A DNA stretch of 64,000 bases, taken from IMG/VR virus record IMGVR_UViG_3300031857_000091, positions 19,431-83,430 of that record; one strand, 5' to 3'. How positions within the stretch are numbered: position 1 is the first letter of the stretch; each line of letters starts with the position of its first letter. Below are positions 1 to 64,000 of the stretch, piece after piece. A model generated the notes under the pieces. That model ran no database searches. It worked only from the letters and a program-made list of their open reading frames with translations, and was not told the DNA's origin. Both the position numbers and the translations under genes were made by a program. Origin of the DNA: a virus.

Positions 1-299
1 TGAGTAATTTTCTCTTTAGCCGGAAATAGTTTGTTTTTTTATTTAGCCTAAAAGTTTTGCTCCAGAGGGCGCGTGAGGCTCGAAAAAATGGATAAATGAA
101 TAATCCTATTAACTGGGTAGTAAAGTGTCTAGAATTTGACGCTAGAGGTCTCTGAGAGAATATTTGCTATTGAGTAGGGGTGTACCCAAACAGAAAAATA
201 TCAAGCCTAACTTGCTGTAGCAAAAATATGTTTAATTAATAAAACATTTAAAAAATTAGCAAAAAGCTTATCAGTTATGGATTGCAGTCATGTTAACAA

Positions 300-351
300 T
301 TGTCCCTCGCACCGTATTACTTTAAAGTATACTTGTCCCTCGCGTCGTATT
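300..351. repeat. Two direct repeats in the left inverted-repeat arm
   Basis: Two copies of a 19-bp word, TTGTCCCTCGCACCGTATT at 300-318 and a two-base variant at 333-351, lie just before the promoter of the nuclease gene. Both copies are also present in the right arm. The spacing of 33 bp (about three helical turns) and the position upstream of -35 suggest a regulator binding site; that is inference. Confidence 0.6.
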
Positions 352-379
352 GCGTTAAATGTATAGATAGTTGTAATAA
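350..379 (+). promoter_or_regulatory. Predicted promoter of the RecB-like nuclease gene
   Basis: TTGCGT at 350-355 and TAATAA at 374-379 are separated by 18 bp. The same arrangement with TTGCAC is present in the other inverted-repeat arm (51430-51459, minus strand), which supports it as a conserved functional element. Confidence 0.45.
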
Positions 380-474
380 AATTTGTCTGGTAAAAATTGA
401 TTAAATTAATAAATTGCCAGACAATTTTTTTAAAAATTACTGTTAAGCTAAGAGACAAAATCAACATAATTTTA

Positions 475-1182
475 ATGAAGAATAAAACAAAGTTAAAAGA
501 CGGTGACCATGTCTGGGAAGAATGGGGAAGGGGGTATTACTTTGAAGATAATATATATCCCGGCATTAGTTCTATTTTGTCTAAGACTATGCCCGAATCA
601 AAGAAAAAGGCTTTAGCTAGTTGGAGAGCAAGAGTCGGAGATGCAGTCGCTGAAGAAATCTGTAATGAAGCTCGAAGCACTGGTACTCGGTGGCATAATT
701 TCCTAGATTCATTTGCCAAAAAAGACTATATTTCGGCACAAAGAATACTGTTTCCTGATACTGATGTGCAGGATTATTATGCTCAAGCTAAAGATTTTTT
801 GTTGAAATTTGCTTCAACAACATCAGATGTTTTAACGGAATTGCCTATATATAGCCATAAGCATGGTTATGCGGGTACTTTCGATTGCATGGTTACAGCT
901 GGTGGAAAAAAAATACTGCTTGACTGGAAAACGTCTATGAAAAAAAAGAAGCGGGAATGGATAGATGATTATTTTCTTCAAGTAGCAGCCTATGCTCATG
1001 CACTGAGAGAAACAAAGGGCATAGCTGTTGACCGAGCTTCTATAGTTATTTTCTACTCTTTTCAAGAGCCAGATATTTATAAGCTCAGCAAAGATGACCT
1101 TACTGAGCAATTTGAGATATTTAAAGAGCGGTTAAAGTTGTTCTATGAATTATTTCCGTCGTCAACGCCTATACTAAGCTAG
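475..1182 (+). CDS. RecB/Cas4-like PD-(D/E)XK nuclease
   Basis: This is a 235-aa protein of the PD-(D/E)XK exonuclease superfamily. Visible motifs in order are GTRWH (His 74), a Glu at 122, GTFD (Asp 137), LLDWKT (Asp 150, Lys 152) and QVAAY (Gln 169, Tyr 173). This is the RecB-type active site with the QxxxY motif that chelates the metal and grips DNA. Family members resect DNA ends in recombination or processing. There is no C-terminal cysteine cluster, so it is not a typical iron-sulphur Cas4. I chose the ATG at 475; a TTG at 397 would add 26 residues of poor composition. The gene stands alone behind the inverted-repeat promoter and overlaps the end of the convergent tail gene by four bases. 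Confidence 0.8.
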   Translation: MKNKTKLKDGDHVWEEWGRGYYFEDNIYPGISSILSKTMPESKKKALASWRARVGDAVAEEICNEARSTGTRWHNFLDSFAKKDYISAQRILFPDTDVQDYYAQAKDFLLKFASTTSDVLTELPIYSHKHGYAGTFDCMVTAGGKKILLDWKTSMKKKKREWIDDYFLQVAAYAHALRETKGIAVDRASIVIFYSFQEPDIYKLSKDDLTEQFEIFKERLKLFYELFPSSTPILS

Positions 1183-3545
1183 GCAAAAATTGACGATCGC
1201 CCGTTAGAGCCATTGACATCATTCCGTCTATAGCGAGTCATTGAAACTGATTGTGTAGGTATTGCAGATAGAGAGAGAGTCATTTCATCAGGACAATAGT
1301 ATAACCCATCCTGTAGCTGTTTTAAGTTATAGGAAATGTTAGTAATAATATATTCTTGCCCGTCTACCGTACATTTAACCCCTTCCTTAAGAACTTTATA
1401 GTAACGGAAAAACATTACTCTAATTTGAGTTGTATGGACATCCATTGACTTTTTAATTAGAGAGTTTAAGGCAGCTTTTTTGCCATCATTAGGAGTCACT
1501 GCACCACTAAAACTAACTGAAGAATAAGGAACGGGACTATTAAAATCGCTTCCACTACTTGAGACTGCGGTGGGAGTGTTATTAGGCTCTTCGGATTCTT
1601 CTGGAATGCTTCTCAAAAAATATCTGTAAGTTCTATCTTCTGCATACCCACTGGGTAAATCTATACTTTCTCTATCAGGGTCAGGTAACTTGGTGTGCAC
1701 CGAAGGGCGGCCGCTGTACTGAGTGGAACTTCCAATCATAATTGAAGATGATGAATGATCGCCTTCAACAGAATGAGAATAATCTGTAGTGGTAAATAAT
1801 TCTGGAGTTTTTTTATCAGCTCCTACAGCTTGAGGGATTAGTATCTGTGTTTGACTGGAGTCTTTTCTCTCTTTATGGGCAATCAGTGGTGGGTAGGGAG
1901 ACCCAGGGTCATTTGGATCGTCTTTGGGATTCGGTTGTAATTCTTGTATATTAGAATAGGATGATGTGTTATAAACAAATTTATTAGGAGCACTATTTCT
2001 GGGTATTTCTATATCATCGTAATAATCTGCCATATCTGCCAATAAATACCCAGTCCTTTCAAAAATATTGTACCTAAATAATGGTGGAGAGCTAGTACTG
2101 TTTATATCTGGGAAAACAGGGTTATCGCCTGCATATTGAATTGGATTATAGAAAGTATAGGCATTATATTCTCTGGCTTTAGCTTTCCATTCCGGAGGCG
2201 GTCCATTTTCTGTATTGGTGGTAGTAGTAGTAGTCGCTGAATTGTAAAAAGTATCAATCCACAGATTAGCAGCTTCGTAGTCTCCCGATTCTCTTTTTAA
2301 TCTTCCTAGTTTCCATCCAGTTTTTCTGGAGCTAGTTAAATAGCCGTCTGAGTCATAGTAATACAAAGTAGTTGTTTGTTCGACCTGTTTCCAATAATTA
2401 GAAACAGATCCTACTGCGAAAGAATTAAAGTTTAAGGGCCATTTCCCCCCATTTTCTACCATTTCGTCGTAGGCTGCACCGTTTTCGGGAAGAGTAAACA
2501 GTTGAGAAGATACAAAAACATATCCCCAGATTTGTTCCTGTACTTCTAAGGGGTTTCCGTCTTTTTCTTTTATTATTCTTGCGGTTTTAGTTCTGCCTCC
2601 ATTGTCAAACACATTGCCAGGGTCTTTGAGGTCATCAGCATAATTACTGAGTAATATTATTCCTTCTGACCCGCCGGGATGCTGTAAACTTGCAAAGCTT
2701 GTGCAATTTTCATATTCATATCTAGTGGTAACTTCTCCTTCGTTTGAACTTTCCCCAGAAATGTCTTCTAGCTCTAGCTCGGTATTTTGATAGATGGGAA
2801 TCTCTTTTACTGATACTTGCATGGTTTCATCAAGAATATAAATTCTATCTATTTCAATAGAACCTATTCCCGTAACCAAAGAAACTCCTCTAATTGTAGG
2901 CTCTGAATACATTAGACATTGATTGTCACTTAGTAACAAGGCTGCTTCTAATTCTGACCGAGGAGTTATTATTACTTCGGAGTCAGGAGCAAAATATTTT
3001 GTATAAGCCGATTCTCCGATAGAGATTGGAGTAGATAGCCTTGATTGAACGCTTCTCCAAGTTATTCTAGTAGTTTCAGAAGAAAATCTAATGGGTATAT
3101 CTAATTCATGCAATGGAGTTTCTGCCCCTCTCGGTGCGTGCTCTCCCGTTAATGAAAGAGTGACTGAATAGGCAGTTTCAACAGTCGATATATATTGAGT
3201 AATGGTGTAGCTAGAAATAATAAAGTTTATCTCCATTAATCTAACTGGGCTACCAATGGTAACAGATGGAGCATCGTAACTATAAAAAGTAGCTGTAGCT
3301 GAAGGGTGCTGATCTAACCCTCTACTAATTTGGATGTCGGTAAAGTCATAATCTCCTACTTCGTCTAGCTCTTTAACTTCTCGTAAAAGTAAAGCCGTGT
3401 TGTCAAAGTTTCCTGTAGGGACTGTAGCGATCGCCCCACCATTAAACTCAGGCTGTATTGTTATTAAAGCTCCTCCATAAGTTTCCGTCTCTGTTATAGT
3501 CTCTGGAGAAATATTTAAGGTACTGAAATCAATTATGGATGCCAT
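1179..3545 (-). CDS. Large putative tail or baseplate protein
   Basis: A 788-aa protein with no signal peptide or membrane segment. It is rich in Ser, Thr, Asn and Tyr with beta-strand-like alternation, as expected for a virion protein. An N-terminal third of short strands is followed by a long low-complexity central section rich in Ser/Pro. A compact end around residues 690-770 includes a stretch on an Ile-Arg-Val-Met-Phe pattern. I do not recognise a family. It starts one base before the stop of the 129-aa gene upstream, so the two are co-transcribed. Tail-hub or baseplate protein is an inference from size, composition and neighbourhood. Confidence 0.55.
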   Translation of the reverse strand: MASIIDFSTLNISPETITETETYGGALITIQPEFNGGAIATVPTGNFDNTALLLREVKELDEVGDYDFTDIQISRGLDQHPSATATFYSYDAPSVTIGSPVRLMEINFIISSYTITQYISTVETAYSVTLSLTGEHAPRGAETPLHELDIPIRFSSETTRITWRSVQSRLSTPISIGESAYTKYFAPDSEVIITPRSELEAALLLSDNQCLMYSEPTIRGVSLVTGIGSIEIDRIYILDETMQVSVKEIPIYQNTELELEDISGESSNEGEVTTRYEYENCTSFASLQHPGGSEGIILLSNYADDLKDPGNVFDNGGRTKTARIIKEKDGNPLEVQEQIWGYVFVSSQLFTLPENGAAYDEMVENGGKWPLNFNSFAVGSVSNYWKQVEQTTTLYYYDSDGYLTSSRKTGWKLGRLKRESGDYEAANLWIDTFYNSATTTTTTNTENGPPPEWKAKAREYNAYTFYNPIQYAGDNPVFPDINSTSSPPLFRYNIFERTGYLLADMADYYDDIEIPRNSAPNKFVYNTSSYSNIQELQPNPKDDPNDPGSPYPPLIAHKERKDSSQTQILIPQAVGADKKTPELFTTTDYSHSVEGDHSSSSIMIGSSTQYSGRPSVHTKLPDPDRESIDLPSGYAEDRTYRYFLRSIPEESEEPNNTPTAVSSSGSDFNSPVPYSSVSFSGAVTPNDGKKAALNSLIKKSMDVHTTQIRVMFFRYYKVLKEGVKCTVDGQEYIITNISYNLKQLQDGLYYCPDEMTLSLSAIPTQSVSMTRYRRNDVNGSNGRSSIFA

Positions 3546-3935
3546 CTACAGATTATATCTCCGAGTAACTTCAATTAGTTTAACTGTTGTCCCTTTGCTC
3601 AATGATTGATTTCCAATTCTTGCGCTACTACCTACTTGCTTAAGGTCAGCAATATACATTTGCCTAATAGTCATATCGCCATCATCTGGATTAATATAAT
3701 CTTCTACGGTTAATCCAAGAGGAAATTGGTTTTCACTCATAGCCAGTAATCGAGTATAGATTGTCCTGCGACCATCATTAACGGTTATCTCGCAACCAAA
3801 TCTTTTTGGAAGTTTTAAGACTTGTACACTGCTACTCCCTGTAAATTGAATTTCTTCCCCTTCCCATATCTGGTTATAACCTCCTAACCATGGGATTAAT
3901 TCTACATCTTCAACGACTATTTTATTAAAACTCAT
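3546..3935 (-). CDS. Small virion-associated protein, function unknown
   Basis: A 129-aa soluble protein, mainly predicted beta strands, ending in a basic stretch. It lies directly upstream of and adjacent to the 788-aa tail protein on the same strand, so it probably belongs to the same virion unit. Its promoter must lie in the 80-bp region it shares divergently with dnaN. No family recognised. Confidence 0.5.
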   Translation of the reverse strand: MSFNKIVVEDVELIPWLGGYNQIWEGEEIQFTGSSSVQVLKLPKRFGCEITVNDGRRTIYTRLLAMSENQFPLGLTVEDYINPDDGDMTIRQMYIADLKQVGSSARIGNQSLSKGTTVKLIEVTRRYNL

Positions 3936-4016
3936 TTTAGTTAATTTTTAAGATTAGAAAATTAAAGTATTATTTATCATGTTGACTTATTTAAACACAA
4001 ACAATAAACAAAAAAT

Positions 4017-5204
4017 ATGGAAAACGCTTTTTTATTTGCAATACAGTGCGAGAAAAATGTTTTAATGGACGCGGTTAAATTTGCTAGTGGGTTTATTGCT
4101 GCTAGACCTAGTCATCCTATCTTAGGGGGAATGCTATTTAAGGCTCAAGATGAATTCTTAGAAATAGAATCAACGAATTTAGACCAGGGTTGCAAAATTA
4201 AAATACCTTGCACCACTACAATCAAGGGGGGAGTCGTTTTACCAGGAAAACAGTTAAACTCTCTACTTAATAATCTAGTGGGAGATACTATTAGTATCTA
4301 TTTAACTGAAGTAAATACTAAACAAGGCATAGTATCTAATAATGATTATATAGCAGTTATCCGTTGTGGTCAGCAAGAAGCAGCATTAGTAACTAGTTCT
4401 ATCAATGAATATCCTGAGATTAACTATAGTGGAGAATCAAAATTAGAGATAGATGCCCAGTTATTTAGCTCTTCTATCCTAAAAACAATTCACTGTACTT
4501 CGTCAGATTCATCCAAGATGGTGCTATGTGGAATCAACATAGCATCTTCTCCACGCGGGTTAACTTTTTCTGCAACCAATGGACATTATCTGGCTACAGC
4601 AACTATCCCCGGTCATTACGAGCAGGGTATTAGCTTAACTGTTCCAGGTGTGTTTTTGTCTAGGGTGCAAAAATTGTTGAAAACTGCTGAAACATTGACT
4701 TTTGCTATTAAGGAGAATGATTTAATTGCTGAGTTAACTACTAATCTAGGTAAAGGAGGTATTGTCGATATTGCATTATACTCTAGACTGCTGAATGGGA
4801 ATTTCCCACAATGTGAGAAGCTAGTTCCAGCTACTTTTAAAAGAGAAGTTTTATTCTCTAAAGAACAGTTAGCCCAAGCTCTAAATTTAATTGGCTGTTG
4901 CGATAGCGATGATTCACGCACAGAATATACTTGCTCGTTTGAGATACAGGATGAACAGACAAAAATCACTAAGTCTGGCTCTTCGGTTTTAAATGTTTGT
5001 CAATTAACAAGCTCAACACTGTTAGTGGGAAATGGTTTAACTATTGGGTTCAATTACCTTTATTTTAAGAATCATCTATCGGCTTTATCTAGCGATGACG
5101 TGGTACTGAAGTTTAACAATGAGCGTAGCCCTGTGATTATGCAAGGGCAAGATGAAGCTCTAGATTCCACTCTTTTAATTATGCCAGTGCAGTTAAAATC
5201 ATGA
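4017..5204 (+). CDS. dnaN: DNA polymerase III beta subunit (sliding clamp)
   Basis: A 395-aa beta-clamp homologue with the three-domain pattern of bacterial DnaN and close to the cyanobacterial length. Recognisable blocks include ASGFIAARPSHPILGGML near residues 24-41, a central TFSATNGHYLATA segment near 183-195, and SRLLNGNFPQ in the third quarter. The clamp forms a ring on DNA and tethers the replicative polymerase. Because no phage polymerase is visible here, it may load host Pol III. The Lys/Arg-poor C-terminus ends in MPVQLKS, resembling the canonical MPMRL end that shapes the binding pocket. The stop overlaps the ATG of the next gene (ATGA), indicating coupling. Confidence 0.93.
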   Translation: MENAFLFAIQCEKNVLMDAVKFASGFIAARPSHPILGGMLFKAQDEFLEIESTNLDQGCKIKIPCTTTIKGGVVLPGKQLNSLLNNLVGDTISIYLTEVNTKQGIVSNNDYIAVIRCGQQEAALVTSSINEYPEINYSGESKLEIDAQLFSSSILKTIHCTSSDSSKMVLCGINIASSPRGLTFSATNGHYLATATIPGHYEQGISLTVPGVFLSRVQKLLKTAETLTFAIKENDLIAELTTNLGKGGIVDIALYSRLLNGNFPQCEKLVPATFKREVLFSKEQLAQALNLIGCCDSDDSRTEYTCSFEIQDEQTKITKSGSSVLNVCQLTSSTLLVGNGLTIGFNYLYFKNHLSALSSDDVVLKFNNERSPVIMQGQDEALDSTLLIMPVQLKS

Positions 5205-5494
5205 ACACTAGTGACTTACTTAATTGCAATTTAGCGATCGCTGTTCCATTGGCAACAAAGGAATACAAGCAATTCCCGGAAAAATGGGAGGCTGATAGGG
5301 AATTAATTGTTAGTTATGCTGATGTTTTTGCACATCAAGGTGATGAGTTGTTATTTTACCAAAAAGGGGTAAGCGGTCAACTATTTGTAAAATTAGCCAG
5401 AGCCTTGGCATGGGCATCTTTTTTGCCTGGTGGAGTTAGATTTAATGGTGTGCTATACGAGGCTAATTTAACTAACATGAACAAATCTCTGTAA
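5201..5494 (+). CDS. Hypothetical protein coupled to dnaN
   Basis: A 97-aa soluble protein whose start overlaps the dnaN stop, so it is translated with the clamp. It has a central run of hydrophobic and aromatic residues and no recognisable motif. Its 3' end overlaps the convergent GIY-YIG gene by 23 bases. A clamp-associated role is suggested only by the coupling. Confidence 0.5.
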   Translation: MNTSDLLNCNLAIAVPLATKEYKQFPEKWEADRELIVSYADVFAHQGDELLFYQKGVSGQLFVKLARALAWASFLPGGVRFNGVLYEANLTNMNKSL

Positions 5495-5762
5495 TCAATT
5501 CCACGTGCTCTGGTGTCAATTTAAACCATTCCCCACTAGGGCTGCACCGATGAAACATTAATAATCGATGCAGTCTTTTTTCTATGGCATGGGCATTAGC
5601 TACAGGAAAAACTTTAATTAGATGTAGCCTAGCATTATTCCCTGTTTGTAGTTGCTTTACTCTCTTCAATGGGTTGTCAGAGATACCAATTTTGTAGATA
5701 GCTTCTGTGTTTTTCTGGATTAAATAAATATATTGAGGTTTAATCTCTGTTTGTTTTTTCAT
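5472..5762 (-). CDS. GIY-YIG-like (T5orf172/MUG113) protein
   Basis: A 96-aa protein matching the T5orf172 branch of GIY-YIG domains: YIYLIQ near residues 11-16, YKIGIS near 23-28, a basic helix ending in RVKQLQTG, then ANAHAIEKRLHRLL and GEWFKL. The family is common in phages and has the nuclease fold, though many members are unproven as nucleases. It is divergent from the DnaX-C gene; the 86-bp spacer holds the hairpin described at 5791. Confidence 0.75.
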   Translation of the reverse strand: MKKQTEIKPQYIYLIQKNTEAIYKIGISDNPLKRVKQLQTGNNARLHLIKVFPVANAHAIEKRLHRLLMFHRCSPSGEWFKLTPEHVELITEICSC

Positions 5763-5790
5763 AAAATTGACATGGTATTATAAGTAAATA

Positions 5791-5818
5791 CCCCTCGCGG
5801 TGAGCAAACACCCAGGGG
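5791..5818 (+). promoter_or_regulatory. Leader hairpin, class B, in front of the DnaX-C gene
   Basis: CCCCT pairs with AGGGG and, inside it, GGTG pairs with CACC around an AGCAAA loop. A nearly identical hairpin (loop CGCAAA) sits before the BRO-N gene at 8578-8605, and a partial copy of its 5' half lies near 9795. It is probably a translational or transcriptional leader element shared by these genes. Confidence 0.6.
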
Positions 5819-5848
5819 TCATACATACTCATTAGCAAGTAATGCACT

Positions 5849-6157
5849 ATGACAAATTTAGCACAGAATACCCAGGAGATTTGGCGCAAGATTATCGATC
5901 ATTTAGAGCCACTTACAACTAGAGAGTTGTTAAAATATCAATGCACATTAATTGAGTTTGACGGTGAAAGCGCTCGTATTGGGATTAGTTCTGAAAACCT
6001 ATTGAAACTAGTTCAAGGGAAACTGACTAATTTACAAGCAGCTTTTACCACTACTTTTCAACGTCAAATCAAAGTAACTCTAGAAGTAGCACCCATTGGG
6101 TTTGAAAAGAAAAATAACCTTCCTCCCCCCTTACCTTCTTCTGTAGCAACTGATTAA
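5849..6157 (+). CDS. Stand-alone DnaX C-terminal domain protein
   Basis: A 102-aa protein that reads like the C-terminal domain of cyanobacterial DnaX (clamp-loader tau/gamma): IWRKIIDHLEPLTTRELL near residues 11-28, a strand with EFDGESARIGIS, then LLKLVQGKLTNLQAAF and a final strand IKVTLEV. No AAA+ ATPase region is present. In the host protein this domain connects the clamp loader to the polymerase or helicase, so a free copy could tie the phage replisome to host Pol III or compete with the host. The short Pro-rich tail is typical of a linker end. Family assignment is from memory of the cyanobacterial sequence; the hijack role is inference. Confidence 0.7.
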   Translation: MTNLAQNTQEIWRKIIDHLEPLTTRELLKYQCTLIEFDGESARIGISSENLLKLVQGKLTNLQAAFTTTFQRQIKVTLEVAPIGFEKKNNLPPPLPSSVATD

Positions 6158-6161
6158 AGTA

Positions 6162-6310
6162 TTGAAACACCTAGACTTATTCTCGGGAATCGGTGGCTTT
6201 AGTCGAGCTGCTGATTTTCTTGATTAGAAACCCCAGGATGTAAATACTCCACAACAAGCTTATGTGGCGCTAAAAGTTTTAGACTTTTGGTTAAAGTGTG
6301 TTTTAAAAAA
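6162..6310 (+). pseudogene. Relic of a C5-cytosine DNA methyltransferase
   Basis: From a TTG at 6162 the frame reads a perfect motif I of C5 methyltransferases, LDLFSGIGGFSRAADF, then stops at 6225. The following bases, in a new frame, read QQAYVALKVLDFWLK, like the C-terminal helix of such enzymes. The catalytic core between them is missing, so this looks like the two ends of a methyltransferase gene left by an internal deletion. The C-terminal assignment is less certain than motif I. Confidence 0.6.
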
Positions 6311-6323
6311 TCTCAAAAAGTAC

Positions 6324-6352
6324 TTGACATTTTTAAAAGTGTCTGTTAACTT
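6324..6352 (+). promoter_or_regulatory. Promoter with shared operator (copy 1 of 5)
   Basis: TTGACA at 6324 and TAACTT at 6347 are 17 bp apart. The spacer carries GACATTTTTAAAAGTGTC (6326-6343), a near-perfect 18-bp palindrome overlapping -35. The same unit, including the downstream word AGAGAAGTAAGC, precedes four other small genes in the window. A repressor site is the simplest reading. Confidence 0.75.
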
Positions 6353-6384
6353 AGAGAAGTAAGCAAAACAAAGGAAAATAAGCC

Positions 6385-7104
6385 ATGGAATGTATTCAAA
6401 TTATTGTCAAAATCGAGTCACAAGAAATCGTAAAACTTTTAAAAGAGAAAGGAAATGAGCTTGACAATCTTATTTCTTTGCATGGGCAGTACGCAACTTT
6501 CGCGGGAGATTCCACTTTTTCTTGGAAATGGTTAGCTGATAACCTTCTCTTCATGAACGATTGGTATGATGCTGATTGCATCGAATTTCGTGAAGATAAT
6601 GCTCTTATTGTAGCTGCTTTATGGCAGCATGATGGCGAAGAAGGTATTACCAAGTGGTATGCCTGCAATGGATGTAGCGACGATTTTATCGTTGACAACG
6701 AGTTTATTAGTAAAGTCATTGCAAAGATTTGGATTGAAGAAACGGATATAACTTATTTTAACTTTGACAGAACAAAATGGCTTAACGCGCGTGCTCAAAA
6801 AGCTAAGCCAGTTTCTAATAAAATTGATGTCCCTTCACGGGAACAAATTACAAGAGATTGGCTGGTGTCATTGACTATTGCTGACTGGCAAGATTTGCTA
6901 AAGCAGCAAGTTGTCAAAACTAAGATACTAGATGACTGGGAAAATCCTATATTTAAAAAACTCCAGCTTGAGTATAAAGGATTATCTTATGAGTTTCCTA
7001 AATTGGCTTTACAAGCCATTGAAGAAGGTAAAGGATGGATTGGAGTTGAAGCTATCAAAGCCAAGCCCGTTCTCAGAGCAAAACCAGTATTAAATAAAAA
7101 ATAG
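6385..7104 (+). CDS. Hypothetical protein under the shared operator
   Basis: A 239-aa soluble protein of unknown function. The N-terminal half is acidic and aromatic, with several Trp residues and a Cys pair (CNGC near residue 94). The C-terminal half has WLVSLTIADWQDLL and ends in a Lys/Pro-rich tail with repeats of KAKPV. It is the first gene behind an operator-bearing promoter and is followed 10 bp later by a 79-aa gene with its own GGAG site. An early or lysogeny-controlled accessory gene is the likely class. Confidence 0.6.
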   Translation: MECIQIIVKIESQEIVKLLKEKGNELDNLISLHGQYATFAGDSTFSWKWLADNLLFMNDWYDADCIEFREDNALIVAALWQHDGEEGITKWYACNGCSDDFIVDNEFISKVIAKIWIEETDITYFNFDRTKWLNARAQKAKPVSNKIDVPSREQITRDWLVSLTIADWQDLLKQQVVKTKILDDWENPIFKKLQLEYKGLSYEFPKLALQAIEEGKGWIGVEAIKAKPVLRAKPVLNKK

Positions 7105-7114
7105 GAGAATAGAT

Positions 7115-7354
7115 ATGTTTGAGAATTTGTTGATTTGGTTTGACGTCATTAGAGGGGCACGTCCCCGCCGTCATTTATGGCAGGCTCTTAGTAATTTCAC
7201 CGAGAACAATGTTAGCTCACCATGGGCAAAAACTTTTAAAAGATATATCGATGATACCTATGTTTATTACGGGGAAAGCGATATTTCTTATCGAGAATGG
7301 TTAGGGAGACATTTTTGGGCAGAATTAAATCTTGATGATTTTGAAGAGATTTAA
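7115..7354 (+). CDS. Hypothetical small protein
   Basis: A 79-aa acidic soluble protein with several Trp and Tyr residues. It lies 10 bp after the 239-aa gene, with TAGGAGA just before its ATG, and is followed by a strong terminator, so the two form an operon. No family recognised. Confidence 0.55.
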   Translation: MFENLLIWFDVIRGARPRRHLWQALSNFTENNVSSPWAKTFKRYIDDTYVYYGESDISYREWLGRHFWAELNLDDFEEI

Positions 7355-7371
7355 TTTACTGCTTCAAGAAT

Positions 7372-7409
7372 AAAAAGCACTTAAGTTTGTTACAGCTTAA
7401 GTGCTTTTT
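7372..7409. terminator. Intrinsic terminator, bidirectional
   Basis: A 14-bp perfect stem AAAAAGCACTTAAG with a 10-base loop, flanked by A and T runs, ends the two-gene operon. Confidence 0.9.
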
Positions 7410-7451
7410 ATATTGGATAAAATAAATAATAGTTACTAATATAGGTTAAAC

Positions 7452-7577
7452 ATGATTATTTTATACTGCTTAAGTTTTTTGGGGATATTCTTTTTATTAC
7501 TATTGTGGCGGACTGGATTATTGAATATTTTTTTTATTGCCTTTATCTGCCAATTTGAAAACCTATTGACAAAATAA
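7452..7577 (+). CDS. Small single-pass membrane protein
   Basis: A 41-aa frame begins at an ATG preceded by AGGTTAAAC, a usable ribosome site. Residues 2-19 and 22-33 are strongly hydrophobic (for example SFLGIFFLLLLW), followed by a short polar end. Small membrane proteins of this kind in phages are often holin-like or exclusion factors, but nothing specific shows here. The frame is short, so it could be chance in AT-rich DNA. Confidence 0.4.
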   Translation: MIILYCLSFLGIFFLLLLWRTGLLNIFFIAFICQFENLLTK

Positions 7578-7587
7578 GTAAGATTAA

Positions 7588-7830
7588 TTATTCTCCTAAA
7601 GAAAAATTGTTAATTAAAAAAGCGGTAGAAATGCGATAAAGTTGATTATTTAACCGTCTGAGATAAGAATAATCACCGTCACATTCAGTCAAGAAAAAAG
7701 TTTCGTAAACAGAAGAATCAAAATAATCAGGATAATTGCTGTAGTAAGAAAAAATATTACAGTCAGATAATACTAATGCTCCTTGACATTTGACCTTTTG
7801 CCCTATCAACATTTCGACGTTGTACAACAT
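7588..7830 (-). CDS. Hypothetical protein coupled to the PEP-CTERM gene
   Basis: An 80-aa Tyr-rich protein whose ATG overlaps the stop codon of the PEP-CTERM gene by one base (TAATG), indicating translational coupling. No signal peptide and no known motif. It may act with the exported protein, a guess based on coupling alone. Confidence 0.5.
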   Translation of the reverse strand: MLYNVEMLIGQKVKCQGALVLSDCNIFSYYSNYPDYFDSSVYETFFLTECDGDYSYLRRLNNQLYRISTAFLINNFSLGE

Positions 7831-8465
7831 TATTTAGTTTTGAGGGATTTGTTGATTGACTTTGATAAAAATAAGCCAGTGATTCCTAAAATAGATGAGA
7901 TAACAGTGGTAGGCTCTGGAACAGTTGTAGGCTCAAATTCTACAGGAGAGCTTGCTATCCCACTTAGAGAAAAGCTTTGATTATTTGGTATCCCTTGAGC
8001 AGAGATACTGACTTGCCCAGGTAATATATAAGTGCCGTTAGAAACAGGAACGCGCCACTGTCCATTAAATGTTGCCCCAGTAAACCGCTGAGCACCGGAC
8101 CTAAAGTTACTGCCATCTTCGCCAGGATTGTTTGGATAAAAAATAATTTTATTTGTAATTAAAGGGCTAGGAGCAGTAGGTTGCCCATTTCCAATAGTTC
8201 CTAGTGGAGAAAGATTAATAGGTTGAATATCAACAGGTCCATTAAGCCCTAAATTTGGTAACGGATTCCCATCAGTATCTATTCCCCCAGAGAAAAAGGT
8301 AGATGTTAGGATTGCTGAATTGTTGGCAAATTTTAATTGTGTATTGCTTAAGCTTGCATCTCCGGCAATAGTAATGCGACCAACCGTGGCAGCAGATGCC
8401 ATAGCAAAACTAAGATTAGCAACAGCCCCAGTCAGTAACGCAGTTAATTTAAGAATATTTTTCAT
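7830..8465 (-). CDS. Exported PEP-CTERM sorting-domain protein
   Basis: A 211-aa secreted protein. Residues 1-26 form a classic signal peptide (basic start, hydrophobic core, cleavage after ASA). The C-terminus carries VPEPTT at 182-187, then a hydrophobic helix SSILGITGLFL and a basic end, which is the PEP-CTERM sorting signal handled by host exosortase. The central domain is rich in Asn, Gly, Pro and Ser and has no catalytic motif I can name. Cyanobacteria have such proteins on their surface or in exopolysaccharide. In a phage this points to remodelling of the host envelope, perhaps exclusion of other phages; that role is inference. Confidence 0.8.
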   Translation of the reverse strand: MKNILKLTALLTGAVANLSFAMASAATVGRITIAGDASLSNTQLKFANNSAILTSTFFSGGIDTDGNPLPNLGLNGPVDIQPINLSPLGTIGNGQPTAPSPLITNKIIFYPNNPGEDGSNFRSGAQRFTGATFNGQWRVPVSNGTYILPGQVSISAQGIPNNQSFSLSGIASSPVEFEPTTVPEPTTVISSILGITGLFLSKSINKSLKTK

Positions 8466-8577
8466 TAGCTTTAATTTTAAAAATATATCTCATTTAAAAT
8501 TTAACATATTTTTTAATACGCTACCTTGATTAACTCTTTTTTTGTTTACAGAATAACGTACAATGGCAATAGAAACA

Positions 8578-8605
8578 CCCCTCGCGGTGCGCAAACACCC
8601 AGGGG
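8578..8605 (+). promoter_or_regulatory. Leader hairpin, class B, in front of the BRO-N gene
   Basis: Second copy of the hairpin at 5791: CCCC-T/A-GGGG outer stem, GGTG/CACC inner stem, loop CGCAAA. It ends 33 bases before the BRO-N start codon. Only one loop base differs from the first copy. Confidence 0.6.
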
Positions 8606-8638
8606 CAGTCAACCTACTTCACAGACAAGAGGTTAACA

Positions 8639-9772
8639 ATGAGTAATTTAGCACAATTTGCCTTTGGAAACAATCAAGTTCGAGTTGTTTTGATTGATGG
8701 TCAACCATGGTTTGTGGCAGCTGATTTGGCAAAAATTCTAGAATATGCCAACACAGGGAAAATGCTTCAAATTGTGGACAAAGAAGATTCCGTAGAAATT
8801 AACCCGCAAAAGTTGGATAATGCCAAAATGGTACTATCCTTTAATAGCAATACTTTCAGGGTTTCATTGATTAACGAATCTGGGTTATATTCCGTGATTT
8901 TTAATAGTACTAAGTCGGAAGCCAAAACTTTTAAACGGTGGGTAACTAGTGATGTCCTTCCCCAAATTAGAAAAACGGGAAAATATGAACCCCAGTCAAA
9001 ACTAAATATCTACGCCCGTCGAGTACAGATAGCTTCTAAATGGGAAATACCTAAAGGTTATTGGTGCGTTTTTCATGAAATATCCTTACTAGCCAATAAA
9101 GTAGGGGAGACCTATCAAGTCGGCGAGTTTGACACTCCACTACCTAAAGGTGAGTGGATTCTTTAGAGGAGATAACTAACAAATGCTAGTCATTGCTCGA
9201 AGCAACCACATTGTCATATCGTGCCTTAGCACTAATACAACAGCAGTTCACAAGGCGGTGTCAATTGCCTTTATCCTGTCAGCTATTGCTTTCAGGTTAC
9301 TTTTTGCTTACGTTTTTTCACTCGCTTACAGTCTTTCTTTATGGGGGCTGAGGCTGTAGTGCATAGCACCGAGTACCATTTCGGTTACTCATTTTTTCAA
9401 CAGGTGTCCCGCCACAGGGTGTTTCACCCTACCAGTAAGGTCTTAGTTGCGTACTTTTATTTTACACTAATTTCGACAAAATATAAAGCCGTCCTCAAGG
9501 ACGGGGTTTCTACCCATTTTTCTGATGACTTGATCGACGGCAGTGTAGGTCAATGTTGGAGCAAGTATCGTAAGGCTTTTGATTGGATTCAGCCCACTAT
9601 ATTGTTTCCCATCTTTTTTGGTGATTCTCGAGACGCTGCTCATGTGCAGGTTCATGGGTACAAGAATAGCGAGTTACCCCACTTCCGTGATTGGCTAGAA
9701 AATATCTACACACTAGAGCGATTGCCAAAATATCTAACTGGCAAATATGGGCAATTGATGAAGCGAGATTGA
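8639..9772 (+). pseudogene. BRO-N antirepressor gene split by an IS605-like element
   Basis: The first 165 codons (from 8639) carry a BRO-N domain: VVLIDGQPWFVAADLAKILEY near residues 16-36, then LINESGLYSVIFNS and EAKTFKRWVTSDVLPQIRKTG near 80-120. The frame meets TTGAC and the inserted element at 9134. After the element, from about 9521, the same family resumes with LIDGSVGQCWSKYRKAFDW and runs to a stop at 9772. That frame is continuous with an open frame through the right end. The two halves together would make an antirepressor of about 250 residues. As it stands, the N-terminal part ends at 9166 inside the element, leaving a 175-aa truncated product that could still bind DNA or interfere. 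Confidence 0.75.
9134..9520 (+). mobile_element. IS200/IS605-type element without transposase (copy 1)
   Basis: The element starts directly after TTGAC (9129-9133), a typical IS605-family target. Its left end has the imperfect hairpin CCACTACC/GGTGAGTGG (9137-9160). Its right end has the perfect hairpin CCGTCC/GGACGG (9489-9504). These subterminal hairpins, not inverted repeats, are the mark of the family. The interior of about 390 bp codes for neither TnpA nor TnpB. A near-identical copy lies inverted at 28400-28787 and a left-end fragment at 55787-55839. It must be mobilised in trans. Confidence 0.8.
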
Positions 9773-9813
9773 AAATAACATAAAATAGCAACAAAACCTC
9801 CCTCGCGGTGTTT

Positions 9814-10197
9814 TTAGCCATGTTTTTCAATATCTAGTATCCATTGCGGTGTGTGTGAGGTTTCTTTCGTAAAATACTTTTGACGGTCTAATTCGTCGAT
9901 TATGTATTTCAATAATTCTTCCATGATGTCATAAAATTCCTGATAATCCATATCCCAGTAAGGAAGTGATACAGACAAAGCATCTGGATTGTATGGAGGT
10001 ATAAACTTATCTCCATATAAGATTCTGTAAAAACCGTTTTTCAATCCATCCCCATCAATGACTTTGTAATCATTTTCAGTAAAAACAACGTATGCTCCAC
10101 ACTTATATTGATTTGATGTCTCGTAAATAGCTTCCTCGATAAAAGGTTTGTTGTCAAGAAAGCTTAAGATGGTATCAAGTAATTTATTTTTATCCAT
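9814..10197 (-). CDS. Hypothetical acidic protein
   Basis: A 127-aa soluble protein. I chose the ATG at 10197 because GAGGTAAAC precedes it; an upstream ATG at 10227 lacks such a site. It is rich in Asp, Tyr and Phe, with an amphipathic helix near residues 85-105 (EELLKYIIDELDRQ). This composition resembles immunity or small inhibitor proteins, but no family is recognised. It is transcribed toward the broken BRO gene. Confidence 0.5.
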   Translation of the reverse strand: MDKNKLLDTILSFLDNKPFIEEAIYETSNQYKCGAYVVFTENDYKVIDGDGLKNGFYRILYGDKFIPPYNPDALSVSLPYWDMDYQEFYDIMEELLKYIIDELDRQKYFTKETSHTPQWILDIEKHG

Positions 10198-10362
10198 GTT
10201 TACCTCATGAGTTGCAATACAAAACATGGTACAGCAAAAAGAATCTAGGTAAACAGATAGTGCTTTAGAGCAAATCTATTTTTGGAGATATAAATTACTA
10301 AAATCCATATATATCAAGGTTTAATGTGCTTCAGAGCAAATCCTGGGGATAGCTCCAAACAC

Positions 10363-10400
10363 AAAAAACACCTAGGAATAAATCTTCTTAGGCGTTTTTT
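10363..10400. terminator. Terminator after the head operon
   Basis: AAAAAACACCTAGGA pairs with TCTTAGGCGTTTTTT with wobble pairs. On the minus strand it lies 35 bp past the last gene of the capsid operon. Confidence 0.75.
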
Positions 10401-10434
10401 GTATCAATAATCATTGAACTAACACTGTATCAAG

Positions 10435-10644
10435 TTAAGCCAACTCTGCATCAAGCAAATTTTTAAATTCATCTGGGGCTATTGATTCCCAATCCTCAGC
10501 GATCGCTTTAAGATCCGCTTCGGTGATATTGGATAAACTATTATAGTTCGCTTCAGACAACGGTTCGCCCATGATCATAATCTTGGGAGTTAAGTCAGGG
10601 CTAGGAGGTGGGAGAGTTATCGCTTGATCCACTTGATTTTTCAT
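10435..10644 (-). CDS. Small acidic protein at the end of the head operon
   Basis: A 69-aa protein with a Pro-rich N-terminus and an acidic helical C-terminal half (ITEADLKAIAEDWES). It overlaps the preceding gene by 44 bases in another frame. Position at the 3' end of the capsid operon suggests a head-associated or chaperone role; the sequence itself gives none. Confidence 0.45.
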   Translation of the reverse strand: MKNQVDQAITLPPPSPDLTPKIMIMGEPLSEANYNSLSNITEADLKAIAEDWESIAPDEFKNLLDAELA

Positions 10645-10981
10645 CTACTTGAACCTCATTGGATAAATCGGCTTTTTTTCTACTTGTTTTTGTAGGATTT
10701 GTCGGAATAAACGTAGAAAGGTCAATGGGATCATCTTTCTTTAAAGTTTTTTCTAATGGGTCACTAGGCTGTGTCAAGAAAAGTGGTAAAGGTTCTGCTG
10801 TGGGGGTAATCGCCCCCCATTCTAGGTACTTTTGATAATCAGGGTGTTTCTTTAGCCGGGTAAACTCTTCATGAGTTAGATTATTTGTTCCCGGCTCTAG
10901 ATTCACCCCATCAAAAGTAGTTGCACCTTTACGAGGGTTGGGCTTTTCTTTTCCAGGATAATAGAAAAGAGTAGTAATCAT
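10601..10981 (-). CDS. Small head-operon protein
   Basis: A 126-aa protein starting at the base where the capsid gene ends. The N-terminal half is compact (YYPGKEKPNPRKGATTFDGV), followed by NLTHEEFTRLKKHPDYQKYLEWGAI near residues 34-58. The C-terminal half is a disordered Pro, Ser and Lys-rich tail. Similar small genes follow the major capsid gene in many phages and serve as head-tail or decoration proteins, but the family is not identified. Confidence 0.5.
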   Translation of the reverse strand: MITTLFYYPGKEKPNPRKGATTFDGVNLEPGTNNLTHEEFTRLKKHPDYQKYLEWGAITPTAEPLPLFLTQPSDPLEKTLKKDDPIDLSTFIPTNPTKTSRKKADLSNEVQVDEKSSGSSDNSPTS

Positions 10982-11928
10982 TAGTTATTGGTTATTGCTA
11001 TAGGAAAATCTGCATACCTGATAGTTCTAGGATAATCAGCTTGAACACTAGAAACGCTCTTATATCCGTAGACATTATATTTCATTCCTTCTTGTACTGG
11101 AGACATGACGTACAATGGGGCAAAATGTCTAACTACGTTTTTGGATTGTAGATTTAAAAAGACTAATCTGTCTTTTCCTGTTCCAGATGATTGGACTCCA
11201 TTAGCTTCAAGCTCTGCACTAGCTAACTCTGGCATAGGAACAACTATAGAAAGACTTGGTAAAGTTTTCTTTAGTGTATCCATGAGAGTATCCCCCACAT
11301 TATCGCTACGAAAAGTCGTATTTAGCAACTTAAATAAAGTAGGAGGGACGTATAATGCGTTGGGCATCTCTACAAAGTTAGTAGAAGTCCACACTGCATA
11401 ATATTCATTGGCAATAAAGTCAATGATGTTTTTTGAAGTTGCGTTCCCAGCGTATAGCTTGTAAGTAGAAGTGTTGCTTAATGTCACTTCTGGGTGATTG
11501 AGCAAGCCGTGCACTTGATGGGAGGGTAAACCGTAAGCGCATAACTGGTGGGATTTCACATCAATCATGCGACGCATTCCCATTAATCTCTCATCCTTGA
11601 AATTAGTCACTAATTGACCATTCTTAGAGGCAAATTCACTGGCTCTGAGTTCTGGGTCAGTATAAGAACAACCTCCAAAAATATGAACGATACGGTATAT
11701 ATCTTTGCCTACAGTGACTTCAGACATGGGAATATCTTGAGCTGAGCCAGTCATAATAGATGCTTGACCGTAATGCCGAACTGTTTCTACAGTGATTGTT
11801 TCTGCCCCTACTGAGATATCTCCAATTTGAGGGCAGTACAATCCGTTATCTAAATACAGTTCTGGAAGTCTTTCGCGAAGTACGATAGGGAGCTTTTGCT
11901 CTAAATAATTTGATAAAATTGCTGACAT
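10981..11928 (-). CDS. Major capsid protein (DUF2184-like)
   Basis: A 315-aa protein with features of the DUF2184 capsid family of HK97-like fold. An N-terminal arm precedes VTVGKDIYRIVHIFGGCSYT near residues 71-90. An alpha-helical spine follows, ASEFASKNGQLVTNFKDERL, and then a segment where each subunit has a glycine-rich turn and GLLNHPEVT near 141-149. The C-terminus is a beta-rich P-domain-like section. No cleavage site is obvious. The order DUF2213, coiled-coil, cement, capsid in this operon matches the usual head module of such phages. Confidence 0.75.
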   Translation of the reverse strand: MSAILSNYLEQKLPIVLRERLPELYLDNGLYCPQIGDISVGAETITVETVRHYGQASIMTGSAQDIPMSEVTVGKDIYRIVHIFGGCSYTDPELRASEFASKNGQLVTNFKDERLMGMRRMIDVKSHQLCAYGLPSHQVHGLLNHPEVTLSNTSTYKLYAGNATSKNIIDFIANEYYAVWTSTNFVEMPNALYVPPTLFKLLNTTFRSDNVGDTLMDTLKKTLPSLSIVVPMPELASAELEANGVQSSGTGKDRLVFLNLQSKNVVRHFAPLYVMSPVQEGMKYNVYGYKSVSSVQADYPRTIRYADFPIAITNN

Positions 11929-11942
11929 TTATTTAAGTAGTC

Positions 11943-12443
11943 CTATGGTAAGTTGATTTGAAGTTTTGCGATTCCAGCTCCGGTTGTCGAGCTAAGCCAT
12001 CTTGCTTGAGGAATAGCTACGGCTTTATCTACTGTTGAAACGGTGTCAGCAGTTTTAAGGAATTTGCCTACAATAGAAGCTGTTCCTGCTGCGACTCGGA
12101 AAAAGACTGGGTCTCCAGGCGCTACGGCTACTTCTGTCTCTACCCAGATATCGCCTTGAATTAATACATCCATCTCTCTTTTGTCCCCATAGCCATCCAC
12201 GCCGTCAGCAGTATTTGTGTCTTCATAGATGTAACTACGGACTGCAATACCGACAAGACTAGTTTTATTGGCTGCGGGTAATATTACGTCTTGATCTCCT
12301 GTTCCTTGTACTACTGCACGACCAAAAGCTAAAACGCCACCACTGGCATTAGTTTTGGAACGAATAGAACAAGAATCAATCCCAGATGCAATAGCCCCAG
12401 GAATTCCAGGAGTTTGAGACAAAGAATAGTTAGTAATAGGCAT
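11943..12443 (-). CDS. Capsid cement protein (Gp24/DUF2190-like)
   Basis: A 166-aa beta-rich protein with the layout of phage structural cement proteins: a Gly/Ala-rich start, ILPAANKTSLVGIAVR near residues 54-69, and MDVLIQGDIWVETEVAVAPG near 90-109, then VFFRVAAG. The family decorates and stabilises expanded capsids. It sits 14 bp upstream of the major capsid gene. Confidence 0.7.
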   Translation of the reverse strand: MPITNYSLSQTPGIPGAIASGIDSCSIRSKTNASGGVLAFGRAVVQGTGDQDVILPAANKTSLVGIAVRSYIYEDTNTADGVDGYGDKREMDVLIQGDIWVETEVAVAPGDPVFFRVAAGTASIVGKFLKTADTVSTVDKAVAIPQARWLSSTTGAGIAKLQINLP

Positions 12444-12446
12444 GAT

Positions 12447-13178
12447 TTAAGCTCTTATGATTGATTTGTGTGCATTTTCGATTAACTCAATGTATTCACG
12501 TTGAGCCGCTTTTAATGAGTCAGCGCGATCATTTGTGGCGACTGCGGTTGGCAGTACTACTTTTTCTCTGGCTGAATCGGATTGGGAATGTTTAACAGCA
12601 ATCTCAAACATTGCGTTAATAGCCTCGTCTGAGCGAGTACCTAAAGATTCAATGGAGTCCCCGTATCTTTTTGTAATTACTTCTTCTTTTAGTTGGCGAT
12701 TGCTCATTTTCTCTAGCACCTCTTCTTGAGCATCTAGTAGGGGGAATACTTGGCGCTCTAGCTTGCGTCTTTGAGAAACTCTTTCGTCGATTGAATCGGT
12801 AATGGCAGATGATTTAGCTTCAATCTCTTTAAGTAGTGCTTCTTCTTTGGCTTGCAGTTGTTCAACTTGCCCGCGTAACTCAGTCAATTCTTTTTGTGTC
12901 TCAGAATCAATGGAGTCTTGTACCGTCGTTTCTTTTTGTTCTAACTTTTCTATCTGATTGGTTAATTCATTAACTTTATTTGTTAATTCACAAACTTTAG
13001 TAGATACAAAAGAATCTGCTAAATATTTTTTTCCGTCTAAAGCAATGGTTTCTAGCCCGTCTAACTTTCCTTGCAGTTCTGTTATCTTGCTATCAGCTTT
13101 ATCAAAACTAATTTTAAGCAAAGCTAACTGAGATTCTGGAACGTCTAAAGCTACGCCATCACGTACAAAGTTCGCCAT
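12447..13178 (-). CDS. Coiled-coil scaffold-like head protein
   Basis: A 243-aa highly charged protein with a long predicted coiled coil from about residue 25 to 150 (heptad-rich in Leu, Glu, Gln, Lys). It resembles the C-terminal part of DUF2213 proteins: RRKLERQVFPLLDAQEEVLE near 137-156 and RYGDSIESLGTRSDE near 170-184. Scaffolding of the procapsid is the probable role. Its start overlaps the end of the DUF2213 gene by 28 bases in another frame, consistent with a family member split in two. Confidence 0.65.
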   Translation of the reverse strand: MANFVRDGVALDVPESQLALLKISFDKADSKITELQGKLDGLETIALDGKKYLADSFVSTKVCELTNKVNELTNQIEKLEQKETTVQDSIDSETQKELTELRGQVEQLQAKEEALLKEIEAKSSAITDSIDERVSQRRKLERQVFPLLDAQEEVLEKMSNRQLKEEVITKRYGDSIESLGTRSDEAINAMFEIAVKHSQSDSAREKVVLPTAVATNDRADSLKAAQREYIELIENAHKSIIRA

Positions 13179-13750
13179 AGTTTTTCTTCCTCTGATTTAA
13201 TTGACTGTATATTTTTTGTCCCAATATTGTAACTATCGAGATTTAATTTTAATTGCTCTCCACCTCTAGCTTTATCGACAATAGCGATATGATTGCCCAC
13301 ACGCTTTGTCTGAATAAATGTTTTAGGCTTGCTAGGGTGTGGAGTTAACTCTGCCCAGTACCCCATGCTTAGTTGATTAATACCTTCTTGAGTAACAGCT
13401 TTTATCGCTTTCGCGTCTCCCACTGTGAAGATTACTTCAACCAATCCTTTATTAAGGTTTGCGGTTACTCTGTCTCCCACAGACCCTATAGCATATTGAC
13501 TATAATTCTCTGGGATAACAAGCTCTTCAGGGTGATTCAATGTGACTGGCAAGCCAGCGATACTCTCTAAGTGCTCCGAGTCAAACAAAGTATCAGGAGG
13601 CACGTATTGATAATAGACCTCTCCATCATTGGTTACATATTCCATTTCTCCGGCGCGAGCTATCGCCCCCTTGACTCTTAGTAAACCTGATTTAGTAAAT
13701 GAAAATTCTGCTGTTCCTTTTGTGGCAAAATCCAGAAAGTATTGTAACAA
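13151..13750 (-). CDS. DUF2213-type prohead protein
   Basis: A 199-aa protein with the DUF2213 hallmarks: ARAGEMEYV near residues 31-39, LFDSEHLESIAGLPVTLNHPEE near 55-76, INQLSMGYWAEL near 123-134, and NHIAIVDKARGGEQ near 152-165. The last motif resembles the active region of prohead proteases. DUF2213 genes sit beside portal and capsid genes in many siphophages and are taken to act in head maturation. Here it is the first gene of the head operon. Confidence 0.75.
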   Translation of the reverse strand: MLQYFLDFATKGTAEFSFTKSGLLRVKGAIARAGEMEYVTNDGEVYYQYVPPDTLFDSEHLESIAGLPVTLNHPEELVIPENYSQYAIGSVGDRVTANLNKGLVEVIFTVGDAKAIKAVTQEGINQLSMGYWAELTPHPSKPKTFIQTKRVGNHIAIVDKARGGEQLKLNLDSYNIGTKNIQSIKSEEEKLWRTLYVMA

Positions 13751-13752
13751 AA

Positions 13753-14250
13753 TTACACCTCACATTTTTTTACAGAGTTTCCTACCAAGTTTTGAAGAAT
13801 ACACCGTACCCGAGAAAAAGGAATTTTTAATGTTCTGGCAATTTCTGCCATTGATACTCCTTCTGAATGAAGATAAACTACCTCAGCACTTATTCCTATC
13901 TGATTCTCTTTGCTCAACTTTGACCAATTAAACCCGCGTCTTTTGTTTCTACACGGAACATTCATTTTAGCCAAAATAACATAAAGAGTAGTGCTACTTA
14001 TATTATGCACTCTTAATATAGTATTTGTCGATAAACCAGCTAAATAATCTGTGACTATCGCATTAAATTCATCCTGTGACAAATTATTAATCGAGCATCT
14101 GATTTTTTTTAATTGAACATTAATTAATCCCACTTGGTACAATATACGATATACCCAGCTATAAGAGTAATTAAGTTCTTTAGCAGTCTCTTTGACACTA
14201 TTAGTTATTAGGTATGTGGCAATAACAGTCTTTTTTGTACTTTGCAACAT
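13753..14250 (-). CDS. Multi-HTH DNA-binding protein
   Basis: A 165-aa basic protein with three helix-turn-helix-like units. They are VKETAKELNYSYSWVYRILY near residues 18-37, a middle unit ending in STTLYVILAKMNV, and GVSMAEIARTLKIPFSRVRC near 130-149. This is the repeated HTH arrangement seen in phage transcription regulators and small terminase subunits. Being directly upstream of the head operon on the same strand, it could be a late activator or the small terminase; I favour regulator with low confidence. Confidence 0.55.
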   Translation of the reverse strand: MLQSTKKTVIATYLITNSVKETAKELNYSYSWVYRILYQVGLINVQLKKIRCSINNLSQDEFNAIVTDYLAGLSTNTILRVHNISSTTLYVILAKMNVPCRNKRRGFNWSKLSKENQIGISAEVVYLHSEGVSMAEIARTLKIPFSRVRCILQNLVGNSVKKCEV

Positions 14251-14295
14251 AGCTTTAAACCTTTTTACTCCTATTTACATTTTAACGATTTAAAT

Positions 14296-14670
14296 ATGAA
14301 CGGTATCCTCCAATCACATTTAGCTGCAACAATTAAATTATTTGAGATTTTAAAAACTTATATTGAATGTAAGAACTATGGCATTCATGGCTTTTTTATT
14401 ACAACTGCCAACAAAACGTTAAATGATTTGATGGCTGAGATTTTCTATCTTCAGTGTATCGAAAAATATTTAAACAATAGCCCCTATGAGTTAAGGAGAC
14501 AAATAAAAGAAGTGCCTGTTTCTCTACAATTTAGGACACTTTCTGAGGGTTTGGTTAAAGAAATTAGAAATGAAGCTTATAACCAGTATTTGACCTACGC
14601 ACAATTCCCTCAATCCTGCTGCGTCAAAAATGTAAAATATGTTTTGGAGACACTAGAGAAAGATGCTTAG
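14296..14670 (+). CDS. Hypothetical protein before the fibre gene
   Basis: A 124-aa mostly helical protein, start taken at the ATG at 14296; an ATG at 14242 would overlap the divergent HTH gene. It overlaps the fibre gene by eight bases, so the two are co-translated. No known motif. Small helical proteins encoded before a fibre may be chaperones; that is inference. Confidence 0.5.
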   Translation: MNGILQSHLAATIKLFEILKTYIECKNYGIHGFFITTANKTLNDLMAEIFYLQCIEKYLNNSPYELRRQIKEVPVSLQFRTLSEGLVKEIRNEAYNQYLTYAQFPQSCCVKNVKYVLETLEKDA

Positions 14671-17600
14671 TCAGTACGGTTCTTTTCGTCAACAATTAGC
14701 TGCTGCTGATTGGAATCTATCGGTAATGTCAGGTGGAGACTTAACATCTAATGACACAATAGAGTTTTTTGTGCAAGCTCATAACAGAGTAGGGCTAAAC
14801 AAGTTATCTACTGGCAAATCAATCACCACCGGGACAGGAAGCAAGATTAGATTAACCATTAATTCTTTAGCGATCGCTTCTGGGGAAGATACTTTTAAAT
14901 TTGTTATTTCGGCTCGTCGAGGTTTAGACACACCTAAGCAAATAGCAGAAATATATATCAGGGAGTCTAACCAGTACACATTCAAGCAATTGCCTATTAG
15001 TCTTGACTTTACTAAACCTGCTCACGTCTCAACGAATCTAACCCAAGCATTATCGACAGGGAATGACCGGATTAATGGGCAAATAAGAATAGTAGAAGGG
15101 GTATCTTATCGCTACGATAGTTTGGCAACTACCGGGGCATTCCAATCATCTCCAGGTTATTGGGTCATAGATAGTCGTGCTGGAATTGTAAATATTATCA
15201 ATACAAAAGGGCAATATGGAGCAGACCAAAGAACATCGACGGCTAATTTAGTAATTCCAGCCAAATTAAATACTGAGGGAGATATAAAAACAGAGCCTAT
15301 TGTTTTTTGGTGGAGTAATAACTTAGATTCAAATCTAGGCAACTTTTCTCCCGCCGGAATGGGCTTGAATTTAAAGATATATTTGAATGGTGCATTAACT
15401 AATAGCCAAAATATTCCTTATGCAAACTTATTTAGCAACTTAATTACAATCAGGTTTTTAGGTTACGTAAATTTGGCTACAGGGGTAATTAATGCTTCGT
15501 TGCCAGATGTTAATGTAGAAAAACAATGGACTCCTACAGCTAGTGGGATAACTTTACCTGCCAATCTCGACCCCGGCTATGCAGCTGCTTATGCTATATC
15601 TGTAGAATTTAGTGGCGACTTACTAGATACAATGATTGCTACAGCAGGAACAGTAGGAATCGAATTAACTAGAGAACCTACTCCTGGTGTTTACGAACCA
15701 TCCACCGGAGTATTAGGGGATAGCGTATTAGAAGGTCTTTATGTATTGCCAGAGCAAATGTTGCCAGGAGTTGCGACACTAGCTAATTATCGAGTAACTT
15801 ACCGGACTCCTAGCTTTTTTATTGGGTTAGAGCCTGATGCAGCTAACCAAAAAGTAGTAATAACTAATTCCCCTACAGGATTAGCAAGAGTTAGACAAGG
15901 GGACTTAGCCAATGGGCAATACTTAAGAGCAATAGTAGGGACATTACCAGGAACTCAAACAATTAGTTCTTTTTCAAGCATACAAGGAATATCTACCAAT
16001 AATTCTATAGAGTTAACTATTAATTACCCAGTCAATTCAACTAATGGGTTAGCCACGGTAAGAGGGGATTATCCTGATGTAGTAGCAGGGAATAATCAAG
16101 CAACATTTAACGTGCCGGAAATAATTATTTATCTGCATGATACAGCTAACAATATTTACTATAAGCTGCCATCTATTCCAGTCATTGCTGGAGCTTCTCA
16201 ACAAATAACTATTAGTAATTTAAATAATGCAACACAAATTAACTCCAATAATCTCCCATCCTCTAGTAGTAGCTTTGGTTTATTTGGTTATCTTAGTCCT
16301 ACTATCGCAGTTAGTGGTGTTCTGGGTAATTTTCCTTTTACTCTCTTTCGCTTAGCGATCGCTTATCATTATCCTGAAGATAATTTGGCTATTACTTCTG
16401 TTTCTCATGCAGCTAGCCAAGGGTGTTTACCGCAGGTTAGAAGCGCTTTAGTTGATTCCCTTGAAAATAATCTGTACTGGTTGACTCCCGCTGCTACTGT
16501 AGCCATAGCTAGACAAATTAGTGCAGATAAACTTATTGATGGTGCGGTTTTATTAGTAATAGGAACTGAAACACTTTATCGATATGATAGTTATTCTAGT
16601 GCTACTGATGATGGGGAATTGGTACTTAAACCTAATGCTCTTACTGGTGCAGGTAGATTTATTGCCCTTGCTAGTGGAGTAGGAAGCGGTGGGCTTGATG
16701 ATTTAGGGTGGAGTACATCAGCTAAGGGTGAGTTAATAAGTTGGACGGGGAGCGCAATAACTATAGTTCCTAGAGGGCAAAATGGGTATTACTTAAAAAG
16801 CGATAATTCCTCCCCTAGTGGACTTTCTTGGGCAGAAGTTACGGTAAGTCCAGGCGTACTGTTTCCTTTTGAAGAGATAGCAAACCAAGTAGCTTATAAT
16901 ACCCCCACAGGGGGAATTGACGTTAGACCAATGTGGAATGAAGACACAATGGATCTTTCTCCATCTCGGTATTGCTTGGCATATTCTAATGGAGGAACTT
17001 CTTTAGATTCTTATTTTGAGTTAATTCCTACACCATCTGGAACTACAAAAAAAGTTTTAATGTTTGACCCTGCAACAACTACGTATAGTTGGGTGAATTT
17101 TACTATTGCAGGTTTGCTAGATAGTTATGGAACTAGTACCGTCGTCCCACATAACAGTCAGTTATTTTATGATGCGTCAATCAGTAAATGGAGTCCTAGA
17201 ACAGAAAAAACTGAAATAAGATTACCTAATTTAGCAGACACTTTTATAGATTCTCCCGCCAATAATTATCCTTTGATTTGGGATAATACCATGAGAAAAT
17301 TTATAGTAGGAATGCCAGAATTGAGCGAAATTCAAGGGTTAAAATACACTTCTAGTACTATCCCTATTCCTGGTGACAGCTTATGGAATAACACAAAAGT
17401 CTTAGTTAGCGCCAGAAACCTAGGACAAAACCTTCGTAGCACGCAAGATTCAATTGCTGTTATTAATGCCACGATTTCTAGCTTATCTCCTTATATTACG
17501 GGAATATCTTCTTATCAATTCACTACAGCAAGTCTAAATACCAACAGACAATTTATCCAAATAGCAACTACTTTAAATACTATTATTGGGGGGAATGTTT

Positions 17601-19249
17601 TTGCTTTAGAGTTATTTTTTAGACCTGAAGAACTTAGCTCAGGGAAGACTTATGCTTTAGCATCAAGAAATAATGATGTTGAAGTAGAATTTGATTTATT
17701 GATAACTGAGACATCTCCCAATATTTTTAATGTCAAATTTTTTGGATATTCAAGTGGGGGTACAATTCAAGTTGAATTAACAAGTACTGTTTCTGGTGGT
17801 CTTTTAATTAATACTTGGTATCATCTTGCTGTCACACGCAATGGAAATGATTGGAGACTATTTATTAATGGGACGATACAAGAATTAATTACGTCCTCAG
17901 CAAATCTTTTTTCTGCTTTTGCTAATCCATCTCAAATATTTCTCACGTTAGGTAGAATTAATGACCTTCCTGTTAATGACTCCACTCAATATAAAGGACT
18001 TATAGAAGATTTTCGGTTAACACTAGGGAATGCTAGATACTTTGCAAACTTTACCCCACCAACATCTCCATTACCCGCAACAAGTGGAACAACCAGAAAT
18101 GTCAAAGACTATTTTATTAGCTTTTCTGGGCTAACTGATGTTGATAACACGGTAACTCCTCAACAAGATTGGGTCCCTGCATGGTCTACTAATCAAAATA
18201 AATATATTCCTAAACCCATTGGAGCTGGGGGGAGTGTTGTGTCGTTATCTTTGAATCAGATAACAGACGTCAATGTATCTAATTCAACGACAAATCATGT
18301 TTTAGCTAAAGATGCTGATGGTGTTTGGAGGGGTAGAGCTATTGGGTCTGGGGTCACTTCCGTCAATGGGCTATCAGGCGTTGTGACTTTGAATAGTGAC
18401 CAAATCATTCAAGGGACAACTAACTTATTTTTGACTCCAGGTGCGTTCGCTACTCAATTAGCAGCTGCAAATCTTGAACAATTAGCCAACGTACAAGACA
18501 GTGTTGCAAATAATTTATACTTGCAAAAAGTTAACGGAGTCTGGCAAGGATCAAGTATTTCGTTTCCAGTTACCGGAGTAAATAATAAAACGGGCAATGT
18601 TACTTTATCTACTACTGATATTGGCGAGGGAACTCGCCTTTATTACAGTAATGAGCGGGTAGCTACACACGTCAATACTCTTACTATTTCCAATTTTGGA
18701 GGAGTATTTACTGGGACTCCCACCACAGGTAAAATAGTATCTGTTTCTGCTGGAAAACTAACCTTTATTGATGCACCTTCAGGATCTTTAGTTAATACAG
18801 ATGGTTTAGCAGAAGGAGCTACTCGCTTTTATTACACTAATGAGCGGGTAGCTACGCACGTCAATACTCTTACTATCTCCAACTTTAGTGGGGTATTCAC
18901 AGGGACTCCCACTACTGGGGCTATTCCGTCTGTAGATGCTAATGGTAAATTAGCTTTTGGTAATCCTGTCCCATTGCAAGAATTTAAAGCAGTTACGGGT
19001 AGTTACTCCGTACTTGCTGATGATCATGGAAAAATGGTAAGAATCACCAATGCAAGTACCGTAACATTACCCACGGGATTATCTACAGGATTTCAAGTTA
19101 CGTTTTTCAATGAAACTAACAGTACTATTACTTTTTCCAGTCCCGGAACAATTAAGGCTAAAGCTTTGACGTGCTCCAATCAATACGGGGCTGTCTACGC
19201 AACACATCAAGGTAGCAATGTATGGATTTTACTAGGGGACTTGGGCTAA
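14663..19249 (+). CDS. Giant tail fibre / receptor-binding protein with LamG domain
   Basis: A 1528-aa virion protein. The first ~600 residues are beta-rich and repeat-like. A concanavalin A/LamG-type domain lies near residues 955-1140, with LELFFRPEEL, NTWYHLAVTRNGNDWRLFING and GLIEDFRLTLGNARYF. Near 1300-1440 there are two tandem copies of a ~55-residue unit containing YYTNERVATHVNTLTISNF and GVFTGTPTTG. The C-terminal ~70 residues (TVTLPTGLSTGFQVTFFNE) resemble fibre tip domains. LamG folds bind carbohydrate, so host-surface recognition is likely. No signal peptide. Confidence 0.75.
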   Translation: MLSQYGSFRQQLAAADWNLSVMSGGDLTSNDTIEFFVQAHNRVGLNKLSTGKSITTGTGSKIRLTINSLAIASGEDTFKFVISARRGLDTPKQIAEIYIRESNQYTFKQLPISLDFTKPAHVSTNLTQALSTGNDRINGQIRIVEGVSYRYDSLATTGAFQSSPGYWVIDSRAGIVNIINTKGQYGADQRTSTANLVIPAKLNTEGDIKTEPIVFWWSNNLDSNLGNFSPAGMGLNLKIYLNGALTNSQNIPYANLFSNLITIRFLGYVNLATGVINASLPDVNVEKQWTPTASGITLPANLDPGYAAAYAISVEFSGDLLDTMIATAGTVGIELTREPTPGVYEPSTGVLGDSVLEGLYVLPEQMLPGVATLANYRVTYRTPSFFIGLEPDAANQKVVITNSPTGLARVRQGDLANGQYLRAIVGTLPGTQTISSFSSIQGISTNNSIELTINYPVNSTNGLATVRGDYPDVVAGNNQATFNVPEIIIYLHDTANNIYYKLPSIPVIAGASQQITISNLNNATQINSNNLPSSSSSFGLFGYLSPTIAVSGVLGNFPFTLFRLAIAYHYPEDNLAITSVSHAASQGCLPQVRSALVDSLENNLYWLTPAATVAIARQISADKLIDGAVLLVIGTETLYRYDSYSSATDDGELVLKPNALTGAGRFIALASGVGSGGLDDLGWSTSAKGELISWTGSAITIVPRGQNGYYLKSDNSSPSGLSWAEVTVSPGVLFPFEEIANQVAYNTPTGGIDVRPMWNEDTMDLSPSRYCLAYSNGGTSLDSYFELIPTPSGTTKKVLMFDPATTTYSWVNFTIAGLLDSYGTSTVVPHNSQLFYDASISKWSPRTEKTEIRLPNLADTFIDSPANNYPLIWDNTMRKFIVGMPELSEIQGLKYTSSTIPIPGDSLWNNTKVLVSARNLGQNLRSTQDSIAVINATISSLSPYITGISSYQFTTASLNTNRQFIQIATTLNTIIGGNVFALELFFRPEELSSGKTYALASRNNDVEVEFDLLITETSPNIFNVKFFGYSSGGTIQVELTSTVSGGLLINTWYHLAVTRNGNDWRLFINGTIQELITSSANLFSAFANPSQIFLTLGRINDLPVNDSTQYKGLIEDFRLTLGNARYFANFTPPTSPLPATSGTTRNVKDYFISFSGLTDVDNTVTPQQDWVPAWSTNQNKYIPKPIGAGGSVVSLSLNQITDVNVSNSTTNHVLAKDADGVWRGRAIGSGVTSVNGLSGVVTLNSDQIIQGTTNLFLTPGAFATQLAAANLEQLANVQDSVANNLYLQKVNGVWQGSSISFPVTGVNNKTGNVTLSTTDIGEGTRLYYSNERVATHVNTLTISNFGGVFTGTPTTGKIVSVSAGKLTFIDAPSGSLVNTDGLAEGATRFYYTNERVATHVNTLTISNFSGVFTGTPTTGAIPSVDANGKLAFGNPVPLQEFKAVTGSYSVLADDHGKMVRITNASTVTLPTGLSTGFQVTFFNETNSTITFSSPGTIKAKALTCSNQYGAVYATHQGSNVWILLGDLG

Positions 19250-20434
19250 ATGAGCAAAGAAATTGGCATAGGCAAGGCAGCCAAACTAGCCAGAGTAGGG
19301 GAGATGGTTAGTGTTTCGATAGATGGGAAAACTATTACAGCAAAAGTCGCGACAAACTTATCTAGCACCAAAGTACTTGTTTTATTTGATGGTCGTACCT
19401 ATCATGCTTACCCAGAAAGTCAAAGAACTATTCTTAAAAGTCAAAAAACAGTATTAGCTAAGCATGAAAGAAGAAAGCAATCATCAAAAGTCACTATAAG
19501 TACTGCTATATTGTTCGAGGTTGCGAATTATAATCTTTCTCGCCCTCCTAGAGAAAATGATTCTTGCAGTTATTACGTTTCTGTAGACGGAAAAACTCCG
19601 AGACACATTCTTACAACTTCTGTCGTGATTACCGCTCCAATCCCAGGTGCTGGAGGTGGAAATGGTCTATATAGAATAAATCCAATTTTTACAGCTACTT
19701 TAACTTATTTTGGAAATGGTCGTTATAGGGGATCTATAAAATATGGAATACGCCCAACGCAACGAGAAATAAATGGTAAGTTTTATATCATAAATTTTGC
19801 TGCAAACATGGTGGTTTTTACTGAATCATCCACGATAACTTATGGGCTTGGTGCAAGCATTCCGCCTGCACCAGAAGACTGGCAAGATATGCACCTTAGA
19901 GATAGGTTTGTTGGAAGTTATAGTAACGAACGGTTTCTTTATGATAGTACAAGGGGCACAGTTGCTCAATCGGGAGACCGGAATTATCTAAGGAATCTAT
20001 ATATTGGAAACGTAGGGGATATTGATACTGTTCATCCTTGTTTTTGGTCTGACTTTGGTGGAAATCAGAGTCCGATTGGTTCATTCGGCACGTTGTTTGA
20101 CAAATTTTTACCACAAACAACAGGAACTGCCGGAAGCGCTCATTATAACATTGATGTAAAAAATCAAATTATATTTTCTGTAATTGCAAATATAAGTTAT
20201 ATTGACTATACAACAACAGGCGCTTCGTTAGGAATTCAAGCTTGGAACTATAGCAAAATTTTATCGGAAGTATATGACAGAGACGTTTGTACCATGTCTA
20301 GTCGTTATATTAAAGATAGCTTTTTTGCTGATTATATTTTCCCGAAAATAGAAATATCGTCTGGGTCAATAATTGGGCACGCCATTGCAGGTTTTGTTAC
20401 TTGGTCAAATTATAAAGTTACTAAGATAGTATGA
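19250..20434 (+). CDS. Virion-associated protein of unknown function
   Basis: A 394-aa soluble protein translated from an ATG one base after the fibre stop (TAAATG). The N-terminal ~90 residues look like a small beta-barrel (VGEMVSVSIDGKTITAKVAT), then a basic linker at 62-82. The rest is beta-rich and aromatic. Position between fibre and head-morphogenesis genes makes a structural role likely. Confidence 0.55.
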   Translation: MSKEIGIGKAAKLARVGEMVSVSIDGKTITAKVATNLSSTKVLVLFDGRTYHAYPESQRTILKSQKTVLAKHERRKQSSKVTISTAILFEVANYNLSRPPRENDSCSYYVSVDGKTPRHILTTSVVITAPIPGAGGGNGLYRINPIFTATLTYFGNGRYRGSIKYGIRPTQREINGKFYIINFAANMVVFTESSTITYGLGASIPPAPEDWQDMHLRDRFVGSYSNERFLYDSTRGTVAQSGDRNYLRNLYIGNVGDIDTVHPCFWSDFGGNQSPIGSFGTLFDKFLPQTTGTAGSAHYNIDVKNQIIFSVIANISYIDYTTTGASLGIQAWNYSKILSEVYDRDVCTMSSRYIKDSFFADYIFPKIEISSGSIIGHAIAGFVTWSNYKVTKIV

Positions 20435-21060
20435 ATACTTATAAATGGGATGGTCAGGTACAGCGCTATCGAAATAAGGAGACGGGACGGTTTGTCAAAA
20501 CAGAAACAATCTTAAAATTAACTGAACAAAATATGCAACAAAAAACAGAGAGGATGTTGCAATCTTTTGAAGATGTTAAATCTGGGAGAATAAGCTTAAG
20601 TGAATATCAAAGAGAAAACCTAGAAATAATTAAGTATCTCCATACTCAGCAATATCTAGTGGCTAAAGGGGGATTTAGAACTACTACCCCGGAAGATTAT
20701 CTAGAAATAGCCAGGGAGTTAAAGAATCTGCACTACCCATCTTTTAGGAGGTTTACGGAAGACCTAAGAAACGGGGCATTAACAGAAGGTCAAGCAAGGG
20801 CGCGTATTCGCAGCTTTGGCAAAGCGTCTGAAACCCTAGCAGATTTAGGGCATCGCTCCAGCGCTAAACAAAACGGACTTACTTGGGCAAGAAGGTATTT
20901 AAGCGCCGTTGAGCATTGCTCTGATTGCCCTATTTATGCAGCTATGGGAGCAGTCACTATAGATAACCTGATTCTTCCGGGAAGACAGTGTGAATGTAGG
21001 TTCAACTGCAAGTGTTACGTGAGATATTTTAAAACCAGAGAAGAAGCTTTGAGGAGCTGA
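20431..21060 (+). CDS. Phage head morphogenesis (MuF/SPP1 gp7-like) protein
   Basis: A 209-aa protein. A helical N-terminal part is followed by a compact end with the cysteine arrangement CSDCPIYA near residues 168-175 and PGRQCECRFNCKCYVRY near 190-206. Cys clusters with this spacing mark the C-terminus of phage MuF-type minor head proteins. Those proteins usually sit next to the portal, whereas here the portal is 4.4 kb away. It overlaps the preceding gene by four bases (ATGA). Confidence 0.65.
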   Translation: MNTYKWDGQVQRYRNKETGRFVKTETILKLTEQNMQQKTERMLQSFEDVKSGRISLSEYQRENLEIIKYLHTQQYLVAKGGFRTTTPEDYLEIARELKNLHYPSFRRFTEDLRNGALTEGQARARIRSFGKASETLADLGHRSSAKQNGLTWARRYLSAVEHCSDCPIYAAMGAVTIDNLILPGRQCECRFNCKCYVRYFKTREEALRS

Positions 21061-21063
21061 TGG

Positions 21064-21783
21064 TTAGCTAAACCCAGCAGCCTTATTAGCTGTAAAATTC
21101 GTAGTATAATAACAAACACTAGCTAAATGAAAATGGGCTAATTTAAAAGAACTTCTCGCAGCCTCTACGGTTGTTCCATAAGCTTTAACACCTAAATATA
21201 ATTCAGAAAAACTGGTGTTATCTCTTGTATAAGCTCCACTAAAAAATTGAGTTCCATTTCTAAACATTTTAATGGTATTGTCGTTTTGGCGACAAATTGC
21301 TAGGTGTACCCATGAATTTTGAGTTACATTGCTAATCGTTCTAGTACTGCCATTATGTTCCCAAAAAGATAAATCAGCAGCAAAACCATTTAACATGGGC
21401 TGAAATGTATATAAAGATCCATTTGGAGATGGTGGTAAAAAAGTTAAAACGCTCATTCTAACGTCTGTTCCTAGTCTTTTTATCCACATTTCCATAGTCC
21501 AAGGCGCATTCCCTAAACTAACATTAGAAATTCTTGCTGACCATTTTTGATAGGAAGACGTGCTAGATGGAAAAACCATACTGGCATTTGATCCATAGAT
21601 AGAATCTCCTGTATCAAAAGTAATTGTGTTCTCAGCGTGACTTGCTCCTGTTATTGATTTTGGAGTTCGACTTCTATCAATTAAGTCGTCCCCTCTAAGA
21701 TATAAAATTGTACTAGTTGGAGTAATAGGCGCAATAGGCGGAATAATTCTTGATTGAGATATAATTCCTGGACGATTAAACAT
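21064..21783 (-). CDS. LamG-like lectin domain protein
   Basis: A 239-aa protein, almost entirely a concanavalin A-like jelly roll: APWTMEMWIKRLG near residues 92-104, NSWVHLAICRQNDNTIKMFRNGTQ near 155-178, and ELYLGVKAYG near 192-201. It is the same fold as the domain inside the 1528-aa fibre and may be a separate fibre tip or accessory adhesin. No signal peptide. It is the last gene on the minus strand before the convergent head-morphogenesis gene. Confidence 0.65.
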   Translation of the reverse strand: MFNRPGIISQSRIIPPIAPITPTSTILYLRGDDLIDRSRTPKSITGASHAENTITFDTGDSIYGSNASMVFPSSTSSYQKWSARISNVSLGNAPWTMEMWIKRLGTDVRMSVLTFLPPSPNGSLYTFQPMLNGFAADLSFWEHNGSTRTISNVTQNSWVHLAICRQNDNTIKMFRNGTQFFSGAYTRDNTSFSELYLGVKAYGTTVEAARSSFKLAHFHLASVCYYTTNFTANKAAGFS

Positions 21784-21789
21784 TTTAGT

Positions 21790-21817
21790 ACTATCAGAAG
21801 ATTAATATTCTGATAGT
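21790..21817. terminator. Terminator of the subtilase gene
   Basis: ACTATCAGAA pairs perfectly with TTCTGATAGT around an 8-base loop, just past the stop of the protease gene on the minus strand and before the LamG gene. Confidence 0.7.
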
Positions 21818-21835
21818 AGCTTTTAAAGTTTAAGT

Positions 21836-23224
21836 TTAGTTGAAGATAAAGTTATTGAGATTATTGATTGTCCCTGCATTAGTATTTACCAAGGTGGCTA
21901 ATACCTGAGGTTGCCCAGCTCCTATTCCATCTCTATCAATACTGATGACAGTATTTGTGACATCAGACACCCCTATTCTAATTATTTGGTCTGCAAGAGG
22001 GTTACCGCCTTTATATCCTATTCCCTGTAATAGTTTCGAGACATTCATTTTATCTTTACCCGGAGTAAAGTTTAGTATTTCGTCATGCCCTTCAGAAATA
22101 CTATTATAAGTAAAAATGTTTTGCCCTGTTCCACCTACAAGTAAGTCATTGCCGATTCCCCCGCCATTTGCAAAAGTATTAGAAACAGTAGATCTTCCTG
22201 TTAAAACATCAAATTGAGGTCTATCAAGAAAAGATTGAGCGCTTTGTAATGGAGTTGGAGAAGACAGATAGGATGGATTTGTTAAAAGTCCAGAGCCTAA
22301 AGTGTTGGGAATTGCTCCCACTGCAATATTGTAAATTCTATCAGCAGCATTATATACATTAATTTGGTCATATCCCCCCATCGTTTGTGCTAATCGAGTA
22401 TCTGTTCGAGTTATTAAATTTTTCATTTCTAAAGGAGTCAGTTCTCTGTTTAAATATCTTTTAGCGACTCCTTGTAGTAATGCTATTGACCCTGATACAA
22501 AAGGAGCAGCAAAACTAGTACCTGCACCTCTCGTGACTGAATTAGCTCCATCGAAAATAGAAATATTAGACCCAGGGGCGGCAGTTAAATCTATGCGACG
22601 TTGGCTAGAATCTCTAAGGGAAAGGGAATCTGATACCCCGTCTCCATTTGTACTCATGACCCCGATAACATTATTCAATCCGCCTATTGCGCTTGCCCCT
22701 TGAGAACGATTATAATTTTGATAAAAATTTCCGGCAGATGCAACAACAGTAATTCCTTTTTGTTCAGCATTTCCTATTGAACTATAAATCGGATTGATTG
22801 TTGAAGTAGGCATATTATTTAAAGTGTTGGAGCTATCACCTAAAGAAATATTTACTGTGCTTATTTTGTATCTTTCTTTATTTTGAGCTACCCAGTCTAT
22901 GGCTGATGCTATAGCAGAAGTGGTTAATACTTGTACAGGAATAATTTTTATTCCTGGCGCAACATTGAACGCTACACTAGCTACTCTTGTTCCGTGAAGA
23001 TTTCCATCACTGACAGAGTTGTTAGCCATAGTAAAATCTAGGTCTTTTCTGACAAAAACATCTTTAACCCCGTCATTATTGCTGTCTGCTCCAAATCCTG
23101 AATGGTTAAGGTTAAATCCTACGTCAATTACAGCTATAGTTTGTTCTTGCCCTTTGATGTTTAAGAACCGAGAATCGGCATAAAATTGTTTTAATCCATT
23201 ACTGGTATAATTAATAGTATTCAT
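21836..23224 (-). CDS. Subtilisin-like serine protease with RTX-like tail
   Basis: A 462-aa S8 family protease. The catalytic triad is complete: Asp 34 (AVIDVG), His 77 (NLHGTRVAS) and Ser 237 (GAGTSFAAP), with the oxyanion Asn at 166 (ASAGN). The segment DSNNDGVKD at 47-55 looks like a calcium-binding loop. After residue ~350 the sequence GIGNDLLVGGTGQNIFTY is a haemolysin-type calcium repeat, followed by a typical RTX end domain. There is no N-terminal signal peptide; RTX proteins normally leave by type I secretion or could ride on the virion. Exopolymer or S-layer degradation, or release of progeny, are possible roles. Confidence 0.85.
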   Translation of the reverse strand: MNTINYTSNGLKQFYADSRFLNIKGQEQTIAVIDVGFNLNHSGFGADSNNDGVKDVFVRKDLDFTMANNSVSDGNLHGTRVASVAFNVAPGIKIIPVQVLTTSAIASAIDWVAQNKERYKISTVNISLGDSSNTLNNMPTSTINPIYSSIGNAEQKGITVVASAGNFYQNYNRSQGASAIGGLNNVIGVMSTNGDGVSDSLSLRDSSQRRIDLTAAPGSNISIFDGANSVTRGAGTSFAAPFVSGSIALLQGVAKRYLNRELTPLEMKNLITRTDTRLAQTMGGYDQINVYNAADRIYNIAVGAIPNTLGSGLLTNPSYLSSPTPLQSAQSFLDRPQFDVLTGRSTVSNTFANGGGIGNDLLVGGTGQNIFTYNSISEGHDEILNFTPGKDKMNVSKLLQGIGYKGGNPLADQIIRIGVSDVTNTVISIDRDGIGAGQPQVLATLVNTNAGTINNLNNFIFN

Positions 23225-23417
23225 TTTATATAGCTCATGAAAGCTCTTTTCTTTAGTTTAATCAAGCTATATCTCTTGTTATTTAAGTGGTATAGGGGGT
23301 TTATTCATCAGTAAAATTACTTAGAAAAGAGTTTAAGGGATTTTATTGAATATTCTTATTGTTTTTGAGTAATGTTTAATTGTTAAAAAAATATTAAGAT
23401 TTTTCTTGTCAAAGTAC

Positions 23418-23446
23418 TTGACACTTTTAAAAAGATAAGCTACTGT
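23418..23446 (+). promoter_or_regulatory. Promoter with shared operator (copy 2 of 5)
   Basis: TTGACA at 23418, 17-bp spacer, TACTGT at 23441. The left half-site GACACTTTTAAAA is perfect, while the right half is degenerate. GTAGAGAAGTAAACC follows as in the other copies. Confidence 0.65.
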
Positions 23447-23474
23447 AGAGAAGTAAACCAAACAGGTAATCTTC

Positions 23475-23864
23475 ATGGAAAACTTAACAGACCGTTTAGT
23501 CACAGCTACATCTCGCCATATTTTAAGTTTGCTAGAACCTATGTCTCCTCTATGGATGGTAGGGCTAGAAATCGTCAAAGACGGAGAAAGTTTACCGGAA
23601 TGTAATTTTGACGAAAACGACCTAATCACAATATTGATTGACCACTTAGAAGACTTTTTATGGAATCAGTGGAGTGGAGCACAACCATTTAATCCCTCTA
23701 CGTTTACCGCTTTATGCGTTTTACTGGATGATGTGGAATGGGAAGTGATTCTGTATGAGTTAATTCCTCAGTGGCACTATTATCTTGAGTGCAAAAAAGA
23801 AGAAATAGCTCAACAAAGATTGCTTCAATTATTTGCAGATGGTGCAGCTGCTTGTGAGTTTTAA
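23475..23864 (+). CDS. Hypothetical acidic protein under the shared operator
   Basis: A 129-aa acidic, mainly helical soluble protein with many Trp and Leu residues. It is the only gene between an operator promoter and a strong terminator, hence a single-gene unit of the phage regulon. Function unknown. Confidence 0.6.
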   Translation: MENLTDRLVTATSRHILSLLEPMSPLWMVGLEIVKDGESLPECNFDENDLITILIDHLEDFLWNQWSGAQPFNPSTFTALCVLLDDVEWEVILYELIPQWHYYLECKKEEIAQQRLLQLFADGAAACEF

Positions 23865-23897
23865 ATCATTTAAATCGCTGAAAATTTAATCAAATAC

Positions 23898-23931
23898 AAA
23901 ACCCCTTAAAACTATTGCTTTAAGGGGTTTT
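23898..23931. terminator. Intrinsic terminator
   Basis: AAAACCCCTTAAA pairs perfectly with TTTAAGGGGTTTT around an 8-base loop, 34 bp after the operator-controlled gene. Confidence 0.9.
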
Positions 23932-24031
23932 AAATTCTATGAGCCTCAATAACCATTTTTAGTTTAGCGCGATCGCTCTATTTATTTTGTTAGGATAAAA
24001 ATCAGTTTATTGGCAGTCAGTAAATAATTAG

Positions 24032-25066
24032 ATGCTAATCAATAACGCAATCTTCAACCCCAATGGAAACGATAGTACAGAGCATCGGTCAATCTGGTTT
24101 GGAGACACTACCAACTTGATGCAATTAAACGATGTGAAGTATTTATGGGCAGTAGGGCTATATAACCAGTTGAGAGAAAACTTTTGGATACCTCAAAAGC
24201 TTGATGTTACTCAAGACGTTACCGATTATAAGCTGCTCACAACAGAAGAGCGCCGGGCATTTGATGGCATCCTCTCTTATTTAACCTTTCTTGATTCAAT
24301 TCAAACCTGCAATTTGCCACACCTAAAGAATGCGGTAACAGCTCCAGAGGTTAGTATGTGTTTAGTTGAGCAGCTATCCCAAGAAGCTATGCACAATGCC
24401 AGCTATCAGTATATGATTGAGACAATTATTCCCTCAGATAGACGGAATAGCGTGTATGACTTTTGGAGAGAGGATAAAATACTCGCTAATCGTTGTAATT
24501 ATATTGCGGGACAATACCAAGCTTATCTAGAAAACCCTAGTGGAGAAACTTACTTTATCTCGTTATTGGCAGACTATATCCTAGAATCTTTGCTATTTTA
24601 TAACGGCTTTACGTATTTTTATACTTTGTCCTCTCGGATGTTAATGGCAGGGAGCTCAGATATATTCAAGATGATTAATCGAGACGAATTAAGTCACGTG
24701 AGGTTATTTCAGAAGATGTTGCCAGAAGCTATGGAAACGTTTACCCATTCTAAAGAACAAGTCTATGAGATGTTTGACACCGCGGTACAAAATGAGATTC
24801 TATGGACTAATCATATTATTGGGACAGATATCTTGGGAATCACAGAAGAAAGTACCGAACAATATACCAAATATCTGGCAAATATTAGATTGAAAGCAAT
24901 AGGGCTAAACTACTTGTATGATGAAGAAAAATTCAGAAAATCTCCCTATACTCACTTAGAAAGATTTGCAGATACAAAAGCCGAAGGGAATACTAAAGCT
25001 AATTTCTTTGAGGCTGGAGTCACTAGCTATAGTATGTCTTCTGGTATTTCCGGTTGGGAGTTTTAA
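24032..25066 (+). CDS. nrdB: Ribonucleotide reductase small (R2) subunit
   Basis: A 344-aa class I R2 protein. The metal ligands are all present: Asp 88 (FLDSIQ), Glu 118 and His 121 (QEAMH), Glu 185 (ILESLL), Glu 219 and His 222 (DELSH). The radical tyrosine is Tyr 125 (NASYQ). The protein generates the radical for reduction of ribonucleotides. No large subunit is visible, so it would pair with a host or distant phage R1. It belongs to the DNA-precursor set with thyX, dcd and tmk though it lies 10 kb away. Confidence 0.92.
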   Translation: MLINNAIFNPNGNDSTEHRSIWFGDTTNLMQLNDVKYLWAVGLYNQLRENFWIPQKLDVTQDVTDYKLLTTEERRAFDGILSYLTFLDSIQTCNLPHLKNAVTAPEVSMCLVEQLSQEAMHNASYQYMIETIIPSDRRNSVYDFWREDKILANRCNYIAGQYQAYLENPSGETYFISLLADYILESLLFYNGFTYFYTLSSRMLMAGSSDIFKMINRDELSHVRLFQKMLPEAMETFTHSKEQVYEMFDTAVQNEILWTNHIIGTDILGITEESTEQYTKYLANIRLKAIGLNYLYDEEKFRKSPYTHLERFADTKAEGNTKANFFEAGVTSYSMSSGISGWEF

Positions 25067-25119
25067 ACATAACAGCGATGGGGATTTTGAATAGTTAATT
25101 TGAAGCCGATAGTATTTTT

Positions 25120-25410
25120 CCGCATAGGAGTTTTAAATTTTTTGGGTTTAAATCAACTATTTCCTTTAAGAGTTTTAAACGGTTGAACTAGTACCATTTT
25201 TTCTAGAGTTTCAAAAACTAGCTTAGGTTTTTCTTTAAGAGTTTTAAATATTTTACCTAGAGTGCTAAAATTTAATTCCTGACAAGAGTTTTTTAGAATT
25301 TTCTAGGATGTCTTTGTAAGGGTTTAAAACATCCTGCCGCCAAAATCTTGCTAAGGGTTTTTGCGGCTTTTAAGGATTCTAAAGGTTTTTACTTTTCCTT
25401 TTAGGGTTTT
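25120..25410. repeat. Quasi-periodic repeat/hairpin array before the portal gene
   Basis: The 392-bp gap between nrdB and the portal gene has no gene. It holds about eleven degenerate copies of TTTCYTTTAAGRGTTTTAAA, with GRGTTT cores at 25128, 25170, 25206, 25239, 25260, 25286, 25320, 25355 and 25404, on average about 35 bp apart. Several cores lie in the loop of different inverted repeats, for example AGGATGT/ACATCCT at 25305-25335 and CTAGT/ACTAG around 25206. Changing stems with a constant loop suggest a structured element. The same word occurs in the other orientation upstream of terL. Confidence 0.7.
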
Positions 25411-25458
25411 TCATTCTGTCGCATTTACCTATAAAATTGTTTAATCAGGACTAACACA

Positions 25459-26700
25459 ATGTCAGAAAATAGTAAGAAATATAGAATAAATAAAGACAGT
25501 CTAAGTCGGTTATTGTCTGAGTCTGGTGGGCTAGGGAATGGGCAGTATGACCCTCTAGAATCAATTATTATTAATAAACCAAGAAAGTATACCGCAACAG
25601 AGTTAACTGATGCCTATAGAAGTATTTGGGCTTGTCGAAAGGTTTGTGACTTCTTGCCACGGATGATGGCGCGCGGATGGGGTAAGATAAACCTAAACCT
25701 CCCAACAAATATTGAACTAGAAAACAAGTTGAATAAGGATTTATCTTTACTTCGCCACAAATATAGAGAAGGGCAACGATTAGCTAATTTATATGGCGGT
25801 GCAGTAATTATCCGTATAGTGGAAGATGGGCGGGAATACTCTGCACCAATAAATAAGGAAATAACAAACCTGCGCTACTCTCGCGTTTTTACCCCGTGGG
25901 AAATATACCCTAGATTGGATGAAAGTGAAGATATTTACTCTCCTGAATATTATGAAATGAGTGCTTCTATCGAGGGGCAAAAAACGGTATTTAAAATTCA
26001 CAGCGATCGCATTATTCGCTTCAGTGGAGCGACTACAGATTACGAGTCAATGAGACTTAATCGTGGCTACGAAGATTCTCTCTTAGTTCCATTCCTAGAC
26101 CCTTGCCTAAGATATTTAACCGCAGTTAGTTATGTTGGCGCTTCGGTTAGTAGTTTTGAGTTTGTTATTCATAAGCTACAAAATCTGTTCACCGAGTTGG
26201 AAAATGAAGAATCTCAGTTACATCTAGCAGAACGGTTAAGGGTTGCACATAACTCTCTTAGTGCGTTAAGGGGAATGGTTGTAGATAAAGAAGAAGAAGA
26301 CGTGGCTGTGGTAAGCAGAAACTATGCGGGAGTCACGGAAATTATCGCTACACTGCGAGATGAAATGATAGCTGCTTCAGGGTTGACTAAACCTCAATTC
26401 ATTCAAGAGCATCCCTCTGGATTAGCTGCTACAGGACAAAGCGAGAGGCTAGCTGAGGCAGATAATATTAGAGCTTTGCAAGAAGAAAAATGGGGACAAT
26501 TGATAGAGGAAGATTGCCGATTGGTGTTGAAGAAGCATAAATACTCTTACAACAATTGGAAATGGGAATGGGCTAATCTCTTTCAATTGAGCCCGTTAGA
26601 AGAAGCAGAATTACATCAAATGGAGGCTAATTCAGATGCTATCAGGATTAGCTCAGGAGTTTTGACCCCAGAAGAAATAAAGAAACGGAGAGACCTTTGA
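25459..26700 (+). CDS. Portal protein (DUF1073-like)
   Basis: A 413-aa portal protein. Typical blocks are YTATELTDAYRSIWACRKVCDF near residues 43-64 followed by DFLPRMMARGW, GQRLANLYGGAVIIRIVEDG near 107-126, ATDYESMRLNRGYEDS-like sequence near 190, and an end stretch with ASGLTKPQFIQEHPSGLAA near 311-329. The last contains the conserved region before the DNA-facing helix. The portal ring is the DNA gate and joins head to neck. AGGACT precedes the ATG. Two small genes follow as an operon. Confidence 0.85.
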   Translation: MSENSKKYRINKDSLSRLLSESGGLGNGQYDPLESIIINKPRKYTATELTDAYRSIWACRKVCDFLPRMMARGWGKINLNLPTNIELENKLNKDLSLLRHKYREGQRLANLYGGAVIIRIVEDGREYSAPINKEITNLRYSRVFTPWEIYPRLDESEDIYSPEYYEMSASIEGQKTVFKIHSDRIIRFSGATTDYESMRLNRGYEDSLLVPFLDPCLRYLTAVSYVGASVSSFEFVIHKLQNLFTELENEESQLHLAERLRVAHNSLSALRGMVVDKEEEDVAVVSRNYAGVTEIIATLRDEMIAASGLTKPQFIQEHPSGLAATGQSERLAEADNIRALQEEKWGQLIEEDCRLVLKKHKYSYNNWKWEWANLFQLSPLEEAELHQMEANSDAIRISSGVLTPEEIKKRRDL

Positions 26701-26739
26701 TTTATGTGACAATAAAAGAAACGCGCTTTTCTGCCTGCA

Positions 26740-27213
26740 ATGAAGCCCATAAATATCAAAACTTTAAATACTTTATTTAGCTTGTTGACCGAAGAAGAGT
26801 TGAGTACTGACTTTGGGAAGTTTAAGCTTAAACACAAATTGATTTTAATTAAGCAATTATCTAATGGAGATGAAACTATTGCAACAGGCGTTGATTATTT
26901 GTTAAATAACGTTCTGGCAGAAACTTTTATTGCTGATGTTGATAATCAAATACTTTTAAGCATCCATTATTCTCCCATAGAGATTCAAGATATCAATTTA
27001 ATCTTAGGACTCCCGGAAACTAATTTAGTGCTATCTGAGAACTTGTTAAATAGTGTCTACAATAAGAACCATGATGTCCCCAAGGTTCAGGAATTATATT
27101 ATCAGTTAAAAGCTAAACACTTCAAACCACCTAAATATTATCTTGACAATAAATATCAAGGGCTAACCAATGTGGCAGATAGGTTGCAATATGAACAGGA
27201 GATGAGCAAATGA
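26740..27213 (+). CDS. Hypothetical protein in the portal operon
   Basis: A 157-aa soluble protein with an N-terminal helical half and charged C-terminus. It follows the portal gene by 39 bp and overlaps the next gene by four bases. No motif recognised; possibly a neck or packaging accessory by position. Confidence 0.5.
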   Translation: MKPINIKTLNTLFSLLTEEELSTDFGKFKLKHKLILIKQLSNGDETIATGVDYLLNNVLAETFIADVDNQILLSIHYSPIEIQDINLILGLPETNLVLSENLLNSVYNKNHDVPKVQELYYQLKAKHFKPPKYYLDNKYQGLTNVADRLQYEQEMSK

Positions 27214-27677
27214 ATTACGATAATTTGCCAGAGATTAATCGAGAATACCGTATACAAGAGCTTGTTTCACCGCCTTTGTGGTTTGAAGGATACTCAATTT
27301 ATCGAACTGCGTGGTGTAAAAAATGGGTGGCGCTAGTCATTCTAGACCCTGGGTTTGCGCAAAAAGATTTATCGATTGACGAGCTATATCAGTCAATTCT
27401 TTATGAATGGGAGTTACATCATTATCCCAATGACATCCGAGGTATTCCCGTCCCAAACCCTCCTCGGCTTTATCAACTAGAGGATGCAGTCAAATATTTT
27501 TATTACAAGCAAGTAGTAATTGAGTCTGTTAAACCTAGTACAAAATATATTTCTTCAGCTTATCCTCTTAAGTTACCTTCTCGAACACAAAGCACCCCAC
27601 CAAAACAAGCTAATAGGGTGCTTTCTACTATTTCCTCTATACTGAGGAGTTTGACCGGGAATGAGTCTAGGTATTGA
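27210..27677 (+). CDS. Hypothetical protein in the portal operon
   Basis: A 155-aa protein with many aromatic residues in the first 110 positions (YRTAWCKKWVALVILDPGF) and a basic Ser-rich end. ATGA overlap with the gene before shows coupling. Function unknown. Confidence 0.5.
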   Translation: MNYDNLPEINREYRIQELVSPPLWFEGYSIYRTAWCKKWVALVILDPGFAQKDLSIDELYQSILYEWELHHYPNDIRGIPVPNPPRLYQLEDAVKYFYYKQVVIESVKPSTKYISSAYPLKLPSRTQSTPPKQANRVLSTISSILRSLTGNESRY

Positions 27678-27678
27678 A

Positions 27679-27801
27679 TTAGCGATCGCTCACCGGAATT
27701 CTTAAAATTCTTAATGATTGCTGTACCGCTGCTATTGGGTGAAGATTATCTAGTTTTATTAAGCGAGCAGCAAAATCTTTTACTTCCGCTAAAAGAAATA
27801 A
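27679..27801 (-). pseudogene. C-terminal relic of a duplicated antirepressor-family gene
   Basis: About 40 codons on the minus strand, AEVKDFAARLIKLDNL and then LRILRIPVSDR before the stop, match the end of the intact gene at 61825-62580 (VEDLASRLIDQ, LTRLIIPVCDR). Just upstream is a copy of the class A leader RNA. The ~210 codons between them are missing, so an internal deletion fused leader to tail. No start codon of good quality remains. Confidence 0.7.
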
Positions 27802-27830
27802 TTATTTTGTTTGTAGGCAGTTAAGAGTAG

Positions 27831-27892
27831 TTCACGCCATTTGATATCTGTAGCGACATCAGTAGCTTGCCACTACTTTTGTTCGCGGTGAT
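27831..27892 (-). promoter_or_regulatory. Class A leader RNA, copy before the relic gene
   Basis: Minus strand: TCACCGCGAAC, then AGTAG-loop-CTACT and GTCGC. The inner helix is perfect and GCGA/TCGC is kept, but the outer helix is weak (TCAC against GTGA). Decay is expected here because the gene it served is lost. Confidence 0.6.
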
Positions 27893-27961
27893 TAACAAAT
27901 AGTAACACTAAAACTCTTCTTGTTTAATTCAAAAAGAAGAGTTTTAGTAAAATTAGCTAAA

Positions 27962-28228
27962 TTAGCTAAAGCATTGATTTATCAATAGGCTATCTGACCC
28001 CATCCAGTCAGCTACATTGCTGGTTTCTTTTGCGATATACCATTCTTTTTTAGAATTCGTAGTGTAAGTGTAAACACGATAACAAGTTTTTAGATAGACA
28101 TTTTCTTCGTCGGTTAAATCAGGATCTGGCAATACTAAATAAAAATCACTGCACTTAATGCTTGTTTGATAATACTTGTCTATTATCTCCTGCATAGAAT
28201 ATGTGCCAACATAAGTTATTTTTTTCAT
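27962..28228 (-). CDS. Hypothetical small protein
   Basis: An 88-aa soluble protein rich in Tyr, Thr and Asp; no motif. AAGAAGGCACACAAATG-like context gives a usable ribosome site. It stands between the antirepressor relic and the second IS copy. Confidence 0.5.
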   Translation of the reverse strand: MKKITYVGTYSMQEIIDKYYQTSIKCSDFYLVLPDPDLTDEENVYLKTCYRVYTYTTNSKKEWYIAKETSNVADWMGSDSLLINQCFS

Positions 28229-28282
28229 TTGTGTGCCTTCTTGTTAAAAAAAATTTTTTACTCTAAAAAAATGGGAAAAACG

Positions 28283-28396
28283 TTAATGCGACAAACCGAA
28301 AATCAAATACAAAATTAGGAAAAGCAAGATAACGAGAGGGGCGAGAACAATTGCGGCAATTACTCCAGCGATAAATCGAGCAAAAAAGGTAATCAT
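28283..28396 (-). CDS. Small membrane protein beside the IS copy
   Basis: A 37-aa frame that begins three bases outside the right end of the IS copy. After MITFFARF the rest is one long hydrophobic helix (AGVIAAIVLAPLVILLF) ending in a short polar tail. It may be the remains of a longer membrane gene cut by the insertion, or a short gene that uses the IS for expression. No clear ribosome site is present. Confidence 0.35.
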   Translation of the reverse strand: MITFFARFIAGVIAAIVLAPLVILLFLILYLIFGLSH

Positions 28397-28399
28397 TGG

Positions 28400-28787
28400 A
28401 AAAATGGGTAGAAACCCCGTCCTTGAGGACGGCTTTATATTTTGTCGAAATTAGTGTAAAATAAAAGTACGCAACTAAGACCTTATTAGTACGGTGAAAC
28501 ACCCTGTGGCGGGACACCTGTTGAAAAAATGAGTAACCGAAATGGTACTCGGTGCTATGCACGACAGCCTCAGCCCCCATAAAGAAAGACTGTAAGCGAG
28601 TGAAAAAGCGTAAGTAAAAAGTAACCTGAAAGCAATAGCTGACAGGTTAAAGGCAATTGACACCGCCTTGTGAACTGCTGTTGTATTAGTGCTAAGGCAC
28701 GATATGACAATGTGGTTGCTTCGAGCAATGACTAGCATTTGTTAGTTATCTCATCTAAAGAATCCACTCACCTTTAGGTAGTGGAGT
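28400..28787 (-). mobile_element. IS200/IS605-type element without transposase (copy 2)
   Basis: Same ~388-bp element as at 9134-9520, in the opposite orientation. It has left-end hairpin and TTGAC target (28788-28792, minus strand), right-end hairpin CCGTCC/GGACGG, and no transposase or TnpB. The two copies differ at only a few positions, so one derives from the other recently. An open frame of 87 codons runs through it but is not shared in length by the other copy. Confidence 0.8.
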
Positions 28788-28813
28788 GTCAATTGTTGTC
28801 TCTAAATTGAAAA

Positions 28814-29026
28814 CTAAATTGAAAATTCGCTAATTGCGGTAGACAATCGGTCTATTTCTGCCAATTTATAGTGAGGAATAACCAGAACAAGGTCATCCCC
28901 AGTTCCGCAGGTTTCTAGGCTTACTACCCAGTTTTTCCAAGTTCTTTGAACCAGTAAAATTCGGTCTGTATCTATGTTTAGCTGGGTTGCAATAATTTGT
29001 TTTTGGAGATCTTGATTAATTTTCAT
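28814..29026 (-). CDS. Hypothetical small protein
   Basis: A 70-aa soluble protein of mixed alpha/beta character with a single Cys (SLETCGTGDDLVLVIP). It lies 49 bp after the operator-controlled gene and may be co-transcribed with it past a weak hairpin. No family recognised. Confidence 0.45.
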   Translation of the reverse strand: MKINQDLQKQIIATQLNIDTDRILLVQRTWKNWVVSLETCGTGDDLVLVIPHYKLAEIDRLSTAISEFSI

Positions 29027-29050
29027 AGTTTGCTGTGTTATTTGAAGAGA

Positions 29051-29068
29051 CCCGCCGGAGATGGCGGG
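29051..29068. terminator. GC-rich hairpin between two minus-strand genes
   Basis: CCCGCC pairs with GGCGGG around a six-base loop. The T-run after it on the minus strand is poor, so it is a weak terminator or processing site. Confidence 0.45.
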
Positions 29069-29075
29069 AAAAAGC

Positions 29076-29390
29076 TTACATGATAAACAAGTCTATTGCA
29101 GTTTGAATCCGGCTATGATAATTTTCTATTGCCGGAGTGTACTTGAAGCTTTCTATTGCCCCAATTTCCTTGTTGTTGTACAAGTCATAAATAAAAGCCG
29201 TGTAAACGCTGTAACTCGAACAATATCGCGTAGCCGGGAAATCTTTTCGGCTCAAGACTACCAAGTATTGCTCAGACAATTCTGAGCACAGAAGCCACTC
29301 GGGGTTGCTTATTGTTTGGCTAGGGCGAGGAGTTAAAGGGGGTAAATTTACTTTAGTTTGTGAAATAACTGGTAAAGCTGGTGAATTCAT
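29076..29390 (-). CDS. Hypothetical protein under the shared operator
   Basis: A 104-aa soluble protein. The first 30 residues are Pro, Ser and Thr-rich and likely flexible; the rest is compact with several Tyr. Its promoter (29426-29454) carries the common operator, so it belongs with the other four regulon members. Confidence 0.55.
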   Translation of the reverse strand: MNSPALPVISQTKVNLPPLTPRPSQTISNPEWLLCSELSEQYLVVLSRKDFPATRYCSSYSVYTAFIYDLYNNKEIGAIESFKYTPAIENYHSRIQTAIDLFIM

Positions 29391-29425
29391 TGATTTAATT
29401 TCCTGTTTTTTGGTTTACGCTTCCT

Positions 29426-29454
29426 ATCCTAATTTATCCTTTTAAAAATGTCAA
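29426..29454 (-). promoter_or_regulatory. Promoter with shared operator (copy 5 of 5)
   Basis: On the minus strand TTGACA, 17-bp spacer and TAGGAT. GACATTTTTAAAAGGATA keeps the left half-site and the core; the right half is changed. The downstream sequence GTAAACCAAAAAACAGG matches the other copies. Confidence 0.65.
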
Positions 29455-29580
29455 CCAGATTGAGGAAAATTTTTTTCTCTCTTATTTTTGGTAAAATAAA
29501 AGGATTCCTTGAATTCTCGAGTTAATCGAGATTCCTGTTTTGTTTACGATTTACGGCGATCGCTACAGCCGTTTCCTTTT

Positions 29581-29910
29581 TTACCATCGCAACTTAATCG
29601 CTTCATAGATAAGCTCTACCCATAACCCGTTTACCATTTTGCAGGATAACTGGAACACCAAATAGCCGTGATATTGTGCAAGATTATATTTTTCATAGTC
29701 TCTGTCTAACCCTACTCCTGTCCCGTGGGCTTTGGGTGAGCGAGAATAAGTCCCCCCTTGTATCTCTACCGCTACTTGAGAAGGTAGATGAGCAAAATCA
29801 AATCTAAACTTTCTCCCGGTGATAAGCTGCACTTCTCTATCAAGGATTACTAGAGGGTATGTCTTCCCCCATAATGTTAAAAATTTTTCTTCTATTTTTG
29901 ATGAAGGCAT
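29581..29910 (-). CDS. VSR-like PD-(D/E)XK endonuclease
   Basis: A 109-aa protein of the small phage endonuclease group with a VSR/PD-(D/E)XK core. FRFDFAHLPSQVAVEIQGGTY at 36-55 gives Asp 38, Glu 49 and Gln 51 as the active residues, and LDRDYEKYN at 69-76 gives the helix that follows. Such enzymes resolve branched DNA or nick during packaging and recombination. It is a single gene with an ATG at 29910. Confidence 0.7.
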   Translation of the reverse strand: MPSSKIEEKFLTLWGKTYPLVILDREVQLITGRKFRFDFAHLPSQVAVEIQGGTYSRSPKAHGTGVGLDRDYEKYNLAQYHGYLVFQLSCKMVNGLWVELIYEAIKLRW

Positions 29911-29986
29911 GAATGTTTATTATTGTGATGATAATTTGCCAAAGTTACTATTAATATAACTTTGATAATACTAAAACATCAACATC

Positions 29987-30283
29987 ATGATAATTAGAAC
30001 TATTCAATTATTTGTTAAAACAACTAACTATCGATACATTACCGAGGTCTATAACCATTTATCTAAATCATGGTCACCTATAGAAAAATGTCATTATCAC
30101 TATAAAGATGCCAAGGTGCGAATTAACGAGGGCATTGTTTTTTTAGTGGGACATAGTATAGACAACGAAACAGAGTTAAGTAATTTTACTGTTGATTTTT
30201 TGGGACAATCTATTGATTGGAATGATGATACAATAGTTTATAAATATATAGAATGGATTGATTATTTTAGTGCTTACTATTGA
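29987..30283 (+). CDS. Hypothetical small protein
   Basis: A 98-aa soluble protein, rich in Asn, Tyr and Ile, no recognised motif. It is divergent from the endonuclease gene and followed by the hairpin at 30346. Confidence 0.45.
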   Translation: MIIRTIQLFVKTTNYRYITEVYNHLSKSWSPIEKCHYHYKDAKVRINEGIVFLVGHSIDNETELSNFTVDFLGQSIDWNDDTIVYKYIEWIDYFSAYY

Positions 30284-30345
30284 TGTCTTAGTAATGTTAT
30301 ATTTTTAAAAGCAATATTTGTTTAAATATAATCTTTTATTTTTTG

Positions 30346-30372
30346 CTCTCACAAAAAGCTTGTGGGAGTTTT
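30346..30372 (+). terminator. Intrinsic terminator
   Basis: CTCTCACAA pairs with TTGTGGGAG (one mismatch) around AAAGC and is followed by a TTTTATT run. The remaining noncoding DNA up to 30526 shows no repeats or frames worth naming. Confidence 0.7.
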
Positions 30373-30525
30373 ATTATTTCACAAAAAAAATACCAAAATT
30401 CATTTAAAAATTAAGCTTAATTCGTTTAGTCGCTTAAACTGCTATTTATTCTGATTACGTCTTACTGCCTTTATTCGTAAGGATTCTTACAATTAGATGT
30501 GACATGATATTTAGGTGTTAAGCGT

Positions 30526-30987
30526 ATGGCTACTAATTTTTTGGTAGGGGGTGGCAACAAGGTAAGCGTCAAAGTAACGGCAATACCAGAAACTGTTGCA
30601 GAACCTCAAAATGGTGGATCTACTCTTTTATATGGTGGAACTCAAGCTGGATTCAATATCTCTGCTGACCAAACAGATTCTAAGGTTTTTGAAGACGAGC
30701 TAGGTTTTGCTTTTGGTGTAGTCACAGGTCAATCATGGGACGTTCCTTGGACAGCTAACCTTTTGACTGCTGACCCTGGGCATCAAATTTTAAAAGCAGC
30801 TGCAATCGGTGCTGTTTCTGGGAAAAAAGTCGGTATCACAGTTGAAGTCAAAAACCAAGCTCAGGCGACTATTTCCAAGCTGGATGGAGTAGCTATAGTT
30901 ACAAATTATTCAGAAGATTATCCTGCTGATGGAATCTTAACTTATAACTGCACCTTTACTGGTTACGGAAGTCCAACACTTAGCTAA
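30526..30987 (+). CDS. Putative tail tube protein
   Basis: A 153-aa beta-rich protein with little charge. Gly-rich strands, a conserved-looking middle with GVVTGQSWDVPWTANLL, and an end EDYPADGILTYNCTFTGYG fit the major tail tube proteins of siphophages, where the last strand carries tube contacts. AGGTG lies before the ATG. It is followed 28 bp later by a second small structural gene. Confidence 0.55.
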   Translation: MATNFLVGGGNKVSVKVTAIPETVAEPQNGGSTLLYGGTQAGFNISADQTDSKVFEDELGFAFGVVTGQSWDVPWTANLLTADPGHQILKAAAIGAVSGKKVGITVEVKNQAQATISKLDGVAIVTNYSEDYPADGILTYNCTFTGYGSPTLS

Positions 30988-31015
30988 TAAAACAGATAAT
31001 AAAGAGGTGATTTAA

Positions 31016-31339
31016 ATGGCGGCTATTCAACCTACCGATATTTTTAGTGGTTACACTGCTGATGGAAACGGGCTTACAATTCCTTTTTCTTCAATTCCTG
31101 GACTTACTGCGGCAGAAGCTCATGCAGCAACTGGAGATGCTCGCGAAGTTTTACGTCTTATTTTAGAAAAGTATTTTGTTGCTATAGAAGCAATGCCTGC
31201 CAACGAAAAGCCTGCTTTTATGAGTATCTCTAGAGGCAGCTTAGTTGGTTTAACATCTAGTACAGTTCGCAGAAGTTACTCAATATCTTTTGATGAATCA
31301 GTTGGAGCTGTGGCAACTTCTATTAGACCAGAGCCTTAG
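31016..31339 (+). CDS. Small virion-associated protein
   Basis: A 107-aa protein with a strong ribosome site (AAAGAGGTGATTTAA). The middle is helical (AREVLRLILEKYFVAIEAM), with a Ser-rich beta end. It shares an operon with the tail tube candidate and ends at a terminator. Similar small proteins of filamentous-cyanobacterial phages exist in my memory only vaguely, so no family is claimed. Confidence 0.5.
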   Translation: MAAIQPTDIFSGYTADGNGLTIPFSSIPGLTAAEAHAATGDAREVLRLILEKYFVAIEAMPANEKPAFMSISRGSLVGLTSSTVRRSYSISFDESVGAVATSIRPEP

Positions 31340-31374
31340 TTTTGATTGACACACATTATTTGTGAAAACATAAA

Positions 31375-31400
31375 CCCCCTCTTTGTAAAAAAAAGAGGGG
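31375..31400. terminator. Intrinsic terminator
   Basis: CCCCCTCTT pairs with AAGAGGGG around an A-rich loop, between convergent genes. Confidence 0.8.
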
Positions 31401-31420
31401 ATGTTTGGTAACTAAATTTT

Positions 31421-31684
31421 TTAGAATTCTACAGGCGGTTTGTCTGGGTAATAATCTATGTACTCGGTTATAGGAACATTAATTGTTCTTGTTTTAACAA
31501 CTTCGTAGCAAGTGTTAGACAAATAGCCTTCACTTTCGTCATGCTGAACCCAGTCGTATTCCTCAACTTGTTCTTGTATTTTGATACATTTTAACGCTTC
31601 ATAGAAAGCGTCAAAAGATGTACGAAACAGACTCAATGCTTCTTCTATGTCGGTTACTGTTTGGCTGTTGGGTGTCATGTGCAT
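31421..31684 (-). CDS. Hypothetical acidic protein under the shared operator
   Basis: An 87-aa acidic soluble protein with a helical N-terminus and a Pro-rich end. Its promoter carries operator copy 4. It lies next to the XRE-type regulator gene on the same strand but has its own promoter. Function unknown. Confidence 0.55.
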   Translation of the reverse strand: MHMTPNSQTVTDIEEALSLFRTSFDAFYEALKCIKIQEQVEEYDWVQHDESEGYLSNTCYEVVKTRTINVPITEYIDYYPDKPPVEF

Positions 31685-31710
31685 TCATTGCTTGTTTTGT
31701 TTACTCATCT

Positions 31711-31740
31711 ACCTTAGCACGATACTTTTAAAACTGTCAA
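31711..31740 (-). promoter_or_regulatory. Promoter with shared operator (copy 4 of 5)
   Basis: Minus strand TTGACA, then GACAGTTTTAAAAGTATC, and a -10 of TAAGGT at 18 bp (or CTAAGG at 17). The tail GTAGATGAGTAAAC matches the other copies. Confidence 0.65.
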
Positions 31741-31777
31741 GTAAATTTACAAACAAAACAAACATCCGCAAACAATC

Positions 31778-32215
31778 CTAAAAATTAAGTGATAGTTGAG
31801 TCACCCTTTCCTTTTTTTTAGCCAGTAAAGCAACAAGCGCAGTAATCAATCTAGCTGTTTCTTCATCAGTTAATGTATCAGCCTCTTCAATAGTTCTCTC
31901 AATCAATCCTGGCTTGTTTTTAGCTTCTTGTGTTTTTGTGTTGTTTAAATGAGCAATCAATTCATCTGGAGAAATCTGCATCAATTCAGCCATTTTGTAG
32001 ATATGCTCGTTTTTTGGATAAGATTTAGCCTGTTCCCAGAATGTCACGGTGGATGTAACTACCCCAAACTTTTCTGCCATTATTCTACGTACCCAGTAAC
32101 ACTTTTCTCTTTCTTTATGGCAAATGATTCCCCATCTTTGGGCTGGGGTTTGCTGTTCGTACGGGATTTTTAACAAAGCATCTATCTTCATCATGGCGGT
32201 TTCGTTATCTGTCAA
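31778..32215 (-). CDS. XRE-type HTH regulator, candidate phage repressor
   Basis: A 145-aa protein. Residues ~40-90 form a Cro/C1-type HTH: VRRIMAEKFGVVTSTVTFWEQ, then a second pair of helices with KMAELMQISPDELIAHL. The C-terminal ~50 residues are helical and charged, a likely dimer part. It is divergent from the helicase-partner gene, the classic position of a lysis-lysogeny repressor. It is the best candidate for the protein that reads the five-copy operator, although its own promoter region lacks that palindrome. Confidence 0.7.
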   Translation of the reverse strand: MTDNETAMMKIDALLKIPYEQQTPAQRWGIICHKEREKCYWVRRIMAEKFGVVTSTVTFWEQAKSYPKNEHIYKMAELMQISPDELIAHLNNTKTQEAKNKPGLIERTIEEADTLTDEETARLITALVALLAKKKERVTQLSLNF

Positions 32216-32381
32216 ACTAATCTTTTATTGTTTTTATTGTAACCAAAGTTTTGCAAAGTAAAAACAAATTACTAAAAACTCATATATATAGGATACGGTT
32301 TAAAATATAAAGTTTGTTTGTAAATTGTTTAAAAAATAACCATCGTCGATTAAAATGTAAAAACGTCTAAGAGGAAAATTT

Positions 32382-33215
32382 ATGCTCTTCCAACTTAACC
32401 AATTGAAAATCACCCCTGATTCTTTTAGATTGCTTTATGCGATCATAACAGCCGCTTATCACTCCAAAGTATTGGAAACTACTCACAAGAGTCTACAGAA
32501 AGACTCTAGACTTAGTGAGTATAAAGTGCGAAACTCTCTACTAGAACTAAAAAAAGAAAAACTTATTACAACCAAAACAAGTACTGATGGCATAAAGATA
32601 GTTCTTGGACAACAAATAATTGAAATGATTTATCTAGACTATACAAAAAAAGGAGCTAGTCAACGAACAAGAAATATGGCTGAGATAAAAAAGTCTCAAC
32701 CTCCCAAACAGGAGGTAGAAGCTACGAAGTGCCAGACATTATCGACGCAGAGCTTGACTCCATCGAACCGCCAGAATACTTCAAAGCCTTCTTTGCGAAG
32801 CACTTCCAAGAAAGGAATTTTGACGGAGACAGTGAGTCAAACTCCGAAACAAGTACAGACAGCACCAGAGAAGCCACCAACAAAACCAACAAAACCACCG
32901 ACGACCAAACGCCCACCATCAAAACCACGAACAAGCCAAAAGCTAAAGGCTTCGGATAAAAAGCCTTATATCACCACCAGAGGGACTCTCTACAAGTTTT
33001 TTGAGGAATGGCTCAAAAATTATGAGATTTTAAGCGAACTAGATATAGCTTGTCTTCTCAAGAAAGATGATCAGAAAATGATGCGCTATTGGATAAACTT
33101 TCAGGACTATGCCCGTTGCTGGTTGAGCCGTAATCGGCAAATTGAAAGACCGGAGAGAGACTTAAACAAAATCAAGGCGATGAAAAAATTCGCGGGATTA
33201 GCCAAAGCGAGTTAG
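32382..33215 (+). CDS. Winged-helix replication protein / helicase partner
   Basis: A 277-aa protein directly before dnaB. Residues ~8-75 form a winged helix (DSFRLLYAIITAAYHSK, then SRLSEYKVRNSLLELKKEKLI). Residues ~105-195 are a long Pro/Thr/Lys-rich linker. The C-terminal ~75 residues are helical (LYKFFEEWLKNYEIL to DYARCWLSRNRQIERP). This layout suits an origin-binding protein or helicase loader. The AGAGGAAAA ribosome site supports the ATG at 32382. A second frame inside the linker is described at 32729. Confidence 0.6.
   Translation: MLFQLNQLKITPDSFRLLYAIITAAYHSKVLETTHKSLQKDSRLSEYKVRNSLLELKKEKLITTKTSTDGIKIVLGQQIIEMIYLDYTKKGASQRTRNMAEIKKSQPPKQEVEATKCQTLSTQSLTPSNRQNTSKPSLRSTSKKGILTETVSQTPKQVQTAPEKPPTKPTKPPTTKRPPSKPRTSQKLKASDKKPYITTRGTLYKFFEEWLKNYEILSELDIACLLKKDDQKMMRYWINFQDYARCWLSRNRQIERPERDLNKIKAMKKFAGLAKAS
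32729..32959 (+). CDS. Nested out-of-frame ORF inside the replication gene
   Basis: A 76-codon frame starts at a GTG preceded by AGGAGGT 12 bases upstream and lies wholly within the linker of the 277-aa gene, in the -1 frame. Its product is acidic and protein-like: PDIIDAELDSIEPPEYFKAF, then AKHFQERNFDGDS, then an Asn/Thr/Lys-rich end. Either it is an overlapping gene, or two frameshifts have put the middle of the replication gene out of frame. I cannot decide from one sequence. Confidence 0.4.
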   Translation: MPDIIDAELDSIEPPEYFKAFFAKHFQERNFDGDSESNSETSTDSTREATNKTNKTTDDQTPTIKTTNKPKAKGFG

Positions 33216-33289
33216 CTTTTTTGACCAAGATAAGAGATAATATTTTCTTGTCTAAACAAGTTTGTGAATTAACAAATAAAGGAGTTTGT

Positions 33290-34645
33290 ATGACAACGCA
33301 AGGGAAGCTACCTCCAAATTCTCTATCAGGAGAAGAAAGTTTACTAGGGTTACTATTAATGAATAGCGATAACCTTCTCGAAATTCTCCAAGAGCTGGAT
33401 GTCAGCGATTTTTATTCTCCAGCTCATCAAAAAATCTTTGAAGCTATAAAGCAATTGCATCGAAAAAATAAACCAGTGGACTTGATTACAGTCACACTGG
33501 CTTTAGAAGACGTAAATCACTTAACAAGTGTGGGGGGAAGACCCAAGCTTGCTGATTTAATTGAAAAAGGATATATGTGTTACAACCCAATGGAGGTTGT
33601 GAATGTTATTAAACATAATAGCATAAAACGCAAGATACTATCAATAACACATGAGATAGCAGGGCAATTGTATGACCCCAGCACAGAAGCTTTAGAAATA
33701 ATTCAGGAATATACAGAGATTCTTTTAGGGTTGGGAGATAGACTGCGCCCTACGACTAATGGACTGCGAGATATTCAAACAATCATGCCAAATGTTTTGG
33801 ATGACATCGAAAAACTAAATAGTGAAGAGGATACCGTTTCATTAAATACAGGACTTTATGACCTTGATAAATTAACTGGAGGGTTTCCAAGAGGTTCGTT
33901 TTCTGCTATAGTTGCTCGAGCTGGCATGGGAAAAACAACAACTGCCGTACAAATAGCAATGAATTTAGCCCAACAAGGCAAGAAAGTCTGTTACTTTTCT
34001 CTGGAGATGACTGAGGTTCAATTGGTCAAGAAAATAATGGCTCGAATAATAGCAAAAGAAGATCCTCATCCAAAACTTAATGCTTCAAATCTTTTCCGAA
34101 GCCAAGGACTAAAAGACGTGAGAGATTTAGAGCTTTTTATTTCTGCTATTCCAGCAGCAAGTGAATTAAGTTTTTTGATAGACGAGTATTCAAGTACAAC
34201 AGTTGATCACATTCGCAACGAATTAACAAAACAAGTCCAGAAAGGACAGAAGCCGGATGTTGTTTTTGTTGATTATGTTGGGATCATGGATATTGAATCA
34301 AAATATCGAAACAGGGTATTAGAATTAGACCATACTCTCAAACAGTTGCGAGCAATTGCAAAAGATTTTGATGTAGCACTAATTGGACTAGAACAAATTA
34401 ATCGAGGAGTCGAATCTCAATCCGATAAACGTCCTGCAATGAAAGATATTCGGGGAACAGGCGGGTATGAACAAGAAGCTGCCTTAATACTAGGTTTATA
34501 TAATCCTGACTATTACAAACCCGAAGAAGCTCCACCCATGGGAATACTAGAGATAATTGTCCTTAAAAGCCGTTTTGGAAAGCCCGGAACGGTCAAGGTA
34601 GGGTTTGAACCTCAATACAATAGACTTCGTAATCTGGCTTTGTAA
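33290..34645 (+). CDS. dnaB: Replicative DNA helicase
   Basis: A 451-aa DnaB-family helicase. An N-terminal helical domain (PNSLSGEESLLGLLLMN near residues 9-25) is followed by the RecA-like motor. Walker A is ARAGMGKT at 209-216, the H1a/H2 region follows, Walker B is VVFVDYVGI around Asp 328, and the C-terminal DIRGTGGYEQEAALIL is motif H4-like. I moved the start to the ATG at 33290, which has AAAGGAG in front; the longer frame from a TTG at 33221 has no such site. The protein unwinds DNA at the phage fork with dnaG, encoded 13 kb away. Confidence 0.92.
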   Translation: MTTQGKLPPNSLSGEESLLGLLLMNSDNLLEILQELDVSDFYSPAHQKIFEAIKQLHRKNKPVDLITVTLALEDVNHLTSVGGRPKLADLIEKGYMCYNPMEVVNVIKHNSIKRKILSITHEIAGQLYDPSTEALEIIQEYTEILLGLGDRLRPTTNGLRDIQTIMPNVLDDIEKLNSEEDTVSLNTGLYDLDKLTGGFPRGSFSAIVARAGMGKTTTAVQIAMNLAQQGKKVCYFSLEMTEVQLVKKIMARIIAKEDPHPKLNASNLFRSQGLKDVRDLELFISAIPAASELSFLIDEYSSTTVDHIRNELTKQVQKGQKPDVVFVDYVGIMDIESKYRNRVLELDHTLKQLRAIAKDFDVALIGLEQINRGVESQSDKRPAMKDIRGTGGYEQEAALILGLYNPDYYKPEEAPPMGILEIIVLKSRFGKPGTVKVGFEPQYNRLRNLAL

Positions 34646-34654
34646 TATTGCCTT

Positions 34655-34702
34655 AAACTCATTTACTTGATACTATTGAAAACAGCAAGTAAATGAGTTT
34701 TT
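34655..34702 (+). terminator. Terminator of dnaB
   Basis: AAACTCATTTACTTG pairs perfectly (15 bp) with CAAGTAAATGAGTTT and is followed by TTATTT. An ATG inside the 3' arm is therefore unlikely to start the next gene. Confidence 0.85.
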
Positions 34703-34710
34703 ATTTAGCC

Positions 34711-35007
34711 ATGAAAAAAACAAGAAGACAACTAGAAACCTACCAAGCCGTTTATCAACGGAATAAGTATGCTCCAGTAAAAAAGAAGCTGTGTGAAGAA
34801 AAAAAAGAAAGTTTTCTCGCTCGTTATCCTGACTGGGAAAAAAAGAAATCTCGTCTTACTAATGAAGAAATATATATTATTAGTAGTTACTATGGTCTTA
34901 ATGGACATAGAGAATTTAACAGAAAAATAGCCAAGGAACTTAATATAAGTACGCAATGGCTATACGAGAAAAGAAAAAAGATAGAAGCTAAACTAGATCA
35001 AGATTAG
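34711..35007 (+). CDS. Small HTH protein, sigma region 4-like
   Basis: A 98-aa basic protein. The C-terminal half LTNEEIYIISSYYGLNGHRE to IAKELNISTQWLYEKRKKIE has the layout of sigma-70 region 4 (a -35 binding HTH). The first half is a Lys-rich helix. I start it at the ATG at 34711 because the earlier ATG at 34693 lies in the dnaB terminator stem. It may modify or replace host sigma specificity. Its end overlaps the convergent thyX by 20 bases. Confidence 0.6.
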   Translation: MKKTRRQLETYQAVYQRNKYAPVKKKLCEEKKESFLARYPDWEKKKSRLTNEEIYIISSYYGLNGHREFNRKIAKELNISTQWLYEKRKKIEAKLDQD

Positions 35008-35806
35008 CCTCGGTTAATCCAAAAGCTTCTAAAGATAACTGAAAAGGATTATCTGGAATACACTCAACCAAAGATAGCATCATTTGTGCTATCTTTTGTA
35101 TTTCTAGTTGCGCATCGGAAGAATTTCGTAGTCGCTGGAAATGAACAAAACTTCTAAAGTTAAAAGTAACATCAAAATCTACTTGCTTGCAGTAAGGAAG
35201 AAAGTACCTGCTACATTCTTTTGCTCTTTTTCTTCCTACTACTGGAGTCAATCTAGAGCAAGTCAAATGATATAACCTGTGCCCTAACTCGGCATAGGAA
35301 TTAAGTAAATTAATAATATCTCCAGGCTCGTTAAATTCTGGATAATTGGCTAAAGTTTCTGATAAATCATTTACTAGATGAATCTCTGTCCCGTCAAATG
35401 CAGCCCAGTCTGAGGGGAGATACCACTTATCAGGAAGTTCTTTGTATCTGGCAGATTCCGTGTTAATAGACACACCAATACGATGTTTAAGAAAGTGGAT
35501 ATGACTAGCGATATCGGCTCGTACCTGAAAATGTAAGGTACTTTTTTCAAAGGGAGTATGATGACCTGCTCTAGCCAAAGAGAGTAACAATTCTTTCGGC
35601 GATCGCTTTCTATTTTTTTTTGTGTCTTCAAATAACGAATTAATCCAAGTCTTCCCTCCAGAACCATCATTTACTGATTTTTCATAAAGAGATGATAGGG
35701 AGTCTATATTATCTAAACAGGTAGACTGCCAAGCTGATAAACAATGGGTTTCGTCCCCACCGTAGTAACCCATTAAAGCAACAAGATTTTGATGACGATA
35801 TTTCAT
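34988..35806 (-). CDS. thyX: Flavin-dependent thymidylate synthase
   Basis: A 272-aa ThyX. The family signature is present as KHRIGVSINTESARY at 107-121 (RHRX7-8S type, with Lys for the first Arg). Arg 109 and Ser 118 are retained, and AGHHTPFEKSTLHFQV near 80-95 is the usual substrate loop. It makes dTMP from dUMP with FAD and folate. It overlaps dcd by one base (TAATG), so the two steps dCTP to dUTP and dUMP to dTMP are co-expressed. Confidence 0.93.
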   Translation of the reverse strand: MKYRHQNLVALMGYYGGDETHCLSAWQSTCLDNIDSLSSLYEKSVNDGSGGKTWINSLFEDTKKNRKRSPKELLLSLARAGHHTPFEKSTLHFQVRADIASHIHFLKHRIGVSINTESARYKELPDKWYLPSDWAAFDGTEIHLVNDLSETLANYPEFNEPGDIINLLNSYAELGHRLYHLTCSRLTPVVGRKRAKECSRYFLPYCKQVDFDVTFNFRSFVHFQRLRNSSDAQLEIQKIAQMMLSLVECIPDNPFQLSLEAFGLTEANLDLV

Positions 35807-36420
35807 TAAACTTTTGAGAATATGACTGTTTGAGGTTGATTTTGATACTTGCCTTTTCTGTCAGAGTAAGACGTTTGGCACGATTCCCCTTTGAAAAAAA
35901 GAACTTGAGCTATTCCTTCATTAACATACAATCGACATGGGGTGTTGGATGTATTAGCAAATTCTAGAGTAAGATAACCGCGCCAACCAGCTTCTAACGG
36001 CGTTATGTTGGCAATTATTCCAGCTCTAGCATAAGTTGATTTTCCCAAACATACCCCAGTCACATCCTCTGGCATATTAAAAGCTTCTACAGAGACTCCT
36101 AGAGCATAGCCATGAGCGGGGATAACGAAGAATTCGCCATACGAATCGACTATACTAGTTAATTGCTCGACCGAATCCTCGTTAAAACACTTCGGGTTAT
36201 TAATTTTTTTTGTTAGCAGAAAATTACCAGACTTTTTAGTTTTTCTACTCGTAAATATCCGAAAATCTTTTTCGGATAACCTGATATCATAGCCGTATGA
36301 ACTTAACCCATAGCTAATTACTTTACGGTTATTTAGTCTAGAAACCAACTGCTTTTCAAACGGGGCAATCATTCCTGCTGTATTAGCTAAGTGATTAATT
36401 TGTTTATCATTTAGAATCAT
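35806..36420 (-). CDS. dcd: dCTP deaminase
   Basis: A 204-aa protein of the dUTPase/Dcd trimer family. GLSSYGYDIRLS lies near residues 39-50, GVCLGKSTYARAGI near 123-136, and PLEAGWRGYLTLEF near 142-155 holds the catalytic Glu. It converts dCTP to dUTP, feeding thyX after hydrolysis. I chose the ATG at 36420 (GAGGTTAGCG precedes it) over 36438. It overlaps the upstream gene by 14 bases. Confidence 0.9.
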   Translation of the reverse strand: MILNDKQINHLANTAGMIAPFEKQLVSRLNNRKVISYGLSSYGYDIRLSEKDFRIFTSRKTKKSGNFLLTKKINNPKCFNEDSVEQLTSIVDSYGEFFVIPAHGYALGVSVEAFNMPEDVTGVCLGKSTYARAGIIANITPLEAGWRGYLTLEFANTSNTPCRLYVNEGIAQVLFFKGESCQTSYSDRKGKYQNQPQTVIFSKV

Positions 36421-36799
36421 CGCTAACCTCTGCTTCATTAACTAATTGACTAAATTGAGAAAACTTATCTCTTTTGTTTATTAATAGTTTTAATTTATTT
36501 GACTCCAGTAAAATATCTAGCCCATCATTAAATGATTCGGTTACCACTATTCCAAGCAACGTTATACAAGATTGTTCTTTAATGTCAGGATAAGCCAATT
36601 TTAAAGCTTTGATTAAATAAGCGTAAATAGGCAATGGCTCGTATACTTGCATTTGAGTTATCCATTCTGGACTTTTATAAAGCAGAATAATCTCAGGTAT
36701 TCTGGGAGACTCCTTTAATAACTTTATTAAAGAAGTTAAGATGGCTTTATTCCCTGTATAAGTATCCTTGATTTGCGATAATCTAATTTCTGTTATCAT
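36407..36799 (-). CDS. Hypothetical protein in the nucleotide operon
   Basis: A 130-aa mostly helical soluble protein, first gene of the operon with dcd and thyX. No motif recognised. It is divergent from the tmk gene, with 35 bp between start codons. Confidence 0.5.
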   Translation of the reverse strand: MITEIRLSQIKDTYTGNKAILTSLIKLLKESPRIPEIILLYKSPEWITQMQVYEPLPIYAYLIKALKLAYPDIKEQSCITLLGIVVTESFNDGLDILLESNKLKLLINKRDKFSQFSQLVNEAEVSDDSK

Positions 36800-36834
36800 C
36801 TCAATAATTACTCTAGTTGCGAGAAATGTATTAA

Positions 36835-37380
36835 ATGATTATAGCTGTAGAGGGAATCAATGGAAGTGGAAAAACAACTTTAATAAACAAACTAAAACAG
36901 ACTTTAAAAAACCAAAACCCTATAATTACTCATCATCCTAATAACTATTCTTTTGAGGGAGAAAAAGCCTTAGATTATTTTGCAGAAAATAACAATTTAC
37001 TAGGTGGGTTATGGGCACTAGAAGATATTAATCGTTCTTATGCGATTGCTCAGCAAAACCCCAAGAATTGTTACATCTGGTCTCGATGCCAAATGTCTGC
37101 ACTAGTTTATAATGGCAAATTCCATAAAGACTTTACCGCATTAAAAAACAAGATTTTTAGAGACAAGTCTTACCCAGACTGCCTGATTTATTTAGATATT
37201 CCCCTTGAGACTTGTTGGGAAAGAGTAATTACTCGCAATCGAACCAGAGATGTAGATTTAACACTAGAAAAACTAAAACAAGATTATTTTCGGTATCAAG
37301 AGATAAAAAATATATTTAAAACTCTTCACCAAGAAAATAAAATCAAGTATTATTTTGAATATAAATTAAAAAATGATTGA
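36835..37380 (+). CDS. tmk: Thymidylate kinase
   Basis: A 181-aa P-loop kinase. Walker A is GINGSGKTT at residues 7-15, an IWSRCQMSALVY segment near 80-91 provides the DR/SR-type substrate motif, and the lid RNRTRD is at about 134-139. The fold and length fit thymidylate kinase (dTMP to dTDP), completing the dTTP branch with thyX and dcd. It ends four bases into the next gene. Confidence 0.85.
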   Translation: MIIAVEGINGSGKTTLINKLKQTLKNQNPIITHHPNNYSFEGEKALDYFAENNNLLGGLWALEDINRSYAIAQQNPKNCYIWSRCQMSALVYNGKFHKDFTALKNKIFRDKSYPDCLIYLDIPLETCWERVITRNRTRDVDLTLEKLKQDYFRYQEIKNIFKTLHQENKIKYYFEYKLKND

Positions 37381-37733
37381 TTATGATATCTGAAGAAATA
37401 TTTTACTGCAACATTCCTGCGGATAAAAATTATCCAGAAATTAAATTAAAATGTTCTGCTTTTCGATGTGATGACCATAGTATGTTTGTCAATGGATACT
37501 ATGAATTTTCCATTGATCAAAAAGAATACGAAACTTATCACGCAATTTGCCGGATAAAAACTAAAGACCAGGAAAATATCTGGGTGGAGAATTTATATTC
37601 TGCTGTTGCAAATGAAATTGAACACCAATATCAGTTGTCTGTTGAGATATTTGATGAACAAGGGTACTGGGATTTTGACTGTTTCCCAAGATTTGTGTTT
37701 AGCTATGTTTATGATGCTTATAATAAAATTTAA
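37377..37733 (+). CDS. Hypothetical protein coupled to tmk
   Basis: A 118-aa soluble protein whose start overlaps the tmk stop. Rich in Tyr, Glu and Asp with three Cys. No family recognised. Confidence 0.5.
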   Translation: MIMISEEIFYCNIPADKNYPEIKLKCSAFRCDDHSMFVNGYYEFSIDQKEYETYHAICRIKTKDQENIWVENLYSAVANEIEHQYQLSVEIFDEQGYWDFDCFPRFVFSYVYDAYNKI

Positions 37734-37784
37734 AAATCTAAAGCACGTTCAACTCTAAAAGATTTTTGTGGAGAAGCTATATTC

Positions 37785-38250
37785 TAAAAAACCCTTACTA
37801 GGAATAATATTGTTGATTATTTAAAAACTTTTAAAACCTCGGTTTTAAAAAACTCTTGCCAGAAATAAAAATCAACAATGTTATTTAAAACTTTTGTTGT
37901 TAATACATAACCTCGATTGCAAACCCTATATTAGGAAAAGACATTACCAAAAATTATAAAAAACTCTGTTAAAAATAAGTTTAGCAGTTTATAATTATAG
38001 TTACCCTGAAAAAATCAAAAAAACTTTTACTAGAAATTAACTAATTATCAAAACCCTTACTAGGAATAAAAAATCAAAAGCTATAACAAAACTCTTATTA
38101 GAAATCAAATAATTATCAAAACCCTTAACAGGAATAAAATTTTATTAAAATAAAAAACTTTCATTAAAATAAAATTTTGTCAACGGGTTAAACAAATCCT
38201 TTTAGGTATAAAATCAAGAACTGCTAAAACAAACTCTTTTTAGACACTGT
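37785..38250. repeat. Quasi-periodic repeat array before terL
   Basis: The 543-bp gap before terL has no gene. It contains about twelve degenerate copies of AAAACYCTTANTAGRAATAA with cores at 37792, 37853, 37891, 37924, 37964, 38024, 38054, 38092, 38122, 38158, 38197 and 38234, 30-40 bp apart in most cases. The word is the reverse complement of the one before the portal gene. Some copies sit inside larger inverted repeats, for example TGTTGAT near 37811 with ATCAACA near 37871. Confidence 0.7.
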
Positions 38251-38276
38251 TAATAAGTTATTATTTTTTATTCATT

Positions 38277-39653
38277 ATGTTAATTCCCTCTATTGAAACT
38301 TTTGTTACCGAACCTTATCTAATAGGTAAAGATATCACCTTTCGCCCGATTCAAAAAGAAATAATATATGACTTCTGGAATAAGCCCTACACAATGGGGG
38401 TATGGTGCTTAGGGAGAAGAAGCGGTAAAACCTTTTGTGCAGCGGCAAGCGCGGTTTATGCCTGTACAGCCTTAGCCCCTATCTTCAAGAAATATATTAG
38501 AGCCAATGAGAGTTATTATGTTTTATTCGTTGCCAATAATGAAGAGCAAGCAAAAATTGCTCTTGACCAAGTAAAAATATTCTTGGAGAATTCCCCTACA
38601 CTGAAGATGCTGATAAAAAGCAATAACGCAACTTCAGTGACATTGAAGAATGGAGCTATTTTTAAAGCCGTCCCAAATACGGCTAAAGGTGTACGTGGTT
38701 ACTCCGTGGCGTTGGCTATCTTTGATGAAGCTGCACACTATAGAACAGGATATGGGGAACAGACTGGGGAACAACTTTATCAAGCGATCGCCCCATCTAT
38801 AGCCCAGTTTGGTGACTATGGTCGGTTATTGATGATTAGTACCCCTTGGACCAAACAAGGGATATTTTATGACAACTACCAAAAAGGTTTATCTGGACAA
38901 TACCCAGAGATTCATGTAGCTAATTACCCAACATGGGAAGTCAACCCCACTATCTCGGAAGCTTTTCTAGCCTCAGCAAAAAAACGAGACCCTATCATGT
39001 ATGAGGTTGAGTATGGAGCTAACTTCTCGGTAGACTTTGCTGCGTTCTTGGATGTAGATAAAATTAGGGAGTCAGTTACTTTATCTGGCACAACACCTCC
39101 TCAAAAAACTTATCGCAACAAGTATTTATTGGCTCTTGACCCTGCCTTATCTGGAGATGCTTTTACTGCGGCGATCGCCCATCAAGAAGGAACTAAGTTA
39201 GTTGTTGACTATCTCCATGAGTTTCTTCCATCATTTCATCAAGGGAGCAAGAAGGTAGTAGACATTAGCAAGGTAGAAGAATGGATTATGGCTCGACACC
39301 AGGATTACGGGTTTAAGAAGATAGTTTTAGACCAATTCCAGAGCGCTTCTACTATTCAGCGACTCAATGCAAAACTAGGCTCTAAAATTGCCGAATTAAC
39401 CTGGACGCATAACAATAAAATCATTGCTTATGGCTATCTAAAGGAATTATTTAACCTCAATCAAATAGCTCTATACCCTCACGACAAAACTATTAGCCAG
39501 TTAACTAACTTGCAGGTTCATTACAATAAGTCGGGTTCTTGGACTGTATCTGGAGGAAGTGGACTGCAAGTAGATGATTATTGTTCGGTATTGGCTGCTC
39601 TAGCTTTCATTTCTAAGGACAGTAAGGATGTGGGGTGGTCAAAATATGCTTAA
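38277..39653 (+). CDS. terL: Terminase large subunit
   Basis: A 458-aa packaging motor. ATPase: Walker A CLGRRSGKTF at 44-53, Walker B LAIFDEAAH around Asp 150 and Glu 151, coupling motif ISTPWT near 187-192. Nuclease (RNase H-like): LLALDPALSG with Asp 288, VLDQFQ near 347, and LQVDDYCS near 434 supply the metal acidic residues. It cuts concatemers and drives DNA into the head through the portal. No small terminase gene sits beside it; the HTH protein at 13753 or the 43786 gene could fill that role. Confidence 0.92.
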   Translation: MLIPSIETFVTEPYLIGKDITFRPIQKEIIYDFWNKPYTMGVWCLGRRSGKTFCAAASAVYACTALAPIFKKYIRANESYYVLFVANNEEQAKIALDQVKIFLENSPTLKMLIKSNNATSVTLKNGAIFKAVPNTAKGVRGYSVALAIFDEAAHYRTGYGEQTGEQLYQAIAPSIAQFGDYGRLLMISTPWTKQGIFYDNYQKGLSGQYPEIHVANYPTWEVNPTISEAFLASAKKRDPIMYEVEYGANFSVDFAAFLDVDKIRESVTLSGTTPPQKTYRNKYLLALDPALSGDAFTAAIAHQEGTKLVVDYLHEFLPSFHQGSKKVVDISKVEEWIMARHQDYGFKKIVLDQFQSASTIQRLNAKLGSKIAELTWTHNNKIIAYGYLKELFNLNQIALYPHDKTISQLTNLQVHYNKSGSWTVSGGSGLQVDDYCSVLAALAFISKDSKDVGWSKYA

Positions 39654-39691
39654 TTGGCTTTAATTGGCTGTTTAATTGGACAAGAAAAAAA

Positions 39692-39717
39692 CCGCTAACC
39701 AAGAGTCAGGTTAGCGG
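39692..39717. terminator. Bidirectional terminator
   Basis: CCGCTAACC pairs perfectly with GGTTAGCGG; an A-run precedes it and A-rich DNA follows, between convergent terL and the antirepressor-like gene. Confidence 0.85.
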
Positions 39718-39739
39718 GAAAAAGAAGCTTTAGCCGTAG

Positions 39740-40390
39740 TTAGTTCATGCGGTTAATGCAACGGCGCATAGCTTCATAAGGTTCTAGTCCCATTTCGATA
39801 GCTAATCCGATAGATTCTTGAGTAGTTGTCAGCTTTACTAGCGTCTCATTATCTAAATCATCTCGCGTGCCATCTTCAATTCCTAGCCCGGCTTGCATCT
39901 CATGGATGAATTTACCGTACTGCCAATTTTCTGTGTACCCATAAGCTTTTAGAGAATCAGTCAGATATTTTTTGAATGTTGTCTTTGAGCGATCGCGGTT
40001 GAATATCCATGCTTGACGCTCTTCTGTTTCAAATTTGACATGAAAAGCATCTGAGAATAATTGCTGGAGAGAAAGTCCCATCAAAGTCCTTGAAAGGTCA
40101 ATAGCGATTGGGTTTTGTTTAATAGCTAGCTCAAAAAGTACTAACTCAAAATTAGATAGAAGCAATACGTTAACGGCTTTTGGGTTTAGAGTAGTATTCC
40201 ACTTGTCGAACTGGAAAGATGCGCCCATTATAGATTTAATAGCTCTAGAAGCTTGGTTTTTGTCGAACTGAAAAAGACTACAAATTTGTGGCACTGCAAT
40301 CCCAAAAGTTCCATTTTCAATCATTAAGCCTTCTAGTTTTAAACTGCCAATGCAAACTGTCGCCAATTCAGCGCGTGGATATGATACCAT
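39740..40390 (-). CDS. Antirepressor-like phage protein with class A leader
   Basis: A 216-aa protein with a paralogue at the right end of the window (63734 onward); both begin with MVSYPRAE/MVSHPRAE and share GTFGIAVPQ and a hydrophobic core. I place the start at 40390, not at the longer frame's 40435, because the class A leader RNA occupies that segment and GAGG lies before this ATG. The C-terminal part has SKTTFKKYLTDSLKAYGY and a final helical stretch. Phage antirepressors are the likely family, on grounds of paralogy and the shared leader with KilA-N genes. Confidence 0.6.
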   Translation of the reverse strand: MVSYPRAELATVCIGSLKLEGLMIENGTFGIAVPQICSLFQFDKNQASRAIKSIMGASFQFDKWNTTLNPKAVNVLLLSNFELVLFELAIKQNPIAIDLSRTLMGLSLQQLFSDAFHVKFETEERQAWIFNRDRSKTTFKKYLTDSLKAYGYTENWQYGKFIHEMQAGLGIEDGTRDDLDNETLVKLTTTQESIGLAIEMGLEPYEAMRRCINRMN

Positions 40391-40413
40391 TTCAGAATCC
40401 TCAAGTTGTGTTT

Positions 40414-40475
40414 GGGGTCGCCGACGGTAAAACAAAGTTGAAGTGTTTCGAGCATTTCTTCTTTGTGTCGGTGTT
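40414..40475 (-). promoter_or_regulatory. Class A leader RNA, most diverged copy
   Basis: Minus strand: CACCGAC pairs with GTCGGCG (outer helix) and ACAAAG with CTTTGT (inner). ACCCC follows directly, as in the other copies. Sequence differs strongly but the helices are kept, which argues for selection on structure. Confidence 0.55.
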
Positions 40476-40516
40476 ACTATTTTGGTTAACGGTTTTTTGG
40501 ATTTACCTTACGTCAT

Positions 40517-41197
40517 CTAACATTCTCCTGATTCCTCTTGCTCTAATGTCTTTTCCAAAACTTCAATAACTTGCATTGCTATCTTCTTCCAATCAAAAAA
40601 GTTTCCCTTCTCTATGTGCAACCGAAATTTATTGATAAAAAATATCTGTACTACACCGTGAATGCTTTTCATCTTGTTAGCTAGTGCAATCATTTTTTCA
40701 TCCTGATAATTTTCATATAAAAGGATGTTTGTGTCAAGAAAAGCACAATCTCTGCCTAAAGAATCGTTTTTGATTATTTCTAATTGAAATTTTTTCCCAG
40801 ACAAAGAGGTGTACTCAAACCTTTCTTCTAAAAGATTCCGAATTTGCTCAGCTATTTCTGACCATTCAAACAAATCCCCTTTTTGTAAATACACTCGGTA
40901 TTTATGAATAAAAGATACAATCGCTATCCCTTTGATATTGTTTATTTTTTCGGATAATTTACCCATCTGTTTGTCTCCGTATTCGACAAATAAAGCTGTT
41001 GTTGTATCAAGATAGGCACAATCTCTGCCTAAAGGATCGTTTTTGACTCTTTGTAGTCTAAATTTTTCCCCAGAAGATGATGTGTAATCGAATATTGTCA
41101 AAAATGTAGTATCAATACTTTGGTTTAGGCTGATTGTATCTTGATGTAAGTTCATTGGTTTTTGAGGTAAATTCATTGCTTCTTGAAGTAAATTCAT
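40517..41197 (-). CDS. Tandem-duplicated hypothetical protein
   Basis: A 226-aa protein made of two ~85-residue copies of one domain (residues ~40-125 and ~128-215). The copies align in order: YTSSSGEKFRLQRVKNDPLG with YTSLSGKKFQLEIIKNDSLG, then GRDCAYLDT with GRDCAFLDT, then FIHKYRVYLQKGDLFEW with FINKFRLHIEKGNFFDW. Before them is a short repeat of MNLxQ. No family recognised; duplication within one gene suggests a pseudo-dimer. Confidence 0.6.
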   Translation of the reverse strand: MNLLQEAMNLPQKPMNLHQDTISLNQSIDTTFLTIFDYTSSSGEKFRLQRVKNDPLGRDCAYLDTTTALFVEYGDKQMGKLSEKINNIKGIAIVSFIHKYRVYLQKGDLFEWSEIAEQIRNLLEERFEYTSLSGKKFQLEIIKNDSLGRDCAFLDTNILLYENYQDEKMIALANKMKSIHGVVQIFFINKFRLHIEKGNFFDWKKIAMQVIEVLEKTLEQEESGEC

Positions 41198-41235
41198 TGT
41201 TTTTTATGATGGTATTTGTTAGGATTGAGTACTTA

Positions 41236-41919
41236 CTAGCTTAGCTCAACGCGGTAAGACCGAAATGCTTTTGATACGCAGTAGTCAAGTACCGCACCTT
41301 CAACTTCAGGATTGTTGGCGGGATACATAGTCGCTGGAATCTGCTTCGCTGAAGCATTTGAGTAGCGTTGACCTGTTCCTTCAATAAGATGGGCACAACG
41401 AGATTTAACGTATTTTCCAAGTGTGCACCCAAAATTCCTGGGAACTTGGAATCCTAAGCGGATAGCAACATCCACTGCACCTTCTAATAGCGGTGCAGTA
41501 GTTCCAGGTAACATTTGCTGTTCAGCTAGTAGGGCATTACCTAGTTTATTTTTAAGAAGCTGGGCTAACTGCAAATCTCCACAATCAGTAAAATACTTAA
41601 TAGTGGAAGCTTGTACACGGATATCTTCAGTGGTAACCGTTATTACTGGTTGAGGTTGTGGTTGTGCTGATTGCTCTATCAAATGTTTAATATGCAAATT
41701 GCACCACACATGGAACTCAGGGGATAACCATTGAGCAAAGGCGATCGCTATCAATGGATGTGCCCACGTTCCCTGTTCAAAGTTTCCAGAATTTCCTTTC
41801 AAGCTAACTAATAATTGTGATGCCGGAATTCCGGTTTCACTCGAAACGGCTTCTATATATGCTTTTGAGTTATTTGTGTCTAGCCAATGGTTTACTTTTT
41901 TACTGAAAATCGTAGCCAT
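41236..41919 (-). CDS. KilA-N domain protein
   Basis: A 227-aa phage regulator. The KilA-N core near residues 10-80 reads VNHWLDTNNSKAYIEAV, then TWAHPLIAIAFAQWLSPEF and VWCNLHIKHLI. A linker with Gln/Pro repeats precedes a C-terminal ~130-residue domain including GKYVKSRCAHLIEGTGQRYS. KilA-N domains bind DNA in phage antirepressors. It has a class A leader 160 bp upstream. Confidence 0.8.
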   Translation of the reverse strand: MATIFSKKVNHWLDTNNSKAYIEAVSSETGIPASQLLVSLKGNSGNFEQGTWAHPLIAIAFAQWLSPEFHVWCNLHIKHLIEQSAQPQPQPVITVTTEDIRVQASTIKYFTDCGDLQLAQLLKNKLGNALLAEQQMLPGTTAPLLEGAVDVAIRLGFQVPRNFGCTLGKYVKSRCAHLIEGTGQRYSNASAKQIPATMYPANNPEVEGAVLDYCVSKAFRSYRVELS

Positions 41920-42078
41920 TTGAGTAAGACAAACAAAATCGTCCTTATCTCGCTACTCAAATGTACTGCCTTTCCAAGTTAATTCAGTCATATTTTCTCC
42001 TAGATTTTTATTGGAGAACAAGCAAACGCGCCAAAAATTGTTAAAATTTTAAACGTCGGCTAGTCCTTTTAGCTGGCT

Positions 42079-42127
42079 GCGCTGAATGCGATAGGCGGTA
42101 GCGCTAACTACCCCTTGTTCGCGGCGC
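42079..42127 (-). promoter_or_regulatory. Class A leader RNA before the KilA-N gene
   Basis: Minus strand: GCGC/GCGC outer helix, CGCGA/TCGC middle, GGTAG/CTACC inner. Compared with AGTAG/CTACT in other copies, both sides of the inner helix have changed together. The 160-nt leader that follows has no frame. Confidence 0.65.
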
Positions 42128-42173
42128 ATGAAAGTATCTTAGCAAAGATTTGTAAATAAATAAACTAAATTAG

Positions 42174-42482
42174 TTAATTCGTAATAATCTTTAACCAAGT
42201 TTTCCGTAACTGCTTTGCCCCTGGGGAAAAGTTTTTATCATCTGCCAAAACATACTCCTCAATTAGAAACTTGATTTGTTCTATGGCTTCACGCAATAAC
42301 TTTTCTTTGGTGTGAGCAAAAACCGATAGCTCTAATCTTGGCTGATGAATAATCAACAAGGGGAGTCTTTTTTGATTATTATTTTCAACTTGCAGAAATA
42401 GCTCTAGTTCCGGCTTAAAAACATAAGTTTTGCCTTGTAGCTTGACACGGTCAATAGTAATGCAATCATTCTTGTCTAGCAT
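42174..42482 (-). CDS. Hypothetical protein after the tail chaperone pair
   Basis: A 102-aa basic soluble protein with a beta N-terminal half and a helical C-terminal half. It overlaps the preceding gene by 17 bases, so it is in the tail operon. Role not shown by sequence. Confidence 0.5.
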   Translation of the reverse strand: MLDKNDCITIDRVKLQGKTYVFKPELELFLQVENNNQKRLPLLIIHQPRLELSVFAHTKEKLLREAIEQIKFLIEEYVLADDKNFSPGAKQLRKTWLKIITN

Positions 42483-42969
42483 TAGGTAACCCTCTTACGA
42501 CATTTGTCATCACCAAGTAATAGTTAGAGTAACTCATGGTAACGATGTTAGAGTCACTCTCTGGAGTAATAACCCGAATAATGTTATCTGGATTATCAAC
42601 AGATTTAAGTAACATAGATGTGTGTTCTTTTCTGTTGACTTCCCAAATAACCAAAAATCCACAAAAAAGTTTATAGCCTATTACCAGAGGGCACAAAACT
42701 AATATATTACAATCAACTCCGACAAACGCCCTGCTTTTGGCTATTCTTCCTTTATCTTTTAGCGCACTTAGTTCCTTGATAGGTAACACCCCAACCGCCC
42801 AATTAGATAACAGCTGATCTTTGACCAAAGAGAAAAAGGTAGTAGCTACATCTGGGCTAATATCTGAGGAGGAATCAGGTTTAAAGTAGAAGAAATCGGA
42901 CGGCGTAACCCCAGAACCCTTCTTCGGGTCTCTGTTGGCATTAACAAAATAGCTGGTGAGTGTTGCCAT
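42466..42969 (-). CDS. Putative second tail assembly chaperone
   Basis: A 167-aa protein, start taken at 42969 because CAGGAGCTTGGT precedes that ATG. Its beginning TSYFVNANRDPKKGSG and then TPSDFFYFKP resembles the second half of tail chaperones (lambda T-like), which start with a conserved DP-K-Gly and PxDF pattern. The rest is beta-rich. There is a 165-bp gap to the upstream chaperone candidate, so a frameshift fusion is not supported. Confidence 0.45.
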   Translation of the reverse strand: MATLTSYFVNANRDPKKGSGVTPSDFFYFKPDSSSDISPDVATTFFSLVKDQLLSNWAVGVLPIKELSALKDKGRIAKSRAFVGVDCNILVLCPLVIGYKLFCGFLVIWEVNRKEHTSMLLKSVDNPDNIIRVITPESDSNIVTMSYSNYYLVMTNVVRGLPNARQE

Positions 42970-43133
42970 ACCAAGCTCCTGGTAATGCAAGTCTTCCTTG
43001 TAAAATCTGTGTCCATATTCTAGTGCCTGAAAAATAATATTAATAGGTGTGTTGCCAAAGTTTTCATGGTTGAACCTAGAATCGTGAGGAAAGTACTTAT
43101 GTACTCTCCAGAAAATCTCGACCCAATCAATAT

Positions 43134-43709
43134 CTACGCTGCTGCTTCCTCCTCTACTTTCACCCCTTTGATTTTTTTTACTGTCACCGCTTCTTCAATA
43201 TCATCCGTGTCTAACTCTTCTAGAGGGAGTCTTCCTCTATTCATTTCTTTTATGCAGAATATCTCTAAATGTCTCAATAACCGAGTTGGGACTAAGTCAG
43301 GATTTCCTACGTCTTTTATTGTCCATTCTGCACACTCAGGACATCTGAACCTTAACATAACATATGCGTAAATAAGTCGTTTAATCCCTGCGTTTTCTTC
43401 TTGGACTCGGCGTAATCCCATTAGTCCTTCCATATCGCCTTTCATCAGTTTGGAAGCGTCGTTATTGCGAACGGAATCCCAAACCTCTTCTACAGGAGTT
43501 CCCGTCTTTTCCGAAATATTATTTACCAACTTAATGAGCATTTGCTCAGTATCTGGCAATTCTTTTATTTCTTCATCAATCTTCATTTTCTCATTAGGAG
43601 TAAGGTCATCGTAACGAGGTAATGCAATTGTCCCAGACCGTTCATCTCCAATAATCACTAAATCTTGTTTAACAGGCTTAGTGACAAAAGGAAGTGATTT
43701 AACTGTCAT
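43134..43709 (-). CDS. Putative first tail assembly chaperone
   Basis: A 191-aa acidic protein, with a Pro/Glu-rich start and a helical body. It is the first gene of the minus-strand tail set, with GGAGAT before its ATG. CPEC near residue 124 is isolated. Chaperone role is proposed from its partner and position upstream of it. Confidence 0.4.
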   Translation of the reverse strand: MTVKSLPFVTKPVKQDLVIIGDERSGTIALPRYDDLTPNEKMKIDEEIKELPDTEQMLIKLVNNISEKTGTPVEEVWDSVRNNDASKLMKGDMEGLMGLRRVQEENAGIKRLIYAYVMLRFRCPECAEWTIKDVGNPDLVPTRLLRHLEIFCIKEMNRGRLPLEELDTDDIEEAVTVKKIKGVKVEEEAAA

Positions 43710-43785
43710 AAGAAAACATCTCCAATAAGATTAGTTATAATAAAAACAAACTATGTATATATTAATTTAATAAAATAAAAATAAA

Positions 43786-44355
43786 ATGTTATCTAACGAA
43801 GCTTTTGAAGATCTGGTAGAAGGTCTCATCTTTCAACAAAAAACTCGAGAAGAGATTTATAAAAAAACTAAAGCAAGTAAAGAAAAGATTGCTGAGACAA
43901 CTAGGAATCTCCGTGATAGATGGTTAGACGAGTCTAGTCATAATTACAGCCTACAGTCTAATCTTGCTTACACAGAAGCACAGATTAATTATTTAATCAA
44001 AGTAGCTTTTCATTCTTTCTTGCTCAGTCAACGAAGAAAAGTTGTTGTTTATAAGAACGATGTCACCAATCAAAAAGGTCCTACAATAGAAACTCACCGA
44101 ATTGAGCCTACTAATGCTGGCGATGTTTCTTTCTTGAGATTAATTCATGAACTTATTAAGCAAAGAATTACACTTAACAAGTTAGATAAAATTAATTATG
44201 AGGGGAACGATTTAGACCCAGAAACACTCATGGAATTTTTTGAGTGGAAGGCGTTGGCTAGAAAGTCACAAGAGTTGGGAATTAAACAAGATTTAACTCC
44301 TCAGTTGTTAGAAGAATTTTTAACATGGCATCATCAACAACAAAATGCAAAGTAA
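43786..44355 (+). CDS. Hypothetical helical protein, possible small terminase
   Basis: A 189-aa helical protein. An N-terminal HTH-like part (FEDLVEGLIFQQKTREEIYK, then KASKEKIAETTRNL) precedes a long coiled segment. Such an arrangement is compatible with a small terminase subunit, but nothing decisive is seen. It heads the plus-strand neck operon and overlaps the next gene by 11 bases. Confidence 0.45.
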   Translation: MLSNEAFEDLVEGLIFQQKTREEIYKKTKASKEKIAETTRNLRDRWLDESSHNYSLQSNLAYTEAQINYLIKVAFHSFLLSQRRKVVVYKNDVTNQKGPTIETHRIEPTNAGDVSFLRLIHELIKQRITLNKLDKINYEGNDLDPETLMEFFEWKALARKSQELGIKQDLTPQLLEEFLTWHHQQQNAK

Positions 44356-44530
44356 TTACGAAATTCAACAAGCAATCAAAAGAATCTTAGACGCAAGAAC
44401 TCCTAAAATACAGCGGTCTTATGATTCTAATTTGGGTAAAAATTTAAAAGTGACAATTAAAAACAAGACAATCAATGTCTCGACGGAGATGAATTCTCTA
44501 AAAATAAATAAACGAGGAAGTTTTAGATAA
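44345..44530 (+). CDS. Small basic protein in the neck operon
   Basis: A 61-aa strongly basic protein (Lys/Arg-rich), overlapping genes on both sides. No motif; conserved position in the operon is the only evidence for function. Confidence 0.45.
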   Translation: MQSNYEIQQAIKRILDARTPKIQRSYDSNLGKNLKVTIKNKTINVSTEMNSLKINKRGSFR

Positions 44531-44949
44531 TGGATGAAATTGAGAAACTAATTGAGGAAGCATTTGGTCAAACAGTTGCTGATTACAATGTTTACGTAGA
44601 TGAAGTGATTGAGTCTACTGAAGAATTTGGAGATATCGGCTTCTCCGGGCAAGACATTGTAGACACAGGGAGATTGCGAGACAGTAAAATTGTAGACGCT
44701 ACATCAAATGAAGTCACTTTAGAATGGTCTCCTAAAGATCCTAAATCTGGGTTTAGTTACGCACCAGCAGTATGGGCTGGGTTTCATCCTTACGGTGGGG
44801 AGAAATTTGTCCCCGGTCGCCATTGGGGAGAAAGAGCCGCTAAAAAATTAAATGGTGTAGGAATCACTAGAGCTTTTGTTACATACCTCCAACAACAAGG
44901 GTTAAACGCACAGATTATAAGTAATGGAGATGAGGAATTAGATGACTAG
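44530..44949 (+). CDS. HK97 gp10-like neck/tail-completion protein
   Basis: A 139-aa protein. QDIVDTGRLRDSKIV near residues 41-55, VTLEWSPKDP near 63-72, YAPAVWAGFHPYGG near 79-92 and VPGRHWGERAAKKL near 96-109 follow the pattern of HK97 gp10-type proteins. These join the neck to the tail. It overlaps both neighbours. Confidence 0.65.
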   Translation: MDEIEKLIEEAFGQTVADYNVYVDEVIESTEEFGDIGFSGQDIVDTGRLRDSKIVDATSNEVTLEWSPKDPKSGFSYAPAVWAGFHPYGGEKFVPGRHWGERAAKKLNGVGITRAFVTYLQQQGLNAQIISNGDEELDD

Positions 44950-45403
44950 CTCTGCTCCATTATTTTTAACTCCTATGTTTTTACGCACGTTAATAGTGAA
45001 TGCTTTGGGGAATAAGATAGGGGTTTATTTTTTACCTAAAGCAACCTCTTCAATTCCGGCGATCGCTGTTATTCCTGATAAAGTTTATGGGGCTAACTAT
45101 CCCCCTCCTGAAACAACTATATCTGGGATTGAGGTGGTTATTCACCGCCCAAGACCAAATGCTACAGCACTACTAAATAATGACAGTATGCGTACTCGTA
45201 AATGGGAAATTTACCTTAATCAATGGGACGGTAATGGAGAATTAAATACATCGGTTGAAGCTTTATTAGATGCTTTTCAAGATAATCAGCTTAAGTATAC
45301 TTCTCCTGTTTTTCCTGAGTACAACCTAGATGCGGGTATTGTCCCTTATTGTCGAATAGCAATTATAGAAAAATTCTTTAGGATTGTGGAGAATAATATA
45401 TGA
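44942..45403 (+). CDS. Putative tail terminator protein
   Basis: A 153-aa alpha/beta protein directly after the gp10-like gene, where tail terminators are usually encoded. Its middle reads GIEVVIHRPRPNATALLNND and the length fits. Identification is by position and size only. Confidence 0.45.
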   Translation: MTSSAPLFLTPMFLRTLIVNALGNKIGVYFLPKATSSIPAIAVIPDKVYGANYPPPETTISGIEVVIHRPRPNATALLNNDSMRTRKWEIYLNQWDGNGELNTSVEALLDAFQDNQLKYTSPVFPEYNLDAGIVPYCRIAIIEKFFRIVENNI

Positions 45404-47664
45404 CTTTTATTTCACAATGGAAAACAGATAATACCGGGGGAATAAGCGCAAACAATCAAATCACCCTGCCGCTCGAACCCAGTGGTACGTACAACTTTAC
45501 TGTAAACTGGGGGGACAATAGTAGTGACGTAATTACTACTTGGAATCAACCTGCAACAACTCATACATACGCAACACCAGGCACTTATACTGTATCCATT
45601 ACAGGAACAATTATTGGTTTCAGATTTGCTAATACAGGAGATAAGACAAAAATTATAAATATTTCCCAATGGGGTAATTTGAGAGTTGGGAATAGTGCTA
45701 ATTATTTTCATGGTTGCTCTAATCTAACCTTAACTGCAAGCGATGCCTTAAATTTAACGGGAACAACTAATTTAACTAGTATGTTTACCGATACGGGTAG
45801 CTTTAATGGAGCAATAAATCATTGGGATGTTAGTAATGTTACTAATATGAATAACATGTTTTTACTAGCATCTAGTTTTAATCAACCTCTAAACAATTGG
45901 AATGTTAGTAATGTTACTAATATGAGTGGTATGTTTGCGTATGCCACTAGTTTTAATCAATCTCTAAACAATTGGAATGTTAGTAATGTTACTAATATGA
46001 CGTTTATGTTTTTAGTTGCAATTAATTTTAATGGCGCAATAAGTAACTGGAATGTTAGTAAAGTTACTAGCCTGGCGTATTTCCTTACTAATGCAGCCAA
46101 TTTCAATCAACCTCTAAATAACTGGGATGTTAGTAAGGTTACTAGTAGTGAGCTTATGTTTACTAATGCAGTCAATTTTAATCAACCTCTAAATAACTGG
46201 GATGTTAGTAAGGTTACTAATATGAATAGTATGTTTGAAGGTGCGACCAATTTCAATCAAAATTTATCACAATGGTGTGTAAATCTAATAACAAGTAAAC
46301 CTTTAAATTTTGATGCTTCTACCCCTAATTGGATGGGAGGTGATTCAACTCGACCCCAGTGGGGAACTTGTCCACCTAGAAATATACCCGGGTCTGTTAA
46401 TATTTATGGCAATACTGTCAGAGGAGAGACACTTACTGCAACAGTAACTGATGCTGATGGGACTCCTAACAACATCAGTTACCAGTGGCAGTCAAGCTTA
46501 AACAATATTGATTGGGTAGATATTGTAAATGCAACATCCTTTCAACTCGCACTTGTTACCGCTTTAGTAGGAAGACGGATTAGGGTAACCGCTAGTTATA
46601 CCGATAACTTAGGTACTAGTGAAACCATTACTAGTGCTCCAACTACTACAGTTACCCACATCAATATACCCGGGTCAGTAAGTATTTCCGGAAATGCTGT
46701 TAGAGGAAATACTCTTACAGCAACAGTCACTGATGCTGATGGAACTTCTACTATCAATTACCAGTGGCAGTCAAGTACAGATAATGGTATTAGTTGGTCA
46801 AATATTGTGGGAGCTACATCATTTCAACTTGCACTTGTTAATGACTTAGTAGGGAGACGCATTAGAGTAACAGCTGGATATACTGATAACTTAAATACTA
46901 GTGAAACTGTTGCTAGTGCTCCAACAGCTACAGTTACCACCATTGAAATTATTGGAATCTTAACGATAACAGGAGACCCCAGACAATATAAAGTTTTAAC
47001 TGCTATTATTGAAGACTTAAATGGAGTCAATGAATCAACTGTTACATATCAATGGCAAAAAAGTATTGACGGAATACAATGGATTAATATTGCTGAAGCG
47101 ACAATTGATAAATTATATTTAAAAGCTACTTACCAAAATCACTTTATAAGGGTAACATCTACTTATCAGACGTTGGGAGAAAACTTAGTTGAACTTACCA
47201 GCGATCGCACCGATTTAATTGCTTCTCCCTTCTCGATTCTAGATTTTGTTAAAACAAATAATTTTTATACTCAATCACCATTAGTTAATGCAGTCTTTAC
47301 CTTTGAATCATTTCCAGACTGGATAATAGACACAGAAACAGGTAATTTAGTGCCAGATTCAACCGGAAACAATGTCATTATTTGTACTGCGACTGTTCAA
47401 CAAAAAAAAGATCCTAATTTAGTTGTGCAATCAGGAGTTGACTATAATCGCATTTATTTTGAAGGCTACCTAATTAACCCAAAAACCTTGCTTGACGTAG
47501 AACAAGGAAAAAATGTAACGGCTGTCATTAATGGTAGACAAGGTGTCTTTGATTTTGTTCCCGTCATAGAATCTGGACAAGAGATACCACTTAAACAGCG
47601 AGAAGTAAATGGACAAAGAATCGCGGGATATTTTAGACTAGGAAATTTAATCAACCGTCAATAG
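45400..47664 (+). CDS. Multidomain virion adhesin (PKD + DUF285 + Ig-like)
   Basis: A 754-aa protein with three kinds of repeats. Residues ~20-75 form a PKD-like domain (TVNWGDNSS, TYATPGTYTVSITG). Residues ~130-305 contain six or more 25-residue BspA/DUF285 units, each with NQPLNNWDVSNVTNM and MF. From ~325 to ~590 there are two closely related Ig-like domains (GETLTATVTDADGT) and a third diverged one. The final ~150 residues resemble a virion attachment domain. DUF285 and Ig repeats are known from bacterial surface proteins, so this may bind the host envelope. It is overlapped by the preceding gene (ATGA). Confidence 0.75.
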   Translation: MTFISQWKTDNTGGISANNQITLPLEPSGTYNFTVNWGDNSSDVITTWNQPATTHTYATPGTYTVSITGTIIGFRFANTGDKTKIINISQWGNLRVGNSANYFHGCSNLTLTASDALNLTGTTNLTSMFTDTGSFNGAINHWDVSNVTNMNNMFLLASSFNQPLNNWNVSNVTNMSGMFAYATSFNQSLNNWNVSNVTNMTFMFLVAINFNGAISNWNVSKVTSLAYFLTNAANFNQPLNNWDVSKVTSSELMFTNAVNFNQPLNNWDVSKVTNMNSMFEGATNFNQNLSQWCVNLITSKPLNFDASTPNWMGGDSTRPQWGTCPPRNIPGSVNIYGNTVRGETLTATVTDADGTPNNISYQWQSSLNNIDWVDIVNATSFQLALVTALVGRRIRVTASYTDNLGTSETITSAPTTTVTHINIPGSVSISGNAVRGNTLTATVTDADGTSTINYQWQSSTDNGISWSNIVGATSFQLALVNDLVGRRIRVTAGYTDNLNTSETVASAPTATVTTIEIIGILTITGDPRQYKVLTAIIEDLNGVNESTVTYQWQKSIDGIQWINIAEATIDKLYLKATYQNHFIRVTSTYQTLGENLVELTSDRTDLIASPFSILDFVKTNNFYTQSPLVNAVFTFESFPDWIIDTETGNLVPDSTGNNVIICTATVQQKKDPNLVVQSGVDYNRIYFEGYLINPKTLLDVEQGKNVTAVINGRQGVFDFVPVIESGQEIPLKQREVNGQRIAGYFRLGNLINRQ

Positions 47665-49428
47665 TTCTTGCCAGATTGATTGATAATATGCTTGTAAATT
47701 TTTATCTGTGGTATTTAACCATAACTTTTTGTAATAATCTATTTGTCTTTGTATAGCTTTTCTTTTAAGCCCGTTAATTAATAGATTAATACAATAGTTT
47801 TGAATTTCACCAGAGAATAAATCCCGTAATTCATTTTCTGGCAAAAGATTACTGTTGCTTAGATAAGTTCGATAAGAGTCAATCGTTAAACTAGATGTTT
47901 TTTCTATCTGGCGCATAGAATTCCACAACTTTCTACTTATATCATCCACAAACGTTATCTGAGATGCGTATAGCAAGTTATTTATTTCATCCCTATCAGT
48001 TTCATTGTGCAGATAGATTTTTAGCAAAGTAAACTCAGTATTATTGATTGTCTGAGGTTTAAGTACTTCCGTTGAATCTACTTGTTTTTTAATTGGGGTG
48101 TTTATTGATTTAGACAATTCTGCCAGGTAATGCGCAGTTAATCCACTATTTCCCGCTCCCAATATTTCGGAGCAATAAGCCAAATAATGAGCTTGTAATG
48201 GCTGAGATTCAATCCTTGCTAACAACACTGCAACATCATGATAAACTTTAGCCCGAACCACCGGGTCGTTTAAGTCTTTATCTTTAAAAATATTATTTAA
48301 TAACCACTCTACCCAGTAAGGAGCAGTTGTTATTTTTTCCTTAAGGCTGTCTACTGTGTACCGAGAAATCCAATCAGCAGGGTCTAAGTTATTTGGGAGA
48401 GATAATACTTTTAAATGGAATTGCTCAATATTAATCAAATCAAAGACAGATTCAATGGTTCTACGGGAAGCCTCTACACCAGGATTGTCTCCATCAAAAA
48501 ATAATATTAACTGTCTCGATTTTGTGTATTTAATTAATCTGTTTATTTGATTCTTTGTTAAAGCCGTCCCTTGACAAGCCACAACATTTGTTATTCCAGA
48601 TTGATGTAAAGCGATCGCGTCAAAATAACCCTCGACAACAATTGCACAATCCTCTTGCCCAATACTTTTAACCGCATGATTCAACCCAAACAAAACTTTA
48701 CTTTTCTCAAATAGCCTTGTTTCTGGGGAATGCAAGTACTTAGGATTGCTACCGTCTAAGGAGCGACCACCAAAAGCAATAACTTTACCTAAGGTATCAC
48801 AGATAGGAACCATTAATCTGTCTCTGAATCTATCGTAATAGCCACCATCTTCTTTTTTTATTATCAAGCCAGCTTGCACACAGACATCTGGTCTGTATTT
48901 TTTATCTGCAACTAAATACTGATACAAGCTATCCCACCCATTAGGTGCATAACCTAATTGAAATTTATCTATTGTCTCTTGAATTAGTTTTCTCTCATCT
49001 AGATACTCCCTGACTTTTTCTCCCGCACTTCCTGATAACTGAGATTGATAGTACTTAGAGGCGATCGCTAAAACTTCTTTTAAGTTTTCATCCAGTTGTT
49101 TTTGCTGCTGAAACTCTTCTATGTTACTGTTCCCTGTGAATTCAACCTCAATATTACTGCGTCGTGCCAAGTCCAGGATTACTTCACTAAAACTTTGATT
49201 ATTTAATCTGGTCAAGAAATCAACAACATCCCCACCAGCGTCACACCCAAAGCAATGGTATACTTGCTTGTCTTCTGTCACAAAAAAGCTTGGGCTTTTA
49301 TCATCATGAAAAGGACAAACCCCTTTTTGACTTTGTCCCGCCTTCTTTAATACAACATAATCACTTATTACGTCAACAATATTTGTTGCTTCTTTTATTT
49401 TTTGAATACTATCAGTAGATATTAGCAT
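47647..49428 (-). CDS. dnaG: DNA primase
   Basis: A 593-aa DnaG. The zinc finger is Cys 38, His 41, Cys 59, Cys 62 (CPFHDDKSPSFFV, YHCFGC). The TOPRIM fold follows, with VVEGYFDAIALHQ near 259 and FFDGDNPGVEA near 302. The C-terminal ~180 residues are helical, as in the helicase-binding domain. It primes lagging-strand synthesis with the phage DnaB. Its 3' end overlaps the adhesin gene by 18 bases. Confidence 0.93.
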   Translation of the reverse strand: MLISTDSIQKIKEATNIVDVISDYVVLKKAGQSQKGVCPFHDDKSPSFFVTEDKQVYHCFGCDAGGDVVDFLTRLNNQSFSEVILDLARRSNIEVEFTGNSNIEEFQQQKQLDENLKEVLAIASKYYQSQLSGSAGEKVREYLDERKLIQETIDKFQLGYAPNGWDSLYQYLVADKKYRPDVCVQAGLIIKKEDGGYYDRFRDRLMVPICDTLGKVIAFGGRSLDGSNPKYLHSPETRLFEKSKVLFGLNHAVKSIGQEDCAIVVEGYFDAIALHQSGITNVVACQGTALTKNQINRLIKYTKSRQLILFFDGDNPGVEASRRTIESVFDLINIEQFHLKVLSLPNNLDPADWISRYTVDSLKEKITTAPYWVEWLLNNIFKDKDLNDPVVRAKVYHDVAVLLARIESQPLQAHYLAYCSEILGAGNSGLTAHYLAELSKSINTPIKKQVDSTEVLKPQTINNTEFTLLKIYLHNETDRDEINNLLYASQITFVDDISRKLWNSMRQIEKTSSLTIDSYRTYLSNSNLLPENELRDLFSGEIQNYCINLLINGLKRKAIQRQIDYYKKLWLNTTDKNLQAYYQSIWQELLTVD

Positions 49429-49464
49429 CTTGAATTATTTATTTAAACTTCTAACAATAATAAA

Positions 49465-49626
49465 TCAAGTTTTATTCCGAGTTTCGTTATTATTGTTAAT
49501 GATTGTTATTAACGTATCAATTAATAAGTCTTTTTTGTACAATTTATGGCGTAACCACCAACAAGTTATTATTACCAAAAAATTACTTATAATTGCAAGA
49601 ATTGGAACAATATCTAAAATAGTCAT
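49465..49626 (-). CDS. Small membrane protein upstream of dnaG
   Basis: A 53-aa frame preceded by AAAGGACGTGTAAT. Residues 3-24 form one membrane helix (IVPILAIISNFLVIITCWW), followed by a basic then Asn/Thr-rich cytosolic end. The arrangement, one helix plus soluble tail, is common among small phage membrane proteins. The opposite-strand frame over the same DNA is a hydrophobic shadow. Confidence 0.5.
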   Translation of the reverse strand: MTILDIVPILAIISNFLVIITCWWLRHKLYKKDLLIDTLITIINNNNETRNKT

Positions 49627-49627
49627 A

Positions 49628-49762
49628 TTACACGTCCTTTTGATTTATTCGAGAAAAGTAGTTTGTTAATCCGGCAATTTCTTCATCTTTATCTTTTTTT
49701 ATTTTTAAGATTAATTCAGAATGCTTACTACATTGTTTCCTGCAAAATTCATCTAGTTTAAT
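49628..49762 (-). CDS. Possible short ORF without ATG start
   Basis: A 44-codon charged frame (EFCRKQCSKHSEL, then KIKKDKDEEIAGL) starts only at ATT, just past the stop of the truncated antirepressor gene, and ends one base before the membrane-protein ATG. It could be translated by coupling, or be the out-of-frame remains of a longer gene. Confidence 0.25.
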   Translation of the reverse strand: MKLDEFCRKQCSKHSELILKIKKDKDEEIAGLTNYFSRINQKDV

Positions 49763-50012
49763 TAGTCGTCATAGCACCTCTCTTATTTAAAAAATATCCC
49801 AACATCGGAATAGTTTTTTCTCCTAGCATTGCTTTCAGCTCTTTAGATAGTCTATTTTGCCGAGTAGTAGATTCATCAAGTCCAATCAATTCTGCTAGCT
49901 GAGTATTGTTTAGATAGTTGATTGGTTTACCATTATTATCAACCTCGTCGGAGGTATAAGCAAACGTCTTTTGACCACCGACGTTGATTTCCGTCCGAAA
50001 AACGATTAACAT
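49758..50012 (-). CDS. Truncated antirepressor-family protein
   Basis: An 84-aa product that matches the first ~70 residues of the 251-aa gene at 61825 (FRTEINVGGQKTFAYTSDE, NYLNNTQLAELIGL, LSKELKAML) and then diverges to a new end. The C-terminal two thirds are missing. A class A leader is intact in front. It may be a natural short form that binds DNA but lacks the effector part, or a decaying copy. Confidence 0.65.
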   Translation of the reverse strand: MLIVFRTEINVGGQKTFAYTSDEVDNNGKPINYLNNTQLAELIGLDESTTRQNRLSKELKAMLGEKTIPMLGYFLNKRGAMTTN

Positions 50013-50036
50013 AGATTTTATCCTCTAGTGAATTTA

Positions 50037-50092
50037 GGGGTATCACCGTTATGCGATATTAGTAGTTGCAAGCTACTTTTATTCGCGGTGAT
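50037..50092 (-). promoter_or_regulatory. Class A leader RNA before the truncated gene
   Basis: Minus strand: TCACC/GGTGA, GCGA/TCGC and AGTAG/ACTACT helices are all present, ACCCC follows, and the start codon is 25 bases on. Loop and linker bases differ from the 61744 copy while helices are kept. Confidence 0.75.
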
Positions 50093-50117
50093 TAATATTA
50101 GTATAGCACAAAGCACC

Positions 50118-50426
50118 CTAAGCATTGATTAGTTTGTGTGCTTTGTTTTGTGAGATGGTCAGCGATCGCCAATCAGTATCTTTTTCAATATATCCGTGAT
50201 AAATATCTAGTAGATACAATCCTTTGTTTCGCCATCGTTTAGCAAATCCTCGACTGCGATACCCCATCATCCAATCAATTTTTGCAAAAGAATATCCTTC
50301 GATATAATACATTTCTATCGCTTGTCGGCACGTCGGGGCCAATACGTCCTCTTTTGCTATTTCCCATAATGGGTATTTTTTGAAAAACTCATCTCGAGAA
50401 CAAGCCGGGTATTTCATGATGTCCAT
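50118..50426 (-). CDS. Small HTH-type protein
   Basis: A 102-aa basic protein with an HTH-like part: PTCRQAIEMYYIEGYSFAKI near residues 31-50, then DWMMGYRSRGFAKRWRNKG. The layout resembles sigma region 4 or a homeodomain-like HTH. No other domain. It is 57 bp downstream of the next small gene on the same strand. Confidence 0.5.
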   Translation of the reverse strand: MDIMKYPACSRDEFFKKYPLWEIAKEDVLAPTCRQAIEMYYIEGYSFAKIDWMMGYRSRGFAKRWRNKGLYLLDIYHGYIEKDTDWRSLTISQNKAHKLINA

Positions 50427-50482
50427 AACATCTAATCCTTTGTCAACAAATTAATCAGCGATCGCAGATAATTAATTAAAAT

Positions 50483-50794
50483 CTAGTAACGTTCCATTTT
50501 TGCTAAGTTATAGGAGCGTAAATTGTTTAATCCAATCCCGCGCTCATCGGCTAATAGTAAGGATAAATGGATTAACTTAAGAAGCTGCTCTGATATATAC
50601 TCGGTTAAACTATCTTCGTTATTGCCTATCGCTTCATTCGCTTCATGTAGAAAAAAATCCATTAATTCCTCTGGGAAAATAACATGAGTTAGTGTCTTGT
50701 CTGATTTCAACATTTCTCTAAATGGAAGTGTCAAGGTATCTCCTTCTGCCCATTGTTTATATTCTTCATATTTTAATCTATCCATGATATTCAT
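50483..50794 (-). CDS. Hypothetical acidic protein
   Basis: A 103-aa helical acidic protein with no motif. Middle gene of three on the minus strand facing away from the right inverted-repeat arm. Confidence 0.45.
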   Translation of the reverse strand: MNIMDRLKYEEYKQWAEGDTLTLPFREMLKSDKTLTHVIFPEELMDFFLHEANEAIGNNEDSLTEYISEQLLKLIHLSLLLADERGIGLNNLRSYNLAKMERY

Positions 50795-50857
50795 CCTTTA
50801 ATCTTTGTTTTGGGAGATGGCCGGCGATCACATTTGACATTATACCAGGATCGCTCA

Positions 50858-51325
50858 TTAAGCATTAGCTCGTTTGATACCGTCTAACGCACAGATAGAT
50901 TCAGCAATTCCATCCCAATGAGTCACCATGATTATCTTATCAGTAGGCTTGTAACGAGTAAATGCTTTTTTAGCAAAGGCAAGACAGTTCCCTACAGCAA
51001 GTCGCATTGGCTCATACTGTGTCATCTCACCAAGGTAGTCCTCTTGGTACTCCAAATCTTCTAAAGTAAATTCCAACGTAAACTTATCCAGCCTATTGCT
51101 GGTTGTGATTTCTGATTGAATCACGAAAGATATTCTATCTACAAAAATAACGCCTAGCAGCAATTCCCATCGATAAGAAAGATCGCTTATCTCTGGCACA
51201 GATACCCAGATATCATCAAACCTACCTAGTAATATAGGGTTAAGGCTAACACTTTCGGCAATATATAACAATTTTACTTTTCTTCCTTTAATAGATTCGA
51301 CTCCGTCTAAATTTAGCGTCGACAT
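50858..51325 (-). CDS. Hypothetical protein led by the inverted-repeat promoter
   Basis: A 155-aa soluble protein with a beta N-terminal half (EVRGRKVKLLYIAESV-like start) and an alpha C-terminal half. It is the first gene behind the right inverted-repeat promoter, mirroring the nuclease gene at the left arm. The two proteins are not alike, so only the control region was duplicated. Confidence 0.5.
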   Translation of the reverse strand: MSTLNLDGVESIKGRKVKLLYIAESVSLNPILLGRFDDIWVSVPEISDLSYRWELLLGVIFVDRISFVIQSEITTSNRLDKFTLEFTLEDLEYQEDYLGEMTQYEPMRLAVGNCLAFAKKAFTRYKPTDKIIMVTHWDGIAESICALDGIKRANA

Positions 51326-51429
51326 TTTTAACTAAGTAAGTTCTGGTTTATTCTTGATTCAACTAACAATATATTAATTTTTGGTTTAAATAACTTTTTT
51401 ATTTTTGTTCAATATTTGCTTTAAAACAT

Positions 51430-51459
51430 TTATTACAACTATCTATACATTTAGTGCAA
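51430..51459 (-). promoter_or_regulatory. Predicted promoter in the right inverted-repeat arm
   Basis: Minus strand TTGCAC and TAATAA at 18 bp, same arrangement as at 350-379. Upstream of it lie two copies of the TTGTCCCTCGCACCGTATT word. Confidence 0.45.
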
Positions 51460-51810
51460 TACGGTGCGAGGGACAAGTATGTTTTAAAATAATACGGTGC
51501 GAGGGACAAGTACTAACATAACTGCAGCCTATATCTGATAAGCTATTTGCCAATTCTTTAAATGTTTTATTTATTAAACATATTTTTACTACAGTAGGTT
51601 AGGTTTGACATTTTTCTATTTAGGTACACCCCTACTCAATAGCAAATATTCTCTCAGAGACCCCTAGCATCAAATTCTAGACACTTTACTACCTAGTTAA
51701 TAGGATTGTTCATTTAACCATTTTTTCGAGCTTTACACGCCCACTGGCGCGAAACATTTAAGCTAAATAAAAAAACAAACCATTTCCGGCTAAAGAGAAA
51801 ATTACTCAAA
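51430..51810. repeat. Right arm of the ~380-bp inverted repeat
   Basis: Reverse-complement copy of 1-379. Substitutions are spread along the whole length with hardly any indels, including in the part far from any gene. DNA from 51811 to about 52080 holds no gene and only T/A-rich and G-run sequence (a run of seven G at about 52015). Confidence 0.85.
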
Positions 51811-52084
51811 TCCAACTGCTATCGGTAGTTTCCCTCATTCCGAGACTTGCGATCACCTGGCTGTTAGGTTTCCCATCCGAAAAAAAATAAACACGCTCTC
51901 GCGCATTTGCGCGCATTCCGGAATTTATTAATTTTTTTTAAACATCCAAACCAGATAGTTAGAAATAAATAAACCAGTTATTTGTTTAAAAAAAATATTT
52001 TCTTATATATAGATGGGGGGGTAAAAATTTTACCTACCTCTTGTTTTTTAAACAGCACTCACAAATATATTACTAATTGCCAAA

Positions 52085-52590
52085 AGTATTGTGGTTAACG
52101 GATGATAGCAATTTTTGCCTATCAAAAGTAAGATAGCTATTAAGCTAAAGTAACCTAAAGTTTTAAACCCCTAAAACCCGCATGGTTGACGGATGCGCGA
52201 GGGTGTCGGTTTTTTGATAAGGGTAAAAAAGAGGCTAAAACCATTATGGTTAACGGATGATAGCGGTTTTTGCCCAACCTTTTTCCGACAGCTAATGTTA
52301 GTGGTTGGTTAGTAAAAAAGTCTTCAAATCCTTACTGTTAAGGGATAAAACGGCTTTTTACTAAATTTAATAGGTTCTGCTGTATTATAACGTTAAAATA
52401 GGCTAAAACCCGCATGGTTGACGGATGCGTTTAACTTAAAAAAGCTTAAAATTGTTATACTACTAATTTTAAAAATCGTTATTTTATAAGGGTTTGAGAG
52501 TTTCTATTAGAATGGCTTTAAAAATAAAACAGGACTTGTAGCAAGCTAAGACTTGCGTGGTTGAGGGATGCGTCAAAGATTTTAAAGTAT
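52085..52590. repeat. Array of six hairpins with a constant GGTTRACGG loop
   Basis: Six copies of GGTTRACGG or a close variant lie at 52094, 52184, 52248, 52336, 52416 and 52559. Each sits between arms that pair but differ in sequence: CGCAT/ATGCG in copies 2 and 5, ATTAT/ATGAT in copy 3, GCGT/ATGC in copy 6. Most copies also have an outer AAAACC/GGTTTT pairing. Compensating changes with a fixed loop indicate a selected RNA or single-stranded DNA structure. The array fills the gap before the DUF4054-like gene. Confidence 0.7.
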
Positions 52591-52620
52591 AATTACAGAT
52601 ATATTTATTAACAATAAAAA

Positions 52621-52971
52621 ATGACTACTTTAGAAATAACATTGTCAATGTTTCGTTCTCAATATTTTGAATTTGCCGAAATTCCAGATGAATTAGTGAA
52701 TGTGAACTTAGCTAAAGCATTAAGAGTTGTAAATCAAGTCACTTGGAAAGATTATTATCAAGACGCAGTATTTCTATTAACTGCTCATGAGTTATTTCTT
52801 CGGCAACAGGAAGCTGTCCTAACTCAAGTACAATCCGCCGCAATTAGAGAACAAGCAAACTTTCAAACACTTAACTTGACAAGAGACTCTGATTATTATT
52901 CCCTTTCTCACTACGGGCTAAAGTTATTGGCATTAAAAAAACAACTACCAAAGTCTGGGTTTACCTGGTAG
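52621..52971 (+). CDS. Head-tail adaptor (DUF4054-like)
   Basis: A 116-aa protein with the DUF4054 pattern: FRSQYFEFAEIPDELVNVNL near residues 11-30, DAVFLLTAHELFLRQQEA near 44-62 and YYSLSHYGLKLLALKKQ near 91-107. These proteins form the ring under the portal. In related phages the gene follows the capsid gene directly; here it is alone, 40 kb from the capsid operon. Its start has no clear ribosome site. Confidence 0.65.
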   Translation: MTTLEITLSMFRSQYFEFAEIPDELVNVNLAKALRVVNQVTWKDYYQDAVFLLTAHELFLRQQEAVLTQVQSAAIREQANFQTLNLTRDSDYYSLSHYGLKLLALKKQLPKSGFTW

Positions 52972-52978
52972 TTGTTTT
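52938..52978. terminator. Terminator across the stop of the adaptor gene
   Basis: AAAACAACTACCA pairs with TGGTAGTTGTTTT. The stem overlaps the last codons and the stop of the gene, and it can act in both directions to end the cas operon too. Confidence 0.75.
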
Positions 52979-52993
52979 GATGCTTTTAGAGAA

Positions 52994-53515
52994 TTAAATC
53001 TTGTAATTCCGTGGCAACCAGAATATCTCCCCATCCTTTGGGCGATATTCTCGGATGCAATCAACTATTGCTGATGATTCCCCTAAGCTTAAGATTCCAA
53101 AGCGATCGCACCCACTATGTAAGGCGTAACGAACTTTTGCCGTTAATGGCTCGTTATTGATTTGAGCAACTATTTTAGTTCCGGTAACAACCTCTTTGAT
53201 ATTTGGCTTGGAATAAAGAGAAGCCGGGTAGATTCCAGGAAGATAAGATTTTTCTCTGGCTTTAGCGTGTTTTCCTCCTGGCATATAAGCAATATTTCGG
53301 TACTTAATGCAGACACTAGAAATATCGGGATTTTTATTGATGACTCCAACATCGACTGAATCTATGGGATAAGCAGTGATATCTAATTCACCAATAAACG
53401 AGAGAATGCACCCAAAAACAGTAGTCAAAGGAGGATATCGATAACTTTCTCGGTAATCGTGAGCAAATCTTCTAGGGAAAGACGCAACTGGCGCTTCTAT
53501 GTAAAGCTGTATCAT
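52994..53515 (-). CDS. cas5: CRISPR Cascade subunit Cas5
   Basis: A 173-aa Cas5 of the MYXAN (DevS/Cmx5) type. The N-terminal strand LYIEAPVASFPRRFAHDYRE near residues 3-22 and PPLTTVFGCILSFIGE near 28-43 are the Cas5 hallmarks, and GGKHAKAREKSYLP follows near 80-93. It caps the 5' handle of crRNA in the Cascade complex. It is shorter than usual (the family is commonly ~200-230 residues). Last gene of the cas operon; it overlaps cas7 by four bases. Confidence 0.75.
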   Translation of the reverse strand: MIQLYIEAPVASFPRRFAHDYRESYRYPPLTTVFGCILSFIGELDITAYPIDSVDVGVINKNPDISSVCIKYRNIAYMPGGKHAKAREKSYLPGIYPASLYSKPNIKEVVTGTKIVAQINNEPLTAKVRYALHSGCDRFGILSLGESSAIVDCIREYRPKDGEIFWLPRNYKI

Positions 53516-54384
53516 GATTGTTTGAAAAGCGCGTATTTAATAACATCGATACATTCTTTTATCCCATAACAGAGAGTTACTTCCATTTTCTCTAGGGTTT
53601 CGGCAAAATCCCCTAGCGCCGCTTCTCCTGCAACAATTATCTCATCAGGGTCGATGTCACCACAGGTTATTAATGGTTCTAGTTTTCTAGGAACACCGTC
53701 AGCATCAAAGCAATAAAGTATCTGAGGACTAGGGCTAGTTGTGATTCTTGCAACAATTGAAGCGGGAGCAAAGTCATATAAAAACCTAGAATGATTCCCT
53801 CCTACATGGCGCACATTAACAATAGCATCTAGTAAGTATTTGGCTCGCTCTGGTACGATAAAGTCTCCCATTTTAAACGCTACAGTATATTGATACTGCG
53901 TTGCGTGCACTTCGACGTTATACAGAGAAGTACTCGTTTTCATCTCTCCAGCTTTAGCGTTAAATATTTTGTCGCCATCATAGGGAGTTAAGCTCATCGC
54001 TCTGGCAACTTCTAAAACACCTCTTCTTTTTGTTGTGGCGTTTTTATTCTTGCTATCTTTCTTAGCATCCATGTAGCCAAAGATGTCATCATCTATGTAC
54101 TTGGTTTCATCATACCCCTCGTCTTTTATTTGATATTCGTCTACCATTGCGTCATAGATTCGATTGACTTGCTCTGGGTACACATTCCCCAAGTATTCTC
54201 GATATGCCCAGCGAATAGCTTCAGAGCTAACCGTTGTAAATTCTTGTATGAAACTATTATTTCTTAAGGAAATTTTCTGCAACGTAGATGTATTAGTTCC
54301 ATCTCCTTCTCCTCTATTATTAGAAGCAAATCCAAATGGCGTTAAGATGGAGATGAAACAATATTTATTATTGATAGGATTCAT
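53512..54384 (-). CDS. cas7: CRISPR Cascade backbone Cas7 (DevR-like)
   Basis: A 290-aa Cas7/DevR protein. Early strand ISILTPFGFASNNRGEG is followed by TLQKISLRNNSFIQEFTTVS and SEAIRWAYREYL near residues 34-68, the DevR pattern. Later VARAMSLTPYDGDKIFNAKA, NVEVHATQYQYTVAFKM and RHVGGNHSRFLYDFAP near 190-210 complete the RRM-like fold with its Gly-rich loop. Cas7 polymerises along crRNA. It overlaps cas8 by 17 bases and cas5 by four. Confidence 0.8.
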   Translation of the reverse strand: MNPINNKYCFISILTPFGFASNNRGEGDGTNTSTLQKISLRNNSFIQEFTTVSSEAIRWAYREYLGNVYPEQVNRIYDAMVDEYQIKDEGYDETKYIDDDIFGYMDAKKDSKNKNATTKRRGVLEVARAMSLTPYDGDKIFNAKAGEMKTSTSLYNVEVHATQYQYTVAFKMGDFIVPERAKYLLDAIVNVRHVGGNHSRFLYDFAPASIVARITTSPSPQILYCFDADGVPRKLEPLITCGDIDPDEIIVAGEAALGDFAETLEKMEVTLCYGIKECIDVIKYALFKQS

Positions 54385-55786
54385 TGTTGTTTTCTATTGA
54401 ATTAGGGAAATTGTACAGAAAAATAGATTGCAGTAGACAATCTCTAATTATTTTCCAATCATGTTCTGTTGCAAAGAATAAATCAATTTTTTCTGGGAAT
54501 AGTTTAGACAAATTCCTTTTGAAACTAAACTCGTTAGTAGGAGATTTCAATAAGTAACAAGTTTTAACTCTTAAACTGCGATAATTGGGAGTAGCTTTTT
54601 TTATTTTTTTGCTTTTGACATAAGCTTCCCACGCGGCTTCACTTAAAAACAATACTTCTTTGTAATAACTATCCCCGTGTTCTTGAATAAAAGACTTCAG
54701 AGTTTGTTTTTCGTAATATTGTTTCGTTAACAAAAATTGACCTAAATTGTAATGCCAATCGTTATTATTAATTAAATTCTCGGCAATAAATCCTAGCAAA
54801 TGAGATGAACTGATAAAAGTTTTTTCCTTTTCAGAAACTTTTGCTGAAGAATCAGTGTTAACAACTCTGGCTGTGTTAGGAATAGACAGGGAGAAAGCCT
54901 TAAAAAGCTCCCTGGTTTTATTATTGGTTGTCGGTCTGACAACTTTTTTCTTGATAAACCTCTGCTTTGAATTCCATTTTTGAGTACCTAAGACATAAAT
55001 CTCTTTTTCGAGTCCGTCTATATGTTTTTTGTAATGCGGTTGACAAGCAAAAGATAATAGAGCATCTCCAAATGATGAATAAAAAGAAAAAAGTAAATTT
55101 CTGGGGACTTTTGTCTCTAGTTGCTTGATTAAGTCATAAGGCTGTATTAAGACCATTCCTTTTCTTGCCCCTAAAGAATCATTGGATAATGAAACTATCG
55201 GCGCTTCTAGTGGGAGAAAAAACAACAAAAGAAATTTCTCTATTGATTCTAGGTTTTTCTCTGGGTTATGCTCATCCAATATCATTCCAGGAAAATTATT
55301 ACTTTTTATCTGGACTTTAGAAGCGAAAGTACCTTGTTGGGTAAACAATGCGGAAATAGCAGATGTGTAATAACAATCACTGATAGCTCTAGTTGTGGCA
55401 TGAAACGGAATGTTATCATTTCCAATAGTAAAAGTAAACTCTTTTTTTTCTCCAGTAAATTTCTTATGAGTATTATGTTGAAGAAAAGAATATAACAACC
55501 CTTCGCTAAAAACATACTTTTCTTCATCAGTCATCTCAAGACAAGGGGAGTTGATTAGCCCATCTTGAATAGAATAAGCAAACTTATTTAAAACGCTAAA
55601 AGCTATAATGTCGCTGCACTCATACGAAAGATTGATATGCCGAGGCTCAATTGAGTAAGTTATCTGATTTGGAGCTAATAAGTTTAGGCGATCGCCATAA
55701 TTTAAGGCTTTGGCAAGTCCCAAGATTCCTATCTTGTGTGGTAATAAATAATCTGGATTATCTAGCGAAAACATAAAGTTATTCAT
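54368..55786 (-). CDS. cas8: CRISPR Cascade large subunit Cas8 (I-B/MYXAN-like)
   Basis: A 472-aa protein in the large-subunit position of the operon. The first 25 residues (SLDNPDYLLPHKIGILGLAK) match the start of MYXAN Cas8 (Cmx1), where a GLxGL pattern is usual. The rest is variable, as is normal for Cas8. The C-terminal ~150 residues are helical (SSHLLGFIAENLI, FLLTKQYYEKQTLKSFIQ), fitting a Cas11-like bundle. No ATG lies in the last ~240 codons, so any separate Cas11 would need a GTG or TTG start. The size is small for the family. It recognises PAM and recruits Cas3 in known systems, but no Cas3 is encoded here. Confidence 0.7.
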   Translation of the reverse strand: MNNFMFSLDNPDYLLPHKIGILGLAKALNYGDRLNLLAPNQITYSIEPRHINLSYECSDIIAFSVLNKFAYSIQDGLINSPCLEMTDEEKYVFSEGLLYSFLQHNTHKKFTGEKKEFTFTIGNDNIPFHATTRAISDCYYTSAISALFTQQGTFASKVQIKSNNFPGMILDEHNPEKNLESIEKFLLLFFLPLEAPIVSLSNDSLGARKGMVLIQPYDLIKQLETKVPRNLLFSFYSSFGDALLSFACQPHYKKHIDGLEKEIYVLGTQKWNSKQRFIKKKVVRPTTNNKTRELFKAFSLSIPNTARVVNTDSSAKVSEKEKTFISSSHLLGFIAENLINNNDWHYNLGQFLLTKQYYEKQTLKSFIQEHGDSYYKEVLFLSEAAWEAYVKSKKIKKATPNYRSLRVKTCYLLKSPTNEFSFKRNLSKLFPEKIDLFFATEHDWKIIRDCLLQSIFLYNFPNSIENNNESYQ

Positions 55787-55839
55787 TGTTAGTTATCTCA
55801 TCTAAAGAATTCACTCACCATTAGGTAGTGGAGTGTCAA
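55787..55839 (-). mobile_element. IS605-like left-end fragment between cas6 and cas8
   Basis: A 53-bp piece matching the left end of the two IS copies: TTGAC target, CCACTACC/GGTGAGTG hairpin and GAGATAACTAACA. The TTGAC includes the stop codon of cas6, and the last base touches the cas8 ATG. The rest of the element is gone. It therefore supplies the intergenic leader and the region in front of the cas8 start. Confidence 0.75.
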
Positions 55840-56486
55840 TCAAACCACCCACATCCCATGTGTCTTTTTCCCCCAATACCTTGTACTTTTAAAGCAATAG
55901 ATTCCTGATTGCTTAAATTATTAATCTTGACTCCGTAGCCAATGTATGTAGTTTTGTGAGAATCTTTTTCTACGGTCATTATTGTATGGTTAGTTGCATT
56001 CCACGTGTTTTCTAACAAGAGCGGTTCTTTATCGATGTTGAGTATTGATAACTGTTTTTTGCAAGAGGCTAAAAATCTTTCTTGAGAATTTATTGTGTTC
56101 CAGAAAGGATATTTAATAATAACCATTTCTGAAATCAAGCTTTTTTCAGGACAAAGCGGGAGAATTGTTGCCTCATAAATAAAAACCTTGGTATTCCCTA
56201 TTGAAATAATTTGCTCGTTTAATGTTTTTTTTAACTCTGCAAGATAATCATGTGGTCCTCTAATTTTTAGTTTTGACTTGTTTGTAATGATTGTCCCGTA
56301 CCTAAAAGGTTTCCCAGATATTCTAGAAATATTAACATCAATTGGAAAATTTATATCAACTAAAAGTCCTGGATTTTTATCAAGAATCTTTCTTTTGAGT
56401 GCCGAATAAAGTTTATAGCCATGGTCAGCATTTATTCTATTCCCAATTACTGAGAAGAATAATTCAACAATTTCTAACTTTGCCAT
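55836..56486 (-). CDS. cas6: CRISPR RNA endonuclease Cas6 (MYXAN/Cmx6 type)
   Basis: A 216-aa Cas6. ELFFSVIGNRINADHGYKLY at residues 8-27 is the MYXAN pattern with candidate catalytic His 22; SKLKIRGP near 72-79 is the next conserved strand. The glycine-rich end GIGGKRHMGCGWF at 203-215 is the classic Cas6 G-loop. It cuts pre-crRNA at repeats and stays bound. It is the first gene of the operon, and its last codon is set by the IS-derived stop, so a few C-terminal residues may have been lost. No repeat array for it to cut is seen nearby. Confidence 0.85.
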   Translation of the reverse strand: MAKLEIVELFFSVIGNRINADHGYKLYSALKRKILDKNPGLLVDINFPIDVNISRISGKPFRYGTIITNKSKLKIRGPHDYLAELKKTLNEQIISIGNTKVFIYEATILPLCPEKSLISEMVIIKYPFWNTINSQERFLASCKKQLSILNIDKEPLLLENTWNATNHTIMTVEKDSHKTTYIGYGVKINNLSNQESIALKVQGIGGKRHMGCGWFD

Positions 56487-56578
56487 TGCAATTTGACTTT
56501 TTATTGGATTGAAGTAAAGTTTATCATCAAGATTTATGGTGGGGTTATTGTTTAAAATTAAAGAAAAAGGTAACTTTC

Positions 56579-57322
56579 ATGTACACTTTGGTTGCAAACT
56601 CCCCTACTGTCATCAAAAGAAGTCTTGAACAATCATTTGAATTATTGCCTCAAGATAAACAAAATGTACTACCAGGTAAAAAAATTGTTAGTTCTGCTCT
56701 TAAGTCAAAAGCAGATAATCATTTTCAAATCTGCATTGATGGAGAAACATGGTTTATATATGCGCCTCATTGGATATTTCATATAGATTTATTGCAGTTA
56801 TCTGTTAAAGACTTACAGGGAGTTTTTTCTTATACCCCGGTATCTATCTTGGAAGCTTCATTACCATCTCTGCAAGAAGGGATAGATAAATATCAAATTG
56901 GATTTAATAGACAAAGAATTGCTGCTTTTCTTGCGCAAATAGGGCACGAATCAGGAGGACTGCGTTATACAGTCGAGCTAGCATCAGGGCAAGCCTATGA
57001 ATGGAGAAAAGACTTAGGTAATGTTAATCCTGGCGATGGAGTAAAGTTTAAAGGGCGCGGGTGGATACAGCTCACTGGGCGACACAATTATCGTCAAGCG
57101 GGTAAAGCTATTGGAGTTGATTTAGAGGCTAAGCCAGAATTAGCAGCAGACCCTAAATATTTAGGGTTATTAGCAGGATGGTTTTGGCACAGCCGTAACC
57201 TAAACTATTGGGCGGATAAAGGAGACTTTGAAAAAATAACCCGCCTAATTAATGGCGGGTTAAATGGGTATGCTGATAGATTAAGTTATTGGCAGCGGGC
57301 TAAAAAGGTCCTAGGAATTTAG
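56579..57322 (+). CDS. Endolysin, GH19-type with SH3-like N-terminus
   Basis: A 247-aa cell-wall hydrolase. Residues 1-85 form a beta-rich, probably wall-binding domain. The catalytic part is of the GH19 chitinase/lysozyme group: FLAQIGHESGG at 117-127 with Glu 124, then FKGRGWIQLTGRHNY at 157-171 and LINGGLNGYADR near 223-234. No signal peptide, so it would need a holin. AAAAGGTAACTTTC precedes the ATG. It is divergent from cas6, with 92 bp between them. Confidence 0.85.
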   Translation: MYTLVANSPTVIKRSLEQSFELLPQDKQNVLPGKKIVSSALKSKADNHFQICIDGETWFIYAPHWIFHIDLLQLSVKDLQGVFSYTPVSILEASLPSLQEGIDKYQIGFNRQRIAAFLAQIGHESGGLRYTVELASGQAYEWRKDLGNVNPGDGVKFKGRGWIQLTGRHNYRQAGKAIGVDLEAKPELAADPKYLGLLAGWFWHSRNLNYWADKGDFEKITRLINGGLNGYADRLSYWQRAKKVLGI

Positions 57323-58041
57323 GCAATTACCTCAAATTGGTCAAGGTATCGACAAGCCGGGTAATAGCCTTCTAGAATGAGGACATCGGTAAAAATCTTG
57401 AGTTGCAAAGCACTCATGTTGGAATGTAAAGCTAAAGCATATATTTCGGCATATCGCGGAGGCATTTCTAGGTTATTGGCGACAAAGCCTGAAAAAGCTA
57501 ACACCCCTTGTCTAGCAGCAGTTAAATCTTTTTCCAGAAATTCTATTCGTCTTTCTAATGCTTCCGTATAGGGATTAGATGACCCTTCAATAAATGTCTC
57601 CATGTCTGCAAAACGGATATTATCTCCGTATCGAGATTTTGCTAGTTGCCAACTAGATTTAGCTTTTTGAAGTTGACCTTGTCTTACCATCAAGGTTCCT
57701 GTTTTTTTGTTAATGGTGATAAAAGGAAACTTGATAACGAATTTGGATTGCTTGAATTGGTCACGTCTTAGCCAGGTTAAATCTTTATCTGTCCAGACCA
57801 TTCTATGCCACCAAACCAATTTAATGGCATAGACGTAATCATTTTTTATTTTCCCTAGGGACTCTAGAAACTCCTTAAAGGACGAATAGCCTAGTTCTTG
57901 GTAGATAGCCAAGTTATTAACTTCCTGCTCTATTTCGTTAGCACAAAAAACTAAGTTACTCCATGAGTGCTCTTTGAGTAGGGCGTTATAAAAAACCTGT
58001 ATTGAAGTCTTTTCAAGTTGCAGCAATGATAGTTGTGACAT
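57319..58041 (-). CDS. Hypothetical protein of the replication region
   Basis: A 240-aa helical soluble protein. Middle part KSKFVIKFPFITINKKTGTL is beta; the C-terminal part has a coiled segment EALERRIEFLEKDLTAARQG. It lies 57 bp downstream of the SSB-tail protein gene on the same strand. No family recognised. Confidence 0.5.
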   Translation of the reverse strand: MSQLSLLQLEKTSIQVFYNALLKEHSWSNLVFCANEIEQEVNNLAIYQELGYSSFKEFLESLGKIKNDYVYAIKLVWWHRMVWTDKDLTWLRRDQFKQSKFVIKFPFITINKKTGTLMVRQGQLQKAKSSWQLAKSRYGDNIRFADMETFIEGSSNPYTEALERRIEFLEKDLTAARQGVLAFSGFVANNLEMPPRYAEIYALALHSNMSALQLKIFTDVLILEGYYPACRYLDQFEVIA

Positions 58042-58098
58042 AGTTTTATCCTTGAATGAATTTGGAAAAATTCCCGGGTTATCCCGGGAAAAGATTGG

Positions 58099-59064
58099 TT
58101 AGAATGGTGGTTCAATTTCTTCTAGCAGATCGCGTTGAGCTTCTTGAAGAGCAGCCATATCTGATTCAAGATTAATGGGTGCTTCTTCTTTAGGACTAGG
58201 GGCATCAATTGATTTAATAGCTCGGAAAAACGCTTCTTCATAGTCTTCGTACCAGCTAGATATGGTCTGTCCTGTTGGTGATGAAGGAACTATCAAGAGA
58301 TTGTCTAGCACTTCTGGCATTATCTTAATTGTCCGTGTGTCCTTGCCCTTGCCGTAACGAAACTCTTCTTTTACTTTTAGTTCATCTGTTATCCCCAATC
58401 TTGATGAAACATATTCGTGCGGAGCTTTCATTGCCGTTTTATATGGAGATAAGTTCCAATCCATGACTAAAAAAGAATGAGCCCTGGAGCTTAATGTTTG
58501 CTTAGGTTTTCCCGCTTTTTTGAAAAACTCAAGTTCTAGCTCCTGCAATGTTTTTTTTCTTTCTTGGGAAAAAGCTGCTCCAACAGCACCTCTCAGTGAA
58601 AGTTTTATAGGAGTAGAGCTAATTAACTGGTTAGCCTGGTTCAAAGGGGCAATTAGCCACCATGAGCGGGTGTTATATGTTTGGGAATCTTGTGCAACTA
58701 ATTTGCCAAAATCACTAACCCCTCCGTTATCGGCAAAATAAAAGCCCATAATCTGTCTTCCTGACTGTACAACCAGTGGGGTTATGTGCAGAACGATAAA
58801 CCTTAAATGTGGGGTAATAAACCCCTCTATAATTTCTTCGCCATCCCGAAAGGCTTGCTCATGAGGTTGCATCCCTTCAGTATTTAACCCAGACAACTCG
58901 ACGTTCTCTTTAGAGATGAATATGCCATGAGAAGGGTTCAACTTCTCTAATTGCGCTTGTGGCAGATTAGGCGCATTTAGTATTTGGCAGTAGGGCAGTC
59001 CTTGACGGACTTCGGACGAGAACTCGGAGAATAATTCAGCGTAGTTAATCATTGTGTTTTTCAT
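58099..59064 (-). CDS. Putative ssDNA-binding protein with acidic tip
   Basis: A 321-aa protein I associate with the cyanobacterial DUF5895 group. Its start GLPYCQILNAPNLPQAQLEK near residues 18-37 and a central beta section are followed by an acidic disordered tail that ends LLEEIEPPF. A terminal acidic, Pro-Phe tip is the mark of SSB proteins, where it recruits replication enzymes. That role would fit a phage with its own primase and helicase. The tip comparison is visible; the DUF name and function are less certain. Confidence 0.55.
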   Translation of the reverse strand: MKNTMINYAELFSEFSSEVRQGLPYCQILNAPNLPQAQLEKLNPSHGIFISKENVELSGLNTEGMQPHEQAFRDGEEIIEGFITPHLRFIVLHITPLVVQSGRQIMGFYFADNGGVSDFGKLVAQDSQTYNTRSWWLIAPLNQANQLISSTPIKLSLRGAVGAAFSQERKKTLQELELEFFKKAGKPKQTLSSRAHSFLVMDWNLSPYKTAMKAPHEYVSSRLGITDELKVKEEFRYGKGKDTRTIKIMPEVLDNLLIVPSSPTGQTISSWYEDYEEAFFRAIKSIDAPSPKEEAPINLESDMAALQEAQRDLLEEIEPPF

Positions 59065-59093
59065 TGTGTTTTTCGTTGTGTTTTGTGTTGTGT

Positions 59094-59318
59094 TTAAGCG
59101 ATTTTGTGAATTCGGTTAATCAGCTTTTTGGGTTGATTACTAAATTGTCGGTATCCGTATTGACTATCTAAAACCCAGCCCATAGGCTTGCATTGAGATA
59201 GCTCTCCTATCTTTTCCTTGCCAGAAAAGAACTCTAGAACGTTAGCATCGTCCTTAAACTGAAACTCTAAACCGAGGTTATCTGCGTAAAGTATTAACCG
59301 CTCCCATGTTTTATTCAT
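59094..59318 (-). CDS. Hypothetical small protein
   Basis: A 74-aa basic soluble protein with WERLILYADNLGLEFQFKDD at its start and a basic end. It precedes the SSB-tail gene by 29 bp and is likely in the same operon. Confidence 0.5.
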   Translation of the reverse strand: MNKTWERLILYADNLGLEFQFKDDANVLEFFSGKEKIGELSQCKPMGWVLDSQYGYRQFSNQPKKLINRIHKIA

Positions 59319-59471
59319 GCGTTTGATTCCTGGTTTATTTGTTTCTTGACTAATTAAAGCAGTTTATTCACAAATAAGCAAGAAAAAAATAACGTATTTT
59401 TGTAAAGTTTTGCTTGACACGTGAACCAATCTCTGCTCTTAGATTATCTTAAATTACTTTTATAAAAAGAC

Positions 59472-59500
59472 TTGATACTTTTAAAAGTATCTGCTATGGT
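59472..59500 (+). promoter_or_regulatory. Promoter with shared operator (copy 3 of 5)
   Basis: TTGATA at 59472, 17-bp spacer, TATGGT at 59495. The spacer carries GATACTTTTAAAAGTATC, a perfect 18-bp palindrome and the best copy in the window. GTAGAGGAGTAAACAACC follows. Confidence 0.8.
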
Positions 59501-59535
59501 AGAGGAGTAAACAACCAACAGGGATTGAGGATTAA

Positions 59536-59913
59536 ATGAAACGAGAATTAAGCACTGACTTTATTGGGACAAGAGTTCGTGTTTACCGGAATCTAAGAAA
59601 CGGGCTAATGTCCGTACAAGCTTATCTGGGGAAAAAGTGGCTAGTAGTAGGTCACGTAGAGTCGCTCTTGCTTTACGATGCTGAATTCAAGGTGTCAGAA
59701 GCAGGAAGAAAGCGAGTTATTGAACAGAAGCGTAAAAACGTGCACGCTTTTGTATATGGAGAGTTGGCAGACATCAATACTGATGTTGTATTGCCAACCA
59801 AAGCATTTTACAACCCATACAAGTACAAGACTTTTGTAACTGAAAGCCTAGGAAGGGTCGACGCGGTAAACTGCGCTTCAATATCAGCTATTAAAGGCAT
59901 AACAATTTTGTGA
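59536..59913 (+). CDS. Hypothetical basic protein under the shared operator
   Basis: A 125-aa basic protein with a beta N-terminal half (VRVYRNLRNGLMSVQAYLGK) and strong GAGG ribosome site. It stands between an operator promoter and a terminator as a single-gene unit. Function unknown; the basic surface could bind nucleic acid. Confidence 0.6.
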   Translation: MKRELSTDFIGTRVRVYRNLRNGLMSVQAYLGKKWLVVGHVESLLLYDAEFKVSEAGRKRVIEQKRKNVHAFVYGELADINTDVVLPTKAFYNPYKYKTFVTESLGRVDAVNCASISAIKGITIL

Positions 59914-59937
59914 TTTTTTAGTCAGCACCAAATAACT

Positions 59938-59980
59938 AAATCTCCAAATAAGAAAATTTCTAATCTTGTTTGGAGATTTT
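59938..59980. terminator. Terminator of a repeated type
   Basis: AAATCTCCAAATAAGA with a matching TCTTGTTTGGAGATTT arm. The same terminator, with slight changes, recurs at 61339, 61678 and 63588. Confidence 0.85.
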
Positions 59981-60030
59981 TTTATAGTATTATTGCCATT
60001 AATCACAAAAAGCTTTTAGGAAGTATCCCG

Positions 60031-60435
60031 ATGACCTCCCACAAACAATTAGTCTTAGCAATTAAATACATAGACACATTAAGGGCAGTCCATGGAGACA
60101 ATCTACAAGAGTTGCCAGAGCACCTAAATTCTGTTTATGCACAAGAACTTGTAAAAATCTTGACAAAGAAGCCAGAAAATATAGAGTCGCGATGTCCTTT
60201 CGCTAACGAGAACAATGATGTTACTCTTTATGACTTGATGAAAAAATATAATCTATCAAGAGCGGGACTCTATCGACGTTTAAAAGGATTATGTATGACC
60301 CCAGCTTACTACAAAAATAATGTAGGATTTTTTACAAGAAACCAAGTAGAGCTTCTAGACAAATTAGATGATTGGAGAAATAAAAACCGAAACGGAACAT
60401 TTACGGAATTTTGTTTTATTTATAATATCTATTGA
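60031..60435 (+). CDS. HTH-containing hypothetical protein
   Basis: A 134-aa protein. The middle part VTLYDLMKKYNLSRAGLYRRLKG near residues 70-92 is a clear helix-turn-helix followed by MTPAYYKNNVGFFTRNQVEL, as in MerR or phage regulators. TTAGGAAG precedes the ATG. It is convergent with the methyltransferase gene, overlapping seven bases. Confidence 0.6.
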   Translation: MTSHKQLVLAIKYIDTLRAVHGDNLQELPEHLNSVYAQELVKILTKKPENIESRCPFANENNDVTLYDLMKKYNLSRAGLYRRLKGLCMTPAYYKNNVGFFTRNQVELLDKLDDWRNKNRNGTFTEFCFIYNIY

Positions 60436-60962
60436 TTTATAAGATGCCAGATAGTTCCCATATCGGCAAAAACCGCCCTAAATCTTTCTGGATGTTGACC
60501 AAGGTAAATCAGAATAGATGTATGGGGTGGTGATTTCTGGGGACAATACCCTTGACTATCAGCATGGTAGATATCGTAAGCAATTCGTTTATGTGGGATA
60601 CAAACCCATTGATTAGTTAATAGGTCAGAGGCTATTCTAAGTATCTCCATGTTAAATGCCAGGAAAATAACCGAGTCTATTTCCCCCTTTCTATATTTGT
60701 TGACAGCAGCGGTAAACCAGATTGACTGAGAGCTTCTATTATTTATCTTGCCCCCTGGGGGATTAAGAAAAACATTCCCGCACCATTCTCTGTCTAACCC
60801 GTCAACATCAAAATATTGTTTAGCCTGAACCCTCTCAAGATTAACTTTTTGGCAGGTAGCCGGGTCTGTGTCTATCACCCCGTTAAAAACTAGTTTCACT
60901 TTGTCAACAATTGATAACGGGGTGTAGTGTTCGTTAGTCAAGCTTAGGTGCTGTGGAATCAA
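60429..60962 (-). CDS. Phage DNA N6-adenine methyltransferase
   Basis: A 177-aa enzyme of the phage Dam-like group. EHYTPLSIVDKVKL near residues 11-24 and DTDPATCQKVNLERVQAKQY at 31-50 are followed by the catalytic motif NVFLNPPGG at 63-71 and VIFLAFN near 97-103. It methylates adenine in DNA and may protect phage DNA from host restriction. Its upstream region carries four 21-bp repeats that may regulate it. Confidence 0.85.
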   Translation of the reverse strand: MIPQHLSLTNEHYTPLSIVDKVKLVFNGVIDTDPATCQKVNLERVQAKQYFDVDGLDREWCGNVFLNPPGGKINNRSSQSIWFTAAVNKYRKGEIDSVIFLAFNMEILRIASDLLTNQWVCIPHKRIAYDIYHADSQGYCPQKSPPHTSILIYLGQHPERFRAVFADMGTIWHLINQ

Positions 60963-60998
60963 GGTGATACTATTTTAAATAACTTTTATTACGACCAA

Positions 60999-61082
60999 AC
61001 TCCGAGCATAATGAGACTAACTCCGAGCATAACTTTAATAGCTCCGAACATAATGAGAGTAACTCCGAGCATAAGGAGAGTA
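60999..61082. repeat. Four 21-bp iterons upstream of the methyltransferase
   Basis: ACTCCGAGCATAATGAGAGT-like units start at 60999, 61020, 61041 and 61062, each exactly 21 bp apart (two helical turns). The fourth also forms a hairpin with ATGCTCGG at 61086-61093, which could end transcription. Placed between two minus-strand genes, they lie upstream of the methyltransferase start. Confidence 0.75.
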
Positions 61083-61108
61083 ACAATGCTCGGGTATTCT
61101 TTTGTCAG

Positions 61109-61279
61109 CTAAATAGTGGGATAGAAAACAGTTTCAATAAAACTTTTCTTAAGAACAAATCTGGGATTACGTGCACTAGTTTTATCTGGGATGATAAAAA
61201 ATACGTTTTCCCAGATTTGAACTTCTTTGATTGCAATACCGAGATATTCTTCTAAAAGTGGTTTGATATTGAATGACAT
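61109..61279 (-). CDS. Hypothetical small protein
   Basis: A 56-aa protein with a strong ribosome site (AAAGGAGGCTAATG) before the ATG at 61279. An N-terminal helical half and a beta half with ENVFFIIPDKTSARNPRFVL. No family recognised. It is transcribed toward the iterons. Confidence 0.5.
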   Translation of the reverse strand: MSFNIKPLLEEYLGIAIKEVQIWENVFFIIPDKTSARNPRFVLKKSFIETVFYPTI

Positions 61280-61338
61280 CATTAGCCTCCTTTGATACAA
61301 ATCTTTTTCTATTTTAATCCTACTCTTCTAGTAACTTA

Positions 61339-61379
61339 GTCTCCAAGCAAGAAAACTTTTAATCTTGTTTGGGGATTTT
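61339..61379. terminator. Terminator of a repeated type
   Basis: Copy of the stem-loop at 59938, with TCTCCAAGCAAGA and TCTTGTTTGGGGA arms and a T-run. It is not next to a plus-strand gene end, and lies ~70 bp before the tRNA-like RNA. Confidence 0.75.
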
Positions 61380-61447
61380 TGTGTCAATTCATTAAATCCC
61401 AGATAGTGTCAAGTCCGTAAAATTGTCGTAAATGCTATAATAAAAAT

Positions 61448-61524
61448 GAGCAGTGTGGTGTATTAAAATTAGCACAGGGGACAAGCTCTCCCCGTGATTG
61501 AGGTTGAATCCTCAACGCTGCTCA
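61448..61524 (+). ncRNA. 77-nt tRNA-like RNA
   Basis: The segment can fold as a tRNA: acceptor GAGCAGT with GCTGCTC and a final A; a D-like stem GTG/CAC; an anticodon-like stem GGGGA/TCCCC with a seven-base loop CAAGCTC; and a T-like arm TTGAG/CTCAA around GTTGAATC. A -10 box TATAAT lies six bases before the first nucleotide, so transcription would start at position 1. It departs from a normal tRNA: no T at position 33, no GG in the D loop, an eight-base T loop, and CCA not encoded. GGGGACAA could also pair with TTGTCCCC at 61543-61550. A degenerate tRNA or tRNA mimic is the best reading. Confidence 0.55.
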
Positions 61525-61677
61525 GGACAACCGCTACTCTATTTGTCCCCAATCTTATTGTGCAGTGAAAATAAGCAATGACGTTTACATCCTTGTTGCC
61601 CCCAATGAAAAGCAACTCTTGTAAAGAGAATACCATATTCCGGTGTGCGATCGCTGATTAATCTTCTCTTAATAACC

Positions 61678-61721
61678 AAATCTTCAAGCAAGAAAACTTC
61701 TAATCTTGTTTGGGGATTTTT
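61678..61721. terminator. Terminator in the duplicated antirepressor leader cassette
   Basis: Third copy of the repeated terminator. It begins a ~120-bp block (terminator, promoter-like TATAAA, class A leader) that is nearly identical to 63588-63709. Confidence 0.8.
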
Positions 61722-61743
61722 GTGTGATAGTATAAACAAATAA

Positions 61744-61799
61744 ATCACCGCGAACTGAAGTAGTGTCGAGCTACTCCGTCGCACTCTGGTGATAACCCC
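61744..61799 (+). promoter_or_regulatory. Class A leader RNA before the intact antirepressor gene
   Basis: TCACC/GGTGA, GCGA/TCGC and AGTAG/CTACT form three coaxial helices; AACCCC follows, and the start codon is 26 bases further. The nearest possible -10 is TATAAAC at about 61730, so the RNA would open the transcript. Confidence 0.8.
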
Positions 61800-61824
61800 A
61801 AATACTAGTTGGAGCTAATAAAAT

Positions 61825-62580
61825 ATGCTAACTGTTTTTCGTACCGAAATCAAGATCGGTAATCAGGTCACTTTTGCTTATTCTGCCAACGAAATCGATT
61901 CTAATGGAAATCCCATTAATTATCTAAATAATGTGCAACTAGCTGAATTGATCGGATTGAATAAAACCACAGCGTTGCAAACGAGGATGTCCGAGGAGCT
62001 GAAAGTCATGCTAGGCAAGGACTGGACAGCGGTGCAAGGACAATATCAAATGACTTCGGGCGGGAAGACAAAAGTATCTCTTTGGACTGCTGATGATTGC
62101 ATTATCTATTGGACGTACCATGCTGAGAAAGGTAATAAAACAGCATTTAAATTAATCTGTGCATTAGCTGCAACTAGTCTTGACACAATCATTAACGACG
62201 CTTTTAACCGAGACTATAAAAAAGGTCAAGCTGAGTCTTTGACTAATGCCAGATTATTAGGCAAGGTCAAGCGACGTGAGTTAACCGATGCGATTAAAGA
62301 TTATATCCCCCGCCATAACAAGTCTGCTGACTACCAAAAATGGATATATCCCAACATTACCGATGCTATCAATCTAGGTATTTTCAACCGACGAGCATCT
62401 CAGCTAAAAGAGGATTGGGATACCAAGAATCCACGGGACAGTATGACAGAGATTGAGCTTGATTACGTTAAACAAGTGGAAGATTTAGCATCTCGCTTGA
62501 TTGACCAAGATGATATCGAGCCATTGAAAGCGTCAATAGAAGCTTTGACTCGGTTAATTATCCCGGTGTGCGATCGCTAA
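61825..62580 (+). CDS. Antirepressor-family protein (intact copy)
   Basis: A 251-aa protein. The N-terminal ~60 residues (FRTEIKIGNQVTFAYSANE, NYLNNVQLAELIGL) are shared with the truncated gene at 49758; the C-terminal 40 with the relics at 27679 and 61637. The middle has KLICALAATSLDTIINDAFN and a region ending in YIPRHNKSADYQKWIYPNIT. The overall plan (DNA-binding start, helical body) and shared leader with KilA-N genes suggest a phage antirepressor, but I do not recognise a named domain. Confidence 0.65.
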   Translation: MLTVFRTEIKIGNQVTFAYSANEIDSNGNPINYLNNVQLAELIGLNKTTALQTRMSEELKVMLGKDWTAVQGQYQMTSGGKTKVSLWTADDCIIYWTYHAEKGNKTAFKLICALAATSLDTIINDAFNRDYKKGQAESLTNARLLGKVKRRELTDAIKDYIPRHNKSADYQKWIYPNITDAINLGIFNRRASQLKEDWDTKNPRDSMTEIELDYVKQVEDLASRLIDQDDIEPLKASIEALTRLIIPVCDR

Positions 62581-62666
62581 TCTCCTAATTGATTGGCACG
62601 CTAAATAAGTAAAGAATTAATCTTGTTTAGCGTGGTATAGTTTTACAAACACAAAAAAGAAAAGAT

Positions 62667-63563
62667 ATGACATTTTCAATAATCCGGCAAAAGATTGATC
62701 AAAAGAAATTTGAGAGTTTTGTATTAACAGTCACTCCAGACTTAGCTCAATATATATTGACTCATCACAATATCTCCAATAACAGAAAGATTTCATTAAA
62801 TAAAGCAAGGCTTTATGCTGACTGCATGAATCAAGGGGTTTGGATGATTGGAGATTCATTAAAGTTTGATATAGAGGGGATGCTGTGTGATGGGCAACAT
62901 CGCCTAAAAGCTGTTACCATTTACGGTGCTTCTGTTGATTTTTTGGTTACGGTTGGGTATGAACCCAGATCTGCGCAGGTTTTGGATAGAGGAAAAGCGA
63001 GAAGCTTACCAGATGTTGCAGCTTTAAGGGGAGACGACTGGATAAAGCCAATACATTTAAGTACCTTTAATTCAATGTTTTATACAGGGAAATGTGATTC
63101 TCGCAAGTCCAGTCTTTTATCGGATGATTACAGAATTCAGTGTTTGAATGACTTAAAAGAAGGGATTCTATTTGCCAGTCAAAAACTTGGAGGGACAAGA
63201 GCAATTCGTTGCTCAGCTTTTCGTGGGGTTATAGCAAGAGCTTATTATGCAGACAAGTTTATAGAAAGAGGGTTATTGTTGAATTTTCTTCTTTTCTTCT
63301 ATGGCTATGATCCAAAAGAAAGTCCTGAATTGTTTGACCAGGATTTTTTGACGTACTCTTCTGCAATTATTATTCGATTAAGAGAATTTTATTTGGCAAA
63401 TAATTGGAGCAGATATGGAACACTAGAAGGGCGAGGGCAACTTGAAACAAAAGCTTTTCTTGTTCAAAATGTTTTAAAAAATTATCTTGAACAGACAAAT
63501 GTCAGACAATTGAGGTTATCAGAAGAGATTCTATTCCCCTCTAAACTGATCGATTCTATCTAG
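62667..63563 (+). CDS. ParB-like DGQHR-domain protein
   Basis: A 298-aa protein. LNKARLYADCMNQGVWMIG near residues 44-62 and the motif MLCDGQHRLKAV near 72-83 are typical of the ParB/sulfiredoxin-like DGQHR proteins of phages, which bind nucleotide near the Arg. The C-terminal 150 residues are helical and of unknown role. It may act in DNA modification or partition; the phage group has no agreed function. Confidence 0.6.
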   Translation: MTFSIIRQKIDQKKFESFVLTVTPDLAQYILTHHNISNNRKISLNKARLYADCMNQGVWMIGDSLKFDIEGMLCDGQHRLKAVTIYGASVDFLVTVGYEPRSAQVLDRGKARSLPDVAALRGDDWIKPIHLSTFNSMFYTGKCDSRKSSLLSDDYRIQCLNDLKEGILFASQKLGGTRAIRCSAFRGVIARAYYADKFIERGLLLNFLLFFYGYDPKESPELFDQDFLTYSSAIIIRLREFYLANNWSRYGTLEGRGQLETKAFLVQNVLKNYLEQTNVRQLRLSEEILFPSKLIDSI

Positions 63564-63587
63564 GTTGATGTGTCTTACCAAATAACC

Positions 63588-63631
63588 AAATCTCCAAGCA
63601 AGAAAACTTCTAATCTTGTTTGGAGATTTTT
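63588..63631. terminator. Terminator in the second leader cassette
   Basis: Fourth copy of the repeated terminator, 25 bp after the DGQHR gene. It has a perfect AATCTCCAA and TTGGAGATT pairing. Confidence 0.85.
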
Positions 63632-63653
63632 GTGTGATAGTATAAACAAATAA

Positions 63654-63709
63654 ATCACCGCGAACTGAAGTAGTATCGAGCTACTCCGTCGCACTCTGGT
63701 GATGACCCC
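63654..63709 (+). promoter_or_regulatory. Class A leader RNA before the right-end gene
   Basis: Two substitutions separate it from the 61744 copy, one in the loop and one after the outer helix. All three helices are intact and ACCCC follows. Confidence 0.8.
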
Positions 63710-63733
63710 ATAACGAACATTGAGGTTAAACAA

Positions 63734-64000
63734 ATGGTATCACATCCACGTGCTGAAATAGCGATTGTTAAAATCGGTCATCTTGAATTCGAGGGCTTGA
63801 TGTTACCCGACGGGACTTTTGGAATAGCAGTCCCTCAGCTTGCTCAAATTTTTCCTTACTTTCAAGACTTCCAAAATCAAGCGTCAAAAATGCTAAAACG
63901 CTTAATGGGAGAAGGTTTTAAGACTACCAAAGTTAAAACCAAATTTAACCGCAACGCAACATTGATGATAGACCTGCAATCTTTTTTAGCCGTAGTTAAA
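63734..64000 (+). CDS. Antirepressor-like gene, cut by the window end
   Basis: At least 89 codons, open to the last base. It is a paralogue of the protein at 39740-40390: MVSHPRAEIAIVKIG against MVSYPRAELATVCIG, then GTFGIAVPQ. TTGAGGTTAAACAA gives the ribosome site. The two paralogues confirm that the shorter start of the 39740 gene is right. Confidence 0.7.
   Translation, partial: MVSHPRAEIAIVKIGHLEFEGLMLPDGTFGIAVPQLAQIFPYFQDFQNQASKMLKRLMGEGFKTTKVKTKFNRNATLMIDLQSFLAVVK

Follow-up and report, generated by a model that had tools for sequence, protein, structure and literature searches.

Why would a phage carry most of a type I CRISPR effector complex with no Cas3, no adaptation genes and no repeat array? 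The question is raised by four adjacent minus-strand genes of type I-B/MYXAN, cas6, cas8, cas7 and cas5, at positions 52994–56486 of a 64,000-nucleotide stretch of viral DNA (the window) taken from IMG/VR record IMGVR_UViG_3300031857_000091. All four open reading frames are present and intact, and HMM searches, a check named beforehand, matched all four proteins to Cas profiles. The source contig of 83.4 kb is a cyanophage, with a TerL 40% identical to that of phage S-CBS4 and with terminase, portal, major head protein, DnaB, DnaG and endolysin genes. The operon sits within phage DNA, because a divergently oriented phage endolysin gene (chitinase-like; 56579–57322, plus strand; phrog_181, 7.7e-55) adjoins cas6 at a distance of 92 bp. 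The other flank is a non-coding block (51429–52619, plus strand) that must also be the phage's own, since it is a 93% identical inverted copy of contig positions 18620–19810 (self-blastn).

The four genes have diverged from their cyanobacterial relatives to very different extents. Cas7 (cas7/devR backbone subunit, 290 aa; 53512–54384, minus strand; TIGR02585, 1.4e-30, 106 bits against a cut-off of 72.75) is the best conserved, with up to 56% identity to host Cas7 and 61 of 67 conserved columns kept. Cas6 (MYXAN-type crRNA endonuclease, 216 aa; 55836–56486, minus strand; PF09559, 3.2e-36; TIGR02807, 98.8 bits against a cut-off of 98.85) is 30–34% identical to host Cas6, retains the ADH motif (H22) and the glycine-rich GGKRHMGCG loop, and has changed in only 3 of 19 conserved columns. 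Cas8 (cas8a1/Cmx1 large subunit, 472 aa; 54368–55786, minus strand; TIGR03485, 2.8e-19 and 69 bits, below the cut-off of 80.85; PADLOC Cas8b, 4e-22) is strongly diverged: its C-terminus is about 30 aa shorter than in relatives, and it shares 25–32% identity with host Cas8 proteins, which are 60% identical to one another. Its AF2 model (pLDDT 86) matches the Cas8 chain (8fcj_I) in a solved structure of I-B Cascade (E 2e-20, TM 0.73), and 3 of 20 conserved columns have changed, with the invariant P166-G167, W271 and Q275 retained. Cas5 (173 aa; 52994–53515, minus strand; TIGR02586, 1e-14, below cut-off; PADLOC Cas5b, 3e-21) can still be recognized by family and fold; it is about 45 residues shorter than its relatives, without the conserved C-terminal block GLIxLPxWIDR...GT, and has lost 15 of 34 conserved columns. 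Branch lengths in changes per site run from 4.6 for Cas5 through 3.9 for Cas8 and 3.5 for Cas6 to 1.7 for Cas7. The genes overlap as in a working operon, cas7 with cas8 by 17 bp and cas5 with cas7 by 4 bp.

Cyanobacterial relatives share a very conserved repeat and the order cas6-cas3-cas8-cas7-cas5-cas1-cas2, so that the phage operon corresponds to their gene order minus cas3, cas1 and cas2. Where relatives have cas3 (about 2.2–2.5 kb; host loci L002–L086), the phage has a 49-bp gap between cas6 and cas8 (55787–55835, minus strand). The reported lack of Cas3, Cas1 and Cas2 extends to the entire 83.4-kb contig: no Cas3 HD domain and no Cas1 were found on it, and tblastn with Cas3, Cas1 and Cas2 returned nothing. 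A cas3 gene in the same operon within a few kb outside the window had been named beforehand as a refuting finding, and none lies in the 19,430 bp of the contig beyond the window, also searched. No CRISPR array lies on the contig, inside or outside the window, and a covariance model of the family repeat, which gives 42 bits on host repeats left out of its building, detected no solitary repeat on the 83.4 kb with filters off (best 9 bits). The initial annotation had suggested guide RNAs from outside the window; the rest of the contig yielded none, and with no repeat or guide on the contig, guides must come from elsewhere. No TnsB, TnsC or TniQ gene occurs in the operon or among its annotated neighbors; a TniQ search of the contig gave no match, but neither did its controls. 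A UvrD-like helicase (L001, 9815–11701) was dismissed as a Cas3 substitute: it belongs to another family and is distant from the operon, with nothing linking the two.

A further loss is hidden inside cas8. All 92 comparison genes, from hosts and from three CRISPR-associated transposons (CASTs), share a start codon at one internal position (80 ATG, 8 GTG, 3 TTG and, in one host, an ATG one codon later), typically with a Shine–Dalgarno sequence; this position is the start of the Cas11 chain, 8fcj_J, in the solved I-B Cascade. The phage has TTT there (codon 366; 54689–54691, minus strand), the AAGGA-type Shine–Dalgarno upstream is also missing, and the last 172 codons of cas8 contain no ATG. The only candidate alternative start left for a Cas11-like product is a TTG at codon 352 (54731–54733, minus strand) with a weak AGG upstream. 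This apparent loss of the internal Cas11 start, read from the sequence, is a new finding. Because of it, and because Cas5 is truncated, the initial description of a complete Cascade was too strong, although its cas6, cas8, cas7 and cas5 are intact. At 17%, identity in the Cas11 part is low, but we dropped this as a sign of decay because such a value is not unusual by itself at this divergence; CAST and other distant sequences show the same ratio.

Among known systems, the closest in make-up is cyanobacterial type I-B/MYXAN (for example, on plasmids of [Synechococcus] NIES-970 and S. elongatus UTEX 3055, and in Geminocystis GBBB08), which has the same Cas6, Cas8a1, Cas7 and Cas5 families in the same order. 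Unlike the phage, these relatives have cas3 and the Cas11 start and, for the most part, cas1/cas2 and an array. Type I-B CASTs (PmcCAST structure 8fcj; L066, L067, L084) resemble the phage in having cas6-cas8-cas7-cas5 without cas3 and are the best structural match for its Cas8 and Cas5, but they carry TnsB/TnsC/TniQ, repeats and the Cas11 start. Kinship with CASTs is not supported: in the Cas7 tree, the phage falls within a different, cas3-bearing cyanobacterial clade (SH-aLRT 99), although an AU test does not formally reject a joint phage–CAST Cas7 clade (p 0.069). A type IV system on a phage contig (L108) has a Cas6 that belongs to the same broad family, with about 33% identity, and likewise no Cas3, but it encodes Csf2/Csf3 and a separate small-subunit (Cas11) gene, whereas Cas7 and Cas5 of our phage match I-B and not type IV models. 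The viral contigs with a related Cas6 (L104–L115), of which L108 is the one examined, contain no I-B cas5, cas7 or cas8. Matches to Cas7 (24%) in a Listeria 'phage' were set aside: the contig is unverified and, having cas3, cas1, cas2 and an array of 36 repeats, encodes a complete system.

We tentatively favor, at somewhat less than an even chance, the reading that a host-derived type I-B (MYXAN) Cascade has been cut down to its crRNA-handling part and serves as a decoy against host CRISPR immunity. Slightly more tentative is its fuller form, in which an almost whole Cascade, stripped of Cas3, a separate Cas11 and the Cas5 C-terminus, keeps crRNA processing and binding and works as a phage anti-CRISPR that soaks up host guides. 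During infection, phage Cas6 would bind or cut host pre-crRNA, the repeat being nearly the same in all relatives; phage Cas7, Cas5 and Cas8 would then assemble around host crRNAs or join host subunits in mixed complexes; without Cas11 and Cas3, the complexes would fail to clear the phage, leaving host crRNAs or subunits tied up. Host Cas6 proteins with only about 31% identity to the cyanobacterial ones still go with nearly identical family repeats, so the phage Cas6, at 30–34%, could plausibly use host repeats. The seemingly selective retention, with 6 of 67 Cas7 and 3 of 19 Cas6 columns changed against 15 of 34 in Cas5, also counts for a decoy. In published work, I-B Cascade that lacks Cas11b still forms and shields crRNA, while interference is lost. 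There is precedent for the logic in Racr RNAs, which tie up Cas6/Cas7 and for which the same outcome is proposed, a complex without function that draws away crRNA and Cas subunits (PMC10651486); Racr is a repeat-like RNA, whereas our phage carries the proteins and no repeat was found on its contig. Phage Cas9 with an inactive RuvC (II-C2; PMC11656645, PMC12669027) is similarly suspected of sequestering host crRNA as an anti-CRISPR (PMC11656645), but it is a single Class 2 protein that keeps HNH and its own tracrRNA. Against a decoy, Cas8 retains a full predicted fold and most of its conserved columns, features that a complex acting purely as a crRNA sponge could perhaps do without. A small subunit might still arise from the TTG at codon 352, or the complex might be completed by Cas11 from the host. 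Among 1,328 sampled spacers of related arrays, none matches the phage beyond short stretches (best 19 nt), so this sample gives no sign that I-B hosts target the phage.

CAST Cascades have to bind DNA, and all three that we compared retain the Cas11 start that the phage has lost. This bears on the proposal that the phage complex silences genes by binding, in which a nuclease-less Cascade would use host crRNAs or an unrecognized phage guide, bind DNA and block transcription or shield protospacers, like CRISPRi or type IV systems. The kept Cas8 fold and invariant residues speak for it, and huge phages with Cas3-less type I variants have been proposed to silence host genes (PMC7162821). With the Cas11 start and its Shine–Dalgarno missing, Cas5 truncated and no guide on the contig, we consider it unlikely; a published I-D Cascade without Cas11 fails to bind target DNA. 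The lost start and truncated Cas5, together with the retained Cas6 and Cas7 residues, favor an inert, crRNA-capturing complex over a DNA-binding one. Borrowing a host array is the most plausible of the earlier proposals, given that the contig offers no source of guides and that the repeat varies so little within the family that crRNAs of the host should frequently fit. Extending this to a working system in trans, with host crRNA, Cas11 and Cas3 turned on rival phages or host DNA, seems decidedly improbable to us. In cyanobacteria it is common to find host loci with cas3, the cas11 start and matching repeats, and the Cas8 fold is kept, but Cas8 is the Cas3-recruiting subunit of type I systems and the phage protein has only that 25–32% identity to host Cas8; moreover, it is hard to see what a second I-B Cascade would bring to a host that already has one, and anti-phage spacers would bring a risk of self-destruction.

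It is doubtful, too, and to a slightly greater degree, that our view is incomplete and that the assembly misses a stretch of the phage genome with an array, cas3 or a guide gene. The record is classed as 'linear' without end repeats and may be a fragment, with the operon about 7.5 kb from its right end; yet the place of cas3 in relatives is here the short gap between cas6 and cas8, and the contig already has genes for structure, packaging, replication and lysis. Least likely of all, we judge, is that the operon was captured from a host recently, has no function and is a passenger in decay. Its long branches and the losses in Cas5 and Cas11 would suit decay, but four intact, overlapping reading frames have survived that much change, and their persistence together with the conserved Cas7 and Cas6 positions points to purifying selection on the crRNA side.

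Other phages are already known to carry type I effectors without Cas3, and the I-B operon is a variant among them. The type I-C variant of huge phages likewise lacks Cas1/Cas2 and Cas3, but has an I-C-like Cas5, a helicase replacing Cas3 and no Cas6 (PMC7162821), whereas our phage has an I-B operon that includes Cas6 but no helicase. Cyanophage N-1, which also carries part of a CRISPR system, is the mirror image: an array with an I-D-like repeat and no cas genes (PMC4916379). A 2024 review called it an enigma why viruses often took pieces of CRISPR RNA as inhibitors and apparently not Cas proteins (PMC11656645); the locus described here offers a concrete candidate for such a case. The lost Cas11 start separates the ideas, as it predicts crRNA capture without target binding. 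Should the phage Cascade turn out to bind DNA, it would amount to a compact I-B silencer of natural origin.

The non-coding flank near the operon also holds five GGTTRASGGATG sites (52093–52570), which we considered and rejected as a degenerate CRISPR: they are irregularly spaced, the covariance model shows no match to the family repeat, only one of six gives a better fold than its shuffled versions, and none could be assigned to an Rfam family. Searches with Cas7, Cas8, DnaG and this site pattern found no close viral relatives, and the operon is known from one sequence. Also against a degenerate CRISPR is a second cluster of six GGTTRASGGATG sites in the inverted copy, 52 kb from the first.

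The four adjacent minus-strand cas genes reported by the initial annotation are intact ORFs for Cas5 (window 52994–53515), Cas7 (53512–54384), Cas8a1/Cmx1 (54368–55786) and Cas6 (55836–56486), and a profile search assigns all of them to the I-B/MYXAN branch. Cas8 and Cas5 score well under the strict NCBIfam cut-offs, in keeping with their divergence, and their predicted models match the subunits of 8fcj, a solved I-B Cascade from a CRISPR-associated transposon (CAST), with query-normalised TM scores of 0.73 and 0.71. The window comprises bases 19,431–83,430 of an 83,430-bp IMG/VR virus record that carries phage genes (terminase, portal, major head protein, DnaB, DnaG and endolysin), a TerL sharing 40% identity with its counterpart in Synechococcus phage S-CBS4, and 32 HIP1 sites (GCGATCGC). 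Because the operon lies between the endolysin gene and a 1.19-kb block with a second copy elsewhere on the contig, chimeric assembly is an unlikely source for it.

No Cas3, Cas1 or Cas2 was found anywhere on the contig, so the absence first noted in the window extends to the whole record. The closest host operons are ordered cas6-cas3-cas8-cas7-cas5-cas1-cas2. Of the 80 genome loci that extend far enough, nearly all have cas3 between cas6 and cas8; the phage has a 49-bp gap in its place. Arrays of this family share the core GATGCCGTAAGGCGTTGAGCAC across phyla. A covariance model built from 32 family repeats gave 42-bit matches in a host locus left out of the model; on the phage contig, with filters off, its best score did not exceed 9 bits. 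The contig thus carries neither an array nor a solitary repeat of the family type, in line with the initial annotation, which saw no array.

In type I-B systems the small subunit (Cas11) is made from a start codon inside cas8 (PMC11899642, PMC11096372). In an alignment of 93 Cas8 proteins, methionine is conserved at a single internal position, which coincides with the first residue of the separate Cas11 chain in 8fcj; the codon there is ATG in 80 of the 92 relatives, GTG in 8, TTG in 3 and ATG one codon later in 1, typically with an AAGGA-like Shine–Dalgarno sequence 10–14 bases upstream. The three CAST loci among these relatives keep the ATG (L066 and L084, confirmed by TnsB/TnsC/TniQ, and L067, assigned from its cas gene set and tree position only). 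The phage has TTT ATT without a Shine–Dalgarno sequence and no ATG in the final 172 codons of cas8; the sole visible alternative is codon 352, a TTG preceded by a weak AGG. The 17% identity of the Cas11 part of phage Cas8 to hosts was dropped as evidence, since other distant rows have similar ratios.

A comparison with CAST proteins, of the kind that the initial annotation proposed, lends no support to such kinship: in the Cas7 tree the phage adjoins a clade of 27 cyanobacterial loci that carry cas3 (SH-aLRT 99), apart from the CASTs, although the phage branch is long and the AU test stops short of rejecting a clade that joins it to the CASTs (p 0.069). Searches for relatives found no close viral one, and phage contigs with a related Cas6 lack I-B subunits; the only such contig examined, L108 (IMGVR_UViG_3300043571_000443), is type IV, with a type IV-like set of Cas11, Csf2, Csf3 and a MYXAN-like Cas6 beside a HerA-like ATPase. 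Loci L104–L107 have a Cas6 similar to that of L108.

Identity between the phage and the near host clade is 52% for Cas7, 42% for Cas5, 29% for Cas6 and 25% for Cas8, the host–host values being 74, 69, 62 and 60%. Conserved columns are altered at 6 of 67 positions in Cas7, 3 of 19 in Cas6, 3 of 20 in Cas8 and 15 of 34 in Cas5, which lacks its entire conserved C-terminus. Gene content, missing elements and this conservation pattern are direct observations. Together with long branches for all four genes, whose ORFs are nonetheless intact, the altered columns and the lost C-terminus look like selection retaining crRNA processing and wrapping, with change falling on the side that would face target DNA.

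With no Cas3, Cas11 or guides of its own, the phage would most simply use the operon during infection to capture host crRNAs or to disable host Cascade by supplying ill-fitting subunits, a reading we hold tentatively and at slightly short of even confidence. I-B complexes without Cas11b still assemble with normal crRNA levels and lose interference, and an I-D complex without Cas11d leaves target DNA unbound (PMC11899642); set beside the latter, a DNA-binding silencer, as initially suggested for a Cascade without Cas3, seems unlikely. A phage complex employing host Cas11 and Cas3 is quite improbable. That the contig is incomplete, with an array, cas3 or guide gene lying beyond its ends, is about as improbable, and a decaying passenger operon, which long branches might suggest and intact ORFs do not, is the least probable of these. 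For crRNA capture or Cascade poisoning, we infer that the operon is expressed and that its products would bind host repeats and inhibit the host.

Type I systems that lack Cas3 are already known from huge phages (PMC7162821); what appears new is an I-B Cascade on a phage that also lacks an array and a Cas11 start, for which the open-access full text searched, outside Al-Shayeb et al. 2022 (Cell), the main survey of virus-encoded systems, gave no report. Phage Cas9 with a dead RuvC is suspected of crRNA sequestration, and repeat-like Racr RNAs (RNA anti-CRISPRs) tie up Cas6 and Cas7 (PMC11656645, PMC10651486).

The contig has other features of its own. The non-coding 1.19-kb block occurs as two inverted copies, 93% identical and ~51 kb apart (window 51429–52619 and contig 18620–19810, the latter running from position 18620 of the record left of the window, L001, to window 380), and the pair is a possible genome inversion point; within each copy, GGTTRASGGATG recurs five to six times in direct orientation and might serve as an operator or iteron. 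A further inverted pair of ~395 bp, 98% identical, lies at contig 28559–28952 and 47823–48222 (~window 9129–9522 and 28393–28792). Near the right end, the 76-nt element AAATCTCCAAGCAAGAAAACTTCTAATCTTGTTTGGAGATTT, which contains an inverted repeat, occurs four times (window 59918–63643), and four tandem copies of the 21-bp AACTCCGAGCATAATGAGAGT (60998–61084) lie just outside a methyltransferase-like ORF (60429–60962). The phage also encodes the nucleotide metabolism proteins CTP synthase, ThyX and a ribonucleotide reductase small subunit (L001 13946–15583, window 34988–35806 and window 24032–25066), a tRNA-Met (CAT; L001 16877–16950), a 226-aa protein ending in an Nfu/NifU N-terminal domain (window 40517–41197) and a 754-aa protein with DUF285 and Ig-like repeats (window 45400–47664), possibly a tail or adhesion protein.
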